Below, piece by piece: positions 1 to 64,000 of a stretch of 64,000 nucleotides of DNA. Below the pieces are notes generated by a model. That model did no database searches. It was given only the letters and a program-made list of their open reading frames with translations, and had not been told where the DNA came from. This DNA is from Marinilabiliaceae bacterium JC017 (lineage in GTDB: Bacteria; Bacteroidota; Bacteroidia; Bacteroidales; Marinilabiliaceae). The stretch's first letter is position 1; each line of letters begins with the position of its first letter. A program made the translations under genes and the position numbers. The stretch is taken from positions 1 through 64,000 of the forward strand of contig RHGE01000008.1 of assembly GCA_004296775.1 (NCBI GenBank), in the 5' to 3' direction.

Positions 1-131
1 ATATCATAATGGTTGAAGTAATAGGCATGAGAGGCTTCAAAGGAGGGTAGCAAGGCTTCAAAGGTTTCTATATTTATTCCTGTCATTGCCAAAAATCGTT
101 TTGGATTCGTTTTCCACTGCTTACTTTTCAT
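1..131 (-). CDS. DDE-type transposase, N-terminal fragment running off the window
   Basis: The reverse strand has an open frame from the ATG at 131 to the window edge, giving 43 residues. It contains FLAMTGINIETFEALLPSFE, which resembles the N-terminal helical segment (TGL-x-EEF-x-ALLP type) of IS5/IS1182-like DDE transposases. Only the DNA-binding N-terminus is visible, so the catalytic DDE residues lie outside the window. Family assignment is by recognised motif style only. The right end of the insertion sequence should lie somewhere between about 135 and 200, but no inverted repeat can be confirmed without the other end. Confidence 0.55.
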   Translation of the reverse strand, partial: MKSKQWKTNPKRFLAMTGINIETFEALLPSFEASHAYYFNHYD

Positions 132-146
132 ATCTTCTATCTTTTT

Positions 147-305
147 TTACAAAGATATGCTCGCAGGCGCGTTAGTATAACTCTTTAATTTGATATTTTG
201 TCTAATGTACCAGGGGAAAATATAAAGGCCTGTGATGGAAAAAAATATAATAGCCCCCAGTATGATGTAATATTCCGTTTTCAAGGGTAAAATATTGCGT
301 GCCAT
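147..305 (-). CDS. Small single-pass membrane protein or truncated gene (52 aa)
   Basis: Reading from the ATG at 305 gives a 52-residue frame. It has a short polar start (MARNILPLKTEYY), one hydrophobic segment of about 20 residues (IILGAIIFFSITGLYIFPWY), and a basic tail. No convincing Shine-Dalgarno sequence is seen, which is common in Bacteroidota. It lies between the divergent efflux operon and the transposase fragment on the same strand. Its last dozen residues could come from insertion-sequence DNA, so it may be the 5' stub of a larger membrane-protein gene cut by the element. I do not recognise a family. Confidence 0.3.
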   Translation of the reverse strand: MARNILPLKTEYYIILGAIIFFSITGLYIFPWYIRQNIKLKSYTNAPASISL

Positions 306-476
306 AGCGAATTGTTTTCAGCAATTTTACTTCAGCCTGTCAGCTTAGTGAAACTTTTTTAACCAACAGAGACCTGCGTCTAACGAACGGTTAATTTCCG
401 GTAAAATAAAGGAAAAAAACTGTTTTTTACCGTCTCTTTTTATTCGTTCATGCATTCCGGCATTACGTTCAAATAA

Positions 477-508
477 TTTTCCATCCAGATGGGCGACTTA
501 TATACTTG
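477..508 (+). promoter_or_regulatory. Candidate promoter of the RND efflux operon
   Basis: TATACTTG at 501-508 matches the Bacteroidota -7 consensus TAnnTTTG at all but one position. A TTTT run at 477-480 lies 20 bp upstream, where the -33 TTTG element is expected. The predicted start of transcription is about 515, giving a leader of about 45 nt before the adaptor gene. Confidence 0.4.
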
Positions 509-559
509 CCCCCAAATCAATCAATGCAAATCAATTCTTGATATAATACAATAGGCAAA

Positions 560-1705
560 ATGAAAAGAAAAGGATGGTATTTTTTAATTGGCACCCTCAT
601 TATTCTGGGATCACTTTTCTTCACCATATTCCTGGTGAAGAGTAAGCCGGTACCCCAAAAGAATAAGACAGCCGAACATGTGCTCAACATCAAAGCGATG
701 AAAGTGAACAATCACGCGGTGTCTCCTGCAATCCTGTATAAAGGACGGGTGAATGCTTTTGACAATGTAGCACTGGCTTCAGAGGTGTCGGGACGGATCA
801 AGAAGGGAGATGTGGATTTACGTGAAGGTCAATCTTTCCGAAAAGGGGTGTTGCTCGTTGAGATCAATAAAAATGATATGGAAGAAGCCCTGAAATCAGG
901 GAAGAGTAATTTTCTGCGTACCCTTTCGGAGATTCTTCCTGATTTAAGTGTGGATTACCCGGAAGAGTATGCCAAGTGGAAAACCTTCTTCAATGCCATT
1001 GATGTGAATCACCGCTTACCCGTATTACCCAGGGTTACCTCGGAGAAAGAACAGATTTACCTGGCATCAAAAGGGGTGTTGGCAGATTACTACAGCTTAC
1101 GCCAGCAAGAGTTTAACCTGGACAAGTACCAGATTTATGCGCCTTTCGATGGCAGCTTTAAGGAGGTGAAGATGCAGGTGGGTGCTGTGGCCGGGATGGG
1201 CTCCCAGCTTGCCACCATTATTCGCACCGACCGGCTGGAAATCACCGTGCCGGTTTTACCGGCGGATGCCCGTAGCATACAGGTAGGCGATGAGGTAAAC
1301 CTGTACAGCAACAGCCTGAAAAATCAAACGGGTGTGGTGCAACGGGTGGCCGACTTTGTGGATGCGTCTACCCAATCGGTGAATGTTTATGTGACGTACC
1401 TGCCTGGTAACCACAAAGGATTCATGGAAGGGGAGTTTGTCAATGTGGAATTCACACTCCATACCCCGCAGGAAGGCATCCGGATTCCCCGTGAGGCCCT
1501 GTTGAACAATAACCGTGTGTATTGTATTGAGGGTGCCCGTTTGAAGACCGTAAATGTTCAGGTCATTGGGTTGTACGATGACTACGTGGTGGTGTCAGGC
1601 ATTTCTGATGACGCCTTGGTGGTGATTGAATCGGTGGCAAGTGTATCGGCCAATACCCGGATAAATCCAATCATTAAAACGGAACAGTGGCAAGAAAATA
1701 ACTAG
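560..1705 (+). CDS. RND efflux periplasmic adaptor (membrane fusion protein)
   Basis: This 381-residue protein is the periplasmic adaptor that links an inner-membrane RND pump to an outer-membrane channel. Residues 7-25 form a hydrophobic N-terminal anchor or uncleaved signal (FLIGTLIILGSLFFTIFLV). A barrel-sandwich hybrid half follows (VALASEVSGRIKKGDVDLREGQSF, about residues 68-92, quoted in part), then a short hairpin and the second lipoyl half (YAPFDGSFKEVKMQVGAVAG). The C-terminal beta-barrel and membrane-proximal domains include IRIPREALL. It is the first gene of a three-gene operon, and its TAG overlaps a possible GTG of the permease gene. HlyD/AcrA family membership is clear; the substrate is not visible. 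No regulator gene is adjacent in the window. Confidence 0.92.
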   Translation: MKRKGWYFLIGTLIILGSLFFTIFLVKSKPVPQKNKTAEHVLNIKAMKVNNHAVSPAILYKGRVNAFDNVALASEVSGRIKKGDVDLREGQSFRKGVLLVEINKNDMEEALKSGKSNFLRTLSEILPDLSVDYPEEYAKWKTFFNAIDVNHRLPVLPRVTSEKEQIYLASKGVLADYYSLRQQEFNLDKYQIYAPFDGSFKEVKMQVGAVAGMGSQLATIIRTDRLEITVPVLPADARSIQVGDEVNLYSNSLKNQTGVVQRVADFVDASTQSVNVYVTYLPGNHKGFMEGEFVNVEFTLHTPQEGIRIPREALLNNNRVYCIEGARLKTVNVQVIGLYDDYVVVSGISDDALVVIESVASVSANTRINPIIKTEQWQENN

Positions 1706-1710
1706 TGAAC

Positions 1711-4700
1711 ATGAAGAAACTGCTATCAACATTTGTAAAATACCCGTTCTACGGAAAAGTTATCATCGTTATTCTGGCGCTGATCGGCGGCATTGCCATG
1801 GTCAGCATGAAGAAGGGTACCTTTCCCATGGTAGAATCCAGGATTATTACTGTTAGTGTAAGCTACCCGGGAGCCACTCCCAAAGAGATGGACGAAGGGG
1901 TAACCACTCTCATAGAAAACTCCATCCGCGGTATTCCCGGTATCAAGGAGTTTTCATCCCAGTCGCGGGAAAATGTAGCTTCTGTGACCATTGAAGGATT
2001 TGCTACCTATGACATGGACGAGCTGCTCAGTGATGTGAAGAACGCAGTGGACGGCATCTCCAACTTTCCGGCGGATGCTGAAAAACCCGTTGTTTCCAAG
2101 AACCGGAGTAAAGACATGGCCATGTTCATCACCCTGGTGGCAAAAAATAACGACTTACTGTTACTGAATAAAGAGGCCAACCGGGTGGAGGATGATTTTC
2201 TGGCATCGGGGATTATTTCACAAGTAACCATTTTCGGCTTACCTCAAAAACTGGAGCTGTCGGTGGATGTGGATGAAACCCAACTGCAGCGCTACAGCAT
2301 TACCTTTTCTGACATTCGAAATGCCATTGCGGCCAATAACCTCGACATTCATGGAGGCACCATTCGTAACCCACGGGAAGAGATCAAAGTGATCAGCCGC
2401 CGGCGTTCGGTTGATCCGGATATGATCCGGCAAATTGCGGTGAAGACCAATGCCGACGGACGGGTGATTACCGTGGGTGATCTGGCTACTGTAACCCTGC
2501 GCTTTGAAGAGACCCCCAACCACAGTTTTATGGAAGGGAATCCCAGTGCAACCATCATGATTCAAAAACTGATGGAGGAGGACCTGGAGGAGATATCCGA
2601 CTACGTGCACGATTACATGGAGGATTACAATGCCACCCATGCTGATACCCAAATAAAGGTGATTCATGACTTCTTACGCATCATCAACAACCAGTTATCC
2701 ATCCTCATTGATAACGGTATCCTGGGGGTTGTCCTGGTGGTTCTGATGTTATCCTTGCTGCTGAATTTCAGGTTGTCATTATGGGTGGCCTGGGGAATTC
2801 CGGCCTCTTTCCTGGGTATGTTTATCATTGCCATTATCAACGGGGTTACCATCAATATCATTTCTCTCTTCGGAATGATTCTGATCATCGGTATTCTTGT
2901 GGATGATGGCGTGGTAATCGGAGAGAATATCTTCACCCACTTTGAGATGGGGAAAAGCCCTCGCCGGTCGGCCATTGACGGAACCATGGAAGTGTTACCG
3001 GCAGTGCTCACATCGGTTTCCACCACCATCATCGCCTTCATGCCATTGTTTTTTGTGGAAGGAAGCCTGGAGATGATGAAAGAGATGGCCTTTGTGGTAG
3101 TAGCTTGTTTGCTTATCTCCATGATGGAAGGCATGTTTGTGTTACCCGGACACCTGGCCAGTCCAAAAGTACTGAAGGAAACCAATGGGAAATCGTTTTA
3201 TGGTAAGGTACGACGTTACACCGATAAGTTTATTTTCTTGATTCGGGATAAGTCCTATACTCCCCTTCTCAACCGTGTTTTGTCTCATAAAGGCATTACG
3301 TTGACAGTAGTTACCGGCTTAACCATTATTACGGTGGGTTTAATGGCCGGAGGACGAATTCCGTTTACCTTCTTCCCTTCGTCACCATCCGATATGTTTT
3401 CGGTGGATCTGGCCCTGAAACCCGGTGTAAATGAACAGAAGACCATTGACCGGCTGGCCTGGATTGAGTCTCAGATATGGGAGGTCAACAAGGAGCTCAT
3501 GAAACAGCATAATGATACGGCATCTTACGTTTCGTCCACCCTGGTAACCGTTGGGAATGCTTTTGACGGAACGGAGACAGGGCCAAATGCGGGAATGATC
3601 CGTGTATTCCTTAATCCGCTGCACAATGAATTGGTCAACGACCAGGTGATTAAGCGGGCTATCTCGGAACGAACCGTGGATAATATGCCAGAGGCCTATA
3701 AATATGCAGTGGGTGCCTCGAGCCGTTTCGGCGCACCGGTCTCCATCAGTTTGTTGGGATATGAAGCAGATGATCTGGAACAGGCCAAGAATGAACTCGA
3801 AGAGGAACTGGCTAAGATGCCTTCACTGTTTAACATCACCAACAATAGTCAGTTGGGTAGTCAGGAAATTAACATCAAACTAAAGCCGGAGGCCTATGTG
3901 TTGGGATTGACCCAGTCATCCCTCATGGAACAGGTTCGTTCCGGTTTTTTTGGAGGCCTGGCACAGCGCATGCAAAATGGTAAAGACGAGATATGGATTT
4001 ATGTCCGTTACCCCCACTCCAATCGTCAATCGGTGGGCCAGTTGGAGAACATGATGATCAACACCCCCCAGGGACAGTTTCCTTTGGCCCGGGTAGCAGA
4101 ATTGACCACGGCCCGAAGCCTCAATACCATCAACCGGTTCAACGGCCGGCGCGAAATCAGGGTGGATGCTTACACCAGGGATCAGGCGGAACCCGTCCCT
4201 CCCATCCTGGAGTATGTGGAGTCGTCTATTCTGCCTGACATTTTGAAAAACCACCCCGAAATCTCCTTTATGCACCAGGGACAGCAAAAGGATTCGGGCG
4301 AACAGATGGGCAGCATTTTTAAATATTTTGGCATGGCATTCCTGGTCATCGTGCTCATCATCATGATCTACTTCAAATCCTTTGCCCAGGGGTTGATGGT
4401 GTTGATGATGATACCATTCGGGTTTCTGGGAGCCATCTGGGGACACGGGATCCATGGTGAACCGGTTTCCATGATGAGTCTGTGGGGACTGATAGCCTTG
4501 TCGGGAACCATTATCAACGATGCCATTGTGTACATGGCCAAGTTCAACCAGAATCTGGTGAAGGGGATGAAACTACTGGAAGCCATCATTGATGCCGGAA
4601 AGTCGCGCTTCAGGCCCATCTTTTTAACCTCGGTGACGACAGTATCAGGGTTGATGCCGCTGATTCTGGAGCGAACTCCCGATGCTAAGTTTTTGATTCC

Positions 4701-4917
4701 AATGGCCATTTCACTGGCCTATGGTATCCTGTTTGGCACCTTCTTTATCCTCATTGTACTGCCGGTGACGATTAAGCTATTCAATAGTGCTCATGTAAGG
4801 CTCAAACAGCTTTTTTCCAGTGAGGTGATTACACCGGAATCAGTGGAGGTAGCAGTCATCAACCACCAAATTGATGAACGGCTGCAAAACTCCATGGGGA
4901 AATCCTTTGGGGAATAA
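1711..4917 (+). CDS. RND efflux transporter permease (AcrB/hydrophobe family)
   Basis: This protein of about 1,068 residues is the inner-membrane, proton-driven pump of a tripartite exporter. The typical RND layout is seen: TM1 near residue 20, a large periplasmic loop, TM2-6 about residues 330-500, a second loop, and TM8-12 from about residue 880. TM4 carries the paired aspartates of the proton relay in ILVDDGVVIGENIF. FPMVESRIITVSVSYPGATP and GIPGIKEFSSQSRENVASV match porter-domain motifs. The start is either the ATG at 1711 or a GTG at 1705 that overlaps the stop of the adaptor gene; I prefer the ATG. It lies between adaptor and channel genes, consistent with a complete export operon. The adaptor and channel are of general drug-efflux rather than metal type. 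The substrate is unknown. Confidence 0.93.
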   Translation: MKKLLSTFVKYPFYGKVIIVILALIGGIAMVSMKKGTFPMVESRIITVSVSYPGATPKEMDEGVTTLIENSIRGIPGIKEFSSQSRENVASVTIEGFATYDMDELLSDVKNAVDGISNFPADAEKPVVSKNRSKDMAMFITLVAKNNDLLLLNKEANRVEDDFLASGIISQVTIFGLPQKLELSVDVDETQLQRYSITFSDIRNAIAANNLDIHGGTIRNPREEIKVISRRRSVDPDMIRQIAVKTNADGRVITVGDLATVTLRFEETPNHSFMEGNPSATIMIQKLMEEDLEEISDYVHDYMEDYNATHADTQIKVIHDFLRIINNQLSILIDNGILGVVLVVLMLSLLLNFRLSLWVAWGIPASFLGMFIIAIINGVTINIISLFGMILIIGILVDDGVVIGENIFTHFEMGKSPRRSAIDGTMEVLPAVLTSVSTTIIAFMPLFFVEGSLEMMKEMAFVVVACLLISMMEGMFVLPGHLASPKVLKETNGKSFYGKVRRYTDKFIFLIRDKSYTPLLNRVLSHKGITLTVVTGLTIITVGLMAGGRIPFTFFPSSPSDMFSVDLALKPGVNEQKTIDRLAWIESQIWEVNKELMKQHNDTASYVSSTLVTVGNAFDGTETGPNAGMIRVFLNPLHNELVNDQVIKRAISERTVDNMPEAYKYAVGASSRFGAPVSISLLGYEADDLEQAKNELEEELAKMPSLFNITNNSQLGSQEINIKLKPEAYVLGLTQSSLMEQVRSGFFGGLAQRMQNGKDEIWIYVRYPHSNRQSVGQLENMMINTPQGQFPLARVAELTTARSLNTINRFNGRREIRVDAYTRDQAEPVPPILEYVESSILPDILKNHPEISFMHQGQQKDSGEQMGSIFKYFGMAFLVIVLIIMIYFKSFAQGLMVLMMIPFGFLGAIWGHGIHGEPVSMMSLWGLIALSGTIINDAIVYMAKFNQNLVKGMKLLEAIIDAGKSRFRPIFLTSVTTVSGLMPLILERTPDAKFLIPMAISLAYGILFGTFFILIVLPVTIKLFNSAHVRLKQLFSSEVITPESVEVAVINHQIDERLQNSMGKSFGE

Positions 4918-4958
4918 CCGGGAAAAAGTATCAGAATACGTAATCTAATGGAAGAAAA

Positions 4959-6254
4959 ATGAAAAAACTCATCATAGCAATATTATCATGTATGGTTCTG
5001 CCAGCCGTGGCGCAGAAGGCCGACAGCCTGACGCTGGAAAAGGCCATTGAGCTGGCGCTGGAAAACAATTATGGGATTGTGATTGCCGGTAAAAACCTGG
5101 AGGTGTCACAGACCAACAATGCCTGGGGAAATACAGGAGCCCTGCCCACCGTCTCTTTTAACGGGTCGGGCAGCAAGCAATGGAACTGGGCCGATGACGA
5201 TGATTATACCAATAATCAGCTAAGCGGAACAGTAGATGTCAATTGGGTGGTATTCCGGGGCTTTTCTGCGAGGATTCAGAAAAAACGATTGGAAGAGCTG
5301 GAAAAACTATCACAGGGGAATCTGTCCATCACCGTGGAAAACACCATTGTCGATGTCATCCTGTCGTATTACACCATCTTGCTGGAGCAGAAGAAGACCT
5401 TTATCGCCAGGCAAAACATGGAATTGTCCAACGACCGGTATGCCCGGGAGCAGAGAAAGAAGGAGTTGGGCAATGTGGAAACCTACGAATTGCTGCAGGC
5501 CCAGAATGCCTACCTGGAAGATAAATCGGACTACCTGCTGGCCGAGTCCAACTATCGCAATGCCGTGAGGCAGTTAAATTACCTGATGGCTGAGCCCCTG
5601 GGACAGCGTTATACATTCATATCCACCTTTAGTCCCGAGACTTCGGAATTTGAGTATGATAACCTGGTGGCTAAAATGAAGTCGAACAACAACACCTTGC
5701 GCAACCAGTATCTCAACCTCGAAATAGCCCGTCTGGAAGTGAAGTCGGCTAAAAGTGCCTATTACCCCACCATTTCAGCAACGGCATCGGGAGGTTACTC
5801 CGGTTCGGAAACCGATTATGCGACCCTGAATGAACGGGATATGGATAACTCGGGCTATAACACCCGTGCCGGCCTTTCCATGACCTACTCCATTTTTGAA
5901 GGCGGTACCCGCAAACGGGCCGTGCAGGTGGCCAGGGTACAGGAAACCATTGCCAATGTGGAAACCCGGGAAATGGAACAGACACTCGAAAACCAGTTGG
6001 CACAGGAGTTTGATCTGTATGAGGTCAGGAAAGAGCTGTTACACCTTTCGCAAGAGAACCTGAAAGCAGCCAAACTCAATTTTGAGCTGACCCAAAAGAA
6101 GTTCGAGAACGGATCCATTAATTCGTTTAACTACCGCGATGTGCAACAAATCTACCTCAATGCCGCGCTGAAAAATCAAAATGCTATTTACAGCCTGGTA
6201 CAAAGCTACCATACCCTGATGCGCTTAACAGGGGGAATATTGGATATATATTGA
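4959..6254 (+). CDS. TolC-family outer-membrane efflux protein
   Basis: This 431-residue protein has a cleavable signal peptide (MKKLIIAILSCMVLPAVAQ) followed by the duplicated coiled-coil/beta-barrel repeat of TolC-like channels. The first repeat starts with LTLEKAIELALENNYGI; the second includes ARLEVKSAKSAYYPTISATA and ends with a long helical stretch. It would form the outer-membrane exit duct for the pump encoded upstream. It starts 41 bp after the permease gene and is followed by a strong terminator at 6291, so it closes the operon. Confidence 0.92.
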   Translation: MKKLIIAILSCMVLPAVAQKADSLTLEKAIELALENNYGIVIAGKNLEVSQTNNAWGNTGALPTVSFNGSGSKQWNWADDDDYTNNQLSGTVDVNWVVFRGFSARIQKKRLEELEKLSQGNLSITVENTIVDVILSYYTILLEQKKTFIARQNMELSNDRYAREQRKKELGNVETYELLQAQNAYLEDKSDYLLAESNYRNAVRQLNYLMAEPLGQRYTFISTFSPETSEFEYDNLVAKMKSNNNTLRNQYLNLEIARLEVKSAKSAYYPTISATASGGYSGSETDYATLNERDMDNSGYNTRAGLSMTYSIFEGGTRKRAVQVARVQETIANVETREMEQTLENQLAQEFDLYEVRKELLHLSQENLKAAKLNFELTQKKFENGSINSFNYRDVQQIYLNAALKNQNAIYSLVQSYHTLMRLTGGILDIY

Positions 6255-6290
6255 CTGCAATCATGATTAAAGATTGATTTGATTAGAAAG

Positions 6291-6322
6291 AAAGGCTTCC
6301 TGCAACGGCGGGAAGCCTTTTG
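6291..6322 (+). terminator. Rho-independent terminator of the RND operon
   Basis: AAAGGCTTCC at 6291-6300 pairs perfectly with GGAAGCCTTT at 6311-6320, with a 10-nt loop and a T-rich end. It lies 37 bp after the TolC-family stop codon. Confidence 0.85.
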
Positions 6323-6326
6323 TCTG

Positions 6327-6402
6327 AACAGTGAGCAGTAAACAGTGAACAGTAAACAGTGAGCAGTGAGCAGTGAGCAGTGAACAGTAAACAATGAAAA
6401 GT
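6327..6402. repeat. 7-bp tandem repeat (AACAGTG/AGCAGTG units)
   Basis: About eleven consecutive heptamers of the form ARCAGTR run without a phase break from about 6327 to 6402, decaying at the right end to AACAATG and AAAAGTG. The array follows the operon terminator directly and shows no gene. Confidence 0.85.
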
Positions 6403-6423
6403 GAGTGCAGAGTATCAGATTCA

Positions 6424-6490
6424 CCATCTCAATTTTTCAAATTCTCAGTTTCTAAAATTTTCACCTTCTCAGTTTTTCATCTTCTCATTT
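6424..6490. repeat. 8-bp-period TTTTC array (reverse of a GAAAA array)
   Basis: On the reverse strand the stretch reads as GAAAA/GAGAA cores spaced almost exactly 8 bp apart. The same kind of array is found forward at 29828-29874 and 30627-30690. A short open frame across this stretch is a by-product of the repeat. Confidence 0.7.
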
Positions 6491-6671
6491 TCGCCGGCAC
6501 ATCCCAAAGGTTTCTGCCCTTTTCATGTCCAAAAATATCCATGTTCTATCCCCTATCATCTAATTTCGACATAGACACAGCGTTATGAATACTCTCGAAG
6601 AATCCAATAATATTCCCCGAGAGAAGGTAAATATAGCCCGGGAAATAGAAGATAATGAACGAGAACTTTTT

Positions 6672-6696
6672 ACTTTTCTGGCTTGTCCAGGTTAGG
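6672..6696. repeat. 25-bp dispersed repeat with copies near 47863 and 57371
   Basis: ACTTTTCTGGCTTGTCCAGG plus the next five bases recurs at 47862-47886 and, with changes, at 57371-57395. Those two copies sit at the end of a longer shared segment of about 100 bp; here only the end is recognisable. It contains the inverted pair CTGG-CTTGT-CCAG. Confidence 0.7.
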
Positions 6697-6844
6697 TAAT
6701 CCAATTTTTCTATTGTGCCGACCAAAGGTCAAGGGTAAAATGACAAAGCAGGGGGCTTCAAGTGATTTTTAAGTGCCACGGATAACTGCAGAGGAAGCAC
6801 AGTGAACCACAAAAACAGTTTCAGTCCAATAAAATCCACAAGTC

Positions 6845-7248
6845 ATGTCACCGTTAACCGGTCTCATGTTTACGTTAACCGGTGCCGTGGCAATATTTTC
6901 CGGTGATGTTTCAACGTAAAAACATCACGTGTATACGTGTACCGTTCATTGGGCAACATGTACCGGAGGTTCGTTTGCAAAAACAGGTGTTATTTCAACA
7001 TTTTTTTGCCTCTGGTTAACGTCAAAACAGACCCAAAAATGCAAACCGGTCACCCGTTAACGTGTACCGGTCATGTTTCTACGTTAAAACATCACATGTA
7101 CAAGTGTACAGCCCAATAGTATACGTTTCCCGGTCAGCGGTTAATGTGTACCTGGCACCGGGCAACGTTTCCCAAACAGCTGTATACGCTGACGGGACAA
7201 TGGTTGACACTGACCGATTTTCGTTCAATGGATTAACCATCTGTAAAA
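6845..7248. repeat. 21-bp-period degenerate tandem repeat (AACGTGTACCGGT-type units)
   Basis: Units begin at 7060, 7081, 7102, 7123, 7144, 7165, 7186, 7207 and 7228 with an unbroken 21-bp spacing. The typical unit start is ACGTGTACCGGTCA, with many variants. Similar units (GTTAACCGGT, GTACCGTTCA) extend upstream to about 6845, with one 1-bp phase slip near 7040. Read in frame, units give seven-residue blocks such as VNVYRSC, VYVSRSA, VNVYLAP and GNVSQTA, but stop codons and the slip break a long reading frame. No gene is supported here. Confidence 0.85.
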
Positions 7249-7292
7249 GGCTGTATCCATACACCCCCGTTCAGCGAAGCGTCTCGCTTCGT

Positions 7293-7500
7293 TATTAGTT
7301 GAAGAAAAATTATAACGACCGCACCCCAGTGTTCAATCCTCCGTAAGCCTCCCGTTTTGTATCCTTTCGCCGAGCACGTTTCCTTGCTTTACTTTATTTG
7401 AATAATGCTTATGGTGTGAATTTGAGATTAATGTTTAATTTAGGGGACGGAATTTTTCGACAAAGAATGGGATGGGCATATGTAAGATATAAAGCCTATG
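7293..7500 (+). repeat. Y module, copy 1 (upstream flank of an orphan gene)
   Basis: This stretch matches 36723-36907 closely and 10636-10800 more distantly. Shared landmarks are ATTAGTTGAAGAAAAATTAT, CAATCCTCCGTAA, TATCCTTTCGCC, TTTATTTGAATAATG, and GACAAAGAATGGGATGGGCA just before unrelated sequence begins. A perfect hairpin CGAAGCG-TCT-CGCTTCG lies just upstream at 7275-7291 and recurs imperfectly at 12264-12280. In each copy a different gene follows. Confidence 0.75.
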
Positions 7501-7547
7501 CTTTATATCCCAAGTTGTTCTTCATGCAAACCAACCATATTTCAAAA

Positions 7548-7958
7548 ATGAAAGTGTTATTTGAGACAGATCAATTGATAATTGAACATGAATTTGAAAG
7601 TGCTTTTCTAATTGATAAGAGTTCAGGAAAAAAAGTTGTTTCAGATGATTTTTATGGAGACCCAGAGTGTGGATTGATAAGTAGTAATAATGATTGGGCA
7701 ATTATTGCTGGTGAACACTTAACTGCTTGGAGAAAAAGCGTACCAGAAGAAGATCAATTAGTTCGCATTGAAAATGAGGACTTACAGTTGATTAAAGAAA
7801 TGAGATTAAAAACTCAGGATACAATTGAAATATTGATAGATCCTTGGAGTGAAAAGTCGGTAATATGGGAAATGAATATTAATGATTTGAGTTACAAAAA
7901 GATTAAAGACTTCCCTAATTCTCAGGAAACAAAGTACACAGATAAAATAGATTGGTAA
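7548..7958 (+). CDS. Orphan cytosolic protein in X/Y-flanked unit (136 aa)
   Basis: The frame is open from further upstream, but the ATG at 7548 is the better start because sequence before it belongs to the repeated Y module. The product begins MKVLFETDQLIIEHEFES, is acidic, and has no signal peptide or membrane segment. It contains DDFYGDPECGLISSNNDWAI and ends in TDKIDW. Base composition is strikingly AT-rich compared with the efflux genes on both sides, which suggests transfer. I do not recognise the family. Size, charge and context resemble immunity proteins of polymorphic toxins, but that is only inference. Confidence 0.55.
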   Translation: MKVLFETDQLIIEHEFESAFLIDKSSGKKVVSDDFYGDPECGLISSNNDWAIIAGEHLTAWRKSVPEEDQLVRIENEDLQLIKEMRLKTQDTIEILIDPWSEKSVIWEMNINDLSYKKIKDFPNSQETKYTDKIDW

Positions 7959-8133
7959 TAAAAAACACGAAAGCACAAGCCATCATAAAGTAGCCCTGGC
8001 TTTGGTGAGCTTTGGGAGTTCAGTTCCCGCGCCATCTAAGGCACAAACAAGAAAGCGAATATACCACACGCACCCATGTCCACTTCATATGGTGAGACCG
8101 TTACACCCCATTTAAAACACAAAACATACAAGA

Positions 8134-8658
8134 TTGAATTTTAAACAACAAATAGCTAAGTATAGAACCGGCAACCTATCAGACTGTCAACTACCTGACA
8201 TTGCTATATTAGGAATGCAAGAAGGTTTAGATTCTGAGTCATTAGTGATTCTTGCAGGTTTAAGTAAAAATGAAAGCTCATTTGTAATAATTGAGTATTT
8301 TGAAAAAGCCCTTGAAGAATTAAAACTAAGATTACCAGAAAGAAGAGAAGCAGCTTTGTTATACGCAGACGGATTAATTGATGATATTCTAAATGGAAAA
8401 CGAGAATTAATTGATGGAATTTATGAAATAAAAGATGATGCAATAAATAGCTTTGACTTCTTTTCTGAAAGTAAAAAGTATTGTTACGACAGTATTGGAT
8501 TTGAAGCTGTCTATGCATTGTTTGAAGATTATTATGACATAAATGAATATGGAAGCAGTTGGAGCGAAAAGAAGAAAACGAAAATGAAGAATAAAATTAA
8601 AACTGAACTGCTATTAGAATTAAAGAAGTGGAAGAATATAATAAAAAACGGGGTGTAA
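8134..8658 (+). CDS. Orphan helical protein in X/Y-flanked unit (174 aa)
   Basis: The frame begins at a TTG (8134) and encodes a mostly alpha-helical, lysine- and glutamate-rich cytosolic protein. It has a run FEKALEELKLRLPERREAA and a very basic C-terminus (SEKKKTKMKNKIKTE, then KKWKNIIKNG). No signal peptide is seen. The gene is strongly AT-rich. The intergenic stretch before it (7959-8133) shows nothing recognisable. The stop codon lies at the first bases of the repeated X module, so the gene end and module boundary coincide. I do not recognise the family; an immunity-type role is possible but unproved. The TTG start is uncertain and the 5' end may be truncated. Confidence 0.5.
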   Translation: MNFKQQIAKYRTGNLSDCQLPDIAILGMQEGLDSESLVILAGLSKNESSFVIIEYFEKALEELKLRLPERREAALLYADGLIDDILNGKRELIDGIYEIKDDAINSFDFFSESKKYCYDSIGFEAVYALFEDYYDINEYGSSWSEKKKTKMKNKIKTELLLELKKWKNIIKNGV

Positions 8659-9150
8659 TCGAGTAGCCAGCCGCCAGGCCAATAGCCTGGCGGAAAAGCT
8701 CTCACACCACCGTAGTACGCGGGCTTCGCCCCTTCCTTTCGCTCCAAAATGTCACCGGACATTTCAATCTCAGGAACATATACGGCGGTTCTCTACATCA
8801 TGGGGAATAGTGAAATATGATTTGTCGGTAAAGATGATAACATTTGTTTGTACATAGAAGCCAGAAAGATATCGCTACGTTTCTGGAGCCTTTCGGCAGT
8901 AAACGTATTCCAGCGATACTGTCCCCAGGATATGAACCAGGCCTCGATGATCCGAAGCGCGCAAGCCCGTTAAATAAGCGGGCCGGCGCAGGCGCGACGA
9001 AAATGAATGCGGGAATTCTAGCTTGCGGGTTGGAAAAAATTCATCGAGGAGGTGGGCTGAAGCTTTTATTTGACTAGCGTTTTTTGCTTCGTTTTTGGGG
9101 CAATGCCAAAAATAAAGTAGGGTTTGGGACGAAGTCCCGATAAAAAACAT
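8656..9150 (+). repeat. X module, copy 1 (downstream flank), longest copy
   Basis: It opens with AATCGAGTAGCCAGCCGCC, then a GC hairpin GCCAGGC-CAATA-GCCTGGC, then AGCTCTCACACCACCGTA and TATACGGCGGTTCTCTACAT. Copies start at 10291 and 11992. Its distal part (about 8930-9150: GATCCGAAGCGCGC, AAGCGGGC, GGTTTGGGACGAAGTCCC) is shared with 10570-10635 and, inverted, with 30050-30230. Short open frames on both strands are repeat by-products; no gene is supported. Confidence 0.75.
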
Positions 9151-9539
9151 TCATCATTAAACCATTATTAGATCAGTAAGAAGGTATGGTACCGGTAATG
9201 GAAAATGTTATAAGGATAAAGCAGGTCGCTTTGCTACGGGGCATTTGTTTGTTTTTTTTAATCACCCATTTTACAGGATTATAACAACAACCTCTGGTTA
9301 TTTAGCATGCTACATGCAATAAAAAACACCCATCCTTCTATCTTAGCCCCCAAGGATTACGTAAGAAACCCATAACACAGATCGGCGCCATCGTCCAACT
9401 TTATTTTATCCTTCATTAATCAATCGTTATTTTAGTTCCTGCATTTAACGGTAATAAACCAGCTTTTTGTTACTTTCGTTATACAACAAAGGATAAAACA
9501 CTTATAAGTTATGTGGCACACAAAGAAACCTAACTAAAA
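9151..9539. other. AT-rich intergenic stretch without recognisable gene
   Basis: Between the X module and the next orphan gene there is no open frame of note and no match to the other repeats in the window. The final 100 bp presumably hold the promoter of the following gene, but no convincing TAnnTTTG box could be fixed. Confidence 0.4.
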
Positions 9540-10349
9540 ATGGATAAAACCTTTAGGAAATTAACACCTAAAGAAGTCTTCTTTATATTTAAAGAGGAAC
9601 ACAGACTATGCAGTCAATTTGATTGTGAAGCTGGTCCTAACGTAGAGTTGACAATGGATTCTTCAATAAAGGAATGGCGATATTCAATGGATTTACTTCC
9701 GTGGCGAAAACTTGGAAACTATTTGAACGAGGAATTCGAGATTGACATTTCTAAAAATGAATGGAAATCTGTGCTAGAACCATCAAGAACAAAGAAACTA
9801 GGAGATGTATGTCGATTAATTTCTAAACATGCTCAAATTGAAATAATAAAACCAATCAAAATATTTGGAAAAGACTGCCTTTCAGCTTCTCTGTTTAAAA
9901 CAATCAAAATAAACTTAACTAGAAGAGGAGTTGATACTTCTGAACTGAAACCCTCTTCTTTGATTGAGCCATATTTAAAAAATTATTTCGGCGAACTGAT
10001 TGAGCAGATTAATAAAAATTATACTGGTGTTATTCCTGAATTAAAGACAACAGAAACAAAGTTGAATCAAATAAATTCAAGAATTTGGCTTGCATTTTTC
10101 CTATTTCTAATAGCTAGCTTTTTCTGGAATCCATTCTGGATTATTACGATAATTCTATTGATAATTGGATTGTATTCAGGAAATAGCGAGAAAACGGAAT
10201 TGGTAAAACAAAATGAAATGATGTTTATACCAGGTATCAAAACTTTTCGAGATTTAGTTGAAACAATAATTGAGAAAAAGTACGCCACACAATTGAGCAG
10301 CCAGCCTCCAGGCAATAACCTGGCGAAAAAACTCTCACACCATCATTGA
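9540..10349 (+). CDS. Orphan protein with two membrane segments (269 aa)
   Basis: The start is ATG at 9540. The first 175 or so residues are soluble and charged. A hydrophobic stretch of about 35 residues then follows (around 180-215, including IWLAFFLFLIASFF and WIITIILLIIGLY), consistent with a helical hairpin in the membrane, and a soluble tail of about 55 residues follows that. The gene is AT-rich. Its last 20 or so codons (after YATQLSS) are encoded by the beginning of X module copy 2, so the C-terminus appears to be altered by the module junction. No family was recognised. Confidence 0.55.
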   Translation: MDKTFRKLTPKEVFFIFKEEHRLCSQFDCEAGPNVELTMDSSIKEWRYSMDLLPWRKLGNYLNEEFEIDISKNEWKSVLEPSRTKKLGDVCRLISKHAQIEIIKPIKIFGKDCLSASLFKTIKINLTRRGVDTSELKPSSLIEPYLKNYFGELIEQINKNYTGVIPELKTTETKLNQINSRIWLAFFLFLIASFFWNPFWIITIILLIIGLYSGNSEKTELVKQNEMMFIPGIKTFRDLVETIIEKKYATQLSSQPPGNNLAKKLSHHH

Positions 10350-10800
10350 TAACTCTAGCTTCGCCTCCACCTTCCGATCCAAATATCCACCGGATTTTAA
10401 ATCTCAGGAACACTTGCAGCGATTCCATACATCATGGGAAACAGCGAATAATGTTTTGTCAGTAGAGATGAAGACATTTGGTTTTACATGGAAAACAAAG
10501 AGATATAGCCACATTTCTGAAGTCTTTAGGCAGTAAACGTATTCCAGCGATACTGTCCATAGGATATAAACCAAGCCTCGATGATCCGAAGCGCGCGAGC
10601 CCGTCAAATAAGCGGGCAGGCGCGACGAAAATAAGTCTCCCGTTTCGTATCCATTCGCCGGGTTTGTTTTCTTACTTTATTTTATTTAAATAATGATTAT
10701 GGTGTGATTTTAGGATTATTGTTTATCTTAGGAGGTCGAACTTTTCGATAAAGAATAGGGTGGGTATATGTGACACATAAAACACGTGCTGTTCATCTTA
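10291..10800 (+). repeat. X module copy 2 fused directly to Y module copy 2
   Basis: 10291-10635 aligns with 8656-9010 (CAGCCAGCCTCC, CACACCAT, ACGTATTCCAGCGATACTGT, GATCCGAAGCGCGCGAGCCC). At 10636 the sequence passes straight into Y-type sequence (TCTCCCGTTTCGTATCC, TTTATTTAAATAATG, AAGAATAGGGTGGG). This head-to-tail X-Y joint separates two unrelated genes and gives the clearest view of the unit boundary. No gene is supported inside it. Confidence 0.75.
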
Positions 10801-10871
10801 ATATCATTGAGCGTTCAAAATAATCTAGACAAAGAACCAATTTAGCAAACTAATACAAATCTTATATTTTT

Positions 10872-11984
10872 ATGTTACAAAAACTAATTTTACTTAAATC
10901 AATTGTCTTATTACTCCTGCTTTCTTCTTGTCATAGAAATGAAGAGTATCAGATTATTGGAGAAATAACTGGAGTCAAGGACAGTACAAAAGTTTATCTT
11001 CAAGATAGATTATTATTACAAGATATTGATAGTACGTATATCGTAAATAATGAGTTTCAGTTTGGGGGTTTTTTCGAATCTGAGCCACAGTTTTGTATGC
11101 TATACTTAAAGTCCAAAGGAAAACTTTTTTCTACATATTTACTAATGCAGAATGAAAAAGTCTTAATTAAAGGAGACTTAAGTGATTTTAATTCCAAAAC
11201 CTTATGTATACAAGGAGGAAAATATCAAGAAGATGTTAACCATTTAAATGAAGTTACACGGACATATTTGAACAAAAGAGATTCAATTGTGAATCTCTTC
11301 ATGATTGCACCTGATAGTATTAAGAGGAAAAAAACTGAGAAAACCTGGGCTACTGTTGCAAAGCTAGATAGTGTTCGTATATCAAAAACGATATCATTTA
11401 TAAAAGAGAATACCAATTCATATTTTTCATTAATAAACCTGTGGTGGTACCATCGAGAAATCCCCAAAGATACTTTGAAACTAATTTATGATAATTTTTC
11501 ACCAAATTTGAGTGAAACTGAATATGGAAATGCAATTGAATTTTATCTAAAGAATAATGAATTAAAAGAAGGTGATAATTATTTTGATTTTGAAGTTAAA
11601 GATATAAATGGAAACTCTTGTAGGTTGTCTGATGTGAAAAATAAATATATCCTTCTTAATTTTTCAAAACCTTATTGTGGTGCTTCAATTTACGCTGTAA
11701 ATCAATTTAAATGGGTAGAAAAAGACCATGGTGATTCGATTTCAATTGTAAATTTTTACGAAAGCCGCAATCCTAATTTATGGCATAAATTTGTTAATGA
11801 ATACAAAGTTCCAGGTTTAAATTTATGTGACGAAAAAGGTGCATTCAGTGAAATATTAATAAAGTATGGAATTTGGTCTTCCCCTACCTTCATTTTAATA
11901 GATGAAAAAGGGAAGATTAAAGATAAAAGTTCAGGTTGCGGTCCAGGATACATGAAGTGGTATTTGAAAAAGTGTATAAATTAA
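10872..11984 (+). CDS. DUF4369/TlpA-like thioredoxin-fold lipoprotein with a CxxS site
   Basis: This 370-residue protein starts with a lipoprotein signal (VLLLLLSSC; Cys at about residue 20). An N-terminal DUF4369-like beta domain (YQIIGEITGVKDSTKVYL) follows, then a helical middle, then a C-terminal thioredoxin fold from about residue 235. The fold has ILLNFSKPYCGAS where TlpA/ResA proteins have a WCxxC pair, so only the first cysteine remains. The cis-proline region is intact (GIWSSPTFILID). The protein is likely anchored in an envelope membrane facing the periplasm. Without the resolving cysteine it may act as an isomerase-like or substrate-binding thiol protein, or be non-catalytic. It is AT-rich and flanked by Y and X modules. 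Confidence 0.8.
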   Translation: MLQKLILLKSIVLLLLLSSCHRNEEYQIIGEITGVKDSTKVYLQDRLLLQDIDSTYIVNNEFQFGGFFESEPQFCMLYLKSKGKLFSTYLLMQNEKVLIKGDLSDFNSKTLCIQGGKYQEDVNHLNEVTRTYLNKRDSIVNLFMIAPDSIKRKKTEKTWATVAKLDSVRISKTISFIKENTNSYFSLINLWWYHREIPKDTLKLIYDNFSPNLSETEYGNAIEFYLKNNELKEGDNYFDFEVKDINGNSCRLSDVKNKYILLNFSKPYCGASIYAVNQFKWVEKDHGDSISIVNFYESRNPNLWHKFVNEYKVPGLNLCDEKGAFSEILIKYGIWSSPTFILIDEKGKIKDKSSGCGPGYMKWYLKKCIN

Positions 11985-11989
11985 ACGCC

Positions 11990-12290
11990 ATACAATCGAG
12001 AAGCCAGCTGCCAGGCCATTAACCTGGCGGGAAAGCTCTCGCACCACCATACGTACGGGTGGCGTATACGGCGGTTCTCTACATCATGGGGAACCGCGAA
12101 TGATGGCTTGTTGGTAAAGATGAAGACAATTGGTTATACATGGAAACCAAAGAGATATTGCCAAGTTTTTTTGAAGGCTTCCGTCTGTAATGGTAGAACC
12201 TGCTATTGTATTAGGCTTTTTATTATTACCCAGCCGACTATATAACTTATACCCCACGTTCAGCGAAGCATCTCGCTTCGTTGTCACCAT
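11990..12290 (+). repeat. X module, copy 3
   Basis: It starts with ATACAATCGAGAAGCCAGC, 6 bp after the stop of the lipoprotein gene, followed by the GC hairpin (GCCAGGCCATTAACCTGGCG), CACCACCATACGTACGGGT and TATACGGCGGTTCTCTACAT. Homology to copy 1 ends at about 12175. The imperfect CGAAGC/GCTTCG hairpin at 12264-12280 matches the one in front of Y copy 1. 12291-12380 shows nothing further. Confidence 0.7.
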
Positions 12291-12381
12291 CCGACCTCCG
12301 GCCGAATACCAATTCACTCAACACTTCTGCTTAACAGATCATCCAACTGTTTGTCATTTCGTGGTAATAACACCCACCTCT

Positions 12382-12425
12382 AAAAAAGGAAGAGACGCCC
12401 AAATTGGACGTCTCTTCCTTTTTTA
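12382..12425. terminator. Bidirectional terminator between the orphan-gene zone and the metal-efflux operon
   Basis: A long A-start/T-end stem AAAAAAGGAAGAGACG (from 12382) pairs with CGTCTCTTCCTTTTTT (to 12424-12425). It lies 18 bp beyond the stop of the reverse-strand channel gene and would also stop transcription arriving from the left. Confidence 0.85.
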
Positions 12426-12442
12426 TTGAATCCATTTACACC

Positions 12443-13618
12443 CTAAGGCTGATAGGCCTGTAACCGTGCAGCAGCCAGTTGCAGCTCACGCCGAACGTCC
12501 AGGGCTTTATTCACGGTGTCGTAATAAATCTGGATCTCCATCAGGTATTCCAGGATAGATATCTCTCCTGCTTCCAAAGCTGTTGTGAGCAGATCTGTAT
12601 TATTCAGGCTTTGCAAAGCCTGCTGGTAATCCTGATCCATCCGTTTTAGCTGTAGCGCTTTTTCGTGCAGCACCTTAAGTCCGTGATACAGATAAAGACG
12701 GGTATCCTCTACCCTGCTTTGCGCAGCCAATCCTTCGGCTTTCACTTTCTTAACGGTGTTTTTATTTTCCCACAAAGGGATGGACAACCCAACGGTCACC
12801 CCCTGGTACTGCTCCCCTACCACATTTTCCAAGGTATAGCCGGCACTCACCTTAGGCAGGTTTAATGCCTTGTTGAGCTTTTCATTCAGCTGATTCACCT
12901 CTATCCCCTGCTTTTGAAGAACATACTGAGGTATCGCATCCACATACTGGCTAAACCAATCATCAAAATTCAACGGCACCAGGGCGTCAGGCAGGCGGGT
13001 CGTCTTTATTTCAATAGGATTTCCCCCATTGAGGGCTGCCAGCTGTAACAGCACGGTCTTTTGTTCTGTAGCATTAGCTTCCAACTCTTTGCGGGCATTC
13101 AGTAAGTTCAGATCAGCTTTGTTGCGCTCCAGGATATTAGCCTCTCCCTCTTTAAACATAGCATGATAAGCCGAGGCGATTTTTTCAGCATGCGTTAACC
13201 GCACAGCTAACGCCTCAGCATAAGCATTCAGGTATACCATTTGATAACAAAGTTCACGGGCCTCCAACATCACCTCCGTCCTACGCATCTGATAAGTCAC
13301 ATCAACCTGTTGATTCAGTGATTCACTCATCTTTCGCCGATAATGATAAGCAGTGGGGAAATCAAACTCCTGGGTAATACTCAAATCCTGGCGATTGCCA
13401 ATGGCCTCCGGAGATCCCCAAAGGTATCCAAACTCTACCTTGGGATTAGCCGGGTTAAGCCCCATTCTGTTATCCAGTTTAACGGCTTCGGTGGTCTGCC
13501 GCATAACCTTCAACGTCTGGTTATTCATCTCTATTTGATGCATAACCTCATCCACACTTTCTTGTGCTTGAAGGCCTGTCCACAGCAAGAGACCATATAT
13601 GGTTAGTTGTATTTTCAT
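12443..13618 (-). CDS. TolC-family outer-membrane channel of a metal RND system (CusC-like)
   Basis: This 391-residue protein has a signal peptide (MKIQLTIYGLLLWTGLQAQ) and TolC-type coiled-coil repeats. KLNKALNLPKVSAGYTLENV marks the second half, and ITQEFDFPTAYHYRRKMS is typical of channels paired with heavy-metal pumps. It is the last gene of a reverse-strand operon (adaptor, permease, channel) and ends at the bidirectional terminator. It would provide the outer-membrane duct for metal export. It is separated from the permease gene by 314 bp of repeat sequence, so it may have its own promoter. Confidence 0.88.
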   Translation of the reverse strand: MKIQLTIYGLLLWTGLQAQESVDEVMHQIEMNNQTLKVMRQTTEAVKLDNRMGLNPANPKVEFGYLWGSPEAIGNRQDLSITQEFDFPTAYHYRRKMSESLNQQVDVTYQMRRTEVMLEARELCYQMVYLNAYAEALAVRLTHAEKIASAYHAMFKEGEANILERNKADLNLLNARKELEANATEQKTVLLQLAALNGGNPIEIKTTRLPDALVPLNFDDWFSQYVDAIPQYVLQKQGIEVNQLNEKLNKALNLPKVSAGYTLENVVGEQYQGVTVGLSIPLWENKNTVKKVKAEGLAAQSRVEDTRLYLYHGLKVLHEKALQLKRMDQDYQQALQSLNNTDLLTTALEAGEISILEYLMEIQIYYDTVNKALDVRRELQLAAARLQAYQP

Positions 13619-13635
13619 TTGTTTATATTTTAGAC

Positions 13636-13880
13636 ATTAGACTGATAGATAGGAGATAATAACCGAAATCCTGAGTCCTTCATCTTTATCATCATTCTGT
13701 GTGTATATTGAATTTGCATTGTCATTTCTGTTTTATTTTTAGTATCAAGATTCAAGTACCAAGACACAAGACACAAGACTGATAACCTCAGGAACACAAA
13801 GGTTCTGAGTCTTTTAATCATTCTCTTGTGTGTATAAAGCTTAATCATGATAGTTTTATCTGCTTATTAGACATTAGACT
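13636..13880. repeat. Diverged repeat of about 240 bp, second copy at 59885-60130
   Basis: Both copies share, in order, an AGATAATA segment, GAATTTGCAT, TTTAGTATCA, GATTCAAGTACCAA, CAAGACTGATAA, CTTTTTAATCATTCTCTTG-like sequence, and GCTTAATCATGATAGTTT. A 72-codon frame across this copy is not supported as a gene. The 314-bp gap between channel and permease genes is filled by this repeat. Confidence 0.75.
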
Positions 13881-13932
13881 AATAGATAGAAGATAATGGT
13901 ATCGTAAATCCTCTTCCATATCCAAGCGATTT

Positions 13933-16900
13933 TTAAGCATCTTTCTTCGTTATCTGTACCCAATTATTTTTTCTCAGTACATAATATACAATGGGCACCA
14001 CGTAAATATTGAGCAAGGTGGAAGTAAGCAATCCGCCTAAAATCACCTTTGCCATGGGACTTTGAATTTCGTTTCCCGGTGCATCTCCGTTTAAGGCCAA
14101 CGGAACAAGTGCCAATGCTGCGGTCAAAGCTGTCATGAGGATAGGATTCAGACGATCCACCGAACCATGCATCACATTTTGGAGCAGCTGCTTCCCATTA
14201 CCATCCAGATTTTGATAATTAGATACCAACAAGATCCCATTACGCGTTGCAATGCCAAACAACGTAATAAATCCAATGATCGCCGGGATGCTAATAATCC
14301 CTTCTGTAAAACGAATGGTAAACACCCCTCCGATCAAAGCCAATGGCAGATTTAAAAGAATGATCCCCGACAATCGTGTGTTCCTGAATTCCTGGAACAA
14401 CAGCAAAAAGATGACACAAATCGCTAAAACAGACGCAATAAACAGAGTCTGAGAGGCCCTGGCTTCACTCTCGAACTGACCTCCATACTGAATACGGTAC
14501 CCCTCGGGCAATGACACGTCGTCTTTCACCCTGGATTGAATGTCATTCACCACACTTCTTAAATCCCGTTCTGCCACATTGGCCGACACCACCACCTTGC
14601 GTTGAACATTTTCGCGGCTCACTGAACCGGGCCCTGAAGAAGAAACAATCCGGGCAACTTGTTCCAGTGGCACTTTTCGGCCATCTTGCGTATCAATTAA
14701 AGCACTTTTAATCCCCTCCATGGAACCAGTATAATCACCATTAAACCGAAGGATTAAATCAAAACTGCGTTGACCTTCGTAAATGTCCGCCATTTTTTCA
14801 CCGGCAAACGCCACATCCACAAACTCATTGAACTTAGCCAACGAGATCCCATACCGGGCCAACTTGTCGCGATCGGCTTTAATTTGAATTTGCGGAATCT
14901 CCACCTGTTGTTCTACACTCACATCAACCAATCCCGGGATACCATTAATGGTAGCAGCCACCTGGTTCCCCAACATAAATAACCGGTTCAGATCCTGGCC
15001 AAACAATTTAATGGCAATGTTTGCCCGGGTTCCCGAGAGCATGTGGTCGATCCGGTGCCCCAAAGGCTGTCCCACAGTGGAAGCCACACCCGGCACACCT
15101 GCCAGTTTTTCCCGGACCTCAGCCATAAATCCCTGGCGACTTCTTTGCCCCAGGGTAAAATTAACATCAATCTCCGCACTGTTGGTAGTCTGTGAGTGCT
15201 CATCCAGTTCCCCTCTTCCCGTTCGGCGCGCCGTACTGGTCACCTCTGGGATTGAGAACAATTCACGCTCCATCAGATTTCCCAGCCGGTTGCTCTCCTC
15301 CAGTGAAATACCCGGTTTACTTACTGCCGAAATCGTTAATGCTCCTTCATTAAACTCAGGCAGGAAGCTTCTTCCCATGGAAAACAAGGTAACCACTGAA
15401 AGGATAAACAGTCCGACGGAGGCCATTAAAATAGAAGTTTTATGCCTTAAAGCCCAGGCTAAAGAACGCTCATACCACTTTAACAAAAAGCCGGACAACC
15501 AGCTGTCCTTCTTCTTTCGAGTCAGGTATTTTTCATTCGTCAACAGTAATCGGCACAGCAGAGGAGTCAGTGTCATGGCAACAATTAACGATACAAATAG
15601 CGATACGATGTAGGCAATCCCGAGAGGTTTCAGCATGCGCCCTTCCATCCCTGACAAAAAGAACAGGGGGACAAAAGCCACCATGATAATAAGCGTGGCA
15701 TTCATGATTGAAGCCCGGATCTCCTTGGAAGCCTCATAGACAATAACCATGGCTGATTGACGCTCTTCCCCGGGTTTCTGATGATTCTGCCGCAACCGTT
15801 TATATACATTCTCCACATCAATAATGGCATCATCCACCAGTGATCCTATGGCAATAGCCATTCCTCCCAAACTCATGGTATTGATATTCAAATCCAGGAA
15901 CTTCAGGGTGAGGATGGCCCCCAACAACGACAACGGGATAGCCAGCAAAGAGATGATGGTAGTACGGAAACTCCCTAGAAACAGGAAGAGAATGACCACC
16001 ACAAAGATGGCTCCTTCCATCAACGCGCGCTGTACATTATTCACCGATGTTTCAATAAAATCGGCCTGCCTGAAGATCCTGGAATCCAATTTGACATCAG
16101 CCGGTAAAGCAGCTTCCAACTCCGCCAGGTTAGCTTCAATCTTTTTGGTAAGCTTCAGCGTATTGGTATTGGGCTGTTTCGAAATGGAGAGGATAACAGC
16201 GGGTTCGGCATTTTGCGAGGCATACCCCATTTTAACAGCACTGCCAATAATCACTTCAGCCACATCGTGCACAAACAACGGTTGGTCATTCACCTTTTTT
16301 ATGAAAGTATTACCTAAAAGCCCGATATCATCAGTACGAGCCATCCCCAGCACCACATATTCATTGCCATATTGTCGCACCACTCCCCCGGTAGAATTCT
16401 CGCTCATGTACTTACAAACCTCTGCCAGTTCATCCAGTGAAACATTGTAACGGGCCATCCTGGCCGGATCGGCCAAAACCTGGTACTGCTTGTAATCCCC
16501 TCCGATAATCGTCACCTGTGATACGCCTCCGGTAGCCAGGAGCAACGGCTTCACCTGCCATTCGGCAATGGTGCGCAAAGTCATCATATCAGTACTGTCG
16601 GCTTGTAATCCAATGAACAGAATCTCCCCCATTACGCTGGATTGAGGCGCCAGTATGGGCTGCCCAACCCCCAAGGGCATTTGACCAGCCAGTGTTACCA
16701 ATTTCTCACTCACAATCTGGCGGGCTTTGAATATATCCGTTCCCCAATCAAATTCTACCCATACAAAAGAAAAACCTTGCGAGCTCGCCGATCGAACCCT
16801 ACGGACATCGGTGGCTCCATTCACCGCTGTTTCAATGGGAAAAGTCACCAGGCGTTCCACCTCTTCGGCAGCCATCCCATGGGCATCGGTCATCACCACT

Positions 16901-17040
16901 ACGGTAGGCGCCGTTAAATCAGGAAAAACATCCACATCCATATCCCTGGCAGTATAGATCCCTGCCACCATCAGAACCACTGCTCCCAATAACACCAACA
17001 ATTTATTGTGGAGCGAAAACTGTATAATCTTGTTCAGCAT
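13933..17040 (-). CDS. Heavy-metal RND efflux permease (CusA/CzcA family)
   Basis: This 1,035-residue inner-membrane pump has HME-RND features. The N-terminus is MLNKIIQFSLHNKLLVLLGA. RDMDVDVFPDLTAPTVVVMT and AEEVERLVTFPIETAVNG follow. TM4 has SLVDDAIIDVENVYKRLR, with the acidic pair expected for proton coupling. The GRSFLPEFNEGALTISAV segment corresponds to FMPPLNEG of CusA but with a changed sequence, so Cu(I)/Ag(I) specificity cannot be assumed; Zn/Co/Cd are alternatives. It is preceded on the same strand by the adaptor (15-bp gap), which supports a single transcript. Histidine-rich proteins upstream are consistent with metal handling. Confidence 0.93.
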   Translation of the reverse strand: MLNKIIQFSLHNKLLVLLGAVVLMVAGIYTARDMDVDVFPDLTAPTVVVMTDAHGMAAEEVERLVTFPIETAVNGATDVRRVRSASSQGFSFVWVEFDWGTDIFKARQIVSEKLVTLAGQMPLGVGQPILAPQSSVMGEILFIGLQADSTDMMTLRTIAEWQVKPLLLATGGVSQVTIIGGDYKQYQVLADPARMARYNVSLDELAEVCKYMSENSTGGVVRQYGNEYVVLGMARTDDIGLLGNTFIKKVNDQPLFVHDVAEVIIGSAVKMGYASQNAEPAVILSISKQPNTNTLKLTKKIEANLAELEAALPADVKLDSRIFRQADFIETSVNNVQRALMEGAIFVVVILFLFLGSFRTTIISLLAIPLSLLGAILTLKFLDLNINTMSLGGMAIAIGSLVDDAIIDVENVYKRLRQNHQKPGEERQSAMVIVYEASKEIRASIMNATLIIMVAFVPLFFLSGMEGRMLKPLGIAYIVSLFVSLIVAMTLTPLLCRLLLTNEKYLTRKKKDSWLSGFLLKWYERSLAWALRHKTSILMASVGLFILSVVTLFSMGRSFLPEFNEGALTISAVSKPGISLEESNRLGNLMERELFSIPEVTSTARRTGRGELDEHSQTTNSAEIDVNFTLGQRSRQGFMAEVREKLAGVPGVASTVGQPLGHRIDHMLSGTRANIAIKLFGQDLNRLFMLGNQVAATINGIPGLVDVSVEQQVEIPQIQIKADRDKLARYGISLAKFNEFVDVAFAGEKMADIYEGQRSFDLILRFNGDYTGSMEGIKSALIDTQDGRKVPLEQVARIVSSSGPGSVSRENVQRKVVVSANVAERDLRSVVNDIQSRVKDDVSLPEGYRIQYGGQFESEARASQTLFIASVLAICVIFLLLFQEFRNTRLSGIILLNLPLALIGGVFTIRFTEGIISIPAIIGFITLFGIATRNGILLVSNYQNLDGNGKQLLQNVMHGSVDRLNPILMTALTAALALVPLALNGDAPGNEIQSPMAKVILGGLLTSTLLNIYVVPIVYYVLRKNNWVQITKKDA

Positions 17041-17055
17041 AATTCCCTCCTTTTT

Positions 17056-18567
17056 TTAGTGTACATGCCCGGCATGGGGATCAATAGTAGTAGAAACAGC
17101 CGCCAACTTCACCAGAATGGCGCCACGGGTTACAATACGTTCACGTGGTGCCAAACCCGATACGATTTCGGTTTCAATTCCATCGGCAGAACCGGTTTTA
17201 ACTTCCCTTTTTTCAAACAACTCCGGTGTTACCTGAACAAAGACAAAAAAGTTGCCTTGTTCCTCCACCAAAGCCGACTCAGGAACAGAAATAACATGGC
17301 CCGCAGGTTTCGATTTAAGGAATACATCAGCAAATCCTCCGGCTACCAATTCAGGCCGGTAATCCACCTCAATGCTTACGGGTAACAGGTAGCTCTCGCG
17401 GGATACGGAGCGGCCATAAGACAGTATTCTTCCATTGAGCTCCTCCAGGGTATATTTCCGTTCGCCAGATTGAGCAATTATATGGGCCGTTTCCACATTT
17501 TTTAATTCAGTCAGGTGCGATTGGCGCACCATTGCCCTGAGCATTATCCGGTGCGTCCTGACAATGGATACTAACGGCGTTCCTGCTTCCACAAATTGAC
17601 CATTATTAACATATAACTGATGCACATACCCTTCCAGCGAGGCAAGCACCGGCTCCCCGGACCTATTGAGCGACTGGTTTAGATTTGACCACTCAACTCG
17701 GGTCTTCTCATAAGCAGACTTAGCTTCCATTAGCGCTTTTTGAGAGACGATGCGCTCTTCTGCCAATTTTTGTTTGCGCTCATAATCTGCCCGGGCCAAT
17801 TCAAAATCAGACTTGGCCTGGTTCCATTTCACCTCCGCATTATTATCAACCATCCCTTTTCCTACTATCCTTAAAAGCTCCTCGCCGGCTCTTACGTTTT
17901 GACCTTCTGTTATACTCCCGGAAATAAACCGGACCAATCCACTGCTGCGGGCGGTTATCACCACCTCATCAGAGGGAGCAGCTGCCACCGACGCAGGAGC
18001 TTTTATAACTGCTCCAAATGTACCTTCAGCGGGATAACCTGTTGCAAAGTCAATTTTCCACGATTGCTCTTTGGTAAACTGAATGGCATTGGCCGATGGC
18101 GGCTCAGCCTCATCAGCATCATGAATAGCATCGTGTTCATCCTTATACACCTGAATATCTTTCACCACTACCAGGTCCTTTTCATCCTCTTTTTCGATCT
18201 CAAAACGAAGTTCTCCCCGCCCCGAGACAACGGGTTGTAAGGTAAAAGAATAAATACCCGGACGAACGGCTTTAACCCTGGTTTGACGAATGCCCTTTGT
18301 CCCCACCACCAGGGAAACAGTTACCCTGGCATTTTCCAAAGGCTTAAAGTCAATCAACCCTGTGAAATGAGCTAAGATGTCAGTGTTGTGTCCAACCACC
18401 CAGGGATCGGTCTCTGCAAACACTTCATAGTTGTCGGAATAAGCGGTTAAAGACAATTTTACCTCATCATGTGCATGACCGCGTCCTGAATTGTCAGCAC
18501 TTTGATTGCACGCGACCAAAAACAACCCAATCAAAAGGGTTGAGATGGATTTATATAGTAAGTTCAT
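17056..18567 (-). CDS. Heavy-metal RND periplasmic adaptor lipoprotein (CusB/CzcB family)
   Basis: This 503-residue adaptor has a lipoprotein signal (LLIGLFLVACNQ). A His-containing N-terminal patch (GRGHAHDE) is followed by an extra N-terminal beta domain (about residues 35-140), as in CzcB-type adaptors. The lipoyl/barrel-sandwich core includes VVITARSSGLVRFISGSITE and a coiled-coil hairpin (NAEVKWNQAKSDFELARADY), then a beta-barrel and a membrane-proximal domain. The C-terminus ends DPHAGHVH, another possible metal site. It would join the permease to the outer-membrane channel and may deliver metal. The start at 18567 gives a proper lipoprotein signal. The 235 bp before it (18568-18802) hold no recognisable gene. 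Confidence 0.92.
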   Translation of the reverse strand: MNLLYKSISTLLIGLFLVACNQSADNSGRGHAHDEVKLSLTAYSDNYEVFAETDPWVVGHNTDILAHFTGLIDFKPLENARVTVSLVVGTKGIRQTRVKAVRPGIYSFTLQPVVSGRGELRFEIEKEDEKDLVVVKDIQVYKDEHDAIHDADEAEPPSANAIQFTKEQSWKIDFATGYPAEGTFGAVIKAPASVAAAPSDEVVITARSSGLVRFISGSITEGQNVRAGEELLRIVGKGMVDNNAEVKWNQAKSDFELARADYERKQKLAEERIVSQKALMEAKSAYEKTRVEWSNLNQSLNRSGEPVLASLEGYVHQLYVNNGQFVEAGTPLVSIVRTHRIMLRAMVRQSHLTELKNVETAHIIAQSGERKYTLEELNGRILSYGRSVSRESYLLPVSIEVDYRPELVAGGFADVFLKSKPAGHVISVPESALVEEQGNFFVFVQVTPELFEKREVKTGSADGIETEIVSGLAPRERIVTRGAILVKLAAVSTTIDPHAGHVH

Positions 18568-18802
18568 ATGTTTTAAGTTTTTATCCGTTTTAAAATAGAA
18601 AGAAATAAGAAGAATTCACAGATGAGTAGCACCATTTATACACCATACCCTCTGCTTTTTATTAATCCTTTTCCTCTTCTATCTCTTGTATCATCACTGA
18701 ACCATTGAATCACTCACAAAAGTGGCAAAGATGGTTACAACCATGCCATGGGCATATAGTTGTAAAACCATCTATTGCCAATCCTTCATTAAAGTGAATG
18801 CA

Positions 18803-19090
18803 TTAGTGTGAATGCGAGTGATCGTGATCATGAGAATGTTCCCCTTCATGATCATGTACCTTTGAATGATCACTTTCGGTAGCTTCACTGCAGCTATCTT
18901 TACCAGCACAGCCATCACATGCGGATTTAACCTCGAAGGATTCCTGCTGAGGAGCCGCTTCAGGTTCATGAGCTTCATGAACTGTCCCATCGGAATGGGT
19001 ATGAGTGCCTTCTTTCTGTCGCTTGTCTTTATTCCCACAAGACGATAAACTCAACGCTGCTACAGCGATAACAAATAGTAGTTTTTGCAT
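18803..19090 (-). CDS. Small His/Cys-rich lipoprotein (95 aa)
   Basis: The start at 19090 gives a lipoprotein signal (LLFVIAVAALSLSSCG) and a mature protein loaded with histidine and acidic residues (THTHSDGTVHEAHEPE near the middle; the tail is a run of HD/HS pairs). It has a Cys cluster ACDGCAGKDSC that could bind Zn or Cu. It lies upstream of the metal adaptor on the same strand and probably buffers or delivers metal in the periplasm or outer membrane. The assignment is by composition and context, not by a named family. Another frame on the same strand overlaps it but lacks a sensible start and is rejected. Confidence 0.75.
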   Translation of the reverse strand: MQKLLFVIAVAALSLSSCGNKDKRQKEGTHTHSDGTVHEAHEPEAAPQQESFEVKSACDGCAGKDSCSEATESDHSKVHDHEGEHSHDHDHSHSH

Positions 19091-19116
19091 GATTCAATGG
19101 TATTAAATTAATAAAT

Positions 19117-19235
19117 CAATAGATCGTTAGATTTTAGATGATAGACATCAATCTCATTTTAAGCCCTTAATTTTTTTGACCATTAAATAAGTACAGACTG
19201 CTTTTCAATTACTTACAAAAAAAATAACGAACTAT
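19117..19235. repeat. Dispersed 125-bp intergenic repeat (family A), copy
   Basis: It begins ATAGATCGTTAGATTTTAGA, continues with a GACATCAATCTC segment and TTAAGCCCTTAA, and ends near ACTTACAAAAAAAATAACGA and ACTATT. It is a member of the family described at 28515. Confidence 0.75.
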
Positions 19236-19315
19236 TAAAAAGAGAACCACACCCATTAATCCCATCAACAGACTGACGGAATCAGGTGGTTAAAAATGTC
19301 TTCCAAAAAATTAAA

Positions 19316-19723
19316 TCATGAAAAAACGGGTGGTGCCCGCAGCGGGACCGCGAAGCTATAACTTTCGAGTAGTTTTTGAGGATAATAAACGAATGCGTTC
19401 TTACAGAAATTGTAAACCGGAACTGGTAACTGCACTTCATCTACCGTCACAAAAACCAGCGGTATATTTACCATCTTGGTAAGAATCGGCCTTACGTTAA
19501 AATGACAATGCGACTGATGTTGGTGGTGATGATCGTGCTTTAAATTGGATTCATAAGGATAAGAATGACTACAATCATCGTGTGAATGCTCGTGCAATGC
19601 AACACCCGCATCTCCTAAAAACGATTGTTCCGAATGGTGGTGATGAGGAATAATATTGTGCGCAAATACAATGCTGTAGGCCAACAATAACGTATAGGCC
19701 GCTATTTCCCTCAGTTTATCCAT
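19316..19723 (-). CDS. Secreted histidine-rich protein ending in RAPPVFS (135 aa)
   Basis: A hydrophobic N-terminus (YTLLLAYSIVFAHNI) precedes clusters of histidine (IIPHHHHSEQS; then HEHSHDDCSHSYP; then DHHHQHQSHCHF). The C-terminal segment ends VPLRAPPVFS. The same RAPPV ending is found in the exported proteins at 20500-20877 and 24660-25016, so the three appear to be one loose family. Position and composition point to periplasmic metal binding beside the efflux operon. A DUF6769-type assignment is possible but cannot be tested here. Confidence 0.7.
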   Translation of the reverse strand: MDKLREIAAYTLLLAYSIVFAHNIIPHHHHSEQSFLGDAGVALHEHSHDDCSHSYPYESNLKHDHHHQHQSHCHFNVRPILTKMVNIPLVFVTVDEVQLPVPVYNFCKNAFVYYPQKLLESYSFAVPLRAPPVFS

Positions 19724-19919
19724 GGGTACAATGATATGTAAAAATTTCTATAATCCCTCACCACTAATGACAAAATCCACAAGTTGGATAAACCTGAAAA
19801 GCATTCAGATATGAGTATCAAGCCTCAGGTTTTTTAAACAGCAAGAAAGGTAATACTGTGCTAAAAGATATACGAATATCATTGAATAGACACAAAAAGG
19901 CCCCGAGCAATAAATTACA

Positions 19920-20285
19920 GACAATAGGATTGACATCAATCTCGTTTTTAGCCCCCTAAAAGTTTTGACTATCAAATAAGCACAAACTATTTTTCAGTTA
20001 ATGCCAAAAGCTTAACGAGCTATCTACAAGAAAATATTCTGCCAAAACACACACAAAAATCACTAATAAATCCCTAATTATAGTAGTTCTTGATTAAGAG
20101 TAACGTCTTTATTATATATGAGCTGTCATATGTTTTATAGATCGTTAGATATTAGACAATAGGCATTAGACTGGTTTATATCTAACTCATTTGTAACCTC
20201 ATAACAATTTAAGCTATCAAATAATCACAAATTGATTATCAAACAATTGCTAAAGTTTAACGAACCATTATTATTTGGAACAAAC
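19920..20285. repeat. Two further copies of the 125-bp family A repeat
   Basis: Copy one spans about 19920-20030 (GACATCAATCTCGTTTTTAG, then GACTATCAAATAAGCACAAA). Copy two spans about 20133-20285 (ATAGATCGTTAGATATTAGA, then CAAATAATCACAAATTGATT and AAAGTTTAACGAACCATTAT). Between the His-rich gene at 19723 and the next gene at 20500 nothing else is recognisable. Confidence 0.75.
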
Positions 20286-20463
20286 CATTAAAAGGAAAGG
20301 GATATCTTGATATTCCAATTTTCCATCAAAACCAATCTCATTGTCCTTTGCACCCCTTAGCATTCATTCATTCAATCACCTAAGAAGCAAACATCCGGGC
20401 ATATGCAATTGTGAAATTTTGTGGAAAAAGATCATTTTTTTCAAAAATACCAACTTTTAGGCA

Positions 20464-20494
20464 TTGGTTAATAGCTATAATATTCCCATTTTTG
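20464..20494 (+). promoter_or_regulatory. Candidate promoter conserved between the two duplicated modules
   Basis: TTGG at 20464 and CATTTTTG at 20487-20494 resemble the -33 and -7 elements with about 19 bp between. The same arrangement is kept at 24624-24653 (GCATTGGTTAATA, ATTCCCATTTTTA), although surrounding non-coding DNA has diverged. A TTG reading-frame start inside this element is therefore rejected. Confidence 0.45.
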
Positions 20495-20499
20495 CAGCC

Positions 20500-20877
20500 G
20501 TGAACAGACAAGGTTATATATACAATCACATCATTAAGAAGGTAAGCGTAATGCTTATTGTGATGTTTGCCGCCCTGGTGGTAAACAACGCCTTGTTTAC
20601 CCACATGCATAAAACGGCCTCAGGCCAATGGATAACTCACGCACACCCCTTTTCAAAGGATTCTCAAAAAAAGCATACACACACCGATCAGGAGCTTTGC
20701 TTTTACCAGCAAATCCAGATTTATACCGAAGCTTCAGAATGCAATCCGGAACCTACCGAACTACTGAGTTCTGAATACCACTACCTGGAATATACCTCTT
20801 CCATCGATTGTGTGTATATCGATGATGCCGCTATCCCGCGCGCACCTCCTGTTTTAGATACTTACTTTCTTGTCTGA
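20500..20877 (+). CDS. Small exported protein with His cluster and RAPPV motif, copy 1
   Basis: Starting at the GTG at 20500 gives about 125 residues: a polar start (NRQGYIYNHIIKKVS), a hydrophobic segment (MLIVMFAALVVNNALF), then a mature part with THMHKTASGQWITHAHPF, KKHTHTDQELCF, and the conserved end AAIPRAPPV. The ATG at 20551 is an alternative start. The predicted promoter lies so close to the GTG that the leader would be almost absent, which favours 20551; conservation of the upstream residues in copy 2 favours the GTG. It precedes a TonB-dependent receptor and is duplicated together with it, so the two probably act on the same metal or metallophore. This function is inference. Confidence 0.65.
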   Translation: MNRQGYIYNHIIKKVSVMLIVMFAALVVNNALFTHMHKTASGQWITHAHPFSKDSQKKHTHTDQELCFYQQIQIYTEASECNPEPTELLSSEYHYLEYTSSIDCVYIDDAAIPRAPPVLDTYFLV

Positions 20878-21179
20878 AAGATTCAATCCTTACAGAACTA
20901 TCTAGTCCGATATTTTACTACAGATACCAGGTGTAATTATATACTTGCTATCTGGGAAAAATCAAATTACTGGCTCTGAAATCATCGATTATCAGGCTAT
21001 TTCGCTTCACAGCATTGAGCTCGGTTAATCAATTTATTTCAATACCCATAATCTTGAAACAGAAGATCTGTTGACCTTCTGACGACAGGTATTTCTGCAC
21101 CTTTTTGGATAATCCTACAATTTTCTCTGATCTGATAACAATTGATCAGAGACACACACAATTATAACCTATAAACAAA

Positions 21180-23582
21180 ATGACAACTAAAAAACGTTTC
21201 ATCCAACAGATTTTATTCTGTACCCTTTTCTTATGCAGTATTTTCATCAATACTAACCTCCTTGCTCAATTACCCCCCCCGGAACCTATCTGTGGGATAC
21301 AAGGGATTATTACCAGTGAAGGCGAACCCCTGCCCTTTGCAACAGTCAGCATCAATGCAACCACTTTGGGCACAGCATCGGATCTGGCCGGAGAGTTTAC
21401 CCTTGAGCAATTACCAGAAGGTACTTTTACTGTGAGAGCTCAGGCGTTGGGATATAAATCCATTGAAAAAGAGATCACAGTTAAAAAAGGTATAGTAACA
21501 AAACTTTCCTTTGATCTGGAAAGTGATGTATTAGGCATTGAACAAGTAGTAGTCACTGCCGACCGCAATAAAAAGAAACGAACAGAAGCTTCTGTGATCG
21601 TTACTACATTATCTCCAAAACTGCTTAATACCACCCAATCGGTAACATTAAGCGACGGCCTCAATTATTGCCCCGGATTACGCATGGAGACCAATTGCCA
21701 AAACTGTGGGTTCACACAGCTACGGATGAATGGTCTGGAAGGACCCTATTCTCAAATTCTTATTAACAGCCGTTCTATATTCAGTGGCTTAGCAGGCGTA
21801 TATGGACTGGAACTAATCCCGGCCAATATGATTGACCGCATCGAAGTGGTACGCGGCGGGGGATCTGCATTATATGGTAGTAATGCCATAGCAGGTACCG
21901 TTAACCTCATCACCAAAGACCCTATCACCAACTCCTATGAAGTAAACATGCAGTATAGCTCCATTGGGGTGGGTGCCGAGGACGGTGATCCGGCATCGGA
22001 TTATAACATCAATATGAACACCTCACTAGTTAGTGATGATAAAAACACAGGTTTAGCCATCTTTGGTTTCTTTCGAGACAGAGAGCCTTTTGATGCCAAT
22101 GATGACGATTTCTCAGAGATGTCAAAAATGAAGAACCTCACTCTTGGAGCCCGCCTGTTCCACCGTCCTGGATACCGCAGTAAAATCACTGCCGACTTCT
22201 TCCGGATTAACGAATCACGCCGGGGAGGTAACAAATTTGAATACCCCAACCATGAAGCAGACATCTCAGAAGCACTGGATCATGAAATAACTACCGGAGC
22301 GCTTACTTACGAACGCTTTGTGGGCACAGGCGGTCATTGGTCTGTATATGGCTCCACTCAACATGTGGGACGAGACTCCTACTATGGCGCTGACCAATCT
22401 CTTTCCGACTATGGTTACACTGAAGACCTGACCTATACCATCGGCTCTCAGTTTAAATCGGACTTTGGATTAAATACCCTTTTGGTTGGTCTTGAAACAG
22501 TAGGCGGCAACCTAACAGATAAAAAACTGGGACATCCCGATTTCGAAAATATCGTTATTGAGAATAATGAAATAGTAGATTTACCACACACAGAAAATAA
22601 CCTGGTAGCAGATCAAAAATCACAAACACACGGGGCCTTTTTACAGTTCGACCGTAAGTTTGGGGCACTCAAGGCTTCTGCCGGTCTACGCTACGACTAC
22701 TATAAAATCACAGATAACCTAAAAGAAGCCGGAGACAACGACGGACATGTGGTTAGTCCCCGCGTGAACCTGCTTTGGAACATCAGACCAGCATTACAGT
22801 GGCGCATTAGCTACTCACAAGGTTACAGGGCCCCTCAAATCTTTGATGAAGACCTACACATTGAAACCTCATCGGCCCGCAAGGTAATTCACAAAAATTC
22901 TCCCGATCTAAAACAGGAGACCAGTTACAGCTGGATGTCATCGATCGATTATAATCGTAAAATAGGAAACTGGAACGTTGGCCTGTTGGCTGAAGCCTTC
23001 TATACCCATTTGGATAATCCTTTTGTAAATGAAATTGGCGAACCCGATGAGAACGGTACCGTAATATATACCCGGGTAAATGCCGAAAATGGTTCTACCG
23101 TGAAAGGTCTGAACCTGGAAGCAACACTTTCTCCATACAAAGATCTGTTCATGAAAACCGGTTTCACTTTCCAAAACAGTGAATACAAAGACCCACAAGA
23201 TTTTAATGAAAAGCAGTATTTCCGCACCCCGGATAAGTATGGCTTTTTAACTATCGACTGGGATGTTGCTCCAAAGCTTTGTTTATCATCCAGTGGCACC
23301 TATACCGGCTCCATGTTAGTACCATACTTCGGACCAAATGCATCAAACCCGGACGAGGGTGAATTACGCGAATCATCCGACTTTTTTGATTTAGGCCTGA
23401 AAGCGGAATACAAAGTGAAGATTTCCAACCTACCATTCAAACTATATGGTGGTGTGAAGAATATCTTTAACAGCTATCAGGATGATTTTGACTCAGGAGC
23501 AGGCCGTGATCCAGGTTATGTATATGGTCCAGCAGCACCCCGTACCATTTACTTTGGTATTAAAATGAGCAACTTATTTTAA
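21180..23582 (+). CDS. TonB-dependent receptor, copy 1 (800 aa)
   Basis: This is an outer-membrane active transporter. It has a signal peptide (QILFCTLFLCSIFINTNLLAQ is the hydrophobic core region, trimmed to positions about 9-29). A carboxypeptidase-regulatory-like beta-sandwich (IQGIITSEGEPLPFATVSIN, about residues 39-110) and a plug domain follow (NTTQSVTLSDGLNYCPGLRM; IDRIEVVRGGGSALYGSNAI). A 22-strand-type barrel ends in FGIKMSNLF. The plug contains ETNCQNCGFTQLRMNG with a CxxC pair, suggesting a metal or metal-complex substrate. An 8-C run at 21273-21280 codes for Pro-Pro-Pro just after the signal peptide. A hairpin CTCTGATC/GATCAGAG at 21125-21151 lies in the leader and is absent from copy 2. 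Copy 2 at 25339 is about 90 percent identical by eye. Confidence 0.93.
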   Translation: MTTKKRFIQQILFCTLFLCSIFINTNLLAQLPPPEPICGIQGIITSEGEPLPFATVSINATTLGTASDLAGEFTLEQLPEGTFTVRAQALGYKSIEKEITVKKGIVTKLSFDLESDVLGIEQVVVTADRNKKKRTEASVIVTTLSPKLLNTTQSVTLSDGLNYCPGLRMETNCQNCGFTQLRMNGLEGPYSQILINSRSIFSGLAGVYGLELIPANMIDRIEVVRGGGSALYGSNAIAGTVNLITKDPITNSYEVNMQYSSIGVGAEDGDPASDYNINMNTSLVSDDKNTGLAIFGFFRDREPFDANDDDFSEMSKMKNLTLGARLFHRPGYRSKITADFFRINESRRGGNKFEYPNHEADISEALDHEITTGALTYERFVGTGGHWSVYGSTQHVGRDSYYGADQSLSDYGYTEDLTYTIGSQFKSDFGLNTLLVGLETVGGNLTDKKLGHPDFENIVIENNEIVDLPHTENNLVADQKSQTHGAFLQFDRKFGALKASAGLRYDYYKITDNLKEAGDNDGHVVSPRVNLLWNIRPALQWRISYSQGYRAPQIFDEDLHIETSSARKVIHKNSPDLKQETSYSWMSSIDYNRKIGNWNVGLLAEAFYTHLDNPFVNEIGEPDENGTVIYTRVNAENGSTVKGLNLEATLSPYKDLFMKTGFTFQNSEYKDPQDFNEKQYFRTPDKYGFLTIDWDVAPKLCLSSSGTYTGSMLVPYFGPNASNPDEGELRESSDFFDLGLKAEYKVKISNLPFKLYGGVKNIFNSYQDDFDSGAGRDPGYVYGPAAPRTIYFGIKMSNLF

Positions 23583-23606
23583 TTTTCAATACCCTTTTTT
23601 AACCTT

Positions 23607-23642
23607 AAAGCCGGCATCTTATTTGGAATGCCGGCTTTTTTT
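23607..23642 (+). terminator. Terminator of the first TonB-receptor module
   Basis: AAAGCCGGCAT at 23607-23617 pairs perfectly with ATGCCGGCTTT at 23628-23638, followed by a T run. The equivalent hairpin after copy 2 (27770-27803) has partly decayed. Confidence 0.85.
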
Positions 23643-24120
23643 CTTGATGTCTCGCAAAGACGCGAAGACGCTAATAAATACCATGCTTCGGAAAAAATCT
23701 CAATAGAGGTTTACAACTCTTTTAGTACAGATTACCTGGCACCTATCTTGTAATTCTGGTTAATCCTGTCAAATAAGAATCCCGGCGAGAAATAGATCCC
23801 ACAAAAAATATCTCGCAAAGCCGCGATGACGCTAATAAATGCCATGCTTCGGAAAAATATCTCAATTGAGGTTACAACTCTTTTAGTACGGATTACCTGG
23901 TACCTATCTTGTTAATCCTGTCAAATAAGAATCCCGGCGAGAAATAGATCCCACAAAAAATATCTTGCAAAGCCGCAAAGAAGCTAATAAATGCCATGCT
24001 TCGTAAAAATATCTCAATAGAGATTACAACTCTTTTAGTACGAATTACCTGGCACCAATCATGTAAATCTTGTTAATCCTGTCAAATAAGAATCCCGGCG
24101 AGAGGAAGATAATATTACCC
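23643..24120. repeat. Three tandem copies of a repeat of about 155 bp
   Basis: Copies run about 23645-23809, 23810-23961 and 23962-24120. Each has a GCAAAG-CGC-AAGACGCTAATAAA-type start, GCCATGCTTCGGAAAAATAT, CTCAATAGAGG, TTACAACTCTTTTAGTAC, TAATCCTGTCAAATAAGAAT and CCCGGCGAGA. A fourth copy lies alone at 28085-28230. No gene is present. Confidence 0.85.
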
Positions 24121-24268
24121 CAAAATGAGTGCTTTTGGGCAGCAAAATTTTGAAAACTAAAATAGTTTGGCAGTTATAAATACAAAATTGCATTTTAGTT
24201 TATAACTAGCTGTGATATTGTGCATTGATATATATACTGAGATTATTTTTTCCTCGAATTAGGATATA

Positions 24269-24605
24269 ATGAGCACCTCTAAGAAACAAAATAGAATATC
24301 AGCCAAAGATCTTCTGGCAATTATTCCGGATGAGCAAATATCAAATATTGCAAAAGAAACCAATGTCAATTACTACACGAAGATATTGGATGGCAAAAGC
24401 CTTCTTTATCTGATTCTATATTCTTTAATAGAGCAAAAAAGAAACAACTTAAGGACCATAGAGAATATCTTCAACAGCCTTCAATTCAAGCTTCTATTCA
24501 ACTTTGATACATCAAAAACGGTAAAATATAATTCAATTTCAGAACGTTTGAGTGTGATCAAGTTAGAGTTCTTTGAGAAATGTTTTATGCTTTTTCATGA
24601 AACAA
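24269..24605 (+). pseudogene. Truncated IS4-family transposase (DUF4372-type N-terminus)
   Basis: From the ATG at 24269 the frame encodes DLLAIIPDEQISNIAKETNV, LDGKSLLYLILYSLIEQKRN and FNFDTSKTVKYNSISERLSV, typical of the N-terminal domain of IS4-family transposases. At about 24603 this sequence stops and the duplicated receptor module begins, at CCAACTTTTAGGCATTGG. The whole catalytic DDE part is missing. The frame runs on to a stop at 24631 inside the module. The position exactly at the duplication edge suggests the element took part in the duplication or was cut by it. Confidence 0.75.
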
Positions 24606-24659
24606 AATACCAACTTTTAGGCATTGGTTAATAATCGAAATATTCCCATTTTTACAAGC

Positions 24660-25016
24660 GTGAAGGAACAAGACTATAGATACAATCACATTATTAAAAA
24701 AGTAAGCATAATGCTTATTGTGATGTTTGCCGCCCTGGTGGTAAACAAAGCCTTGTTTACTCATTTCCATATAACGGCCTCTGGCCAATGGATCTCTCAC
24801 GCACACCCTTTTTCAAAGGATTCTCAAAAAAACCACACACACACCGATCAGGAGATTTGTTTTTTCCAGCAAATTCAGACTTATTCCCAGACACCGGAAT
24901 ACAACCCGGTACCCTCCGAACTGCTTGGTTCGGAATACCACTACCTGGAATATAATTCCTCTATTTACTGTGTGTATATTGATGATGCCGCCATTCCGCG
25001 CGCACCTCCTGTTTAG
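24660..25016 (+). CDS. Small exported protein with His cluster and RAPPV motif, copy 2
   Basis: Paralogue of the gene at 20500. The GTG at 24660 gives a frame starting KEQDYRYNHIIKKVSIMLIV; the ATG at 24711 is the alternative. Shared features are the hydrophobic segment, THFHITASGQWISHAHPF, HTHTDQEICF and the end AAIPRAPPV. It stops right after this motif, eight residues shorter than copy 1. It is followed by TonB receptor copy 2. Many amino-acid differences fall in the middle (SQTPEYNPVPSELL), so the two have been separating for some time. Confidence 0.65.
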   Translation: MKEQDYRYNHIIKKVSIMLIVMFAALVVNKALFTHFHITASGQWISHAHPFSKDSQKNHTHTDQEICFFQQIQTYSQTPEYNPVPSELLGSEYHYLEYNSSIYCVYIDDAAIPRAPPV

Positions 25017-25338
25017 CCTCCTATTTTTTACTTATTGAAGAGAATCAATCCTTACAGAACTATCTGGCCTGTTCTATTATTACAGATACCAGAAGTAATG
25101 GTATAGCTGTTATCTGATTGATATCATATTACAGACATTGAAATCATCGATTATCAAACTGTTATACTTCACTGTATCCGGTTCCTGGAAATAATCTGTT
25201 TCAATACCTGAAAGCTTGGAACAGGAGATCTGTTTACATTAAGGAAGAATCTCTGCACCATCAAAGATACCCTGAAAGTTATCACTTGGACTAATTATAA
25301 CTATTCAAAAACAAACACAATTATAACCTATAAACAAA

Positions 25339-27741
25339 ATGACAACTAAAAAACGTTTCATCCAACAGATTTTATTCTGTGCCCTTTTCTTATGCAGTAT
25401 TTTCATCAATACTAGCCTCCTTGCTCAATTACCACCTCCGGAACCTATCTGTGGGATACAAGGAGTAATTACCGGTGAAGGCGAACCCCTGCCCTTTGCT
25501 ACTGTGAGCATCAATGCCACCACTCTGGGTACAGCATCAGATCTCGCCGGTGAGTTTACACTTGAGCAATTACCAGAAGGCACCTTTACTATCAGAGCCC
25601 AGGCACTGGGATATAAACCCATTGAAAAAGAGATCACAGTAAAAAAAGGTATAGTAACAAAACTTTCCTTTGATCTGGAAAGTGATGTGTTAGGCATTGA
25701 GCAAGTAGTAGTCACTGCCGATCGCAATAAAAAGAAACGAACAGAAGCTTCGGTGATCGTTACTACATTATCTCCAAAACTGCTTAATACCACCCAATCG
25801 GTGACGCTAAGCGACGGCCTCAATTATTGCCCGGGCTTACGCATGGAAACCAATTGCCAAAATTGTGGATTCACACAGCTACGGATGAATGGTCTGGAAG
25901 GACCCTATTCTCAAATTCTTATTAACAGCCGTTCTATTTTCAGTGGCTTAGCAGGCGTATATGGGCTGGAACTAATCCCTGCCAATATGATTGACCGCAT
26001 TGAAGTGGTACGCGGCGGCGGATCAGCATTATATGGTAGTAATGCCATTGCAGGTACCGTTAACCTCATCACTAAAGATCCAATCACCAACTCTTATGAA
26101 TTAAACATGCAGTATAGCTCCATTGGCGTGGGCACTGAGGACGGCGATCCGGCATCGGATTATACCATCAACATGAACACCTCACTGGTTAGCGATGATA
26201 AAAACACAGGATTAGCCCTGTTCGGTTTCTTCCGGGATAGAGAACCTTTTGATGCCAACGATGATGATTTCTCTGAAATGCCTAAAATGAAGAACCTGAC
26301 ATTGGGAGCCCGCCTGTTCCACCGTCCGGGATACCGGAGTAAAATCACGGCCGACTTCTTCCGGATTAACGAATCACGCCGGGGAGGTAACAAGTTTGAA
26401 TACCCCAACCACGAAGCAGATATTTCAGAGGCATTGGATCACAACATAACCACCGGCGCCCTCACTTACGAACGCTTTGTGGGCACAGGCGGCCATTGGT
26501 CGATCTATGGTTCTACCCAGCATGTGGGACGAGACTCCTACTATGGTGCCGATCAATCTCTTGTCGATTATGGTTACACCGAAGACCTGACCTATACCAT
26601 CGGTTCACAGTTTAAATCCGACTTTGGATTAAACACCCTGTTGGTGGGCCTTGAAACTGTAGGCGGTAACCTGACCGATAAGAAACTGGGACATCCCGAT
26701 TATGAAAATATCGTTATTGAGAATAATGAGATCATAAATTTACCACACACAGAAAATAATTTAGTAGCCGACCAGGAAACTCAAACTCATGGTGCCTTCT
26801 TACAATTCGATCGTAAATTTGGAACACTGAAGGCTTCTGCCGGTCTGCGCTACGACTATTATAAAGTCAATGATAATCTGGAAAAACTGGGTGATAATGA
26901 TGGCCACGTACTTAGTCCCCGCGTTAACCTTCTTTGGAGCATTATCCCATCATTACAATGGCGTGTAAGTTTCTCCCAAGGTTACCGCGCTCCTCAGCTC
27001 TTCGATGAAGATTTACACATTTCCGCTTCTGAAGGTATACGGATTATTCATCAAAATTCTCCGGATCTGGAACAGGAGACCAGTTACAGCTGGATGTCAT
27101 CAATGGATTATAATACCAACATTGGAACCTGGAAAGCTGGGCTGTTGGCAGAAGCATTCTATACTCATCTGGACAATCCATTTGTTAATGAACTTGGAGA
27201 TGCTGATGAAGATGGAACCAGAATTTATACCCGTGTTAATGCTGAAAACGGTTCTACTGTAAAAGGCATCAACCTGGAAGCAACACTTTCTCCCTACAAA
27301 GATTTATTCGTAAAAACCGGCTTCACCTTCCAAAACAGTGAATACAAAGATCCGCAAGATTTTGATGAGAAAAAATACCTCCGCACTCCGGAAAAATATG
27401 GCTTCCTGACCATCGACTGGGATGCCACTTCAAAACTTTGTTTATCATCAAGCGGTACCTATACCGGTTCAATGCTTGTTCCCTATTTCTTTTCTACAAT
27501 TGATAAACCAGATGAAGGTGAACTACGCGAATCATCCGACTTTTTTGATTTAGGACTGAAAGCAGAATACAAAGTGAAAATTTCGGGATTACCATTCAAA
27601 CTCTATGGTGGGGTGAAGAATATCTTTAACAGCTACCAGGATGACTTTGATAAAGGATCAAAAAGAGATCCGGGTTATATATATGGTCCTGCTGCACCTC
27701 GTACCATCTACTTTGGTATTAAAATGAGCAACTTATTTTAA
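25339..27741 (+). CDS. TonB-dependent receptor, copy 2 (800 aa)
   Basis: Same length and domain order as the receptor at 21180: signal peptide, carboxypeptidase-regulatory-like domain, plug with NCQNCGFTQLRMNG, barrel ending FGIKMSNLF. The two differ mostly by silent changes in the first half. Amino-acid changes are concentrated toward the C-terminal half (for example EDLHISASEGIRIIHQNSPD here), in parts likely to be extracellular loops. This suggests maintained function with some divergence of ligand contacts. The poly-C run of copy 1 is interrupted here (CCACCTCCG). Confidence 0.93.
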   Translation: MTTKKRFIQQILFCALFLCSIFINTSLLAQLPPPEPICGIQGVITGEGEPLPFATVSINATTLGTASDLAGEFTLEQLPEGTFTIRAQALGYKPIEKEITVKKGIVTKLSFDLESDVLGIEQVVVTADRNKKKRTEASVIVTTLSPKLLNTTQSVTLSDGLNYCPGLRMETNCQNCGFTQLRMNGLEGPYSQILINSRSIFSGLAGVYGLELIPANMIDRIEVVRGGGSALYGSNAIAGTVNLITKDPITNSYELNMQYSSIGVGTEDGDPASDYTINMNTSLVSDDKNTGLALFGFFRDREPFDANDDDFSEMPKMKNLTLGARLFHRPGYRSKITADFFRINESRRGGNKFEYPNHEADISEALDHNITTGALTYERFVGTGGHWSIYGSTQHVGRDSYYGADQSLVDYGYTEDLTYTIGSQFKSDFGLNTLLVGLETVGGNLTDKKLGHPDYENIVIENNEIINLPHTENNLVADQETQTHGAFLQFDRKFGTLKASAGLRYDYYKVNDNLEKLGDNDGHVLSPRVNLLWSIIPSLQWRVSFSQGYRAPQLFDEDLHISASEGIRIIHQNSPDLEQETSYSWMSSMDYNTNIGTWKAGLLAEAFYTHLDNPFVNELGDADEDGTRIYTRVNAENGSTVKGINLEATLSPYKDLFVKTGFTFQNSEYKDPQDFDEKKYLRTPEKYGFLTIDWDATSKLCLSSSGTYTGSMLVPYFFSTIDKPDEGELRESSDFFDLGLKAEYKVKISGLPFKLYGGVKNIFNSYQDDFDKGSKRDPGYIYGPAAPRTIYFGIKMSNLF

Positions 27742-27769
27742 TTTTCAATACCACTTTTACTTTTACCTT

Positions 27770-27803
27770 AAGGCCGGCATCTTATTTGGGATACCGGTTT
27801 TTT
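27770..27803 (+). terminator. Partly decayed terminator of the second module
   Basis: Position equivalent to 23607-23642. AGGCCGGCAT and ATACCGGTTT can still pair with mismatches, and a T run follows. Confidence 0.5.
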
Positions 27804-27889
27804 TAATTGATATCTCTCGCAGAGTCCTCAAGGCTTGACATCCTAACAAAAGGTAAGATAACTCTAAATTGACGCTACCTGCACCTTTG

Positions 27890-28075
27890 GTCTCACTCAG
27901 ATTCCCGCAGATCAAAAAAATGCAGAGAGGATGTTCTACACATCTACTAAATACTCATAATTCATTTTCTTTTCGCCCGGTCACTCCTTTCCCCTCCTAA
28001 AAGAATTAGGAGGGGTGATTTTCATTGAGTATTCAATGAAAATCAGAGTGGTTTGATTGTATCATATTCAGTGAT
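27890..28075. repeat. Repeat of about 180 bp with two hairpins, second copy at 30405-30590
   Basis: Shared blocks are GCAGAGAGGAT-GTTCTACACAT, CTAATTCATTTTCTTTTCGC, CCCCTCCT-AAAAGAATT-AGGAGGGG (hairpin), and GATTTTCATTGAG-TATT-CAATGAAAATC (hairpin), then GTGGTTTGATT. No coding potential is seen. 27804-27889 holds nothing recognisable. Confidence 0.8.
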
Positions 28076-28084
28076 TAAAAGAGT

Positions 28085-28230
28085 TATATAGTAGACGCTA
28101 AGACGCAAATAAATGCCATGCCTCGGAAAAATATCTCAATAGAGGCTACAACTCTTATAGTACAGATTACATGGCACCTATCATGTTAATCCTGTCAAAT
28201 AATAATCCTGGCGAAAAATAGGACTTACAG
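28085..28230. repeat. Solitary fourth copy of the 155-bp repeat
   Basis: It has the same blocks as the tandem set at 23643-24120 (AATGCCATGCCTCGGAAAAA, TACAACTCTTATAGTACAG, TTAATCCTGTCAAATAATAA). It touches the 3' end of the YkgJ-like gene. Confidence 0.8.
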
Positions 28231-28473
28231 CAACCCTTCCAAAGAAAGAAGAATAGACAAGGCCTCTTCCCGGCTGTTTCCACATACGATTTCTTCCGCT
28301 TTAAAACCACCACATACTTTGGGCCGGTCAGGAGAATCGAAAATAGCACATTTAAAATCCGCGGTCAGGTGGATACAGGGCACACCAGCTCTCTTACCCT
28401 TCTCCATTCCCGGTATGGGTGATGATATGGATGGCGCAATACAACAGGCGCCACAATTTTCACGACACTTCAT
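28225..28473 (-). CDS. YkgJ-family Cys-cluster protein (82 aa)
   Basis: This short cytosolic protein is of the UPF0153/YkgJ type, which binds a Zn or Fe ion through conserved cysteines. It begins MKCRENCGACCIAPSISSPI, showing Cys residues in a CxxxCGACC arrangement, then VPCIHLTADFKCAIFDSP with two more, then RPKVCGGF. Length and motif order match family members. The start codon at 28473 is the only reasonable one. Its biochemical role is not established for the family. Confidence 0.8.
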   Translation of the reverse strand: MKCRENCGACCIAPSISSPIPGMEKGKRAGVPCIHLTADFKCAIFDSPDRPKVCGGFKAEEIVCGNSREEALSILLSLEGLL

Positions 28474-28514
28474 AATTAACTATTCCTTATGTTTTTGTAA
28501 TGGTTAGAAATATC

Positions 28515-28650
28515 AGATAGATCGTTAGATAATAGACATTAGACTGATTTACATTACTCTCGTTTTAGACCATTAACAACTTTATCTATAAAATAAACAC
28601 AAGCTATTTTCAAGCATTTACAAAAGTTTAACGAACTATTGTAAGTGTGT
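28515..28650. repeat. Dispersed 125-bp intergenic repeat (family A), reference copy
   Basis: The sequence starts AGATCGTTAGATAATAGACA, then TTAGACTGATTTACATTACT, CTCGTTTTAGACCATTAACA, then ACAAGCTATTTTCAAGCATT and TACAAAAGTTTAACGAACTA. Near-full copies occur at about 19117, 19920, 20133, 47886 (interrupted), 55080, 57170 and 60112. Partial ones occur at 13636, 29936, 53522 and 62047. All lie between genes. Confidence 0.85.
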
Positions 28651-28663
28651 TTTACTATTTATT

Positions 28664-28830
28664 TAACCGCGAATTATACTAATAAAACGAATTTTAAACC
28701 ACTGCGTGGTTTTACGTACTTTTCAACGAAAAGCAATTTGCACAATTCGATAAATTCGCGGTTGGCAAAATACTTACAAAGCAAGCTTTATAAGCTTTAA
28801 AGACACATGAAGAATGTCTGTTAAATATAA
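28664..28830. repeat. Palindromic element with paired ends, second copy at 51300-51460
   Basis: AACCGCGAATT near 28665 is the inverse of AATTCGCGGTT near 28754-28764, so about 100 bp can fold into one long hairpin. Internal hairpins are AAACCACTGCGTGGTTT and CTTTTCAACGAAAAG. The second copy keeps the internal hairpins with compensating changes (CTTTTCGATGAAAAG) but its outer arms are weaker. Both end in GGCAAAATRCTTRCAAAGCAAGCTT-like sequence. No gene is seen. Confidence 0.75.
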
Positions 28831-28968
28831 ATTAACAGACTAAATTACTACAACCCAAATTGAATGAAAAGCAGTCTAAAATCTAACATCAATGATTTAA
28901 CGATCTGTTATAATTCTTAATTTTGACAATTATAGGAATTTTTCCTTTCCAATAAATACACAGAGACA

Positions 28969-29661
28969 ATGAAATTTGATACCCCCTTAATACATGGTAC
29001 GCTTATTAAGCGTTACAAGCGCTTTCTTTCAGACATTAAACTTGATGACGGTGAAATTGTAACCGCCCATTGTACCAATAGCGGCTCCATGAAAACCTGC
29101 CTGGAAGAGGGAGCCGAAGTGTATTTATCGCCGGCTAAAGATCCCAAACGCAAGACCAAATTCACCTGGGAAATGATAAAGATTAATGGCGACTGGATTG
29201 GCATCCACACTTCACACCCCAACCTGATTGCCTACGAAGGCATTAAAGACAACCAGATAGAGGGACTCACCGGCTACGAGGCCGTATCAAGAGAAGTGAA
29301 AGTTGGTAATAGCCGCCTCGACATCATGGCACAAAATGCACACGAAACCTGTTTTGTAGAAGTCAAGAATGTAACGATGAAAGAGGGACGCTTTGCCCGC
29401 TTTCCGGATGCCGTCACCACCAGGGGCAAAAAACACCTGGAAACACTTATTTCCCTGAAAAAAGAGGGCTACCGCGCGGTGATGCTTTACATCATACAAC
29501 GAATGGACGTCTCTATTTTTGGTACGGCTGCCAATATTGATCCAGACTATGCCAACACCCTGAAAAAAGCCTATAGCCAGGGAGTAGAAATTATTCCTAT
29601 CCAGGTGAAAGTAACCCCGGAATCCATAGACATCTTTAAGACACTGCCGTTTGAGTTGTAA
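28969..29661 (+). CDS. sfsA: SfsA-family DNA/RNA nuclease (sugar fermentation stimulation protein homologue)
   Basis: The 230-residue length matches the SfsA family. An N-terminal OB-like part (LIKRYKRFLSDIKLDDGEIV, then AHCTNSGSMKTCLEEGAEV) is followed by a PD-(D/E)XK nuclease-like core with SRLDIMAQNAHETCFVEVKN, where the D and the E-x-K pair fit the metal-binding site, and RFPDAVTTRGKKHLETL. E. coli SfsA was named for maltose gene stimulation, but the fold indicates a nuclease. It is monocistronic, with repeats on both sides. Confidence in the family is high; the physiological role is uncertain. Confidence 0.95.
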   Translation: MKFDTPLIHGTLIKRYKRFLSDIKLDDGEIVTAHCTNSGSMKTCLEEGAEVYLSPAKDPKRKTKFTWEMIKINGDWIGIHTSHPNLIAYEGIKDNQIEGLTGYEAVSREVKVGNSRLDIMAQNAHETCFVEVKNVTMKEGRFARFPDAVTTRGKKHLETLISLKKEGYRAVMLYIIQRMDVSIFGTAANIDPDYANTLKKAYSQGVEIIPIQVKVTPESIDIFKTLPFEL

Positions 29662-30049
29662 GGAACAAAATAGATTATAAGATGATAGATTGCTAGATAA
29701 TAGACTGGGGGACTTCATCCTTTTTTTACTCTTGACCTGGGAAAATACATAGACATAAGTATCAAGATGCATGACCGGGAGGATCATATGGTTAGAAACT
29801 CTGCACCTCAGCATCTCTGCGGTTATTGAAAAGATGAAAAATCGAAAGACGAAAATTTGAAAAGGTAAAACAAGAGAAGGAGAATTAAATTCTCTGCGCC
29901 TCAGCGTCTCTGCGGTTTATTAAATTGATCATGAGATGATAGATCGTTAGATAATAGTCAGAGATGGCCGTTGTCCATATTGACATCAAAAGCTAATAGT
30001 TTTACAAGCCTATTTGATGATATATAAGCATTAGTCTTTCAGTAATAGT

Positions 30050-30230
30050 TTTATTGGGACGTTGTCCCAAACCCTACTTCATTTTTGGCATTACCCCAAA
30101 AACGAAGCAAAAAACGCTTCCACCCACCTCCTTGATGAATTTTTGCTAACCCACAGTCCGGAATTCCCTCATTCATCTTCGTCGCGCCAACGCCGGCCCG
30201 CCTATTTGACGGGCTCCCACGCTTCCCAAC
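30050..30230 (-). repeat. Inverted partial copy of the X module
   Basis: It matches the distal half of X copy 1 (8930-9150) in reverse. GGGACGTTGTCCCAAACCCT, GCATTACCCCAAAAACGAAG, CACCTCCTTGATGAATTTTT and ATTTGACGGGCTC are shared. No neighbouring orphan gene or Y module is present here. Confidence 0.75.
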
Positions 30231-30626
30231 ATCACGGTTCGACCCGTCGTTTAGCTTTTTGTATGATAGTGCCGATTTATTCAGGTCGACACTGCGTTTG
30301 CCCCCGCTATCGCCGATTTGCAATCGATGCCTTGTGAATTAATAGATATCACCTATGGATAGAAAGTAAAAGATTCATGAACCGAAAGGAATCTTTCTTA
30401 TCACTTTTACTGTGCCAGGAGAAGCAGAGAGGATTGTTCTACACATCAACTAAAAGGATTCAAATACTCCTAATTCATTTTCTTTTCGCACGGTCACCCT
30501 TTTCCCCTCCTGAAAGAATTAGGAGGGGTGATTTTCATTGAGTATTCAATGAAAATCGGGGTGGTTTGATTATAACATAATCAGTAAGGATTAGAAACTC
30601 TGCACCTCAGCGTCTCTGCGGTTATT

Positions 30627-30690
30627 GAAAAGATGAAAAATCGAAAAGACGAAAATTTGAAAAACTGAAAAGGTGAAAAGGTGAAACAAG
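30627..30690. repeat. Exact 8-bp-period GAAAA array
   Basis: Eight consecutive octamers GAAAANNN (last one GAAACAAG) occupy 30627-30690 without a phase break. A shorter array with one 7-bp unit lies at 29828-29874, after the same leading block. Confidence 0.85.
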
Positions 30691-31118
30691 TATAGTCATT
30701 CAAAAGAAGGAGAATTAAAAACTCCGCTCTTCTCCGGTTTATTAAATATGTTAATTTCACCCATCAATCAAGGCTTCTTTTCCCCACCCTAACCCACCAT
30801 TTTTTATAATCATAACACCTCAACAACACTTCTTTTTAAAATCACTCCTTTTTTCAAAAAGCATAAAAAATACGCTTTCGTCCACCAATCATTTACCCGT
30901 TAATGTTTAGCTAAAAAGCTATTACAACCTTCATCTAAAAAAATCAGCGCTTTTAAACTTTCACACACAATAGATAGCAGACCAATTGAAGGCAATATAT
31001 AAATACACAAATCGTTTAAATCAACAAAACGCTGATCATAAAACACGGGATTGTTAGTGAAAATATTACCTTTGATTTTTAATAAAATCAGCCCAAATAA
31101 AGAACCAATTCTCATATT

Positions 31119-32387
31119 ATGAAAATATATCCTTTTTTGACGACTATCCTCGTCATGCTATTCTTTACATCCCCCATTTTCGGAGCAAAAGCTCCCGTTA
31201 AATTCGGAAAAGTTTCGCAGGAAGAGCTGGAGATGACCGTTTACGAACCGGATACTTCAGCGGCGGCAGTAGTATTATGTAATTATGGAAAATTCAATGG
31301 TTCCGACCTGAAATTCATCTCACTGCGACGCGTTAAAGTATTAAAGAAAAGCGGCACTGGCTATGCTGAATTTGTTATCTACGCCAATGAAAACACCACT
31401 TTCAGAGGCAAAACCTACAATCTGGAAAATGGCGAAGTTGTCCAGACAAAACTGAAAAGAGAATCCATCTTCAAGGAACGTGTTTTCGAAGATAATTACC
31501 GCTATCACATTGCCATGCCCAACGTAAAGGTTGGAACCGTTTTCGAGATCGAAGAATCCCGACTGGGACTACCTCGGGAATGGGCCTTTCAGGAAATGAT
31601 ACCTGTCAAACACAACGAATTGATCCTGGAGGAATCAACCTATATCAAATTCAGAAAAAAGATGTTGGGCTTTGAGCACCTGACTTCTTCTGACAATGAC
31701 CGCTATGTGGCCATAGACATGCCCGCCTTCAAGCGTGAGGCTTACATGAGCTCACCAAATAATTACATCACGAAGTTTGAATTTGACTTACTGAATATTT
31801 CTTATCCGGGCTACTACAAATCCTTTACTACTACCTGGGAAGCGGTGAACGAGCGCCTGCTGAACAACACCTATTTTGGCGTGGTAATAAGAAACGGCTC
31901 AGGTTATTTATCGGACATAAAGAAAGAGATTGAAGCCACCTGCCAAACAGATCTTGAAAAAGCCCGGGCAGCCTTCTATGCCTTAAAAGATATCAAATGG
32001 GATGACTACACCAGCTTATACACCTCCAACACTTCCATGGGGCCCGTTTTTAAAAAAGGTGTGGGCAACTCAACTGATTTAAATGTTATGCTGCTTCAAC
32101 TGCTCAAGAAACTGGATATAAAAGTCTATCCGGTAGCCATGAGTACCCGGTCCCACGGCATGCTCAACCCTTTTTACCCCAGCTTTGGAAAGCTTAATTA
32201 TATGATGGTATGTGCCTTAATTGACGATAAGGAGTATTTACTGGATGCCACCGAAAAGAATATGCCCTTTGGTATGCTTCCCAAACGCTGCCTGAATCAA
32301 CAGAGACGCCTGGTAAATAACAACCAGGGGAAATGGGTAAACCTGACCACCTCCAAAGAGAATAAAAAATATGTGTATCCCTATAGG
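31119..32387 (+). pseudogene. DUF3857/transglutaminase-like secreted protein, 5' part, split by an insertion sequence
   Basis: The frame from ATG 31119 encodes a signal peptide (FLTTILVMLFFTSPIFGA) and a DUF3857-like beta domain (LKFISLRRVKVLKKSGTGYA; IFKERVFEDNYRYHIAMPNV). A transglutaminase-like helical part follows, up to KENKKYVYPYR, where an IS1595-type element interrupts it. In that domain the usual catalytic Cys position reads GNSTDLN and the usual His position reads LNYMMV, so the protein was probably not an active protease or transglutaminase even before disruption. The 3' part resumes at 33356. The next gene is a same-family paralogue with an intact active site. Confidence 0.85.
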
Positions 32388-33310
32388 TACCTAAACTCAT
32401 TTTTCATGGTGACACAGGCAACTAACAACCTATCAAACAATGCATCCCCCATATATCTTCTATTAAAATTGTAACAAAATTCATTGAGATACTTTTGAAG
32501 ATATTCCGGACCAATCGAATGAAAAGAGTTTAATAATAGTCGCTTGGCATTACTTATAGCAATATGAACCCATGGCAACTCTTTCTGGATCTCTTCATTT
32601 CGTATGACTTTTGCTGTGTGTTCTTCAACTATATCAGATATACCCACGTACGATGTGGAATCATCACTTTTTATACTGGCATCTTTCGAGACATTCTGCT
32701 TTACTTCATTGTCAATTGTTCCGGCTTTAAGATCATTTATGACTTTCATTTTTATGAATCCAACCCTCTTCTTTTTTTTACCTGGCTTGGGATTGTCGAC
32801 TATTTCACTTTCCGTCATGACTAAAACTTTGGTTTTACGCTGAGAGCCCCGACCTCGTTTTAAAGGTTCTTCTTTTTTATCATCTGGCACGCGAGTTGTA
32901 AAAAAGCCATCATCAAGCTCCATTTCTCCAGATAGTTCATAATTGTCATCTCTATTTCCCATTGCTTCTCGTAGCTTATGCATCATGTGCCAAATTGGTT
33001 GATATCTTTTATGCCCCAGTTGTCTTTGAACTTCTTTGCTAGAGAATGATTTCTTTGTGGATGTGAGTAAATGAATTGCTATGAACCAATATCTAAAAGG
33101 AAGCTTAGACTTGCGCATTACTGTTCCGCTTTTTAGCGACATTCGAGCTTTACACTTCTTGCACTCATACTGTTCCTTATCTTTCTTCCAGTAATGCTCT
33201 GTATGTCCACACTTGCGACATTTAATCCCTTCTTGCTCTCGTATCTCTTTAAATTTCAACTTACAACTTTCCTCATCGGGAAATTTATTTACAAAATCTA
33301 TCAGGTTCAT
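32381..33310 (-). CDS. IS1595-family transposase
   Basis: Starting at the ATG at 33310 (MNLIDFVNKFPDEESC) gives about 309 residues. The N-terminal zinc ribbon is seen as CRKCGHTEHYWKKDKEQYEC followed by KKC. A helical segment (FRYWFIAIHLLTSTKKSFSS) and then the DDE-like (ISXO2) domain follow, with GEMELDDGFF, VKVINDL-type sequence and the conserved end EFCYNFNRRY. The stop codon TAG (32381-32383 in reverse) lies in the left flank, just outside the inferred element end. A longer frame starting at 33415 includes host sequence and is rejected. Confidence 0.9.
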   Translation of the reverse strand: MNLIDFVNKFPDEESCKLKFKEIREQEGIKCRKCGHTEHYWKKDKEQYECKKCKARMSLKSGTVMRKSKLPFRYWFIAIHLLTSTKKSFSSKEVQRQLGHKRYQPIWHMMHKLREAMGNRDDNYELSGEMELDDGFFTTRVPDDKKEEPLKRGRGSQRKTKVLVMTESEIVDNPKPGKKKKRVGFIKMKVINDLKAGTIDNEVKQNVSKDASIKSDDSTSYVGISDIVEEHTAKVIRNEEIQKELPWVHIAISNAKRLLLNSFHSIGPEYLQKYLNEFCYNFNRRYMGDALFDRLLVACVTMKNEFRYL

Positions 33311-33355
33311 TGATGCAATTCCTTTTGTGCTTGGCAAATATAGTTGATTTAGGTA
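32388..33355 (-). mobile_element. IS1595-family insertion sequence (about 968 bp) inside a host gene
   Basis: The left end reads TACCTAAACTCATTTTTC and the right end, reversed, TACCTAAATCAACTATAT, sharing TACCTAAA as the start of the terminal inverted repeats. Flanking 8-mers are CCTATAGG on the left and GATATCGG on the right, an imperfect match (5 of 8) to the 8-bp target duplication known for this family. Both flanks encode Tyr-Arg in the host frame, and the host frame resumes at once after the element. Exact ends could move by a few bases. Confidence 0.75.
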
Positions 33356-34020
33356 GATATCGGGATAAGCATAATAAAAAAACCATCTACTATAAATTAG
33401 CGCTGGATGAATCACTGACTCTGAAAGGAAACATTGATTACACCAAATTTGACTATGCGGGCTTTTATTTCCGGGAGTACTACCAGGATTTTGCCAGTGA
33501 AGAAGATTACCTGGAAGAATTTGAAGAAAACCACACAGGGGTAATGGTTAAAGATTTCAACCTCACCAACCTGGATTCCATCGAAAAACCCATTCAGGAA
33601 AGTTACAACCTGGAGATTAAAAACAAGGTTGAAAAGGTTAATGATTTGGTATTTGTCAACCCCTTCCTGTTTGAACAGATAGAAGAGAATCCCTTTAAGA
33701 TGGAAGAACGGAAATATCCGGTTGATTTTGCTTACAACAGGAACAGGTACCTCATATCACAAATCTCCTTGCCGGCGAATTTTGTCGTAGAAGAAATCCC
33801 CGCCCCCATCGTGATGCGCCTGCCCGACAAATCGGCCAGTGTGAGGATTCAACACCAGGTGAGTCATAATACTCTAACCACCATTTACAAGTTCAATATT
33901 GATAAACCCGTGTTTATGCCGGATGAATACAGCTTCCTGAAGCAATTATATGCACAAATCATAAAAAAACAAGCCGAACCCGTCATATTTAAAATAAATA
34001 CCGATGCAGCAAGTTTATAA
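33356..34020 (+). pseudogene. DUF3857/transglutaminase-like secreted protein, 3' part
   Basis: After the insertion the host frame continues YRDKHNKKTIYYKLALDESL, then the C-terminal beta-rich domain (NLTNLDSIEKPIQESYNLEI; FVNPFLFEQIEENPF; PVDFAYNRNRYLISQISLP) typical of the family's third domain, and stops at 34020. An ATG within the insertion sequence would give an artificial frame from 33310. It overlaps the next gene by 17 bp, so the two were an operon. Whether the distal gene is still transcribed depends on read-through or a new promoter. Confidence 0.8.
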
Positions 34021-35923
34021 ACACCTCTTGCTTTTTTTCTTCGTCCTTGCCATGCCTTGTATAACATGGGCGAAGAAAGAAGTAAAATACCCCGTTAGTG
34101 CCATTGCGCCGGAACTGCTCAAAAATGCCAATGCAGTGGTGCGCCTGGAAGAGTCCACCTACGAATTGCTCTCATTGAACCATGCGACTTACAAAGAAAA
34201 AATGGCCATTACCATCCTCAAGGAAAACGCCATTGAGGAATCTTATTTCTCAGTGATGTATGACAAACTCAGTCATGTGAGTAACATTGAAGGCACCATT
34301 TATGACGCTAAGGGCATAAAAGTTAGAAGAATAAAGCACGAAGACATCCTGGATTTCAGTGCCATAAAAGGATTCTCTTTATACGAAGACAACCGTGTAA
34401 AATACATTGATCCACGGTACATGACCGTTCCTTTCACCATCGAATACACGTACGAGAAAGATTATAAAACAACGTTCTACATCCCCGGATGGTATGCCTT
34501 TAACGGGTATAACATTTCACTGGAAAAATCCTCCTACACGGTTATCGTGCCCGAGGATTATGAATTCAGATACCGTGAAAGAAACCTAAAAACCGCTGGT
34601 ACCCAATTACAAAAAGAGGGAAAAACCATTTATAAGTGGGAAATCAATAACATGAAAGCACCTGTTAATGAATCTTTCTCTCCGCCACTTGACGAGAAAG
34701 TTCCGTGCATGCTTGCAGCGCCCAGCGATTTTGAAATTGATAACTATCGTAGCAAACTGAACACATGGTCTGATTTCGGACGATTTATTGGTGCCTTAAT
34801 TGAAGGCCGCGATAAACTCCCTGAGGAAACGCAACAGGAAATCCTTACAATAGCCAGCCAGGCCAGTGACACCTATGATAAGATTAGCCGGATTTACCAA
34901 TATGCACAGAAAAAAAACCGGTACATCAGTGTACAAATAGGTATTGGGGGCTTTCAGCCTTTTGATGCCGAAACGGTCGATCGCCTCTCCTATGGAGACT
35001 GTAAGGCACTGACCAATTACACGAAAGCACTGCTAAATATTGCCGGAATAAAATCATTTTATACGTTGGTATATGCAGGTACATCACCAAATAAACTGGA
35101 TACAGATTTTGCTGCCAACAGATTTAACCATGCCATCCTGTGTGTGCCCCTGGAGAAGGACACTATCTGGCTGGAGTGTACCAATCCTTACAGCCCCTGT
35201 GGTTACATTGGCGATTTCACCGACGACCGGTATGCCCTTGTGGTAAAAGAGAAAGAAGGTGAATTAGTGAGAACACCACAATATGGACCCAATGACAACC
35301 TGCAGACCTTGGTGGGGGAAGTAACCTTTAACGCCGACGGTTCAGCTAATGCCACAGCTAACTTCAACTACAACGGTTCCTTGTACGGCGATGAGGTGAG
35401 ACTGATCCTGAAAGATCAAAAAGATCAGCGTAAAGCGATTATCAAGAGCATAGATGTGCCAGATTTCACCCTAGTGGATTATAAACTGACAGATCACAAA
35501 CAACGAAAGCCCATCTTTGAAAAAACACTGACAATTGAAACACCTCATTACTTTACCCAGATGGGCAACCGCTACATGGCCAAGCTGAACATGTTTAATG
35601 CGTTTGACCAGGTGCCCCGGTACGACCGCAACAGGGAAAATGAAGTACTGATCAGACGTTATTACACCGAGCAGGATACATTAACCTTTACCCTGCCCCA
35701 GGGCATTAAAGCAGAAGGGCTGCCCGAGCCGGTGGAAATAGACACCCCCTACGGCACCTACAAAGCCTCTGCCACGGTACAGGGCAATAAGATTAAATAC
35801 ATCCGCTTTTTCAGAATCAACAAAGGTCGTTACCCGGCAGCTGAATTCAATGACCTAAGAGATTTCCTTGAGAAAGTATCAGTGGCCGACAATGCCAAAT
35901 GTGTGTTGATGAAGGAGTCTTAA
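34004..35923 (+). CDS. DUF3857 and transglutaminase-domain protein, intact paralogue (639 aa)
   Basis: A signal peptide (HLLLFFFVLAMPCITWA) is followed by a DUF3857 domain (KEKMAITILKENAIEESYFS; DILDFSAIKGFSLYEDNRVK). A transglutaminase-like core at about residues 260-400 has SYGDCKALTNYTKALL (catalytic Cys), RFNHAILCVPL (His) and WLECTNP. A C-terminal beta domain with RYMAKLNMFNAFDQVPRY completes the family layout. It is exported to the periplasm or outer surface. The role of the family is not established; proteins of this type are common in Bacteroidota and often encoded in pairs. It is likely co-transcribed with the interrupted gene before it. Confidence 0.88.
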   Translation: MQQVYKHLLLFFFVLAMPCITWAKKEVKYPVSAIAPELLKNANAVVRLEESTYELLSLNHATYKEKMAITILKENAIEESYFSVMYDKLSHVSNIEGTIYDAKGIKVRRIKHEDILDFSAIKGFSLYEDNRVKYIDPRYMTVPFTIEYTYEKDYKTTFYIPGWYAFNGYNISLEKSSYTVIVPEDYEFRYRERNLKTAGTQLQKEGKTIYKWEINNMKAPVNESFSPPLDEKVPCMLAAPSDFEIDNYRSKLNTWSDFGRFIGALIEGRDKLPEETQQEILTIASQASDTYDKISRIYQYAQKKNRYISVQIGIGGFQPFDAETVDRLSYGDCKALTNYTKALLNIAGIKSFYTLVYAGTSPNKLDTDFAANRFNHAILCVPLEKDTIWLECTNPYSPCGYIGDFTDDRYALVVKEKEGELVRTPQYGPNDNLQTLVGEVTFNADGSANATANFNYNGSLYGDEVRLILKDQKDQRKAIIKSIDVPDFTLVDYKLTDHKQRKPIFEKTLTIETPHYFTQMGNRYMAKLNMFNAFDQVPRYDRNRENEVLIRRYYTEQDTLTFTLPQGIKAEGLPEPVEIDTPYGTYKASATVQGNKIKYIRFFRINKGRYPAAEFNDLRDFLEKVSVADNAKCVLMKES

Positions 35924-35935
35924 CAAAAGATAACC

Positions 35936-36078
35936 AAGGCCCTCTAACAGAAATACAATACATTCACGCACGTTCCTTTCAGAGGGACGTGCTTTTTTAT
36001 TATAACTACCAATGATCGGTTCTTTCACCTTTTCTAAAGTTTTAAACCTTAGAAAAGATCTAATTTCCTATCCCCTCG
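35936..36078. repeat. Terminator-containing 140-bp repeat, second copy at 37724-37856
   Basis: Both copies run GGCCCTCTAACAGAAATACA, ATACATTCACGC, a GC hairpin with T tail, ATTATAACTACYAATGATCG, CACCTTTTCTAAAGTTTTAA and ACTTTAGAAAAGATCTAATT-type sequence. The terminator after the transglutaminase gene is thus part of a mobile or duplicated segment. Confidence 0.85.
35968..35999 (+). terminator. Terminator of the transglutaminase-like operon
   Basis: GCACGTTCC at 35968-35976 pairs with GGGACGTGC at 35984-35992 (one mismatch), followed by TTTTTTAT. The copy at 37724-37856 keeps the stem as GCGCGTTCC/GGGACGCG, showing paired changes. Confidence 0.8.
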
Positions 36079-36570
36079 CTGGCGCAGATTTGCAATCTGT
36101 GCCCCATCATTAAACAACAAAACAACTAATATCCCCTACCTCCTCCATCATAAAGTAGGTAGGACTTGGAACAACCTCCCGATTTAAAACAACGAAAAAT
36201 GATAAAGACATTGTATCATCCAGTGCTATCGGCACGACAGTATGACAGATATTAACCAGGAAATCATACAAGTACCGTAGATACGACAGAAAAACACAGA
36301 ATTTACCTCACACACTACACAACCAACAAAAAGACCCAATCATGTAAATCTTGTTAATCCTGTCAAATTATATCCCCTCGCTGGCGCAGATTTACAATCT
36401 GTGCCCCATCATAAGACAATAAACAACCAATATCCTCTACCATCCTGACACAGCAAAAGTGATAAAATAGATTCCTTCAGGATTCTGAAACTTTTACTTT
36501 CTATACATAGCTGATATCTGTTTATTCATAAAGCACTGATTGCAAATCAGCGCTGGCGGGCGAGGAGATT
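36070..36570. repeat. REP-like hairpins, first cluster
   Basis: Three members: 36073-36104 with core CAGATTTGCAATCTG; 36374-36406 with CAGATTTACAATCTG; and 36534-36566 inverted, with CTGATTGCAAATCAG. Each is joined to a CTCGCTGGCG-type arm (or its complement GCGCTGGCGGGCGAGG). The rest of 36079-36720 is AT-rich with a TTGTTAATCCTGTCAAAT block at about 36350. No gene is seen. Confidence 0.8.
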
Positions 36571-36722
36571 AAAAACCACATAAAAGCATAGCGCAATAAG
36601 AGGCAACTTAATCAATCAGGTTTAGTATACAATAATGATTGCAAAATATACAATATATTTCCAGTGACAAAGATGAAACTCTATACCGCATTAACAGAAC
36701 AACACCAACAATAGGGATTAAT

Positions 36723-36907
36723 TAGTTGAAGAAAAATTATAACTATCGCACACCTAGTTCCAATCCTCCGTAAATTTCCCTTTTTGAATCCTTTCGCCTA
36801 TTTTATTTCCATTTTTTTATTTTATTTGAATATTGATTATGGTATAATTTTGAGATTAATGTTTATTTTAGGAGATTGAATTTTTTGACAAAGAATGGGA
36901 TGGGCAT
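36723..36907 (+). repeat. Y module, copy 3
   Basis: ATTAGTTGAAGAAAAATTAT at the start, CCAATCCTCCGTAA, ATCCTTTCGCC, TTTATTTGAATA, GAGATTAATGTTTA and GACAAAGAATGGGATGGGCA at the end match Y copy 1 (7293-7500) almost throughout. What follows is again unrelated to what follows the other copies. Confidence 0.8.
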
Positions 36908-37102
36908 ATGCGAAATGAAAAACTTAAAGATATAGATAACTTCACCGTGAAGAAACTTAATACTCAAGGACAATTAATACACAAAACACAACAGGAAAGT
37001 AACTTAATAAAAATCGACCTCTCTGATTTTAATAAGGGATTATACATTATGACTATTGATTCTCCGACAAAAATATTCAGAACTAAATTCCAAAAATTAT
37101 GA
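36908..37102 (+). pseudogene. T9SS type A C-terminal sorting-domain fragment (64 aa)
   Basis: The frame contains VKKLNTQGQLIHKTQQES, then IKIDLSDFNKGLYIMTIDS and ends FRTKFQKL. This is the recognised pattern of the Por/type IX secretion C-terminal domain (tail with G-Q-L, L-x-x-G-x-Y-x-x-x-I, and a basic end). On its own it cannot be a functional secreted protein. It seems to be the last part of a larger cargo gene whose front was replaced by the Y module. The stop overlaps the start of the next gene (ATGA). Confidence 0.7.
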
Positions 37103-37485
37103 TAGAACACTTTAATAAATTAAAAATAATTAGCCTCTTATTTGTAGTTTTTACAGCTTTTGCAAGCTGTAAAAAAGAAGAACAATTGGAATTAACAGGT
37201 TCGGTTACTTTGCGATTTGTTAATTATTCAAGTATTGATGAGTTAAATGTTTTTAAACCCAAAATTTATGGATACGTTGAACCATTTTACGATTATCCAC
37301 CAATTGTTAGCGATATTACAATTAATTCACATGCTACATCAGGTGAAATTAAGCTGAATATGGGTAACTATATTTGTGAATACAGTGAAAAAACACCGGG
37401 AACATATGATTCATATACCGGAAGAATCAAGGCTTTTCAGGTTTATCCAGGCGAACATCTTGAATTAATAATTGATTTAAAATAG
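37099..37485 (+). CDS. Orphan lipoprotein in the fifth X/Y-type unit (128 aa)
   Basis: It starts at ATG 37099, overlapping the preceding stop. A lipoprotein signal (LLFVVFTAFASCKKEEQ; Cys at about residue 24) is followed by a beta-rich domain (TGSVTLRFVNYSSIDELNVF; HATSGEIKLNMGNYICEYSE). The gene is AT-rich. Beginning 36 bp after its stop is ATACAATCGAGTAG, the first bases of an X module, and then X homology ends. I do not recognise the family. Organisation (Y, gene, X start) is the same as at 7293-12290. Confidence 0.65.
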   Translation: MIEHFNKLKIISLLFVVFTAFASCKKEEQLELTGSVTLRFVNYSSIDELNVFKPKIYGYVEPFYDYPPIVSDITINSHATSGEIKLNMGNYICEYSEKTPGTYDSYTGRIKAFQVYPGEHLELIIDLK

Positions 37486-37605
37486 AAAAAGAGGAGTTTT
37501 AATAACTATTACAAGTACAGCATACAATCGAGTAGTCCCTCTATAAAAATGATAGCAATGAAAAATTGAAACTAACAGATAGAATCAGGATATGGGGTAA
37601 AAAAA

Positions 37606-37634
37606 GCCCGACTCCTTGCGGTGTCGGGCGTTTT
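37606..37634 (+). terminator. Terminator-like hairpin with near copies at 38947 and 41856
   Basis: GCCCGAC (37606) pairs with GTCGGGC (37623-37629), loop TCCTTGCGGT, then GTTTTC. 41856-41887 has ACGCCCGG/CCGGGCGT around almost the same loop. 38947-38977 has a weakened stem. All three lie in a shared segment of about 165 bp that ends in a REP-like hairpin (37550-37723, 38895-39061, 41820-41972). Confidence 0.75.
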
Positions 37635-37692
37635 CTATACAAAATTAAGTTGTTTGCTTCGCAATGTTAGTTGAAAACTAATTATTAGTATT

Positions 37693-38197
37693 GGAACGCG
37701 ATACAATCGCGCACCAGCGAGGGCCCTCTAACAGAAATACAATACATTCACGCGCGTTCCTTTCAAAGGGACGCGTTTTTTTATTATAACTACTAATGAT
37801 CGGTTCATTCACCTTTTCTAAAGTTTTAAACTTTAGAAAAGATCTAATTTCCTATCCCGGACCTCTTTAAAAGTGATAAAATAGCTTCCTTCCGGTTCAT
37901 GAAGTAAGTAGGACTTGGCACAACGTCACGATTTAAAACCCCAGCTAGCGCGGATTTGCAATCCGTGTTGTAATTTCTGCCCACCACAGAGTGATTCAAA
38001 AATGTACTTGATAGAGGATTTATTCCATCCCTTCCCGGTAAGCAGATATTCGTTTGAAGGTTTATAAGCAACATCAATGAAAATTGAGGAGGCCTGAAAA
38101 GAAAGAAACTTCCCAAACTCACGGCCTGTACCTCTTATTAGTAATTAAGGTGAGATGGGATTCAAGGGTACGCGATACAATCGCGCTCCAGGGAGGG
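37693..38197. repeat. REP-like hairpins, second cluster
   Basis: Members: 37693-37723 (core CGCGATACAATCGCG), 37940-37970 (CGGATTTGCAATCCG), 38169-38197 (CGCGATACAATCGCG). The second copy of the 140-bp repeat (37724-37856) lies between them. A 92-codon reverse frame at 37844-38122 is composed of these repeats and is not a gene; a similar false frame recurs at 41514-41750. Confidence 0.8.
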
Positions 38198-38200
38198 CAA

Positions 38201-38629
38201 TTATTTTAATTTATCGATTGTTATCGAAAAATCCAGATTATCAGGTATCTCTAATTCTTTTCTTTTTATTAAAAACATTTCTTGTGTTAGTGGCCCTATC
38301 TTATTTTCATCAGGCGAAGCATTTATCTTATCCTTAATAGATATAATGTAATAGTTTGTAATAGATTTATTTATTACACTGCCTACAAAAGGATGTTGCT
38401 TTGCTATTATGAAATCTTGGTTATAACCAACTGAAAATACTGTTGCATGAATTACACCTATCTGATATTGACCATCATTTACATATATGCACATTCCTGA
38501 CATATCATCATTTGCTGACAGTTCATATCCTAAAGTTAGTTTTTCTTCATAAACAATACGACCAATGCAAGATGTCAACATTACACTAACAAATAAAATT
38601 GACACATATAGGTTATTCTTTTTTATCAT
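38201..38629 (-). CDS. DUF3997-like lipoprotein (142 aa)
   Basis: The start at 38629 gives a lipoprotein signal (YVSILFVSVMLTSCIG). The mature part contains VFSVGYNQDFIIAKQHPF and NYYIISIKDKIN, then IGPLTQEMFLIKRKELEIPD, a pattern I associate with DUF3997 proteins. The gene is AT-rich and lies alone among REP-like repeats. The stop is 3 bp from a REP unit. Function is unknown; genes of this sort often accompany toxin-immunity clusters, but nothing here proves that. Confidence 0.65.
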   Translation of the reverse strand: MIKKNNLYVSILFVSVMLTSCIGRIVYEEKLTLGYELSANDDMSGMCIYVNDGQYQIGVIHATVFSVGYNQDFIIAKQHPFVGSVINKSITNYYIISIKDKINASPDENKIGPLTQEMFLIKRKELEIPDNLDFSITIDKLK

Positions 38630-38679
38630 TTGTTTATTCTATTAAAATTAATGGGTTCTGAAAAAATATAAGTCTGGGT

Positions 38680-39061
38680 TGTGCAAATTTGCAATTCGTG
38701 CCTCATCATTAGACAACAAAACAACCAACATCCCCTACCCTCCTGGCACAACAAAAGTAACAAAATAGACTCCTTCCGAATTCTGAAACATTCACTTTCT
38801 ATTCATAGCTGATATCTATTGATTCACAAGGCACCAAGCCCAGGTTAGGCAATTGTTAAACCTTCAGGTTTTGAAAACCTGAAGGTTTGTAAGCACTAGC
38901 AATGAAATATTGAAACCACCAGATGGAATCATGGTAAGGGTAAAAAACGCCCGCTCCTTGCGGTGCCGGGTGTTTTGTATGCTTATTTTAGTTGTTTGCT
39001 TTGTTAGTTGAAAGTTAACTTTTAGTAATGGAACACGACACAAGCGCGCACCAGTGAGGGA
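38680..39061. repeat. REP-like hairpins and terminator segment, third cluster
   Basis: A degenerate unit at 38683-38706 (CAAATTTGCAATTCG), an inverted pair AACCTTCAGGTT-TTGA-AAACCTGAAGGTT at about 38862-38890, a weakened terminator hairpin at 38947-38977, and a degenerate unit at 39028-39061 (CACGACACAAGCGCG). No gene is seen between 38630 and 39102. Confidence 0.7.
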
Positions 39062-39102
39062 CTTAACCTCTACTAGGCTTTGAAGTTATAATCCCCAAAA
39101 AA

Positions 39103-40080
39103 TCAATCTAACCATAAAAGTTTGAATGCTGTCAAGTCTATTGAATAGGTATAATCCATTAACTTTTTATTATTCAAATCATAGAATTTTAAATATGTGT
39201 GCAAATATTTATCATCAATTAATTCCTGAACAATGATCGCAATAATATTTCGATACTTATTATATACATAATCCAGTACATATTGGCTATCTCCACTTTC
39301 ATACAACTGAGTATTTTCCTTCGTTGAGAGATCATAAAGCCTAAGCTCTGTACCTTCCTTATTCTTACTAATATAAAAGAGCCTGTTATCATCATTAGCA
39401 AAGGACACTTTATACCCTTGCAAATCGAATATTATATCACTTTTATCATTGATATCATAAACTGCACTATACTTTACTTTATCCGGTCCAAAGTTCGGAA
39501 TATATCCTTCCAATACGGTATAAACTAACCTCTCTCCAGATGGTGAAAAACAATGCGGATAAAACTCGTATTGAGAACCTCCCTTAGTAAAATGCCACTC
39601 CCTCAATACATCACCATTAACAATGCATTTTAATTCGATTGTATGTTCTGATCCTTTACCCGAATCTAATTCATTTTTTTCATATTTATGAACTAATAAA
39701 AGACCACTATTTGAAAGAATAGCTTGTAAAAAAAAATGATTATTCTGATTTTTTAAAAAACTTCTGGAATTAATTCTTCCCTCAATATCCATTGTAACCA
39801 AATCGCTAAATTCTAATTTACAATCCCCTCTCTCTTCATTAACAACTCTATTACATATTAATGAACCTCTCTTTTCATGATAATCGAAAATACACATTCT
39901 TCCAATTTCAGTACGATAGGGCACAAAAACACTATCTATTTGAGAAACTACATGAAATCCATTATTAAAAAAATCATCAATAATCAATCGACCTGGGAAG
40001 TCTCTTTGCCCTAAAAGACAGCCATCCTTAAAAGCCAACAATACAATAACAACAAAAATCTTTTTAAGATATTTATTCAT
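39103..40080 (-). CDS. Orphan exported protein with TolB-like repeats (325 aa)
   Basis: The ATG at 40080 gives a signal peptide (MNKYLKKIFVVIVLLAFKDG) and is preferred over the upstream ATG at 40113, whose extra residues are polar. The mature protein is beta-rich, with repeated propeller-like blades (HCFSPSGERLVYTVLEGYIP; VSFANDDNRLFYISKNKEGT; LRLYDLSTKENTQLYES). It may be a TolB- or DPP4-N-like beta-propeller. The gene is strongly AT-rich and isolated. No named family is claimed. Confidence 0.6.
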   Translation of the reverse strand: MNKYLKKIFVVIVLLAFKDGCLLGQRDFPGRLIIDDFFNNGFHVVSQIDSVFVPYRTEIGRMCIFDYHEKRGSLICNRVVNEERGDCKLEFSDLVTMDIEGRINSRSFLKNQNNHFFLQAILSNSGLLLVHKYEKNELDSGKGSEHTIELKCIVNGDVLREWHFTKGGSQYEFYPHCFSPSGERLVYTVLEGYIPNFGPDKVKYSAVYDINDKSDIIFDLQGYKVSFANDDNRLFYISKNKEGTELRLYDLSTKENTQLYESGDSQYVLDYVYNKYRNIIAIIVQELIDDKYLHTYLKFYDLNNKKLMDYTYSIDLTAFKLLWLD

Positions 40081-40305
40081 TAATTTATTTGCTATACAAT
40101 AGTTCATATTCATTATAATTAGGCTTTAAATAACTTCCATTCTTTATTCTTTGATTAATCCATGTCGGAACCTGAATTAACTTTGGTATTAGCATTGTAT
40201 ACTTACCACCTTCCAACCCCACTTAATTGAATAAAGAGAAACAAATGATCCGTTTCTATATTGAACTGCCGTAGTTATAGCTTTCCATTCTTGATTTGAA
40301 GTTTG

Positions 40306-40493
40306 CCCCGCCGGCGCAAATTTACAATTCGTGACCCATCATTAAACCACAAAACAGCCAATACCTCCTGCTCTCCTGGCACAACAAAAGTGATAAAATA
40401 GATTCCTTCTGATTCATGAAACTTCTACTTTCTACTCATAGCTGATATCCATTGATTCACATGGCACCGATTGTAAATCGGCACGAGCGGGCC
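40306..40493. repeat. REP-like hairpins, fourth cluster
   Basis: 40306-40337 contains CAAATTTACAATTCG after GCCCCGCCGGCG. 40463-40493 is inverted, with CCGATTGTAAATCGG and GCACGAGCGGGCC. The stretch 40114-40305 shows decayed coding-like fragments but no supportable gene. Confidence 0.75.
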
Positions 40494-40499
40494 TTTTAT

Positions 40500-40808
40500 T
40501 TATTCTAGTTTACCTACTTTAACTGCATTTTCTAAATCACCTAAAGTAAGGAATCTCTTATTCTTTGAAATAAAATACTTGACTAAGAAATAAAAGCTGG
40601 TTTCTTTCGTGAAATACTTACCATAATCTAAATCACGAATATCTACCTTAAACTTAACGCTGAATTTCTCAATAAATTCAACAGCATCATCACCGTATAT
40701 TGTTAAATCTTCTTCAAGTCGTAAATTTCTATTCTTATCCATACCTTTAGGGAACATATGGTCAGGAATAAGATCTAATATTTGATTAAAGATATTAGTT
40801 TTCATCAT
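40500..40808 (-). CDS. DUF1493-family protein, acyl-carrier-like (102 aa)
   Basis: The sequence FPKGMDKNRNLRLEEDLTIY, then GDDAVEFIEKFSVKFKVDIR and DLDYGKYF matches the DUF1493 pattern, a small protein resembling acyl carrier proteins in its helical order. In place of the DSL phosphopantetheine site it has GDDAVEF, as is usual for this family, so it is probably not a carrier. It is AT-rich, cytosolic and isolated among REP units. Start at 40808 (MMKTNIF); the next Met is two bases on in the same run. Confidence 0.65.
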   Translation of the reverse strand: MMKTNIFNQILDLIPDHMFPKGMDKNRNLRLEEDLTIYGDDAVEFIEKFSVKFKVDIRDLDYGKYFTKETSFYFLVKYFISKNKRFLTLGDLENAVKVGKLE

Positions 40809-42076
40809 AAAGTAGTTAATATATTTATTACTCCAATCCTAACATTCCTTGAAACCATCCATCATACATTCCAACGAATATCACATCTTCTCGCCAATCT
40901 TAATAAAAACCTTTCGGATCATCTCTTAATTGAACATACTCAGTATATCCATCATAAATTGTTAATACAATTGCCAGAGGTCATACTGTACTACCAGCAA
41001 ATCTACCTAATTAACCCTCACTGGCGCGAATTTGCAATTCGTGCCCCATCATTAAATCACAAAACAGCCACTCCACTGCCCTCCTCACACAGCAAAAGTA
41101 ACAAAATAGACTTCTTCCGGATTCCGAAACTTCTACTTTCTATTCACAGCTAATATCTATTGATTCACAAGGCACCGAGCCCAGGTTAGGTAATTATTAA
41201 ACCTTCAGTTTTTCAAAACCTGAAGGTTTCGCGCACCAGCGAGGAGTTTTTTGAGCTATTATCTGTTTATTCACAACGCACCGATTGCAAATCGGCGCCA
41301 GCAGTTTTTTTATACCGCGGGACAGGAAAAATAGCCGCGGGAGCCCTTTCCAGCCCGCGGGACGGCTCCCCTCACCCGCGGTGTTTAATAATTTTTCCGC
41401 GGGATTAAACAAATAGCCGCGGGAATGGAATATTTTACCGCGGGAACAGATCCCCAATCCGCGGGATGTAATTCCCTGACTGGGATACTTACAAATTTAA
41501 GTCGCTTACTTGGTTATGTTAACTGAGAAATACTTATGAAACGCGATTCAATCGCGCACCAACGGGAATACTTCTCTTGTTCAACTGCCGATCCTAACAG
41601 GGATATTAATATTATGGTAATCATCCCTCCCAACACCACCATTCCTCTCAACTCTACCCCAGCTAGCGCGAATTTACAATCCGTGTTGTAATTTCTGCCC
41701 ACCGCTGAGTGATTCAATAATGTACCTGGCAGAGAATTTAAACTGTCCATTCCCGATAAACAGATATTCGTTTGGGAGATTATTAAACCTTCAGGTTTTG
41801 AAAACCTGAAGGTTTGTAAGCACCAAAAAATAGAATCAGGATAAGGAGTAAAAAAACGCCCGGCTTCTTGCGGTACCGGGCGTTTTGTATACTTATTTAA
41901 GTTGTTTATTCGCTATGTTAGTTGGAAACTAACTTTTAATAGTGGAACGCGATACAATCGCGCACCAGCGAGGAAGACCTGTAGCACGGTCAAAGATTAC
42001 CTTGTTTCTTCTTTGCCATCACTCCACGAACCCCGGGAAAATGACGGGCACTTTATTTGGTACCCGTCAGGTACTT
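40809..42076. other. Gene-free region of REP units and short-period arrays
   Basis: REP-like units lie at 41015-41047 (core CGAATTTGCAATTCG), 41277-41304 (inverted, CCGATTGCAAATCGG), 41537-41567 (CGCGATTCAATCGCG), 41662-41692 and 41944-41972 (CGCGATACAATCGCG). Two AACCTTCAGTT/AACCTGAAGGTT inverted pairs occur near 41200 and 41788. A terminator hairpin lies at 41856-41887 and the CCGCGG array at 41315-41464. Open frames here are repeat by-products. Confidence 0.7.
41315..41464. repeat. Array of eight CCGCGG palindromes at 20-21 bp spacing
   Basis: CCGCGG starts at 41315, 41335, 41355, 41376, 41397, 41417, 41438 and 41459, spacing 20, 20, 21, 21, 20, 21, 21. Six of the eight are followed by GGA or GA. 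Sequence between the motifs is not conserved. A 21-bp period on average places every motif on the same face of the helix. Confidence 0.9.
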
Positions 42077-42949
42077 TTATTTATGGAGGGCATCGTAATA
42101 AAGAGCTGCAGCGCCCAACACAACAATATCGGGTTGATCACTTACTTCTATCTTGAGTCTTTCAACAGTTTTTTCATAAGGAAATTTCCTTATGGTTTTC
42201 CACATACAGGCTTCGAAAAAAGAGTAAAACCTGGCAATATTACCACCTATCACAATACATTCAGGGTCATAGGCGTAGAGGATGGTTTTCATGGCATTAC
42301 CAAAGTCATAGCCAAACTGTTCAAGTACTGCCAGGGCTATCTTGTCTTCCTTTCTGGCCCTCTGATAGAGGGAGTCAGATTTTAATCCATATTTACGTAT
42401 AAAATAGCCAGTGGTACAGTAATACTCATAATTATGATCTTTATAGGGGATACCACCAAACTCCCCGGCACCGCAATTGGTACCGGAATACAACTTATTA
42501 TCGGTGATAACGCCACATCCCAGTCCCACACCAGTAGCAACTCCCACCAGGTTGGCAAACTGTTTGCCTTTGCCAAAATACTTCTCTCCCATGGCAAAAC
42601 AATTGGCATCATTGTTCACATAAACCCTAACTTTATATCGTTCTGTAAGCAGATCGGCCAAATGTACTTCACGCCACGACGGAATATGCTCCACATTATA
42701 AACAATTCCCTTATCCACATCAACCAGACTAGGCACACCAATACCGATACCCCCCACCTGGGAGGTAAACACTTTATCAATGGCATCCATCACCTCTTTC
42801 AATATTACCTCTTCCGGTTCAGTGTTATCAATCTCCAGGGCCAGTGACGTTTCCACCACATTATCCTTAACCCGCCCAACACGCAGCAACTTTCCGCCCA
42901 GGAAAACCCCTACGGCGCATTGATTTGTTAATGTCATATCTTTTATCAT
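42077..42949 (-). CDS. ROK-family protein with altered nucleotide-binding motif
   Basis: The ATG at 42949 (MIKDMTLTNQ) is chosen; codons before it run into the previous gene. The 290-residue protein aligns with the ROK gene just upstream. NVEHIPSWREVHL, NNDANCFAMGEKYFGKGKQF (catalytic Asp kept), GVGLGCGVITDNKLYSGTNC and GAGEFGG are present. The phosphate-1 loop DxGGTxxR is replaced by VGVFLGGKLLRVG, losing the Asp and Thr. The family's CxCGxxGC zinc motif is absent in both copies. It may be a weak kinase or a regulatory subunit. It is the last gene of a reverse-strand glycan operon. Confidence 0.82.
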   Translation of the reverse strand: MIKDMTLTNQCAVGVFLGGKLLRVGRVKDNVVETSLALEIDNTEPEEVILKEVMDAIDKVFTSQVGGIGIGVPSLVDVDKGIVYNVEHIPSWREVHLADLLTERYKVRVYVNNDANCFAMGEKYFGKGKQFANLVGVATGVGLGCGVITDNKLYSGTNCGAGEFGGIPYKDHNYEYYCTTGYFIRKYGLKSDSLYQRARKEDKIALAVLEQFGYDFGNAMKTILYAYDPECIVIGGNIARFYSFFEACMWKTIRKFPYEKTVERLKIEVSDQPDIVVLGAAALYYDALHK

Positions 42950-42959
42950 GCAAATATTG

Positions 42960-43829
42960 TTAGTTATTAGTAACCAATTCAGCGGCATCAATACACAACG
43001 CGGCAGCACCCAGGATGGCAATTTCCTGCATATCGGAAGGAAGGACCTTAATATTTTCGAGGGTGACGGAGTATGGAAAGCTTCGCAATTCCTCCCACAT
43101 GGCGGCCTGGTAAAACCGAAATGATTTGGACACCGATCCGCCCAGGATAATCACCTCCGGATCCACCGCATAAAGGATCACTTTAATGGCTTTTCCCAAA
43201 TGACTCCCATATTCACGGAATGCCTTCAGGGCTGTTTCATCTCCCAAAGAAGCCTGTTTGGCCATAACACCACCATCTTGGTTATAAAAATGATTGAAAA
43301 ACTGACCACTGCAATAAAACTCATAGTTGTAGTCCAGGTAAGGAATCATGCCAAACTCACCGGCCCCGCAATTTTGATCGGATAGTATATGGCCGTTCTT
43401 AACAATACCTCCCCCCAGTCCGGTTCCGGTAATCAATCCTACAAAGTCCTTATACTGCCGACCCTGACCAAAAACCCGTTCTCCTATGGCAAAACAATTG
43501 GCATCATTGGTGATAAATACCGGTACCTTAAAATAAGACTGAAGCCGATCTTTCAAATATACTTTTTCCCAGGATGGAATATTTTGCACATTGTAAACAA
43601 TTCCTTCTTCTGGCTTCACCAAACTGGGCACTCCAACACCAATGGCTTGTGTATCGGGTTCAAACACCTCTGAGATGGTGGCCATCAAATCATCCAACAC
43701 CACCTCTGCCCTATCGGTTTTAGGAACCAAACGACTTGCTTTCTTAACAATTTCACCGTTCACTACCCGGCCTGCCCGCATATTGGTTCCTCCCAGGTCT
43801 ACTCCAATTATTGCACTTTTTCTATTCAT
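42960..43829 (-). CDS. ROK-family sugar kinase
   Basis: The ATG at 43829 (MNRKSAIIGVDLGGTNMRAG) places the phosphate-binding loop at its usual N-terminal position; an ATG at 43847 adds six residues. The protein carries NDANCFAIGERVFGQGRQY with the catalytic Asp, TGTGLGGGIVKNGHILSDQN, and the adenosine-binding ILGGSVSKSF. It lacks the usual CGCGNxGC zinc cluster (only YCSGQFF at that place), so it belongs to a divergent branch. It lies between the GH2 gene and a second ROK gene (10-bp gap). Phosphorylation of an amino sugar released by the GH2 enzyme is a reasonable inference. Confidence 0.85.
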   Translation of the reverse strand: MNRKSAIIGVDLGGTNMRAGRVVNGEIVKKASRLVPKTDRAEVVLDDLMATISEVFEPDTQAIGVGVPSLVKPEEGIVYNVQNIPSWEKVYLKDRLQSYFKVPVFITNDANCFAIGERVFGQGRQYKDFVGLITGTGLGGGIVKNGHILSDQNCGAGEFGMIPYLDYNYEFYCSGQFFNHFYNQDGGVMAKQASLGDETALKAFREYGSHLGKAIKVILYAVDPEVIILGGSVSKSFRFYQAAMWEELRSFPYSVTLENIKVLPSDMQEIAILGAAALCIDAAELVTNN

Positions 43830-43894
43830 TAATATCTGATTATTCAAATGATTTCTTTTTTAGATTAAGTGGTCATTTTAATCACTAATCGGCA

Positions 43895-46534
43895 TTATTT
43901 CTTTAGATTCCATCCTTTTACTCTGACTTCGGTTTCTTTTCCTTTTAATAGGCTTTGATGGATTTTAGCTTTTAATACTTTCTTTTCGCCAGGCAAAAGA
44001 GACACATAATTATCATTCCAGAATACCGGCACAATGGTTTCTCCATTTGATTTATCCACCACAGCCACCTCGATGAAAAAGGCCAGGTAAGGCTCAGAAT
44101 TTGTCAATTCACAGGTAAACACCCGGTAATCTCCTTCAACAGATTGATTGAACTGTTTTTTAACATTCACCTCAGGCAGGGTATTGATTCCTTTCAAATT
44201 GGCAAAACTTTTCGTTGGGGTATAAACCCAACGTGTTTTTTCAAAATCAAGCACATCCTCTTTGGTAGATAACCAATAGAAATTACCAGCTACCTCATCC
44301 CCCGATGCATCGTGTAGCTTTAAATCAATAAAATAAGTTTTTGACAGAGCAGGTATTGGTGGTACCGCCATTATTTTTTGAGAACTATTTTCCCTGGCAG
44401 TAAATTGTTTGGTCTCTTTAAACAGCTCCTTTGAGTTAATGTCCAACAAACGGATGGTTATTTTTAATCCGTCCACATCCCGGTATAAATCATTTACCAC
44501 GTAGATTCCATTATCCTTATAATTATAGACAGGGCTGAGTGGTTGACAAGCTTTTTGAGTGCCATAAAAAGCACCGTTGGGCATCAGGTAATAATCGTAC
44601 AATTGCCAGAACATTTCAGGCCAGGCCGAATTTAACATCCACTGAATAACTCCTGTAGCATGGTCTTTATTCACCCGGAAGGCTTCAAACATGGGGCGAA
44701 TGGCTTCATAATTTGACATTTGCGATTTAAAGACAAACTCCTCCACATTTGAAGCCTTTCCATACCGCGCATCAAAAGCCCGCATATACCGGTCAAGAGA
44801 TCCAAATTCATGACGGCCACAATGGTAATTCCACACCTCATCGACCGGCCACAAATGTTCTTGCGGTATCATTTTACGAATGCTCTCCATTGGTGGCACC
44901 TGGGGCCCGGGTCCGGTTTCGGTATTGAAACCATAAGCACCCCCGGCAATGGTGTCGATATACCAATATACAGGCGGTACATAAGCATAGGGCCCTAACA
45001 TCTTCACGCCTGTGGGGCCACTTACTTCACTGACATTGTACACCTCGGTACCAAAGTCCTGGTATTTACAACCGGCCAGGATGGACCGTCCCGGATCCAG
45101 TGCTTTTATGTAACTATTCAGCTTTCTTTCCAGGTCGGGCAACGGCAACTTATCACTGCCATACACCCACAGGAAGATGCTTGGGTGCTGTCTTAACCAT
45201 TTAACCTGATCACGATAACCACTGGCTTGCAATTCCATGTCTTCAGGTGTACGAACAGACATATAATGATCTTCCGGCCTGCCGCAATAGGCTTCCCATT
45301 CCCAATGACAACTCCAGCCAATCATCAGTAACATACCATTCTCATCAGCGGCATCATACAATGTTTTATTCCTTCCCCAAAAGCCTTCCAACCGAATACA
45401 ATTCAAATTCATGTGCCGTGCATATTCCACCTGGGCCCTTACCTTTTCATCACTATCGGCCAACAACATGTCATCAACCCATCCTCCTCCTTTAATCAGT
45501 ATTTTTCTACCATTTACCTTATACCCTTTATGCCCCTCTTCAGTTAAATATTGCTCAATCTCCCTTATGCCAAAACGCGATTCCAATGCATCAGACAATT
45601 GCCTGTTAACAAAAGCTTTCACTGATAAATCATACAAATAAGGCTCACCCAGGTTATTGGGCCACCAAAGCTTGGGCTGTTGAAGCGCTAACTGTGGATA
45701 CCCGGTGACATCAAAGATTACATTTTTCTCTTCTCCAGACTCAATAGTTACCTCCTTATTAAGTTTTATCCCTTCAAACGCCACCTCAACCGTTGCACTT
45801 TCCTTTTTGCCGGAATGATTCCTGACCAACACAGACACGCTGAGTTCGGCACTTTGCAACGAACTGCTTACTTTACTGTGAACATAGGGCGATGAAACAG
45901 AAACAGCCTTACTCTTCAGAAACTTTACTCCCCGCCAAAGTCCCATGTTATTATCAGGTGCTGCAGGATTCCAATCGACAAATCCAATGGTCAGATCTCC
46001 TCTCACCGGAGGTATTATTTCTACTGCAAGGGCATTCTCCCCTACCCTGACCATTTCGGTTACATCAAGCTCCCACATTCCAAATGCACCTTCAATGGTA
46101 TTTTCATCCGCAATCAATTTCCCATTGCACCATATGTTAGCTTTATAATTTACCCCCTCAAATTTCAACCGATAGAAAGCATCCTTCTCCTTCTTCAAAA
46201 GGTTAAATGTTTTCCGGTACCACCAACTTGTTTCAAATCTTTTAGCATCAATATCCTTAAGATTTTCCCCAAAGAAGACATCTTTATATTCTTTATTTTC
46301 GATAAGTGCATTCAATACTGTTGACGGAAGTTGCACGTTATACCAATCTCCTTTGTGGCAATCAGGCGAAGACAATTCAGCTCCTCCCACTTTTATCATT
46401 TCCGACGATTGCAATTGCCAATTTGCATTCATATCAGGCAAATCAACTTCATTAACATGTGACCGGGTACAACTCAATTGAAGCACAATTACCAGGAAAA
46501 TAACAACATCCAATAATAATATTCGATTTTTCAT
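43895..46534 (-). CDS. GH2 glycosidase, exo-beta-D-glucosaminidase-like
   Basis: This 879-residue lipoprotein has a signal ending LQLSCTRSH. GH2 layout: sugar-binding jelly-roll domain (FETSWWYRKTFNL), Ig-like domain (QLALQQPKLWWPNNLGEPYL), TIM barrel, and C-terminal Ig-like domains. The barrel has FLWVYGSDKLP with Asp at about residue 462 and YGFNTETGPG with Glu at about residue 537. These match in kind and spacing the acid/base Asp and nucleophile Glu of exo-beta-glucosaminidases (CsxA type), rather than the Glu-Glu pair of beta-mannosidases or galactosidases. Probably surface- or periplasm-anchored, releasing glucosamine from chitosan-like ends. The promoter carries a LacI-type operator. 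Confidence 0.88.
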   Translation of the reverse strand: MKNRILLLDVVIFLVIVLQLSCTRSHVNEVDLPDMNANWQLQSSEMIKVGGAELSSPDCHKGDWYNVQLPSTVLNALIENKEYKDVFFGENLKDIDAKRFETSWWYRKTFNLLKKEKDAFYRLKFEGVNYKANIWCNGKLIADENTIEGAFGMWELDVTEMVRVGENALAVEIIPPVRGDLTIGFVDWNPAAPDNNMGLWRGVKFLKSKAVSVSSPYVHSKVSSSLQSAELSVSVLVRNHSGKKESATVEVAFEGIKLNKEVTIESGEEKNVIFDVTGYPQLALQQPKLWWPNNLGEPYLYDLSVKAFVNRQLSDALESRFGIREIEQYLTEEGHKGYKVNGRKILIKGGGWVDDMLLADSDEKVRAQVEYARHMNLNCIRLEGFWGRNKTLYDAADENGMLLMIGWSCHWEWEAYCGRPEDHYMSVRTPEDMELQASGYRDQVKWLRQHPSIFLWVYGSDKLPLPDLERKLNSYIKALDPGRSILAGCKYQDFGTEVYNVSEVSGPTGVKMLGPYAYVPPVYWYIDTIAGGAYGFNTETGPGPQVPPMESIRKMIPQEHLWPVDEVWNYHCGRHEFGSLDRYMRAFDARYGKASNVEEFVFKSQMSNYEAIRPMFEAFRVNKDHATGVIQWMLNSAWPEMFWQLYDYYLMPNGAFYGTQKACQPLSPVYNYKDNGIYVVNDLYRDVDGLKITIRLLDINSKELFKETKQFTARENSSQKIMAVPPIPALSKTYFIDLKLHDASGDEVAGNFYWLSTKEDVLDFEKTRWVYTPTKSFANLKGINTLPEVNVKKQFNQSVEGDYRVFTCELTNSEPYLAFFIEVAVVDKSNGETIVPVFWNDNYVSLLPGEKKVLKAKIHQSLLKGKETEVRVKGWNLKK

Positions 46535-46560
46535 AAATACAAGAGTTAGATTACAGACAC

Positions 46561-46591
46561 CAAAAATGCATATTTAAATTATTTAGTGCAA
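46561..46591 (-). promoter_or_regulatory. Candidate promoter of the GH2-ROK operon
   Basis: On the reverse strand GCATTTTTG (46561-46569) resembles a TAnnTTTG -7 box. TTGC (46588-46591) lies about 19 bp upstream in the -33 position and falls inside the LacI-type operator. Confidence 0.45.
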
Positions 46592-46600
46592 CCGTTTGCC
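46587..46600. promoter_or_regulatory. LacI-family operator
   Basis: TGCAACCGTTTGCC is a near-perfect CG-centred palindrome of the TGCAAnCGnTTGCA type bound by LacI/CcpA-class regulators. It lies between the LacI gene and the GH2 gene and covers the predicted -33 element. TTGCACAACTTTTGCAA and ATGCAACTTGCAA nearby (46610-46645) may be weaker half sites. Confidence 0.7.
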
Positions 46601-46657
46601 TTATTAAGTTGCACAACTTTTGCAAATTCATGCAACTTGCAACATTACCAATAAAAA

Positions 46658-46690
46658 AGCCGGGCTATCAATTAAGATTACCCGGCTCGC
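46658..46690 (-). terminator. Terminator of the LacI-family gene
   Basis: Read in reverse, AGCCGGG and CCCGGCT form a stem around an AT-rich loop, followed by a T run (TTTTTTATTGG). It separates the regulator gene from the GH2 promoter. Confidence 0.75.
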
Positions 46691-46710
46691 TGAATACACT
46701 TATTCAGTGG

Positions 46711-47733
46711 TTATCTAAAACTGGAATTTCTGATTAACAATTGAATTGGCTTCAGGAATATACCATCGCCATTTTGCTTTTTCTCGATGGCATCAACAAG
46801 GTGCTTTGCGGCCGCCTTTCCCATATCCAAACCGGGCATATCCACTGCAGAAAGCGAAGGTGTTATCAATTCATTACAGGGTTCATTCCCAAATGAAATA
46901 AAAGCCATATCTTCCGGTACCCGAACATTATAATTCCTGACCAGATTCAGCATCAACAAACCCGATGTGGCGCTGGCGGTAAAAATACCATCAGGGGCTT
47001 CTTTTAACCCCATCCACAATGCCATGGAATCACGCACATCTTTTTCATTTAAATCACTCGCCAATAAATGGCGCGGCAATAATGGCAAACCTGCTTTTTT
47101 CAAAGCGTCACGAAAACCTTCTGCACGCTCCTGAAACACTTTACAATTCTGTGGACCGGCCAGATGAGCCAATCGTGTACATCCCGAGGCGATTAAATGC
47201 TCCGTGGCCCTATAGGCACCTTCATAATTATCAACCACCACCTTGGGGCCTTCAATGGCATAACTAACCCGGTCGAACATTGCCACCGGTACCTTTTTCT
47301 GTATAAACACATTGAAATGCTCCACAGTGGTTGTCTCCTTACTCAAACACGCCACTACCCCATCCACACGTGTTGAATACAGCACCTTGGCCATCTCACA
47401 CTCTTTAGTAAAATCCTCATTGCTCTGACAGATGATAATCTGGTACCCCGACTGCCGGGCCACTTCCTCTATTCCACTAACAGCCTGGGAAAAGAATTGA
47501 CTGTTTAAACGGGGTATTATTACCCCAATCAGATTGGTTTTACTTTTGGAAAGACTTGAGGCCACCAAATTCAACTCATATCCCAACTCCACGGCCATCT
47601 CCCGCACCCGGCTTTTAGTTTTTTCACTAATCTTACTGCTATCATTCAACGAACGGGAAACTGTTGAAGCGGAAATTCCCAACGCCCGGGCTATATCGTT
47701 TATGGTAACTTCTGATTTATTTTTATCTGACAT
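46711..47733 (-). CDS. LacI-family transcriptional regulator
   Basis: This 340-residue protein has an N-terminal helix-turn-helix (VTINDIARALGISASTVSRS, then LNDSSKISEKTKSRV) with the hinge helix reading NLVASSLSKSKTN. A periplasmic-binding-like effector domain follows (IGVIIPRLNSQFFSQAVSG; KVPVAMFDRVSYA; VPEDMAFISFGNEPCNELIT). It is upstream of, and on the same strand as, the GH2-ROK-ROK genes and has its own terminator. The CG-centred palindrome at 46587 is the obvious binding site, suggesting repression relieved by an amino sugar or its phosphate. Confidence 0.93.
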   Translation of the reverse strand: MSDKNKSEVTINDIARALGISASTVSRSLNDSSKISEKTKSRVREMAVELGYELNLVASSLSKSKTNLIGVIIPRLNSQFFSQAVSGIEEVARQSGYQIIICQSNEDFTKECEMAKVLYSTRVDGVVACLSKETTTVEHFNVFIQKKVPVAMFDRVSYAIEGPKVVVDNYEGAYRATEHLIASGCTRLAHLAGPQNCKVFQERAEGFRDALKKAGLPLLPRHLLASDLNEKDVRDSMALWMGLKEAPDGIFTASATSGLLMLNLVRNYNVRVPEDMAFISFGNEPCNELITPSLSAVDMPGLDMGKAAAKHLVDAIEKKQNGDGIFLKPIQLLIRNSSFR

Positions 47734-47785
47734 GAAATTTTGCTTTCTAATGTGTAATAATAGATCGTTAATATCTTATCAGTAA

Positions 47786-47888
47786 TGTCTGTATATTTTT
47801 TGGCAGGTTATTGCAATGTCGGTCATGCAAATATCTTGATACCTGATACTCATATCTGGGTACTTTTCTGGCTTGTCCAGGTTAGGTT
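47786..47888. repeat. Dispersed repeat of about 100 bp, second copy at 57298-57396
   Basis: GTATATTTTTTGGCAGGTTA, ATCTTGATACCTGATACTCA, ATCTGGGTACTTTTCTGGCT and TGTCCAGGTTAGG are shared with 57298-57396 after small changes. The last 25 bp also occur at 6672-6696, and a middle part (CTTGATACCTGATATTCAAA) at about 54400. Confidence 0.8.
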
Positions 47889-48250
47889 TTAGATAATAGA
47901 TATTAGATCGTTTTACATTACTCTCATTTTACACCACTAACAACTTTGTCTATTGGATAAATACAAACTATTTTTCAATGACTAATGCGAATCAAGGGTT
48001 GAAAGTTATTGATTCTTTACAATTACAAATAAATTCACCCCTCTTCGGGGTTGTATTTATGGTTGTTATTTCATCCCCGAGCTCCGCACGGGGTTATTCA
48101 CTTTTATATTCTTCGGACAATCCTATCCCGAAGGGATAAAATATGAATAAACGTGGGTGTAACCCGCGGTTTATTAGTATTCTAAATATAGAACCCCGAA
48201 TGGGGTTCAACCATTGATTCGCATTACTTACAAAAGTTCAGCGAACCATT
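47886..48250. repeat. Family A repeat interrupted by a MITE
   Basis: The left part (47886-47983: ATTAGATCGTTTTACATTAC to TATTTTTCAATGACT) and right part (48226-48250: ACTTACAAAAGTTCAGCGAA) join to form an ordinary family A copy when the insert and one ACT are removed. Confidence 0.85.
47984..48225. mobile_element. 242-bp MITE with 20-bp terminal inverted repeats
   Basis: The left end AATGCGAATCAAGGGTTGAA and the reverse of the right end AATGCGAATCAATGGTTGAA differ at one position. The element is flanked by ACT on both sides (47981-47983 and 48226-48228), a 3-bp target duplication confirmed by the uninterrupted copies of the surrounding repeat. The interior has hairpins (ACCCCTCTTCGGGGTT; CCCCGAGCTCCGCACGGGG; ATCCCGAAGGGAT; ACCCCGAATGGGGTT) and no gene. 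A diverged relative of its right part lies at about 48455-48485. Confidence 0.85.
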
Positions 48251-48767
48251 GGTGTAAAGTACATGAATAATACTGATTGATATAAACGGATAATACACTA
48301 TAATTTTAACTTTCTCCTTGATCACCGTTTTAGGAGACCACACTTATTTACCTTTAAAACTGTATCGTTTGAAAACGATATTTAATATATTCTGAACAGC
48401 AAAGATAGAAAATAACCACAGTAACCCGGAGATCATTAACACTCTGCATGTAGAACCCCAACGAGGGGTTCAATCCTTGAATCTATTGGGAGTAAGTCAA
48501 ATCATCCATTATCTAGATAATTTATTTGGGATAATACTGAAAAAAATTAAAGAAATACCGTTTTCACTGAAATATGAATACTTCCTCACAAAACATCCAT
48601 GTCATTTAGAACCAAATCATCACAACTGACACAGGATGTTTATCAATAAATTCTACGTGTTTATTTAAAAAATCATGACATTCATCACATTCCAACACGC
48701 TCTATGTGTTCTTACGATCTTTATTTCCTTACCTTAGTTTCATCTTTCCTGACAGGTTGTTTTCCCC

Positions 48768-48818
48768 TTGCCCCGTTCCTCTCTTTCTTCCATATTGAAC
48801 GGGGCATTTTTCTTTTTA
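48768..48818 (+). terminator. Forward-strand terminator without a protein gene (possible small RNA end)
   Basis: TGCCCCGTTC pairs with GAACGGGGCA across a 22-nt loop, followed by TTTTTCTTTTTAT. The nearest forward gene ends more than 12 kb upstream, so the hairpin may end an untranslated transcript starting somewhere in 48250-48750. Confidence 0.5.
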
Positions 48819-48855
48819 TCTCCTCAGCTTTCCACAGGTCATAATCAGCCATAAA

Positions 48856-48881
48856 AAAAGGCCACCTTAAAGGCAGCCTCC
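48856..48881 (-). terminator. Terminator of the LTA-synthase-like gene
   Basis: In reverse, AGGCTGCC and GGTGGCCT form a stem around TTTAA, followed by seven T. It lies about 30 bp past the stop codon of the gene. Confidence 0.75.
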
Positions 48882-48909
48882 ATCTATAATTTCAATAGAA
48901 TAATATCTT

Positions 48910-50859
48910 CTACTCAATCGTTAACCGGTCATCAAGCATACGGTTATTAAATTGCTGGACTATTCCTTTACATTTCGCCTCATATTTGCTAATATCCAGC
49001 GTCCCTTTAATATCCTTTTCCAGGAAGGGATCTTCAATCCGGTTAAAGACACTCATCATCTTCTTTCCATCAAAATACATCACCAGGTCATCCACTATGA
49101 ACTGATAAGAACCATTGATGTAATTGATTGCATAACCTTCCTCTTCACTGTCAAAAAGATCTTTCCCAAATGCCATATAGTCGTCCTTGTAGTTTAGGTA
49201 ATCCAACACGGTTGGCATTATATCAATCTGCTGGGCAATCTTATCATCCACTCCTTTAAGGGAATCACCAGGCGCATAAAAAATAAGTGGGATTGCAAAT
49301 GCATTCACACTTGTTTTATACTCCTTATAATGTGGTCGGCTACTGTGATCAGCTGTAATAACAAACAATGTATTTTTAAACCAGGGCATCTTGGATGCAG
49401 ACTCGAAAAACTTCTTCAATGAATAATCGGTGTAACCTGCACATTGATGCAATGGCAAAGTACCTTTTGGAAATTTCCCTTGAAACTCTTCCGGCACTTT
49501 AAAAGGGTGATGCGATGATACCGAAAACAAGGTGGTATAAAAAGGTTCTTTCATTTTATTCAGTTCTGAGGCATAAAATTGAAAAAACTTATCATCCCAA
49601 ATTCCCCAAATACCATCAAAGTCATCATCATTATTATATTCTGTCTTACCCAGATAACGATCAAACCCAGCCATATTAGCAAACGCCTGAAACCCCATGG
49701 ATCCATTGTGTGCCCCATGAAAGAAGGCTGTCTGATAACCTTGTTCACCAAGAATACTGGCCGTACTGTTTATTTTATTACCCGAATATTCTGATACAAT
49801 ATATGGCAATACCAGTGACGGGATACTTGCAATCACCGAAGGCATGGCATCTATGGATTTACGGCCATTGGCAAAGGTATTAGGAAACACCATACTTTCG
49901 TTTACCAGGGAATCCAAAAAAGGTGTATAACCTTTATAATTACCCCCATCTATATCTTTATTGAAAGAGCCAAACAATTCTCTGTTGAAGCTTTCCAAAA
50001 TGAAAACCACCACATTTTTCTTATTCATCTCTCCTGTACGGTCCTCGTTCAATCTCACAGGAGAATAAACTTTTTCCAGCTCCTGATCGGAAGAAAAGAA
50101 ATTTTTGCGCTCGTAGTTTTTCTTACCCCAGGTACGTATAATGCAAAATGGCGTATTCAATACCAAAGAAATTTGCTCAGGTGTTTTCACATACTTACCG
50201 GCATTACTCATGTTAATGGGGCGGGTACTATGTCGATAACCACCACGCATACCAACAACTGAAAAACCGGAAAATATGACCAGGGCCAACAAAGAAGCCA
50301 AACCATAATACCACCTATTGGAAATTGCGATGGGACGAGGTTTTAACAGGGAATAAACGAACGCCAAAGCCACCATCATGATGATAAAGTAAACAAATAC
50401 ATACCAGTAGTCAGCCATGAACTGCATCCAGAGGGAGCCCATATTATCTTCATTCTCCAATATATTCAAAACATTGTAGGTGGTTCGTTTTAAAATAAAT
50501 CGATAGTAGATAAAATCAATGGCATTGGCACCAAATCCAATACCATTCAAAATCATAAAGAGCCATTTCAGGAACTTTTGATAACCATTGGAAAATTTAA
50601 TCGGGAAAGGCAAAGTATAAAACAGCAGGTACAAAGCATTGAGATACAGCAACGCACTTATATCGAACTTAACACCCCCCAACATAATGGTCATGAACCG
50701 CCCAGATGTTAAATTGGGGAACAAATCCGCATTAAATAAATAAAAAGAGACTCTGAAAATAGAATAAAACAAAAGCAGAGTAACAAACCGATAAACTAAA
50801 ACAAGATACTCATTGGCAGTATATTGTTTTTTTAATCTTTGCAACAAGGTCATAACCAT
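48910..50859 (-). CDS. LTA-synthase-like sulfatase-family membrane protein (649 aa)
   Basis: Five hydrophobic segments in the first 210 or so residues (LVLVYRFVTLLLFYSIFRVS; FDISALLYLNALYLLFYTLP; and others) precede an extracytoplasmic alkaline-phosphatase-fold domain. Features of that domain are VVVFILESFNREL (metal-binding Glu), NTFANGRKSIDAMPSVIASI (nucleophile region), FHGAHNGSMGFQAFANMAGF and FVITADHSSRP (metal-binding Asp-His). This is the layout of LtaS/MdoB-type enzymes, which transfer glycerophosphate or phosphoethanolamine to surface glycans. Gram-negative members do not make lipoteichoic acid, so the acceptor is unknown. The gene is monocistronic with its own terminator. Start at 50859 or 50853. 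Confidence 0.88.
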   Translation of the reverse strand: MVMTLLQRLKKQYTANEYLVLVYRFVTLLLFYSIFRVSFYLFNADLFPNLTSGRFMTIMLGGVKFDISALLYLNALYLLFYTLPFPIKFSNGYQKFLKWLFMILNGIGFGANAIDFIYYRFILKRTTYNVLNILENEDNMGSLWMQFMADYWYVFVYFIIMMVALAFVYSLLKPRPIAISNRWYYGLASLLALVIFSGFSVVGMRGGYRHSTRPINMSNAGKYVKTPEQISLVLNTPFCIIRTWGKKNYERKNFFSSDQELEKVYSPVRLNEDRTGEMNKKNVVVFILESFNRELFGSFNKDIDGGNYKGYTPFLDSLVNESMVFPNTFANGRKSIDAMPSVIASIPSLVLPYIVSEYSGNKINSTASILGEQGYQTAFFHGAHNGSMGFQAFANMAGFDRYLGKTEYNNDDDFDGIWGIWDDKFFQFYASELNKMKEPFYTTLFSVSSHHPFKVPEEFQGKFPKGTLPLHQCAGYTDYSLKKFFESASKMPWFKNTLFVITADHSSRPHYKEYKTSVNAFAIPLIFYAPGDSLKGVDDKIAQQIDIMPTVLDYLNYKDDYMAFGKDLFDSEEEGYAINYINGSYQFIVDDLVMYFDGKKMMSVFNRIEDPFLEKDIKGTLDISKYEAKCKGIVQQFNNRMLDDRLTIE

Positions 50860-50881
50860 TTATTAAACTTTAAAGAACTCG

Positions 50882-50889
50882 CAAATATA
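50882..50889 (-). promoter_or_regulatory. -7 promoter element of the LTA-synthase-like gene
   Basis: In reverse the sequence reads TATATTTG, an exact TAnnTTTG match, 22 bp before the start codon. No clear -33 TTTG is present. Confidence 0.45.
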
Positions 50890-50997
50890 CAATTTATCTG
50901 AACCCGCTATTCTTAGTAGTTCGTTAAACTTTTGTAATTAACTGAAGAACAGTTTTTGCAAATTTTATAATCAAACCCTTTAGACGCTTTGGCAGAA

Positions 50998-51260
50998 ACT
51001 TTTACCCCCATGTTGTTCAAATTGGAGGGAAATATATAGAGAGGATAGAAGTCAGAAGTTAGAGAGGGGAAATAGATGGAAACACTTAGAGATAAATGGA
51101 GATACATTGAAACAGATAGAAATATTTTTAAACAACCTGTACTTACCAAAGAACAATCTCTGCGTCTCAGCGCCTCAGCGCCTCCGCGGTGTATAATGAA
51201 TCTTGTTAAAACAACAAACTAAAGGTAACACCCCTCGAAGAGGCTTTTTTTCAGGGTACT
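50998..51260. repeat. Composite repeat with 10-bp-phased GAAA units (copy E1)
   Basis: It starts CTTTTACCCCCATGTTGTTC, has a phased block at 51069-51128 (six GAAA/GAGA decamers), then AACAACCTGTACTTACC, CTGCGTCTCAGCGCCTC, AATCTTGTTAAAACAAC and TCGAAGAGGCTTTTT. Related copies lie at 53596, 53991 and, inverted, 63134. A reverse frame across it is not a gene. Confidence 0.85.
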
Positions 51261-51299
51261 TCTGAAAAAACAAAGAAGCTTAAAAATGTGGTTAATATA

Positions 51300-51460
51300 C
51301 TACGATATATTGACTATTAGATCGAATTTTAAACCACTGCGTGGTTTCATGAGCTTTTCGATGAAAAGCAATTCGTATAATTCTATTAAATCGCGTTGGC
51401 AAAATGCTTGCAGAGCAAGCTTAATAGGCTTTAAACATTTATGGGAAATGTCAGTTATGC
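51300..51460. repeat. Second copy of the palindromic element of 28664-28830
   Basis: GAATTTTAAACCACTGCGTGG, GAGCTTTTCGATGAAAAGCA and GGCAAAATGCTTGCAGAGCAAG match 28690-28800. The loop of the second internal hairpin differs while the stem is preserved. Nothing else is recognisable up to 51563. Confidence 0.75.
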
Positions 51461-51563
51461 AAAAATTGAATTAATCCCAGGCATAACAACGTCACCTATA
51501 ACATCTGGCTGTTTTCCATCCTTAAGTAATTAATTAATCTCATCGGGAAAGCGGTCAAACTCA

Positions 51564-53483
51564 TCAATAATAGAACCAAATGGTACGATAAGCACTCAGT
51601 TTCTCACCCCTCTTGGCCAATTCCTTCAGGTATTCATAGATGGGCACATCTGTGTAATTATAAGGCGGAACCGGCTTTATATTCTTTTCCCAGGGATGAA
51701 ATTCATAGACCCGCGATCCATTGGCCAGAATCATTACCAGGCGATGATCCTGGGCAGCCCTCAAATGGTTCTTTCCCAGGCGTGGCACATTGAAAACAGG
51801 CTCATCGGTGCGATCTAACCCTGGTAACATGCGGGCTTCTTCTTTCAGCTCCTGCAGAATACGCGCCACTGGCACCATGTAACGCCCTGTCTCCCGTTTC
51901 CCCTTCATATTAAAGGTATAATATGGATCTACCCCAATAGACTTCAAATCACGACGCAATTTGGCCAGCTCAAAACGCCTGGAATTTTCCATGGTATAGA
52001 CCGTTTGATTATACACAGACAGGCCGGCCTTTCTTATTTTCTGAACCGCCTGCATCGATTCCGGGGTTACTTCATAGGAATGCTCAAAATGCGTCACCAC
52101 TGCCACCTCCAGATGAGGCGGCCGGTGATACTTCAAAAACACCTCAATGAGTTTATCGGTGATACGCATCGGCAAGACAACCGGGATGCGGCTGCCGATG
52201 CGGATTCTAAAAATCTGTTTTTTCTCTGCCAACCTCCCCATCAGGTAGTCAAGCTGATCATCTTTCATGACCAGGGGATCGCCGCCCGTAATCAATACCT
52301 CACCTATCTCCGGATGTTCATCAAACCAGTTTAAAGCCTTCTCAATACTGGCTTTAGATGCCATGGCTTTAGGTTCCAAAACACGTTCTATTTCCCAGTT
52401 GCGCTGACAATAGACACAAATTTGAGCACACGTGTTGAATGGTTTCATAATCGCAATCATCGGATAGCGACGCGTAATCAGGTTGATGGGCGAAGTATCA
52501 TGTTCTCCCATAAAATCAAAAGTAACACCACGATCCCGCCGATTATTACACATTATGTCCACATAATCTTTAGGCGGTATTACCTGTGCACGAACAGCAT
52601 GATCCAGGCCTGTTGTGTTTTCAAAATCCATCAAACTGAGGTAATAGGGGGTAATCCCGAAGGCTATCTTATTTTGCACGGCCAGCTCAATGGCTTCCTG
52701 CTGTTCTCTATTCAACTTAATCAGGTCATTTATTGCTTTCAAATCTTTAATAACATGCCGAATATGCCATTTATAGCTATTCCAATCATCGAGATTCCCG
52801 TTGAAATACTGCAATATTCTGGTTCTGTTTTCTAATCGCTTTTGATAGACCTTCTCATCTAATCCGGAAGAATACTTTTTTAAATAACTTTTAATGTCGG
52901 CTCCCATCTCATCCAGAATGCCCATTCTAACCACGGCTGCCTCCTTGCCTTTGAGCTTTAGAAAATCCGGCACCTCTTTATTTATCGGTTTACCTTCCAC
53001 ATAGATATTAGACATCCCGGTAACGCCCCGAAAAAGATTAATGAATTCCATAAAAAAGCCAGGTGTCAGCACAGATGATTCCAGGTCGATCTCCCCTTTA
53101 GCCAGTAACCACAATATTTTTAGCGCAGAAAAACCTGTCCGATATTCATTTATTGGAGCTATCACACTTCGAAAAACCCGGATACTCTCTCTCACCGTGG
53201 ATTTTTCCAGGATATGCAATCCGTTTTTTAGTAAAAAGATTTTCCGTTCTACACGTTCCAGGTATTGATAGAGGCGATCACGGGCTTCTTCAAGCATTTT
53301 TGCTTCTTTCAAGAGAATATATATCTCCTGGTTTGATTCCCATAAGCGATTAATGTAGCCATCCAACCCTTCCTCAAAAAACACGGATAGTTCATTCTCC
53401 TCATCCTGCAATACATCATCTAAAATCTTCGTTCCAATCAACTTACGACGGGGATTATGAGGTTTTTCTTCTGGTTTTCTCAT
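51564..53483 (-). CDS. KamA-family radical SAM protein with a long N-terminal extension (639 aa)
   Basis: Lysine 2,3-aminomutases are about 400-470 residues; this protein has about 240 extra N-terminal residues, largely helical (LLKEAKMLEEARDRLYQYLE). The radical SAM cluster is CAQICVYC (CxxxCxxC) at about residue 350. GEVLITGGDPLVMKDDQLD and RIGSRIPVVLPMRITDKLIE match the KamA pattern, with the PLP-dependent family signature HLEVAVVTHFEH. It probably catalyses a radical rearrangement of an amino acid or peptide residue. The long form is recognised in Bacteroidota, but its substrate is unknown. No epsilon-lysine pathway genes are adjacent. Confidence 0.85.
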   Translation of the reverse strand: MRKPEEKPHNPRRKLIGTKILDDVLQDEENELSVFFEEGLDGYINRLWESNQEIYILLKEAKMLEEARDRLYQYLERVERKIFLLKNGLHILEKSTVRESIRVFRSVIAPINEYRTGFSALKILWLLAKGEIDLESSVLTPGFFMEFINLFRGVTGMSNIYVEGKPINKEVPDFLKLKGKEAAVVRMGILDEMGADIKSYLKKYSSGLDEKVYQKRLENRTRILQYFNGNLDDWNSYKWHIRHVIKDLKAINDLIKLNREQQEAIELAVQNKIAFGITPYYLSLMDFENTTGLDHAVRAQVIPPKDYVDIMCNNRRDRGVTFDFMGEHDTSPINLITRRYPMIAIMKPFNTCAQICVYCQRNWEIERVLEPKAMASKASIEKALNWFDEHPEIGEVLITGGDPLVMKDDQLDYLMGRLAEKKQIFRIRIGSRIPVVLPMRITDKLIEVFLKYHRPPHLEVAVVTHFEHSYEVTPESMQAVQKIRKAGLSVYNQTVYTMENSRRFELAKLRRDLKSIGVDPYYTFNMKGKRETGRYMVPVARILQELKEEARMLPGLDRTDEPVFNVPRLGKNHLRAAQDHRLVMILANGSRVYEFHPWEKNIKPVPPYNYTDVPIYEYLKELAKRGEKLSAYRTIWFYY

Positions 53484-53521
53484 GATTTAGCTGTTTCCTG
53501 ATTATATGCACCATTCAAGAT

Positions 53522-53600
53522 ACAATAGATTGTTAGATTTTTGATAATAGACGTTAGACTGATTTACATCCATCTCCTTTTTTGAGGCTAATGGTGCAAC
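53522..53600. repeat. Partial family A repeat
   Basis: ATAGATTGTTAGATTTTTGA, TAATAGACGTTAGACTGATT and TACATCCATCTC match the first half of the family A consensus. It is cut by the start of composite repeat E2. Confidence 0.75.
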
Positions 53601-53955
53601 TTTTACCAATATATTGTTCAAATTGGATGGAAATACAGAAAAAATGGAAATAGATAGAAACAGATGGAAATAATTAGAAACAGGTTGAAACAAATGGAAA
53701 TACTTGGAGACAGATGGAAACAGATAGAAACAAATAGAAATACTTGGAGACATATTGAAACAGATGGAAATACTTAGAGATAATTGGAAATACATTGAAA
53801 TAGAAGGTACTTATCATTGTTAACCTCAAAGAACGATCTTAACTCCCAATTGATGAAAAACCTCTGCGTCTCAGCGCCTCCGCAGTATATATAGAATCTT
53901 GTTTGTCCTGTCAAAACGACAAACTAAAGGTAACTCCCATCGAAGAGGCTTTTTT
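53596..53955. repeat. Composite repeat E2 with sixteen exact GAAA decamers
   Basis: After GCAACTTTTACCAATATATT and GTTCAAATTGGATGG, every 10-bp block from 53641 to 53800 ends in GAAA or GAGA: sixteen units with no phase break. Then follow CTTATCATTGTTAACCTCAA, CTCTGCGTCTCAGCGCCTCC, TCTTGTTTGTCCTGTCAAAA and ATCGAAGAGGCTTTT. It is arranged in tandem with E3. Confidence 0.9.
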
Positions 53956-53990
53956 AATGACATTTCTGAAAAAACATAAGCGCTTAGGAA

Positions 53991-54315
53991 GCAACTTTTA
54001 CCAACATGTTGTTCAAATTGGATGGAGATACAGGTAAGTGGAAATATATAGAGAGGTTAGAGGGGGAAACAGATGAAAATACTTAGAGATAAATGGAGAT
54101 ACATTGAAACAGGTTGAAACAAATGGAAATACTTGGAAACAGATGGAAATATTTTGAAACAACCTGTACTTACCATTGTCAACCTCAAAGAACGATCTTA
54201 ACTCCCAATTAATGAAAAGCCTCTGCGTCTCAGCGCCTCCGCGGTATATATAGAATCTTGTTTGTCCTGTCAAAACGACAAACTAAAGGTAACTCCCATC
54301 GAAGAGGCTTTTTAT
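53991..54315. repeat. Composite repeat E3
   Basis: Same order as E2: GCAACTTTTACCAACATGTT, phased block 54061-54160 with ten GAAA/GAGA units at 10-bp spacing, CTTACCATTGTCAACCTCAA, the CTCAGCGCCTCCGCGG block and ATCGAAGAGGCTTTTTAT. 54316-54451 holds a fragment of the 100-bp repeat near 54395 and no gene. Confidence 0.9.
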
Positions 54316-54451
54316 CAGGTCACTTCTAAAAAACACAGGTATCTTATCTGTGTTATTCGTGTTCTTCATGGAAGGATATTACAATCCCAGTCACACAAAA
54401 CTTGATACCTGATATTCAAACCCGAATTCTTTATAACTAATCCGAAATAGG

Positions 54452-55048
54452 CTATTCCTTAAGAAGTTCCTGATAGACCTTTCGAAACTTGGCCAGCTTT
54501 GGTTTTATTACCACCCGGCAGTAAGGTTGATTGGCATTATTTTTAAAATAATCCTGATGATAATCCTCGGCCTCATAAAATACATCAAATGGGGCTACCT
54601 CGGTAACAATTGGTTTTTCAAACACACGGGCACCATTCAATTCCAGGATAACCTTTTGCGCGATTTCTTTTTGCTTTTCGCTATGATACAAAATGACCGA
54701 ACGGTATTGCGTGCCCACATCGGCGCCCTGTCGGTTTAATGAGGTGGGATCATGAGTAGCGAAAAAGACTTCCAACAATTCAGTAAATCCGATGACCGAT
54801 ACATCGTATTCTATTTGGATAACCTCTGCATGACCGGTCTGCCCTGTGCATACTTCCCGGTAAGTGGGGTTTTCAATTTCTCCCCCACTATATCCCGAAC
54901 GTACTTTATGAACCCCTTTTAATTCTGAAAAGAAGGCTTCGGTACACCAAAAGCAACCACCTCCAAATGTTGCTGTTTCCAATTGTTGTGCTGCTATTCC
55001 CATAGTAAATCCGGCTATAAGTATTAATGTTGTAATCAACCTATTCAT
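54452..55048 (-). CDS. msrA: Peptide methionine sulfoxide reductase MsrA, exported
   Basis: This 198-residue enzyme reduces methionine-S-sulfoxide. The catalytic motif GGCFWCTEAFFSELKGV is at about residues 29-45, and GQTGHAEVIQIEYD, THDPTSLNRQGADVGTQYRS and YHQDYFKNN are all family hallmarks. An N-terminal hydrophobic signal (LITTLILIAGFTMGIAAQQ) indicates export, so it likely protects envelope proteins. No MsrB is fused or adjacent. Confidence 0.95.
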   Translation of the reverse strand: MNRLITTLILIAGFTMGIAAQQLETATFGGGCFWCTEAFFSELKGVHKVRSGYSGGEIENPTYREVCTGQTGHAEVIQIEYDVSVIGFTELLEVFFATHDPTSLNRQGADVGTQYRSVILYHSEKQKEIAQKVILELNGARVFEKPIVTEVAPFDVFYEAEDYHQDYFKNNANQPYCRVVIKPKLAKFRKVYQELLKE

Positions 55049-55079
55049 ACGTATTCTTTTTAAGCACTTGACATGAGTA

Positions 55080-55190
55080 ACAGATCGTTAGATTCTAGAT
55101 AATAGACCTTAGACTGTTTTATATCCAGCTCATTTGTATGAGCGATAAAAGTTTTGATGAGCAATTAATCCAAAACTGACTCCCGGATAA
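55080..55190. repeat. Family A repeat copy
   Basis: AACAGATCGTTAGATTCTAG, TAATAGACCTTAGACTGTTT, TATATCCAGCTCATTTGTAT and GTTTTGATGAGCAATTAATC match the family. It lies between the divergent msrA and rarA genes. Confidence 0.75.
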
Positions 55191-55349
55191 TTACAAAACA
55201 AATCTCCTTCATATATCAATTATCACCGCCCTACAAACCTGCGTTTTGATCAGTCATTTCAATAAAAACAGCGGCTCCGATAAAAAGTTCTGCCTAAGAA
55301 AAGGCATTATCAAAAAACGGTAATCATGCGTGCTTCCATTCTGTTTTTG

Positions 55350-55357
55350 TAAATTTG
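55350..55357 (+). promoter_or_regulatory. -7 promoter element of rarA
   Basis: TAAATTTG is an exact TAnnTTTG match, 23 bp before the rarA start codon. The -33 element is not obvious. Confidence 0.45.
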
Positions 55358-55379
55358 GCCTACTTTAACAAGAAGGATT

Positions 55380-56657
55380 ATGAGCGGATATGCACCACTG
55401 GCCGAACGTATGCGGCCCAAGAAGCTGGATGATTACATAGGACAGAAGCACTTAGTTGGGGAGAAAGCCGTTTTGCGACGAATGATTGATTCCGGAGCCA
55501 TCTCCTCCATTATTCTATGGGGCCCCCCGGGTGTTGGCAAAACCACCTTAGCGCGTATCATTGCCAATCAACTGGAAAGGCCTTTTTATGTCCTCTCCGC
55601 CGTAAATTCGGGCGTAAAAGATGTACGCGAAGCCATCGAAAAAGCCCGCAAAACCCGCTTCTTCAACTCCGCCCCCCCGATCCTGTTCATTGATGAAATC
55701 CACCGTTTCAGTAAATCCCAGCAAGACAGCCTGCTTGGTGCCGTGGAAGAAGGCGTTGTGACCCTGATTGGTGCTACTACTGAGAATCCCTCCTTCGAAG
55801 TGATCTCTCCCCTGTTGTCGCGCTGCCAGGTGTATGTATTAAAATCACTGGAGAAAGAGGACCTGGAGGAACTCCTCAATAAAGTACTTACCAACGACAT
55901 TGTACTAAAAAACAAATCCTTCCAGATAAAAGAAAACGAAGCATTACTCCGGTATTCAGGCGGTGATGCACGGAAGCTGCTCAACATACTGGAGCTGGTT
56001 TATAATGCGGAGGCCAATCAACCGGAAGTAATTATCACCAATGAAATGGTGACGGCCCACCTGCAACAAAACCCGGCTCAGTATGACAAAAATGGAGAGA
56101 TGCATTACGACATCATTTCTGCCTTTATTAAATCCATTCGTGGCAGTGACCCGGATGCTGCCGTATATTGGCTGGCCCGCATGGTAGAAGGCGGTGAAGA
56201 TCCTAAATTTATTGCCCGCCGGCTCATTATTTCTGCGGCAGAAGATATTGGCCTGGCCAATCCCAACGCGCTACTATTGGCAACCAACTGTTTTGAAGCC
56301 ATCAGCATGGTAGGCTGGCCCGAATCCCGGATTATCCTGTCACAGGTAACCATTTACCTGGCTACAAGCGCCAAAAGCAATTCGGCTTACATGGCCATTA
56401 ATGAAGCTCAGCAACTGGTTAAACAGTCGGGTAACCTGCCGGTGCCGTTACACTTGAGAAATGCCCCCACCAAACTAATGAAAGAACTGGGATATGGACA
56501 GGCGTATAAATATTCCCACAACTACCCAAATAATTTTGTGATACAGGATTTCATGCCGGAAGAAGTAAAAAACAGGACACTTTACACTCCCCAGGCAAAT
56601 GCCCAGGAGGTTAAAATAAAAGACCGGCAAGACAAACTGTGGAAAAGAAAAAAATAG
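55380..56657 (+). CDS. rarA: Replication-associated recombination protein A (AAA+ ATPase)
   Basis: This 425-residue protein of the RarA/MgsA/WRNIP1 family acts at stalled replication forks. It starts PLAERMRPKKLDDYIGQKHL. Walker A is WGPPGVGKTTLARI (about residues 43-56), Walker B is LFIDEIHRFSKSQQD, sensor 1 lies in LIGATTENPSFEV, sensor 2 in YSGGDARKLLNILEL. The C-terminal tetramerisation region has SIRGSDPDAAVYWLARMVEG and YKYSHNYPNNFVIQDFMPEE. Length and all motifs are normal. The AAGGA ahead of ATG 55380 may serve as ribosome binding site. Confidence 0.97.
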   Translation: MSGYAPLAERMRPKKLDDYIGQKHLVGEKAVLRRMIDSGAISSIILWGPPGVGKTTLARIIANQLERPFYVLSAVNSGVKDVREAIEKARKTRFFNSAPPILFIDEIHRFSKSQQDSLLGAVEEGVVTLIGATTENPSFEVISPLLSRCQVYVLKSLEKEDLEELLNKVLTNDIVLKNKSFQIKENEALLRYSGGDARKLLNILELVYNAEANQPEVIITNEMVTAHLQQNPAQYDKNGEMHYDIISAFIKSIRGSDPDAAVYWLARMVEGGEDPKFIARRLIISAAEDIGLANPNALLLATNCFEAISMVGWPESRIILSQVTIYLATSAKSNSAYMAINEAQQLVKQSGNLPVPLHLRNAPTKLMKELGYGQAYKYSHNYPNNFVIQDFMPEEVKNRTLYTPQANAQEVKIKDRQDKLWKRKK

Positions 56658-56725
56658 AGCAGGCTATTTGTTGATGTATAATTTACACTATTTCCTTAAA
56701 TGAGTGTATCGAACCTAAAATTGAA

Positions 56726-57172
56726 ATGATCATGTCAAATTACCCGAAAGAACTTATCAATAGCATCGCCCAATCAATAGATGCGGGTTTTATCTGTTTT
56801 GTTAATCCCCTTTCCAAGGAGATGGAAGAAGTCCCCCAACTTTTTATCGAAGATCCTCATGAATATGAAATGGTAACCGGTTTCACAGCTGAAACCATGA
56901 ATTTAAAATACACCAATTGGGAAACCTATCTCACCATTGAACCATTAAGATCACATGACTCCTTTAAAATAATGGAAGCTTTTGCCGATGAAATGGAAGA
57001 TTCCGCCTTACAACAGGAACTTTTTAATGCCTTGAATCGCCGTCGTCCATTCGCTCATTTCAAAGCAATCATCGACGACTCACCTTTCCGACAGGCATGG
57101 TTTGACTTCAAACAACAAAAACTGGAAGCGTATGTAAATGATGAACTGAATGATAGTTCATTGGATTTTTGA
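56726..57172 (+). CDS. UPF0158-family protein (148 aa)
   Basis: The protein has the family signatures AQSIDAGFICFVNPLSKEME, LEYTNWETY-like sequence at KYTNWETYLTIEPLRSHDSF, and a C-terminal RPFAHFKAIIDDSPFRQAWF. Length agrees with the UPF0158 family, whose function is unknown. It is cytosolic and follows rarA by 68 bp, perhaps in one transcript. Start ATG at 56726, or the ATG two codons later. Confidence 0.85.
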   Translation: MIMSNYPKELINSIAQSIDAGFICFVNPLSKEMEEVPQLFIEDPHEYEMVTGFTAETMNLKYTNWETYLTIEPLRSHDSFKIMEAFADEMEDSALQQELFNALNRRRPFAHFKAIIDDSPFRQAWFDFKQQKLEAYVNDELNDSSLDF

Positions 57173-57396
57173 TAATAGAATGAAGACTGATTTACGTCAT
57201 TCAGTGATTAATCCCGATTAGTCATTAAATAGTTTTAACTATCAAATCAACACAATCTACCTATCAGTTATCACAAAAACTTAACGAACTATTATTCCGT
57301 GTATTTTTTGGCAGAATATTACCTTTCTGGTTGTTCAATGTTTTGATCCTTGATACTCAAATCCGAGCACTTTTCTGGCTTATCCTGGTTAGATAT
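57170..57396. repeat. Family A repeat followed by a copy of the 100-bp repeat
   Basis: 57170-57292 is family A (TGATAATAGAATGAAGACTG, AGTTTTAACTATCAAATCAA, CACAAAAACTTAACGAACTA). 57298-57396 matches 47786-47888 (GTGTATTTTTTGGCAGAATA, ATCCTTGATACTCAAATCCG, GCACTTTTCTGGCTTATCCT). The second repeat overlaps the 3' end of the reverse-strand gene at 57319. Confidence 0.8.
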
Positions 57397-58779
57397 ATCA
57401 GCCTGTTTTCCTTTTGAATTAACTTGTGTGATTACCTTCAACCAGCCCGGTATTTTTTGCGGGGCTGGTTTACGCCCGTAAAACAGATCATCCATACGCA
57501 CAGCCCACCATCTGAAATTTGGAAACATTTTAATAGCCCAACGCACCATATTATGCATCAGGTTGTCGGCATGGGAATAAGGACAAACACTCATGCACCT
57601 GCCACAATCCGTTCCCACTTTGCACCAATAAGAATAGCATGCTTCAGAATCAATTTGCCAGCGCCTCACGGTATCGATCTTTGTTTGCTTTTCAAAAGGG
57701 ATAGCCGACGAAGGGCAGTTTTCAGCACATTTCATACACTTCCCACAAAAATCCTCCATTGAATCATCATAAATACGCTTGTCAGGAACCAATGGCATAT
57801 TCGTTGTTACGACCCCCACCCTTACACGTGGCCCCAGTTCCGGGGTCATCAGCAGCCCCATACGTCCAATCTCACCCAGATTAGCATCTCTGGCAACCAA
57901 GGGGGCGACCACCTGGTAATTACCATCAATATGCGCCCTTGCTTCATAACCCAACGAAGCAATCAATTTAGCTAATTGCACAGCTATGGTACCCGCCTGT
58001 AAGTATCGCTGAGCCGACTCCATGATAATGGAACTTCGCGGCGCTGCTTTCACCATCTCTTCATCCATTTCAACGGTGAAGGCAATGCCATACCGGTGCC
58101 GGGGCAAAACAGGTTTGCCATAACGTTCTCCCCGTCCACCAACAGTATACCAGTGATAATCCCGCATCAAGGTAATCCCAACCGACTTAACGCCGATCTT
58201 TAACAACCAATTTTTAACAAAGTCAGCTGCCTCTTCAGGTTCAATTATTTGCTTCTCTAGTGAAACAGGTGGCTCAATCCGGTCCTGTAAAGCATCAACT
58301 ATGAAAAAATTGGCCTCTGCCGCCACAAAAGCAAGAGAATTATAGAAAACAGCATCCTTACTGAGTAATCCGGGTTGTTGACGGAATTGCTCATCCTTCC
58401 TGAAATGTTCAGGATGTTCCGCATAATATTTTTTGAAACGATCACTTCCCGGCTTCAGTTCTTTGCGTGAGAACATAACGGTGCGCTCATCGATACGTCC
58501 TTTAGGAAAGGCCTCCTTCTTCTTTCGAAACAAAAAGGCTGGCACAAATAGGTAGATCCCAAAAACCAGGATGGATAATCCGATAATTCCTGTTACCCAT
58601 ATTTTCCCGGGATAATCCCAATACCCCAACAACACCAAAACAAACGAAACAGGTAACAGCATCATTGCTTTTCTTCCAGCTGTGGGTTCTTTCTCAATAT
58701 AAGAACCAATGCCCATCAAGGTAAGCAGTGCCATCACAGCTAACCCTTCCACCGTTACCAATCCTTCCGGAATATTCAT
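57319..58779 (-). CDS. Membrane-anchored reductive-dehalogenase-like 4Fe-4S protein (486 aa)
   Basis: Three hydrophobic segments occupy about residues 10-85 (GLAVMALLTLMGIGSYIE; AMMLLPVSFVLVLLGYW; VTGIIGLSILVFGIYLFVPA). There is no twin-arginine signal. The soluble part shows the RdhA/QueG-like pattern: VGVVTTNMPLVPDK, DFCGKCMKCAENCPSSAIPF (CxxCxxCxxxCP, about residues 343-355) and a second cluster GRCMSVCPYSHADN (about 388). These are the two ferredoxin clusters of reductive dehalogenases. A corrinoid-binding role is likely by homology. No RdhB-like partner is adjacent. The last 25 or so residues are encoded within the 100-bp repeat. Confidence 0.78.
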   Translation of the reverse strand: MNIPEGLVTVEGLAVMALLTLMGIGSYIEKEPTAGRKAMMLLPVSFVLVLLGYWDYPGKIWVTGIIGLSILVFGIYLFVPAFLFRKKKEAFPKGRIDERTVMFSRKELKPGSDRFKKYYAEHPEHFRKDEQFRQQPGLLSKDAVFYNSLAFVAAEANFFIVDALQDRIEPPVSLEKQIIEPEEAADFVKNWLLKIGVKSVGITLMRDYHWYTVGGRGERYGKPVLPRHRYGIAFTVEMDEEMVKAAPRSSIIMESAQRYLQAGTIAVQLAKLIASLGYEARAHIDGNYQVVAPLVARDANLGEIGRMGLLMTPELGPRVRVGVVTTNMPLVPDKRIYDDSMEDFCGKCMKCAENCPSSAIPFEKQTKIDTVRRWQIDSEACYSYWCKVGTDCGRCMSVCPYSHADNLMHNMVRWAIKMFPNFRWWAVRMDDLFYGRKPAPQKIPGWLKVITQVNSKGKQADISNQDKPEKCSDLSIKDQNIEQPER

Positions 58780-58935
58780 GAGTTATTTGTTTAGATTAAT
58801 CGACCACCAAATCATTCCCTTATTATTTTATGCAATAACTCGTTAATATTTGGAAATGCCTGAAAACATTTAATCCCTAAATGACTGTAAAAATCCACAT
58901 AAAAAACCTATGAGAACATCTTGATTTCTATATAT

Positions 58936-59862
58936 CTACCGATCTATTATTTCTGAATTCGCCAATAAAAATGCTCGTCCCGGATATTCCGTTCTGAAGC
59001 CCTGAATACAACCTCTATCTGCCACGGTTACAAAACAGGTTTTACCATCTTCTCCACCAAAGGCAATGTTTGTTGGTTGCTGGCCCCCCATCTTTACTTC
59101 TCGCAGAAGTTCACCATCGGGAGAAAGAATCGCCACGGTTCCCTTATCAAAACGCGTTACATACAGATTCCCTGCTGCATCACACCGCATACCATCCATA
59201 CCAAAATCGGGAAACTGAAAAAACAATCGTTTATTACTAATATTTGCCTGATCATCAAGATCGTAAACCCAAATATTACGCTGAACAGATTCATTGACAT
59301 ATAAACGCTGATCATCCGAACTAACCTCCACCCCATTGGTAGTTCCCATATCGCTCTCCAGCAACTCAAATATACCTTGTGTATTAATCCGCCATAGATT
59401 ACCCGTATTATCACTCCAATTGGGATCACTGGCAAACACTATTCCTTTGGCAGTAACGGCTATATCATTGGGCTGATTCATGGTACTATCATGAGCATAA
59501 ATAGCAAGTTCTTTTGTACGAACATCTACTTTCAACACATTGTGGTTAGTATAATCCGCCACCAACAGATAATGCCCTTCCACGATCCTTAATCCATTTC
59601 CCACACTGCCTTCCGGCAAATTCAGGAACAACTCGTGAAGACCATCGGGATACACAACTCCTATGGTTCCTTTTTTCTTATAGTTAACTGCATAGAGACA
59701 ACCGTTCTCATCTACCACCGGGCCTTCTGCCCAAGGCATAAAAAGGCTATCGGGTGTCACATCAAAAACCTGGTACAACTTCTGCCCTTGCCGATCCCCC
59801 ATACGACATGCATTAACAACCAAAAGAAGCACAAACAATGTTGTTAGAAGTAAATTTTTCAT
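58936..59862 (-). CDS. SMP-30/gluconolactonase-like lipoprotein (308 aa)
   Basis: A lipoprotein signal (LLLTTLFVLLLVVNACRMG) is followed by a six-bladed beta-propeller of the SMP-30/LRE type: FMPWAEGPVVDENGCLYAVN, HYLLVADYTNHNVLKVD, NQPNDIAVTAKGIVFASDPN, GTTNGVEVSSDDQRLYVNES, GMDGMRCDAAGNLYVTRFDK. The metal-site residues Glu (AEGP), Asn (QPND, TNGV) and Asp (GMDG) are in place. Members hydrolyse sugar lactones. The gene is monocistronic on the reverse strand; neighbours give no pathway clue. Confidence 0.88.
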   Translation of the reverse strand: MKNLLLTTLFVLLLVVNACRMGDRQGQKLYQVFDVTPDSLFMPWAEGPVVDENGCLYAVNYKKKGTIGVVYPDGLHELFLNLPEGSVGNGLRIVEGHYLLVADYTNHNVLKVDVRTKELAIYAHDSTMNQPNDIAVTAKGIVFASDPNWSDNTGNLWRINTQGIFELLESDMGTTNGVEVSSDDQRLYVNESVQRNIWVYDLDDQANISNKRLFFQFPDFGMDGMRCDAAGNLYVTRFDKGTVAILSPDGELLREVKMGGQQPTNIAFGGEDGKTCFVTVADRGCIQGFRTEYPGRAFLLANSEIIDR

Positions 59863-59884
59863 CTATTTAAATTTAGATAAGAGA

Positions 59885-60240
59885 TTGATAGATATCAGAT
59901 AATAGACCATAAACACTGAGACGCAGAATTTTTCATTTCAATCATCCTCCAGTGTGCTAATAATAGAATTTGCATGCTCGTTTCTATTTATAATTTAGTA
60001 TCACGATTCAAGTACCAAAACTCAAGACTGATAAACACAGGGAGTACAAAAACTTTGAGCTTTTTAATCATTCTCTTGGGTGTTTAATGCTTAATCATGA
60101 TAGTTTCATTTCTTTAAATTAAGACACCAGACTGATTTACATTGCTCATATTTTTGGGGCAATAACAGTTTTGACTATCGAATAAGCACAAACTGTTTTC
60201 AATTACTTTCAAAAGATTAATGAACTCTATTGATATTAAA
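59885..60240. repeat. Copy of the 240-bp repeat followed by family A
   Basis: 59885-60130 matches 13636-13880 (GAATTTGCATGCTCGTTTCT, GATTCAAGTACCAAAACTCA, AATCATTCTCTTGGGTGTTT, GCTTAATCATGATAGTTTCA). 60112-60235 is family A (CAGACTGATTTACATTGCTC, GTTTTGACTATCGAATAAGC, ACTTTCAAAAGATTAATGAA). A further ATAGATCGTTAGATGATAAA lies at about 60240. No gene is seen up to 60344. Confidence 0.8.
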
Positions 60241-60344
60241 TAGATCGTTAGATGATAAACATCATAGCCTCTTGTTGATTAAAAAACTCATCCCTATGCC
60301 CAAGACTCTATAGATATCCACACTATAATACTTTCATATCAAAG

Positions 60345-61283
60345 TCAGCCCAATAATTCCTCCGCCTTTTGAAGAAACTCCTCCTTGCTGTTGAATGCAC
60401 CCGCGCCACCTGCAATAGTAGTAGATAACGCCCCGGTAATAGCGCCACTTTTAAGCGCATCCGTATCAGAAAGACCATCTATTTTGGCTGCCAAAAAGCC
60501 GGCACAAAAAGCATCACCGGCTCCAATGCAGTCCACTACCTGGTTATTTAATACAGCCCCCTGCTCTTTCCTGTGTCCGGGCGTATACAAAACAGATCCC
60601 TTCACGCCACGGGTAATAACCACATGCTTAAAGACTGCTTCTAAAGATTGAATGCCCTCCCCTACTGTCTGGCTCTTTGTCAGTAATGCAAACTCCTTTT
60701 CATTGGGGAAAAAATAATCCACCTGTGGTAATAATCCTTTCAAATCCATATCCCATTTATCTTTCACATCCCATTGCGGATCAAGCGAAGTGATCATGCC
60801 ACAGTCTTTAGCCCTATCAAACAACCCAAGCAGATTATTTCGCATCTGAGGTAATACAAATGGATTTGCCAAATGGAAAAAAGAAATACGCTTCATCTCC
60901 TCCCAGGGAAAATCCTCTATACAAAGTGAAGCCATGGCTCCGGCATGAGTCAGGTTAGCCCTTTCCTGGCCCTGATTCATCACAACCGTACTACCTGTGC
61001 TAAAATTTTCCCTAACCTTAACATATTGAGTCGATACATTTTTTTGCTTCAACTGATCAATAATGTATTGTCCAAACAGATCATTACCCACGACTCCAAC
61101 AAAAGCTACATTCACACCCAGCGCTGCTATATTGGCGGCCATTATCCCAGCCGAACTACCCAGCGCCATATTAAAGTCACCCGCCAACACCTCTTCACCA
61201 GTTTGTGGTAAGTTGCTCAAATCATTGTACAACAAATCCACATTTAAATCACCTGCTACCAGAATATCATTTCTTTTTTTCAC
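60345..61283 (-). CDS. PfkB-family carbohydrate kinase (312 aa)
   Basis: A ribokinase-like fold is shown by the N-terminal VAGDLNVDLLYNDLSNLPQT, GSSAGIMAANIAALGVNVAF, FVGVVGNDLFGQYI and the catalytic signature CIGAGDAFCAGFLAAKI (Asp as base, anion hole GAGD). It phosphorylates a sugar or nucleoside; the exact substrate cannot be read. The start is a GTG at 61283, as no ATG is in frame nearby. It is followed upstream on the same strand by the IMPACT-family gene with a 16-bp gap, so the two may be co-transcribed. Confidence 0.9.
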   Translation of the reverse strand: MKKRNDILVAGDLNVDLLYNDLSNLPQTGEEVLAGDFNMALGSSAGIMAANIAALGVNVAFVGVVGNDLFGQYIIDQLKQKNVSTQYVKVRENFSTGSTVVMNQGQERANLTHAGAMASLCIEDFPWEEMKRISFFHLANPFVLPQMRNNLLGLFDRAKDCGMITSLDPQWDVKDKWDMDLKGLLPQVDYFFPNEKEFALLTKSQTVGEGIQSLEAVFKHVVITRGVKGSVLYTPGHRKEQGAVLNNQVVDCIGAGDAFCAGFLAAKIDGLSDTDALKSGAITGALSTTIAGGAGAFNSKEEFLQKAEELLG

Positions 61284-61299
61284 AACAATGAATTAAAGG

Positions 61300-61915
61300 T
61301 TAACAGGTGCGTAAGAACTCAACCTGTACAGATTCTATCTTTTCCAGCCGGCTCACAATAACCGGTGCATGAGTTTGCCGGGAACTAAACTCGATGGCAC
61401 AACGCAGGTTAAAATCCTGCAACAATATCTCCGGGGTTTCCTCCTTCATTACGCGCATCACCTCATTCATCACCCCATAATCAAAATCAATACGGTAAAC
61501 ATCATTAACTGTGCGCTCAATAATCTCTGCATTCGCAAAAGCATCCATGGTGGCGGTTTTGTATGCATGAATCAAACCACTGGTTCCCAATTTCGTGCCC
61601 CCGAAATAGCGCACTACAACAACCAGTACATTCGTCAGTTCATGAGATAATATCTGCCCCAGAATTGGTTTTCCAGCTGTTCCGGAAGGTTCCCCATCGT
61701 CATTAGCCCTGAAATGTTGACCATCGAGTCCCAACTGCCAGGCAAAGCAATGATGACGGGCATCATAATACTCTTTTTTTAATACCTGCACATGGGCTTT
61801 TATCTCCTCTTCAGTATACACCGGATAAGCATAAGCAATGAATTTACTTCCTTTTTCTTTGTAGATTCCCTCTGCAGGTGCATTAATAGTCTTGTATTTA
61901 TCTGATTCAGCCATT
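61300..61915 (-). CDS. IMPACT/YigZ-family protein (204 aa)
   Basis: The ATG at 61915 (MAESDKYKTINAPAEGIYKE) is the natural start; the open frame extends 98 bp further upstream without homology. Hallmarks of the N-terminal UPF0029/Impact domain are present: EGIYKEKGSKFIAYAYPVYT, DARHHCFAWQLG, NDDGEPSGTAGKPIL and VVVRYFGGTKLGTSGLIHAY. The C-terminal DUF1949 domain is also present. The family may regulate translation (by analogy to eukaryotic IMPACT), but the bacterial role is not settled. Confidence 0.93.
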
Positions 61916-62039
61916 AATAATCTCGTCTTTGTAGTAATCGAAGCCCTGAAATTAAAAAAAAGGAGGGTGCGAGCCAAACGAGCTGTTACATTCGATGAGG
62001 TGTGGATTACCACTTACGGGTGTAGAATTAAAGAGGTGC

Positions 62040-62095
62040 CTTGATATAATAGATTGTTAGCGCTTAGATAATAGACCTTAGACTGATTTACCAAC
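62040..62095. repeat. Partial family A repeat
   Basis: AATAGATTGTTAGCGCTTAG and ATAATAGACCTTAGACTGAT match the first third of the consensus; the rest is missing. Confidence 0.65.
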
Positions 62096-62168
62096 GAGCA
62101 CATTAAATAATACCTTAGAAGTTAACTGTCAGATATTTCCAATCTATTACATTAGAAACAATGGATTA

Positions 62169-63080
62169 TTACTTTTGGGCCGCACGAAGGGCGTCAATTT
62201 TGGAAGCAGGCAATCCTGTAAATGTTTCAATTTCCCGATTTGACATACCACTTTTTATCAGGTTACAGGCAACAGCTTCAATGCCCTTTACCATTCCTTT
62301 TTCCATGCCCTGTTGTAATCCCTTTACCATTCCTTCCTGAACACCTTCCTCTCTGGCTGTGTCCAGGGAATTCTTCAAGTCGCGGTAATATTTCAGACTA
62401 TCTTCATAGGAGCGCAGCTGATCGGGGGTAAATCTGGCTATTTCAGCGGATTCAAAAAGCTGATCAAAGATCTTCTCCCTGAGCTTATCAGGAACCCGCT
62501 CCAGCTTATTTAAATTACGAAGGACATAAAGCCATTTGTCATAATGGGTCTCCAACTCGTCAATGGTCTTATTAAACTTAGGCATCTCCAGATAGATAAA
62601 AGTGAGCTTGTCGTAAAACACACGCTTGGTATCAATATCAGACAGTTTTATATCGTACCTATACTTCTCCTTCTGCATTTTATCCTCATCAAATACAAAA
62701 TCCAGGATGGCAATCATATATACGGCCTTGAGTTCATAATTCCAATCAGCACCACGCTCTGCTTGCTCACGAATGGGAAAGGAGGAATAATAAACCGTTC
62801 GGTCCTTGAAGAAATTTTGCTTGGTCTTTTGTAATTCAACAATAAATTTTTCGCCTTTCTCATTTTCACAATACAGGTCAAAAATAGCTTTACGATCCAG
62901 CTCACCACTTCCCAGATTTTCATTTTTCAGATAGGTAAGATCAACTATTTCTCCCTGTTCTTCCCGCAACAACTCATTCAAAAAATCGATTAATATGGCC
63001 TTATTAACTTCTTCTCCAAAGAGTTTTTTAAAACCATAGTCGGTAAACGGATTGATGTATCTTTCTTTAAAGCCGGTCAT
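62169..63080 (-). CDS. PD-(D/E)XK nuclease-family (Rpn/PDDEXK_2) protein
   Basis: The ATG at 63080 (MTGFKERYINPFTDYGFKKL) fits the family start better than one at 63119. The N-terminal nuclease domain has NPFTDYGFKKLFGEE, DRKAIFDLYCENEKGEKFIV and ELQKTKQNFFKDRTVYYSSF, with Asp and the E-x-Q/K pair as catalytic residues. A C-terminal Gly/Met-rich repeat (EGMVKGLQQGMEKGMVKGIE) is typical of these proteins, as is the final helical part SNREIETFTGLPASKIDALR. Annotated members are called transposases or recombination-promoting nucleases. There is no sign of terminal repeats, so it may be a stand-alone Rpn-like gene. Confidence 0.85.
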   Translation of the reverse strand: MTGFKERYINPFTDYGFKKLFGEEVNKAILIDFLNELLREEQGEIVDLTYLKNENLGSGELDRKAIFDLYCENEKGEKFIVELQKTKQNFFKDRTVYYSSFPIREQAERGADWNYELKAVYMIAILDFVFDEDKMQKEKYRYDIKLSDIDTKRVFYDKLTFIYLEMPKFNKTIDELETHYDKWLYVLRNLNKLERVPDKLREKIFDQLFESAEIARFTPDQLRSYEDSLKYYRDLKNSLDTAREEGVQEGMVKGLQQGMEKGMVKGIEAVACNLIKSGMSNREIETFTGLPASKIDALRAAQK

Positions 63081-63133
63081 TGTCAAATGATTTAATACAA
63101 AGATACTATGATTTTTCACAAGTAGCCTGGGAA

Positions 63134-63405
63134 AAGCCTCTACGAGGGATGTTGCCTTTTATTTGTTGTTTTAACAAGATTCATCATACACCGCAGAGGC
63201 GCTGAAACGCAGAGATTGTTCTTTGGTAAGTACAGGTTGTTTCAAAATATTTCTATCTGTTTCAATGTATCTCCATTTATCGCTAAGTGTTGTCATCTAT
63301 TTCCCCCTCTAACTTCTGACCTCTATCCTCTCTATATATTTCCATCCAACTTGAACAACATGTTGGTAACATGTTGGTAACATGCTGGTAACATGTTGCT
63401 CCCTA
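63134..63405. repeat. Composite repeat E4 (inverted) with 11-bp ACATGT array
   Basis: It is the reverse of E1-E3: AGCCTCTACGAGGGATGTTG, CACCGCAGAGGCGCTGAAAC, GTACAGGTTGTTTCAAAATA, then a decayed 10-bp TTTC array at about 63240-63305. The block GTTGTTCAAGTTGG is followed not by one but by four units AACATGTTGGT with exact 11-bp spacing (63357-63400). Confidence 0.85.
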
Positions 63406-63433
63406 AGCGCCTAATACAAACAAACGAAAATTT

Positions 63434-63511
63434 AGATGCGGGGGAAAAATATTTTAGATACGCATCTCACAACTTTTAGATGCGCATCTAAATTATTGGA
63501 GATACGCATCT
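63434..63511. repeat. 22-bp-spaced array of AGATRCGCATCT palindromes
   Basis: AGATGCG (half site) starts at 63434; full 12-bp palindromes AGATACGCATCT, AGATGCGCATCT and AGATACGCATCT start at 63456, 63478 and 63500. All spacings are exactly 22 bp. Spacer bases are unrelated. 63512-63809 otherwise contains a diverged repeat (63655-63715 resembles 38119-38170) and AT-rich sequence. Confidence 0.9.
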
Positions 63512-63809
63512 CCCTGAAGCCGCACCAATAAAGGATTACAGAAGGCTATTTAAAATACTCTCTGGGGGGCAAGTTTGCCATCCCTGTTCCATCATTTCAT
63601 CATAAAACCAGTCGGTAGCTCCAGCTCTTCTTACTTGGAAAAACCTTACTAGTTCACAGCCTGTGCCACTTGTCAGTAACCAAGGTGAACCGGGATTTCA
63701 AAGAAATACGATACCATAACGCAGAAGCAAAAGGATAAAACCGCACACTACTGACTACCCTGAAAATTTCAATTTCACCTATCTTTACACCAAATTGTAA
63801 AAAGAGCCT

Positions 63810-64000
63810 GTGAAACGGATTTTTATCACCATACTGTCAATTATTCCATTTTGTGTTTTTGCCACTAAGATTGAAAATGAGCAATCCCGACTGAAAAACT
63901 ACACCATTAATGAAGGTTTGCCTAACAATACCATACTAAGTATTGTGAGGGGAAATAACGGAATATTGTGGTCGGTAAGCCCGAAAGAACTTATCCGGTT
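63810..64000 (+). CDS. Signal-peptide-bearing sensor, N-terminal fragment (two-component regulator propeller type)
   Basis: A GTG at 63810, preceded by AAAAAGAG, opens a frame that runs off the window. It encodes a signal peptide (RIFITILSIIPFCVFA) and then RLKNYTINEGLPNNTILSIV and GNNGILWSV. The pattern YTxxxGLPxNxIxxIxxDxxGxLW marks the first blade of the Reg_prop beta-propeller found in hybrid two-component systems and related sensors of Bacteroidota. Only about 63 residues are present, so whether a kinase or another output domain follows is unknown. Confidence 0.65.
   Translation, partial: MKRIFITILSIIPFCVFATKIENEQSRLKNYTINEGLPNNTILSIVRGNNGILWSVSPKELIR

Follow-up and report, generated by a model that had tools for sequence, protein, structure and literature searches.

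Probable cassette genes and repeated modules in the window

The window, a 64,000-nt stretch of contig RHGE01000008.1 from Marinilabiliaceae bacterium JC017, contains four AT-rich, mutually unrelated genes with copies of repeated modules before and behind them (Table 1), as the initial annotation had described. These genes have a GC content of 29–31% against 47–49% in five flanking efflux genes. Cassette gene 1 had no Pfam match at E ≤ 0.1 and no NCBIfam match at E ≤ 0.01. Its open reading frame (ORF) does not truly begin inside module Y, which extends only to 7513; after the R′ box, an in-frame ATG first occurs at 7524.

Table 1 Features of the proposed cassette zone in the window
Feature	Position	Strand	Remarks
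Y module	7293..7513	+	tail of long attC-like unit, adjoining next cassette's start box
R′ of cassette 1, GTTGTTCTTC	7514..7523	+	from sequence
Cassette gene 1, orphan	7524..7958	+	
Probable decayed intron-free attC, cassettes 1/2	7967..8099	+	from position and sequence only; base inserted in end box
R′ of cassette 2, GTTACACCCC	8100..8109	+	perfect partner of 8650–8658
Cassette gene 2, orphan	8134..8658	+	
R″ of cassette 2, GGGGTGTAA	8650..8658	+	interrupted by intron
X1, antisense group IIC intron remnant	8659..8902	-	RT gene end, D5 with ~60-nt insert, D6
X2 dispersed repeat, outside cassette	8935..9150	+	
R′ of cassette 3, GTTATGTGGC	9508..9517	+	one mismatch to its R″
Cassette gene 3, orphan	9540..10349	+	last codons inside intron
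R″ of cassette 3, GCCACACAA	10284..10292	+	
X1 intron remnant	10293..10567	-	
X2 fragment	10569..10632	+	
Y remnant	10632..10781	+	no R′ recognized at its end
Cassette gene 4, lipoprotein-like, DUF4369 and thioredoxin-like domain	10872..11984	+	Pfam
R″ of cassette 4, GCCATACAA	11987..11995	+	partner R′ not found (best 8/11 only)
X1 intron remnant without D5 insert	11996..12190	-	
Isolated Y copy	36721..36910	+	before small gene 37099–37485

X-type copies lie at 8650–8934, 10291–10567 and 11994–12190, and Y copies at 7293–7520, 10632–10781 and 36721–36910. X is a real repeat but not the single module it had been taken for, being a composite of X1 and an unrelated X2. The inverted X part placed at 30050–30230 is present (30049–30233) but consists of X2 only; the X remnant claimed behind the gene ending at 37485 gave no X1 match there (BLAST, E ≤ 1e-5); and where X was thought to pass straight into Y at 10635/10636, a short X2 piece sits between X1 and Y. 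The last codons of the gene at 9540–10349 are X sequence, as claimed, since the end of gene 3 reads into the intron described below. In a whole-X search of the genome, most of 55 matches, among the matches listed, covered the second half of X only (40 of 302 first-look candidates scored, the count being a lower bound). After follow-up we took X2 for a separate dispersed repeat and left it out of the cassettes.

For module Y, scoring 40 of 46 candidates yielded at least 25 genomic matches. Its right edge is mostly conserved as far as a GTT and divergent beyond, and the GTT at the Y end is the R′ partner of X1 sites in loci L063 (10/11) and L060 (10/11 and 9/11). A BLAST comparison of inner Y against loci from other genomes returned one chance-level match. 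A reading of the Y–gene–X1 units as insertion sequences or Helitron-like elements was dropped because R′ and R″ boxes and an empty site were seen. Rfam matched nothing in the window at gathering scores, and at E ≤ 5 it returned from 6500–13000 only matches taken as chance; it recognized the intron only on better copies, in contig C495 and in relatives. The genus is represented by one genome only.

Cassette ends, hairpin sites and an antisense intron

Each cassette begins with a GTT-N7 box that is complementary to the box at its end, as in the cassette that starts with GTTACACCCC at 8100 and ends with GGGGTGTAA at 8658. Among 40 X1 sites, 10 had an R′ partner at 10/11, compared with 1.1% in permuted pairs, and 17 had one at ≥9/11, compared with 13.5%; at the other 23 the best R′ match was ≤8/11, and many cassettes in this genome are therefore decayed. 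Three of 43 X1 sites (L060 2788, L060 3745 and L125 6869) were left out of these counts because no YAA junction was placeable. The sites are attC-like in having complementary R″/R′ boxes and an imperfect hairpin; of the core GTTRRRY, only GTT is conserved, R comes next and later positions vary. R after GTT was imposed in the strict search, and without imposing it, C or T stood before AA at 41 of the 43 X1 junctions.

Folding of intron-free distinct sites gave z < −2 for 37 of 39, while the probable intron-free site in the window (7967–8099) folded no better than shuffles (z −0.15). Mismatches in the site hairpins are mostly wobbles in the bottom strand, with arm transitions favouring that strand by 99 to 9, and bottom-strand energy was lower in 33 of 39 sites and 18 of 23 loci. 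Duplicated cassettes of 773 and 562 bp were seen in two cases (L291 and L277), in which identity stops exactly at GTT, a sequence footprint that points to mobile cassettes with crossover at G/TT. In four loci (L060, L063, L064 and L069), X1–Y units of 0.6–0.9 kb from different cassettes align over one or two pieces at 85–92% identity. Testing for palindromic cassettes in general gave 133 sense and 153 antisense hits; being symmetric, this test was unfit as a control, and therefore only the strict directional test was used as evidence.

X1 itself is recognizable as the D5–D6 end of a group IIC intron, lying antisense to the gene and inside the R″ of the attC-like site. The genome search gave at least 41 X1 matches, which correspond to 40 sites because contig C495 gives two pieces; the number is a minimum, as scoring covered 40 of 126 first-look candidates, and the copy at 11994 in the window is missing from it. 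In 28 of the 41 matches, X1 starts no more than 65 bp from where an ORF of ≥70 aa on the same strand ends; for 3 of the 41 there was no such ORF to compare. On C495 the same element carries a group II RT in two pieces, which match TIGR04416 at E 1.5e-28 and 2.2e-24 and, as fragments, do not reach the cut-off set for the whole protein. It also matches Rfam D1–D4 models and, on the first 82 nt of X1, Intron_gpII at 40.2 bits (gathering 40); the Rfam families concerned are RF02001, RF01998 and RF00029. A filled and an empty site can be compared on contig C155, where cassette 1 reads ..GCATAAC directly into ACGCGATATAG.. without an intron, while in cassette 3 the intron separates ..CCGCCAA from CACGCAGTATATT..; this pair places the insertion at GTGT/T. 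The C495 and L191 junctions place it at R″ TTGT/T on the bottom strand, antisense to the cassettes, if the intron starts with GTGTGCCC, the GTGTGTG run leaving 2 nt of play. A foreign insert interrupts D5 at 36 of 43 X1 sites, and nearly all X1 sites are without a complete RT gene. Most capture sites examined in this genome hold remains of a backwards-inserted group II intron.

The recombinase and the arrays of relatives

No tyrosine recombinase was found on the contig bearing the zone (C468; no PF00589 match), where cassette ends occur at 8100–8658 and 9508–10292 with intron-broken sites. The array-heading type of tyrosine recombinase is present in the window's genome on contig C23, in a copy that contains unknown bases, and at the end of C155, as a 52-aa end at the contig edge; the unknown recombinase acting in trans that the initial annotation had envisaged therefore fits. 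Two paralogous recombinase copies in this genome share their end and the following DNA, with three differences, as far as a GTT and then diverge. A single strict cassette was seen on C23, at a distance from the recombinase there, and none on C262.

In the best 80 loci of a contig scan, mostly from Bacteroidota, we counted 76 directional cassettes in 304 kb behind the recombinase, 2 in 620 kb before it and 0 antisense. Across 27 loci, strict cassettes numbered 34 sense and 0 antisense, or 54 and 6 with one mismatch allowed. The tyrosine recombinase stands beside an array with an attI: of 23 genomes in which 860 bp or more could be read after the recombinase stop, 14 have the first R′ 28–314 bp behind that stop, and in 23 public loci the distance is 28–122 bp. 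The other 9 of the 23 genomes, the window's own C23 included, have no strict cassette start within 320 bp. In the single-contig genome G020 the recombinase heads an array of at least eight strict cassettes. Cassette candidates, which overlap and were allowed one mismatch, gave 208 longest ORFs of ≥80 aa, and 189 of these point the same way. As the DNA searches scored only part of the first-look candidates (at most 11 per genome in one of them), the numbers of copies and of genomes are minimum values.

The GLR and HxLRH boxes are 92–97 residues apart in all 80 recombinases and 92–93 in all 19 family recombinases, G020 included, compared with 135 by alignment in IntI4 (2a3v); the result was the same with and without choosing the value nearest 93, and each protein had exactly one of each box. 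The IntI-specific insertion (I2 helix) is missing from all 80 loci, and none of 71 family genomes scored above the cut-off of the IntI model TIGR02249, whose matches, among the matches listed, are split around positions 182–238. All 23 aligned recombinases match NCBIfam NF040815 ('site-specific tyrosine recombinase/integron integrase') at E ≤ 1e-20, and XerA/archaeal XerC-like proteins (5hxy, 4a8e) are the best sequence matches of the catalytic part and are among its best fold matches. An N-terminal domain of ~75 aa, present in all 80, is weakly like HARP/XPB. PF07443 (HARP) matched 1 of 23 recombinases at 2.6e-4 and, when N-termini were searched, one out of 10 (E 0.024); 4o66 came third in a PDB profile search with the N-terminus (E 0.03), behind two designed coiled coils; Foldseek ranked HARP first at E 0.076; and VIA gave HARP a Z of 3.9, besides XPB (Z 5.4–5.6) and translation-factor folds (Z ~5.5), the latter range being described as common in the VIA note.

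A proposed capture system and its relation to integrons

We propose that the genes are very probably mobile cassettes of an integron-like capture system widespread in Bacteroidota, and that the zone is a small cassette cluster without its own integrase into which group IIC introns have inserted. At the level of sequence, the basis for this is established: cassette-end complementarity, hairpins, recombinase–array linkage, duplication endpoints, and intron identity and insertion point. A cassette would consist of R′ (GTT-R-N6-ATT..), one or more genes and the attC-like site, made up of R″ (..AAC-N6-Y-AAC), a hairpin arm, a loop and a second arm, after which the GTT of the next cassette would follow. 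The recombinase gene, with a putative attachment site ~95 bp behind its stop on C23 and C155 and of the type heading the arrays of relatives, would act at the GTT core to bring cassettes in and cut them out, presumably with the folded bottom strand as substrate. An intron of the group IIC-attC type would then have retrohomed repeatedly into R″ boxes, antisense to the genes; most copies have a 5′ truncation or an internal deletion, hence X1, and the insertion may lock cassettes.

Of the alternatives, we consider least probable that a tyrosine recombinase inverts the genes as phase-variable segments. Each gene does lie between inverted repeats of ~10 bp, and Bacteroidota have many invertons, but ORF direction is shared by 189 of 208, the cassette-end motifs are directional (76 to 0), and the duplicated units take in the hairpin site and go no further than GTT. 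The gene-exchange system suggested in the initial annotation is borne out, although homologous recombination between X and Y modules is very unlikely as its main mechanism: the modules appear to be recombination sites, with R′ at the end of Y and R″ at the left edge of X1, into which a group II intron has inserted, duplication endpoints in relatives fall exactly on the GTT core between unrelated flanks, and the complementary boxes are cassette-specific. The 85–92% identity of X1–Y units between different cassettes would allow such exchange in addition.

It is highly improbable that the modules are mere debris of group IIC introns inserting behind gene ends, with no cassette system. X1 is indeed group II intron sequence, as the initial annotation had allowed for the modules, and group IIC introns are described in a passage of PMC7923331 as targeting terminators; against this, many genomes of relatives have the same cassette architecture and cassette ends in arrays without any intron, C155 has an empty site, and the duplication units span GTT to GTT. 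A canonical IntI integron as the source of cassette movement, its integrase having escaped the draft assembly, is hardly credible. AttC-like sites with IIC-attC introns are what integrons would predict, the assembly is in 500 contigs, and Bacteroidota figure in a review's list of phyla that have integrons (PMC8618304); but the 71 family genomes without an IntI match above cut-off, the absence of the IntI insertion from 80 loci and 19 family recombinases, and the insertion-free recombinase heading the array in single-contig G020 all argue otherwise.

As judged from its genes and sites, the capture system operates as an integron would, but its recombinase does not pass the protein test by which integrons are defined. 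Integron counts rely on the IntI-specific domain, and on this measure complete integrons are very rare in Bacteroidota, with one in Bacteroidetes proper, in Salinibacter ruber, according to passages of the IntegronFinder 2 paper (PMC9024848); parts of another paper hold this domain to be the innovation enabling single-strand recombination and say that intermediates are lacking (PMC7790495). Hairpin-site arrays and cassette duplications behind a domain-less recombinase in many Bacteroidota genera would make the intermediate question testable. We tentatively suggest a non-IntI integron, in which a Xer-like recombinase without the I2 helix may read folded single-stranded attC-type hairpins through an N-terminal HARP/XPB-like domain that reads junctions, be a missing Xer–IntI intermediate or of independent origin, and supply cassettes throughout Bacteroidota. 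Such systems would give access to orphan cassette genes in large number, apparently unsampled so far, and the intron-filled genome offers a test bed for whether group IIC-attC introns help form, or freeze, cassettes. Among the hits listed, titles and abstract openings in the open-licence literature yielded no description of such arrays, which is not proof of absence.

Like integrons, including CALIN, which are clusters of attC lacking an integrase, the system has arrays of mostly same-direction orphan genes with an R″/R′ hairpin site behind each, a recombinase gene and attachment site at the array head, a GTT core, cassette duplication footprints and signs of bottom-strand folding. Unlike in integrons, the recombinase is without the IntI-specific insertion, has an extra N-terminal domain and is oriented like the array, the site lying downstream of the stop codon; the core is GTTR with cassette-specific 7-nt boxes, where integrons have GTTRRRY; and the system is spread over Bacteroidota. 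The intron resembles group IIC-attC introns, defined in a passage of PMC7923331 by bottom-strand insertion at R″, in its group II RT/maturase, D5–D6, insertion point and orientation antisense to the cassette, but differs in its at least 40 sites in one genome, the near-universal loss of a complete RT gene, the frequent foreign D5 insert and host sites that belong to a non-IntI system. The recombinase, finally, is like XerA/archaeal XerC-like proteins in its catalytic part and unlike them in its link with hairpin cassette arrays and its fusion to the ~75-aa N-terminal domain.

Repeat modules and the group II intron end

The initial annotation had treated X, one of the two modules (X and Y) around the AT-rich orphan genes, as a single module; it consists instead of two unrelated parts, X1 and X2, each repeated across the genome. 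In this genome of 6.65 Mb and 500 contigs, of which contig C468 contains the window, X1 has at least 41 matches, Y at least 25 and the whole of X at least 55, X2 alone accounting for most of those listed. A same-strand open reading frame ends within 65 bp of the X1 start in 28 of the 41 matches listed, and in the loci read Y precedes genes and shares their orientation. X1/Y units occur in runs on several contigs, and the genes upstream of X1 are AT-rich (median GC, 31%) and mutually unrelated, with one related pair among 38 proteins at E ≤ 1e-3 (one gene of contig C495 being counted twice). X2 is a dispersed, palindrome-rich repeat of approximately 210 bp, with more than 40 further places in the genome among the matches listed, sometimes in short clusters (contigs C38, C465 and C487). 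A short palindromic intergenic repeat, also present at several places behind X1, is often fused to truncated X1.

The opposite strand of X1 carries the final codons of a group II reverse transcriptase gene and, beyond them, D5 and D6. On contig C495, the same element has two reverse transcriptase pieces, whose TIGR04416 matches, being to fragments, lie under the whole-protein cut-off; Rfam matches two D1–D4 models in this element and gives Intron_gpII 40.2 bits (gathering threshold, 40) on the first 82 nt of its X1. Judged by these matches, X1 is the end of a group II intron. Because approximately 60 nt are inserted inside D5 in 36 of 43 X1 sites, the copies with this insert are unlikely to be active as introns. 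The intron lies inside the cassette end box (R′′), antisense to the gene, and in two copies that retain its 5′ end the junction is TTGT/T, the published insertion site of group IIC-attC introns (PMC7923331). X1 and the inner Y are kept as a 0.6–0.9-kb unit between different cassettes, with 85–92% identity in one or two pieces; if whole dead X1–Y units pass from gene to gene, this would bear on how genes acquire attC sites.

Features of contig C155, the window and G046 loci
Location	Position	Feature
C155, minus strand	start	last 52 residues of tyrosine recombinase, then GTTATGCGC
C155, minus strand	cassette 1	GTTATGCGC, 574-aa gene, GCGCATAAC, intron-free hairpin terminating in GTTAGCTGC
C155, minus strand	cassette 2	after GTTAGCTGC; end GCAGCTAAC
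C155, minus strand	cassette 3	start GTTGGCGGTA; end TACCGCCAA, then intron
Window	8100/8650	box pair, perfect
Window	9508/10284	box pair, one mismatch
Window	60543/62100	box pair, perfect score
Window	7967–8099	probable intron-free site
Window	8935–9150; 30049–30233	X2
Window	12253–12315	palindromic repeat, AGCGAAGCGTCTCGCTTCG.. then CCGGCCTCCGGCCG
Window	20444–23599; 24604–27758	direct repeat, spacing 4.16 kb, 72–90% identical by segment; 800-aa gene in each copy
Window	53609–54182; 51031–51155	degenerate tandem repeat, 10-bp unit (GGAAACAGAT-like)
Window	near 63192–63317	related inverted stretch
G046, L191	6962–8930	269-aa recombinase and partner
G046, L192	8117–10086	269-aa recombinase and partner
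G046, L193	9881–11850	269-aa recombinase and partner
G046, L199	7963–9933	269-aa recombinase and partner

Cassette boundaries and attC-like sites

Contig C155 presents both empty and intron-filled sites, and its start and end sequences indicate that a cassette start (the GTT... box, R′) is the complement of the same cassette's end. The best R′ partner scored 10/11 for 10 of 40 X1 sites, against 1.1% with permuted partners, the sole mismatch being the outermost base in 9 of these 10; scores of at least 9 were reached in 17 of the 40, against 13.5% with permuted partners. Within the window, a strict scan allowing one mismatch returned four pairs on the plus strand and three on the minus strand, so that one pair alone is no proof there. 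The pair at 60543/62100, which has no intron and no surrounding array, was taken as chance. The intron-free C155 site folds better than shuffles (z = −2.7); the window site is only probable because its folding was no better than that of shuffles.

We gathered 39 distinct intron-free sites, each bounded by a strict R′′ on one side and the strict R′ that comes next on the other. The features by which they were found lie outside the hairpin arms. Including the boxes, 29 are 131–142 nt long; folded without them (RNA parameters, mononucleotide shuffles), 37 gave z < −2, with a mean of −4.5. Transitions in the arms left a bottom-strand wobble and a top-strand mismatch 99 times and the reverse 9 times, the 99 not being independent events because some positions are conserved motifs; counted per site, the bias was towards bottom-strand wobble in 36, opposite in none and tied in 3. 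With DNA parameters, the bottom strand was the more stable in 33 of 39 sites (18 of 23 when one site per locus was taken).

In Arenibacter arenosicollis (locus L291), the cassette that comes first after the recombinase has an identical counterpart further along: the identity runs from one GTT to the following GTT (773 bp), and the flanks are unrelated (31% and 24% identical over 100 nt). A 562-bp cassette is likewise duplicated in the single-contig genome G020 (flanks 23% and 25% identical). These two duplications have the footprint that would be expected from site-specific cassette insertion.

The array-heading recombinase

A tyrosine recombinase gene heads such arrays. The C-terminal residues of the own-genome copy on contig C23 equal those of the C155 fragment except for one unknown residue, and the DNA behind both agrees up to GTT with three differences, after which different cassettes start. 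Of 71 family genomes, at least 21 contain X1-like sequence and 41 this recombinase type (E ≤ 1e-60); Marinilabilia salmonicolor MSL42 (G037), which is among those with X1-like sequence, encodes a complete 379-aa protein, 99 bp upstream of the first cassette. Loci were examined from 30 of the 41, 23 of them extending 860 bp or more past the gene: in these 23, a strict cassette start lies 28–314 bp past the stop codon in 14 and is absent from that interval in 9, 2 of which have cassettes further on. The best 80 loci in public genomes were nearly all from Bacteroidota; a few records carried the labels Nitrospirae, Spirochaetes, Chlorobiota or Desulfurellales. Among these 80, 53 extend at least 1 kb past the gene, and of these 31 have a strict directional cassette there and none an antisense one. 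The strict cassette count was 76 over 304 kb behind the gene versus 2 over 620 kb before it.

At two own-genome loci (L119 and L121, minus strands), a terminator-like inverted repeat lies between the recombinase gene and the first cassette, with the attachment site after it. In four relatives the contig ends 54–1,227 bp behind the recombinase (G002:C209, L261; G047:C13, L263; G028:C61, L267; G029:C139, L272), as would be expected if assemblies break at repeated attC sites. G046 has a second tyrosine recombinase gene (269 aa) that, together with a 387-aa (or split) partner, repeatedly adjoins pieces of the array-heading gene, as if it were an insertion element targeting that gene.

Comparison with integrons

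The N-terminal approximately 75 residues of the array-heading recombinase form a small, confidently predicted domain (pLDDT 92) that weakly but repeatedly resembles the SMARCAL1 HARP domain and an XPB N-terminal domain; the only match significant by itself was PF07443, in 1 of 23 members. HARP domains recognise single-strand/double-strand junctions. By fold, the catalytic part of the recombinase is about as close to XerA as to IntI4; by sequence, its best matches are XerA-type enzymes. What defines IntI is an additional domain separating the catalytic boxes (PMC9668308; PMC7790495), which the array-heading recombinase lacks: the spacing, 135 in IntI4 (2a3v) by alignment, is 92–97 in 80 of the best 80 public proteins and 92–93 in all 19 family proteins compared, with each box once per protein, and TIGR02249 stays below its cut-off in all 71 family genomes. 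No description of such a cassette system was found among the titles and abstract openings listed by searches of open-licence literature. Two features keep the system formally outside the integron family: it has neither the integrase-specific domain nor the full GTTRRRY core. The system nevertheless appears to function as an integron does, and the cluster in the window resembles a CALIN, an attC cluster without an integrase, with group IIC-attC introns.
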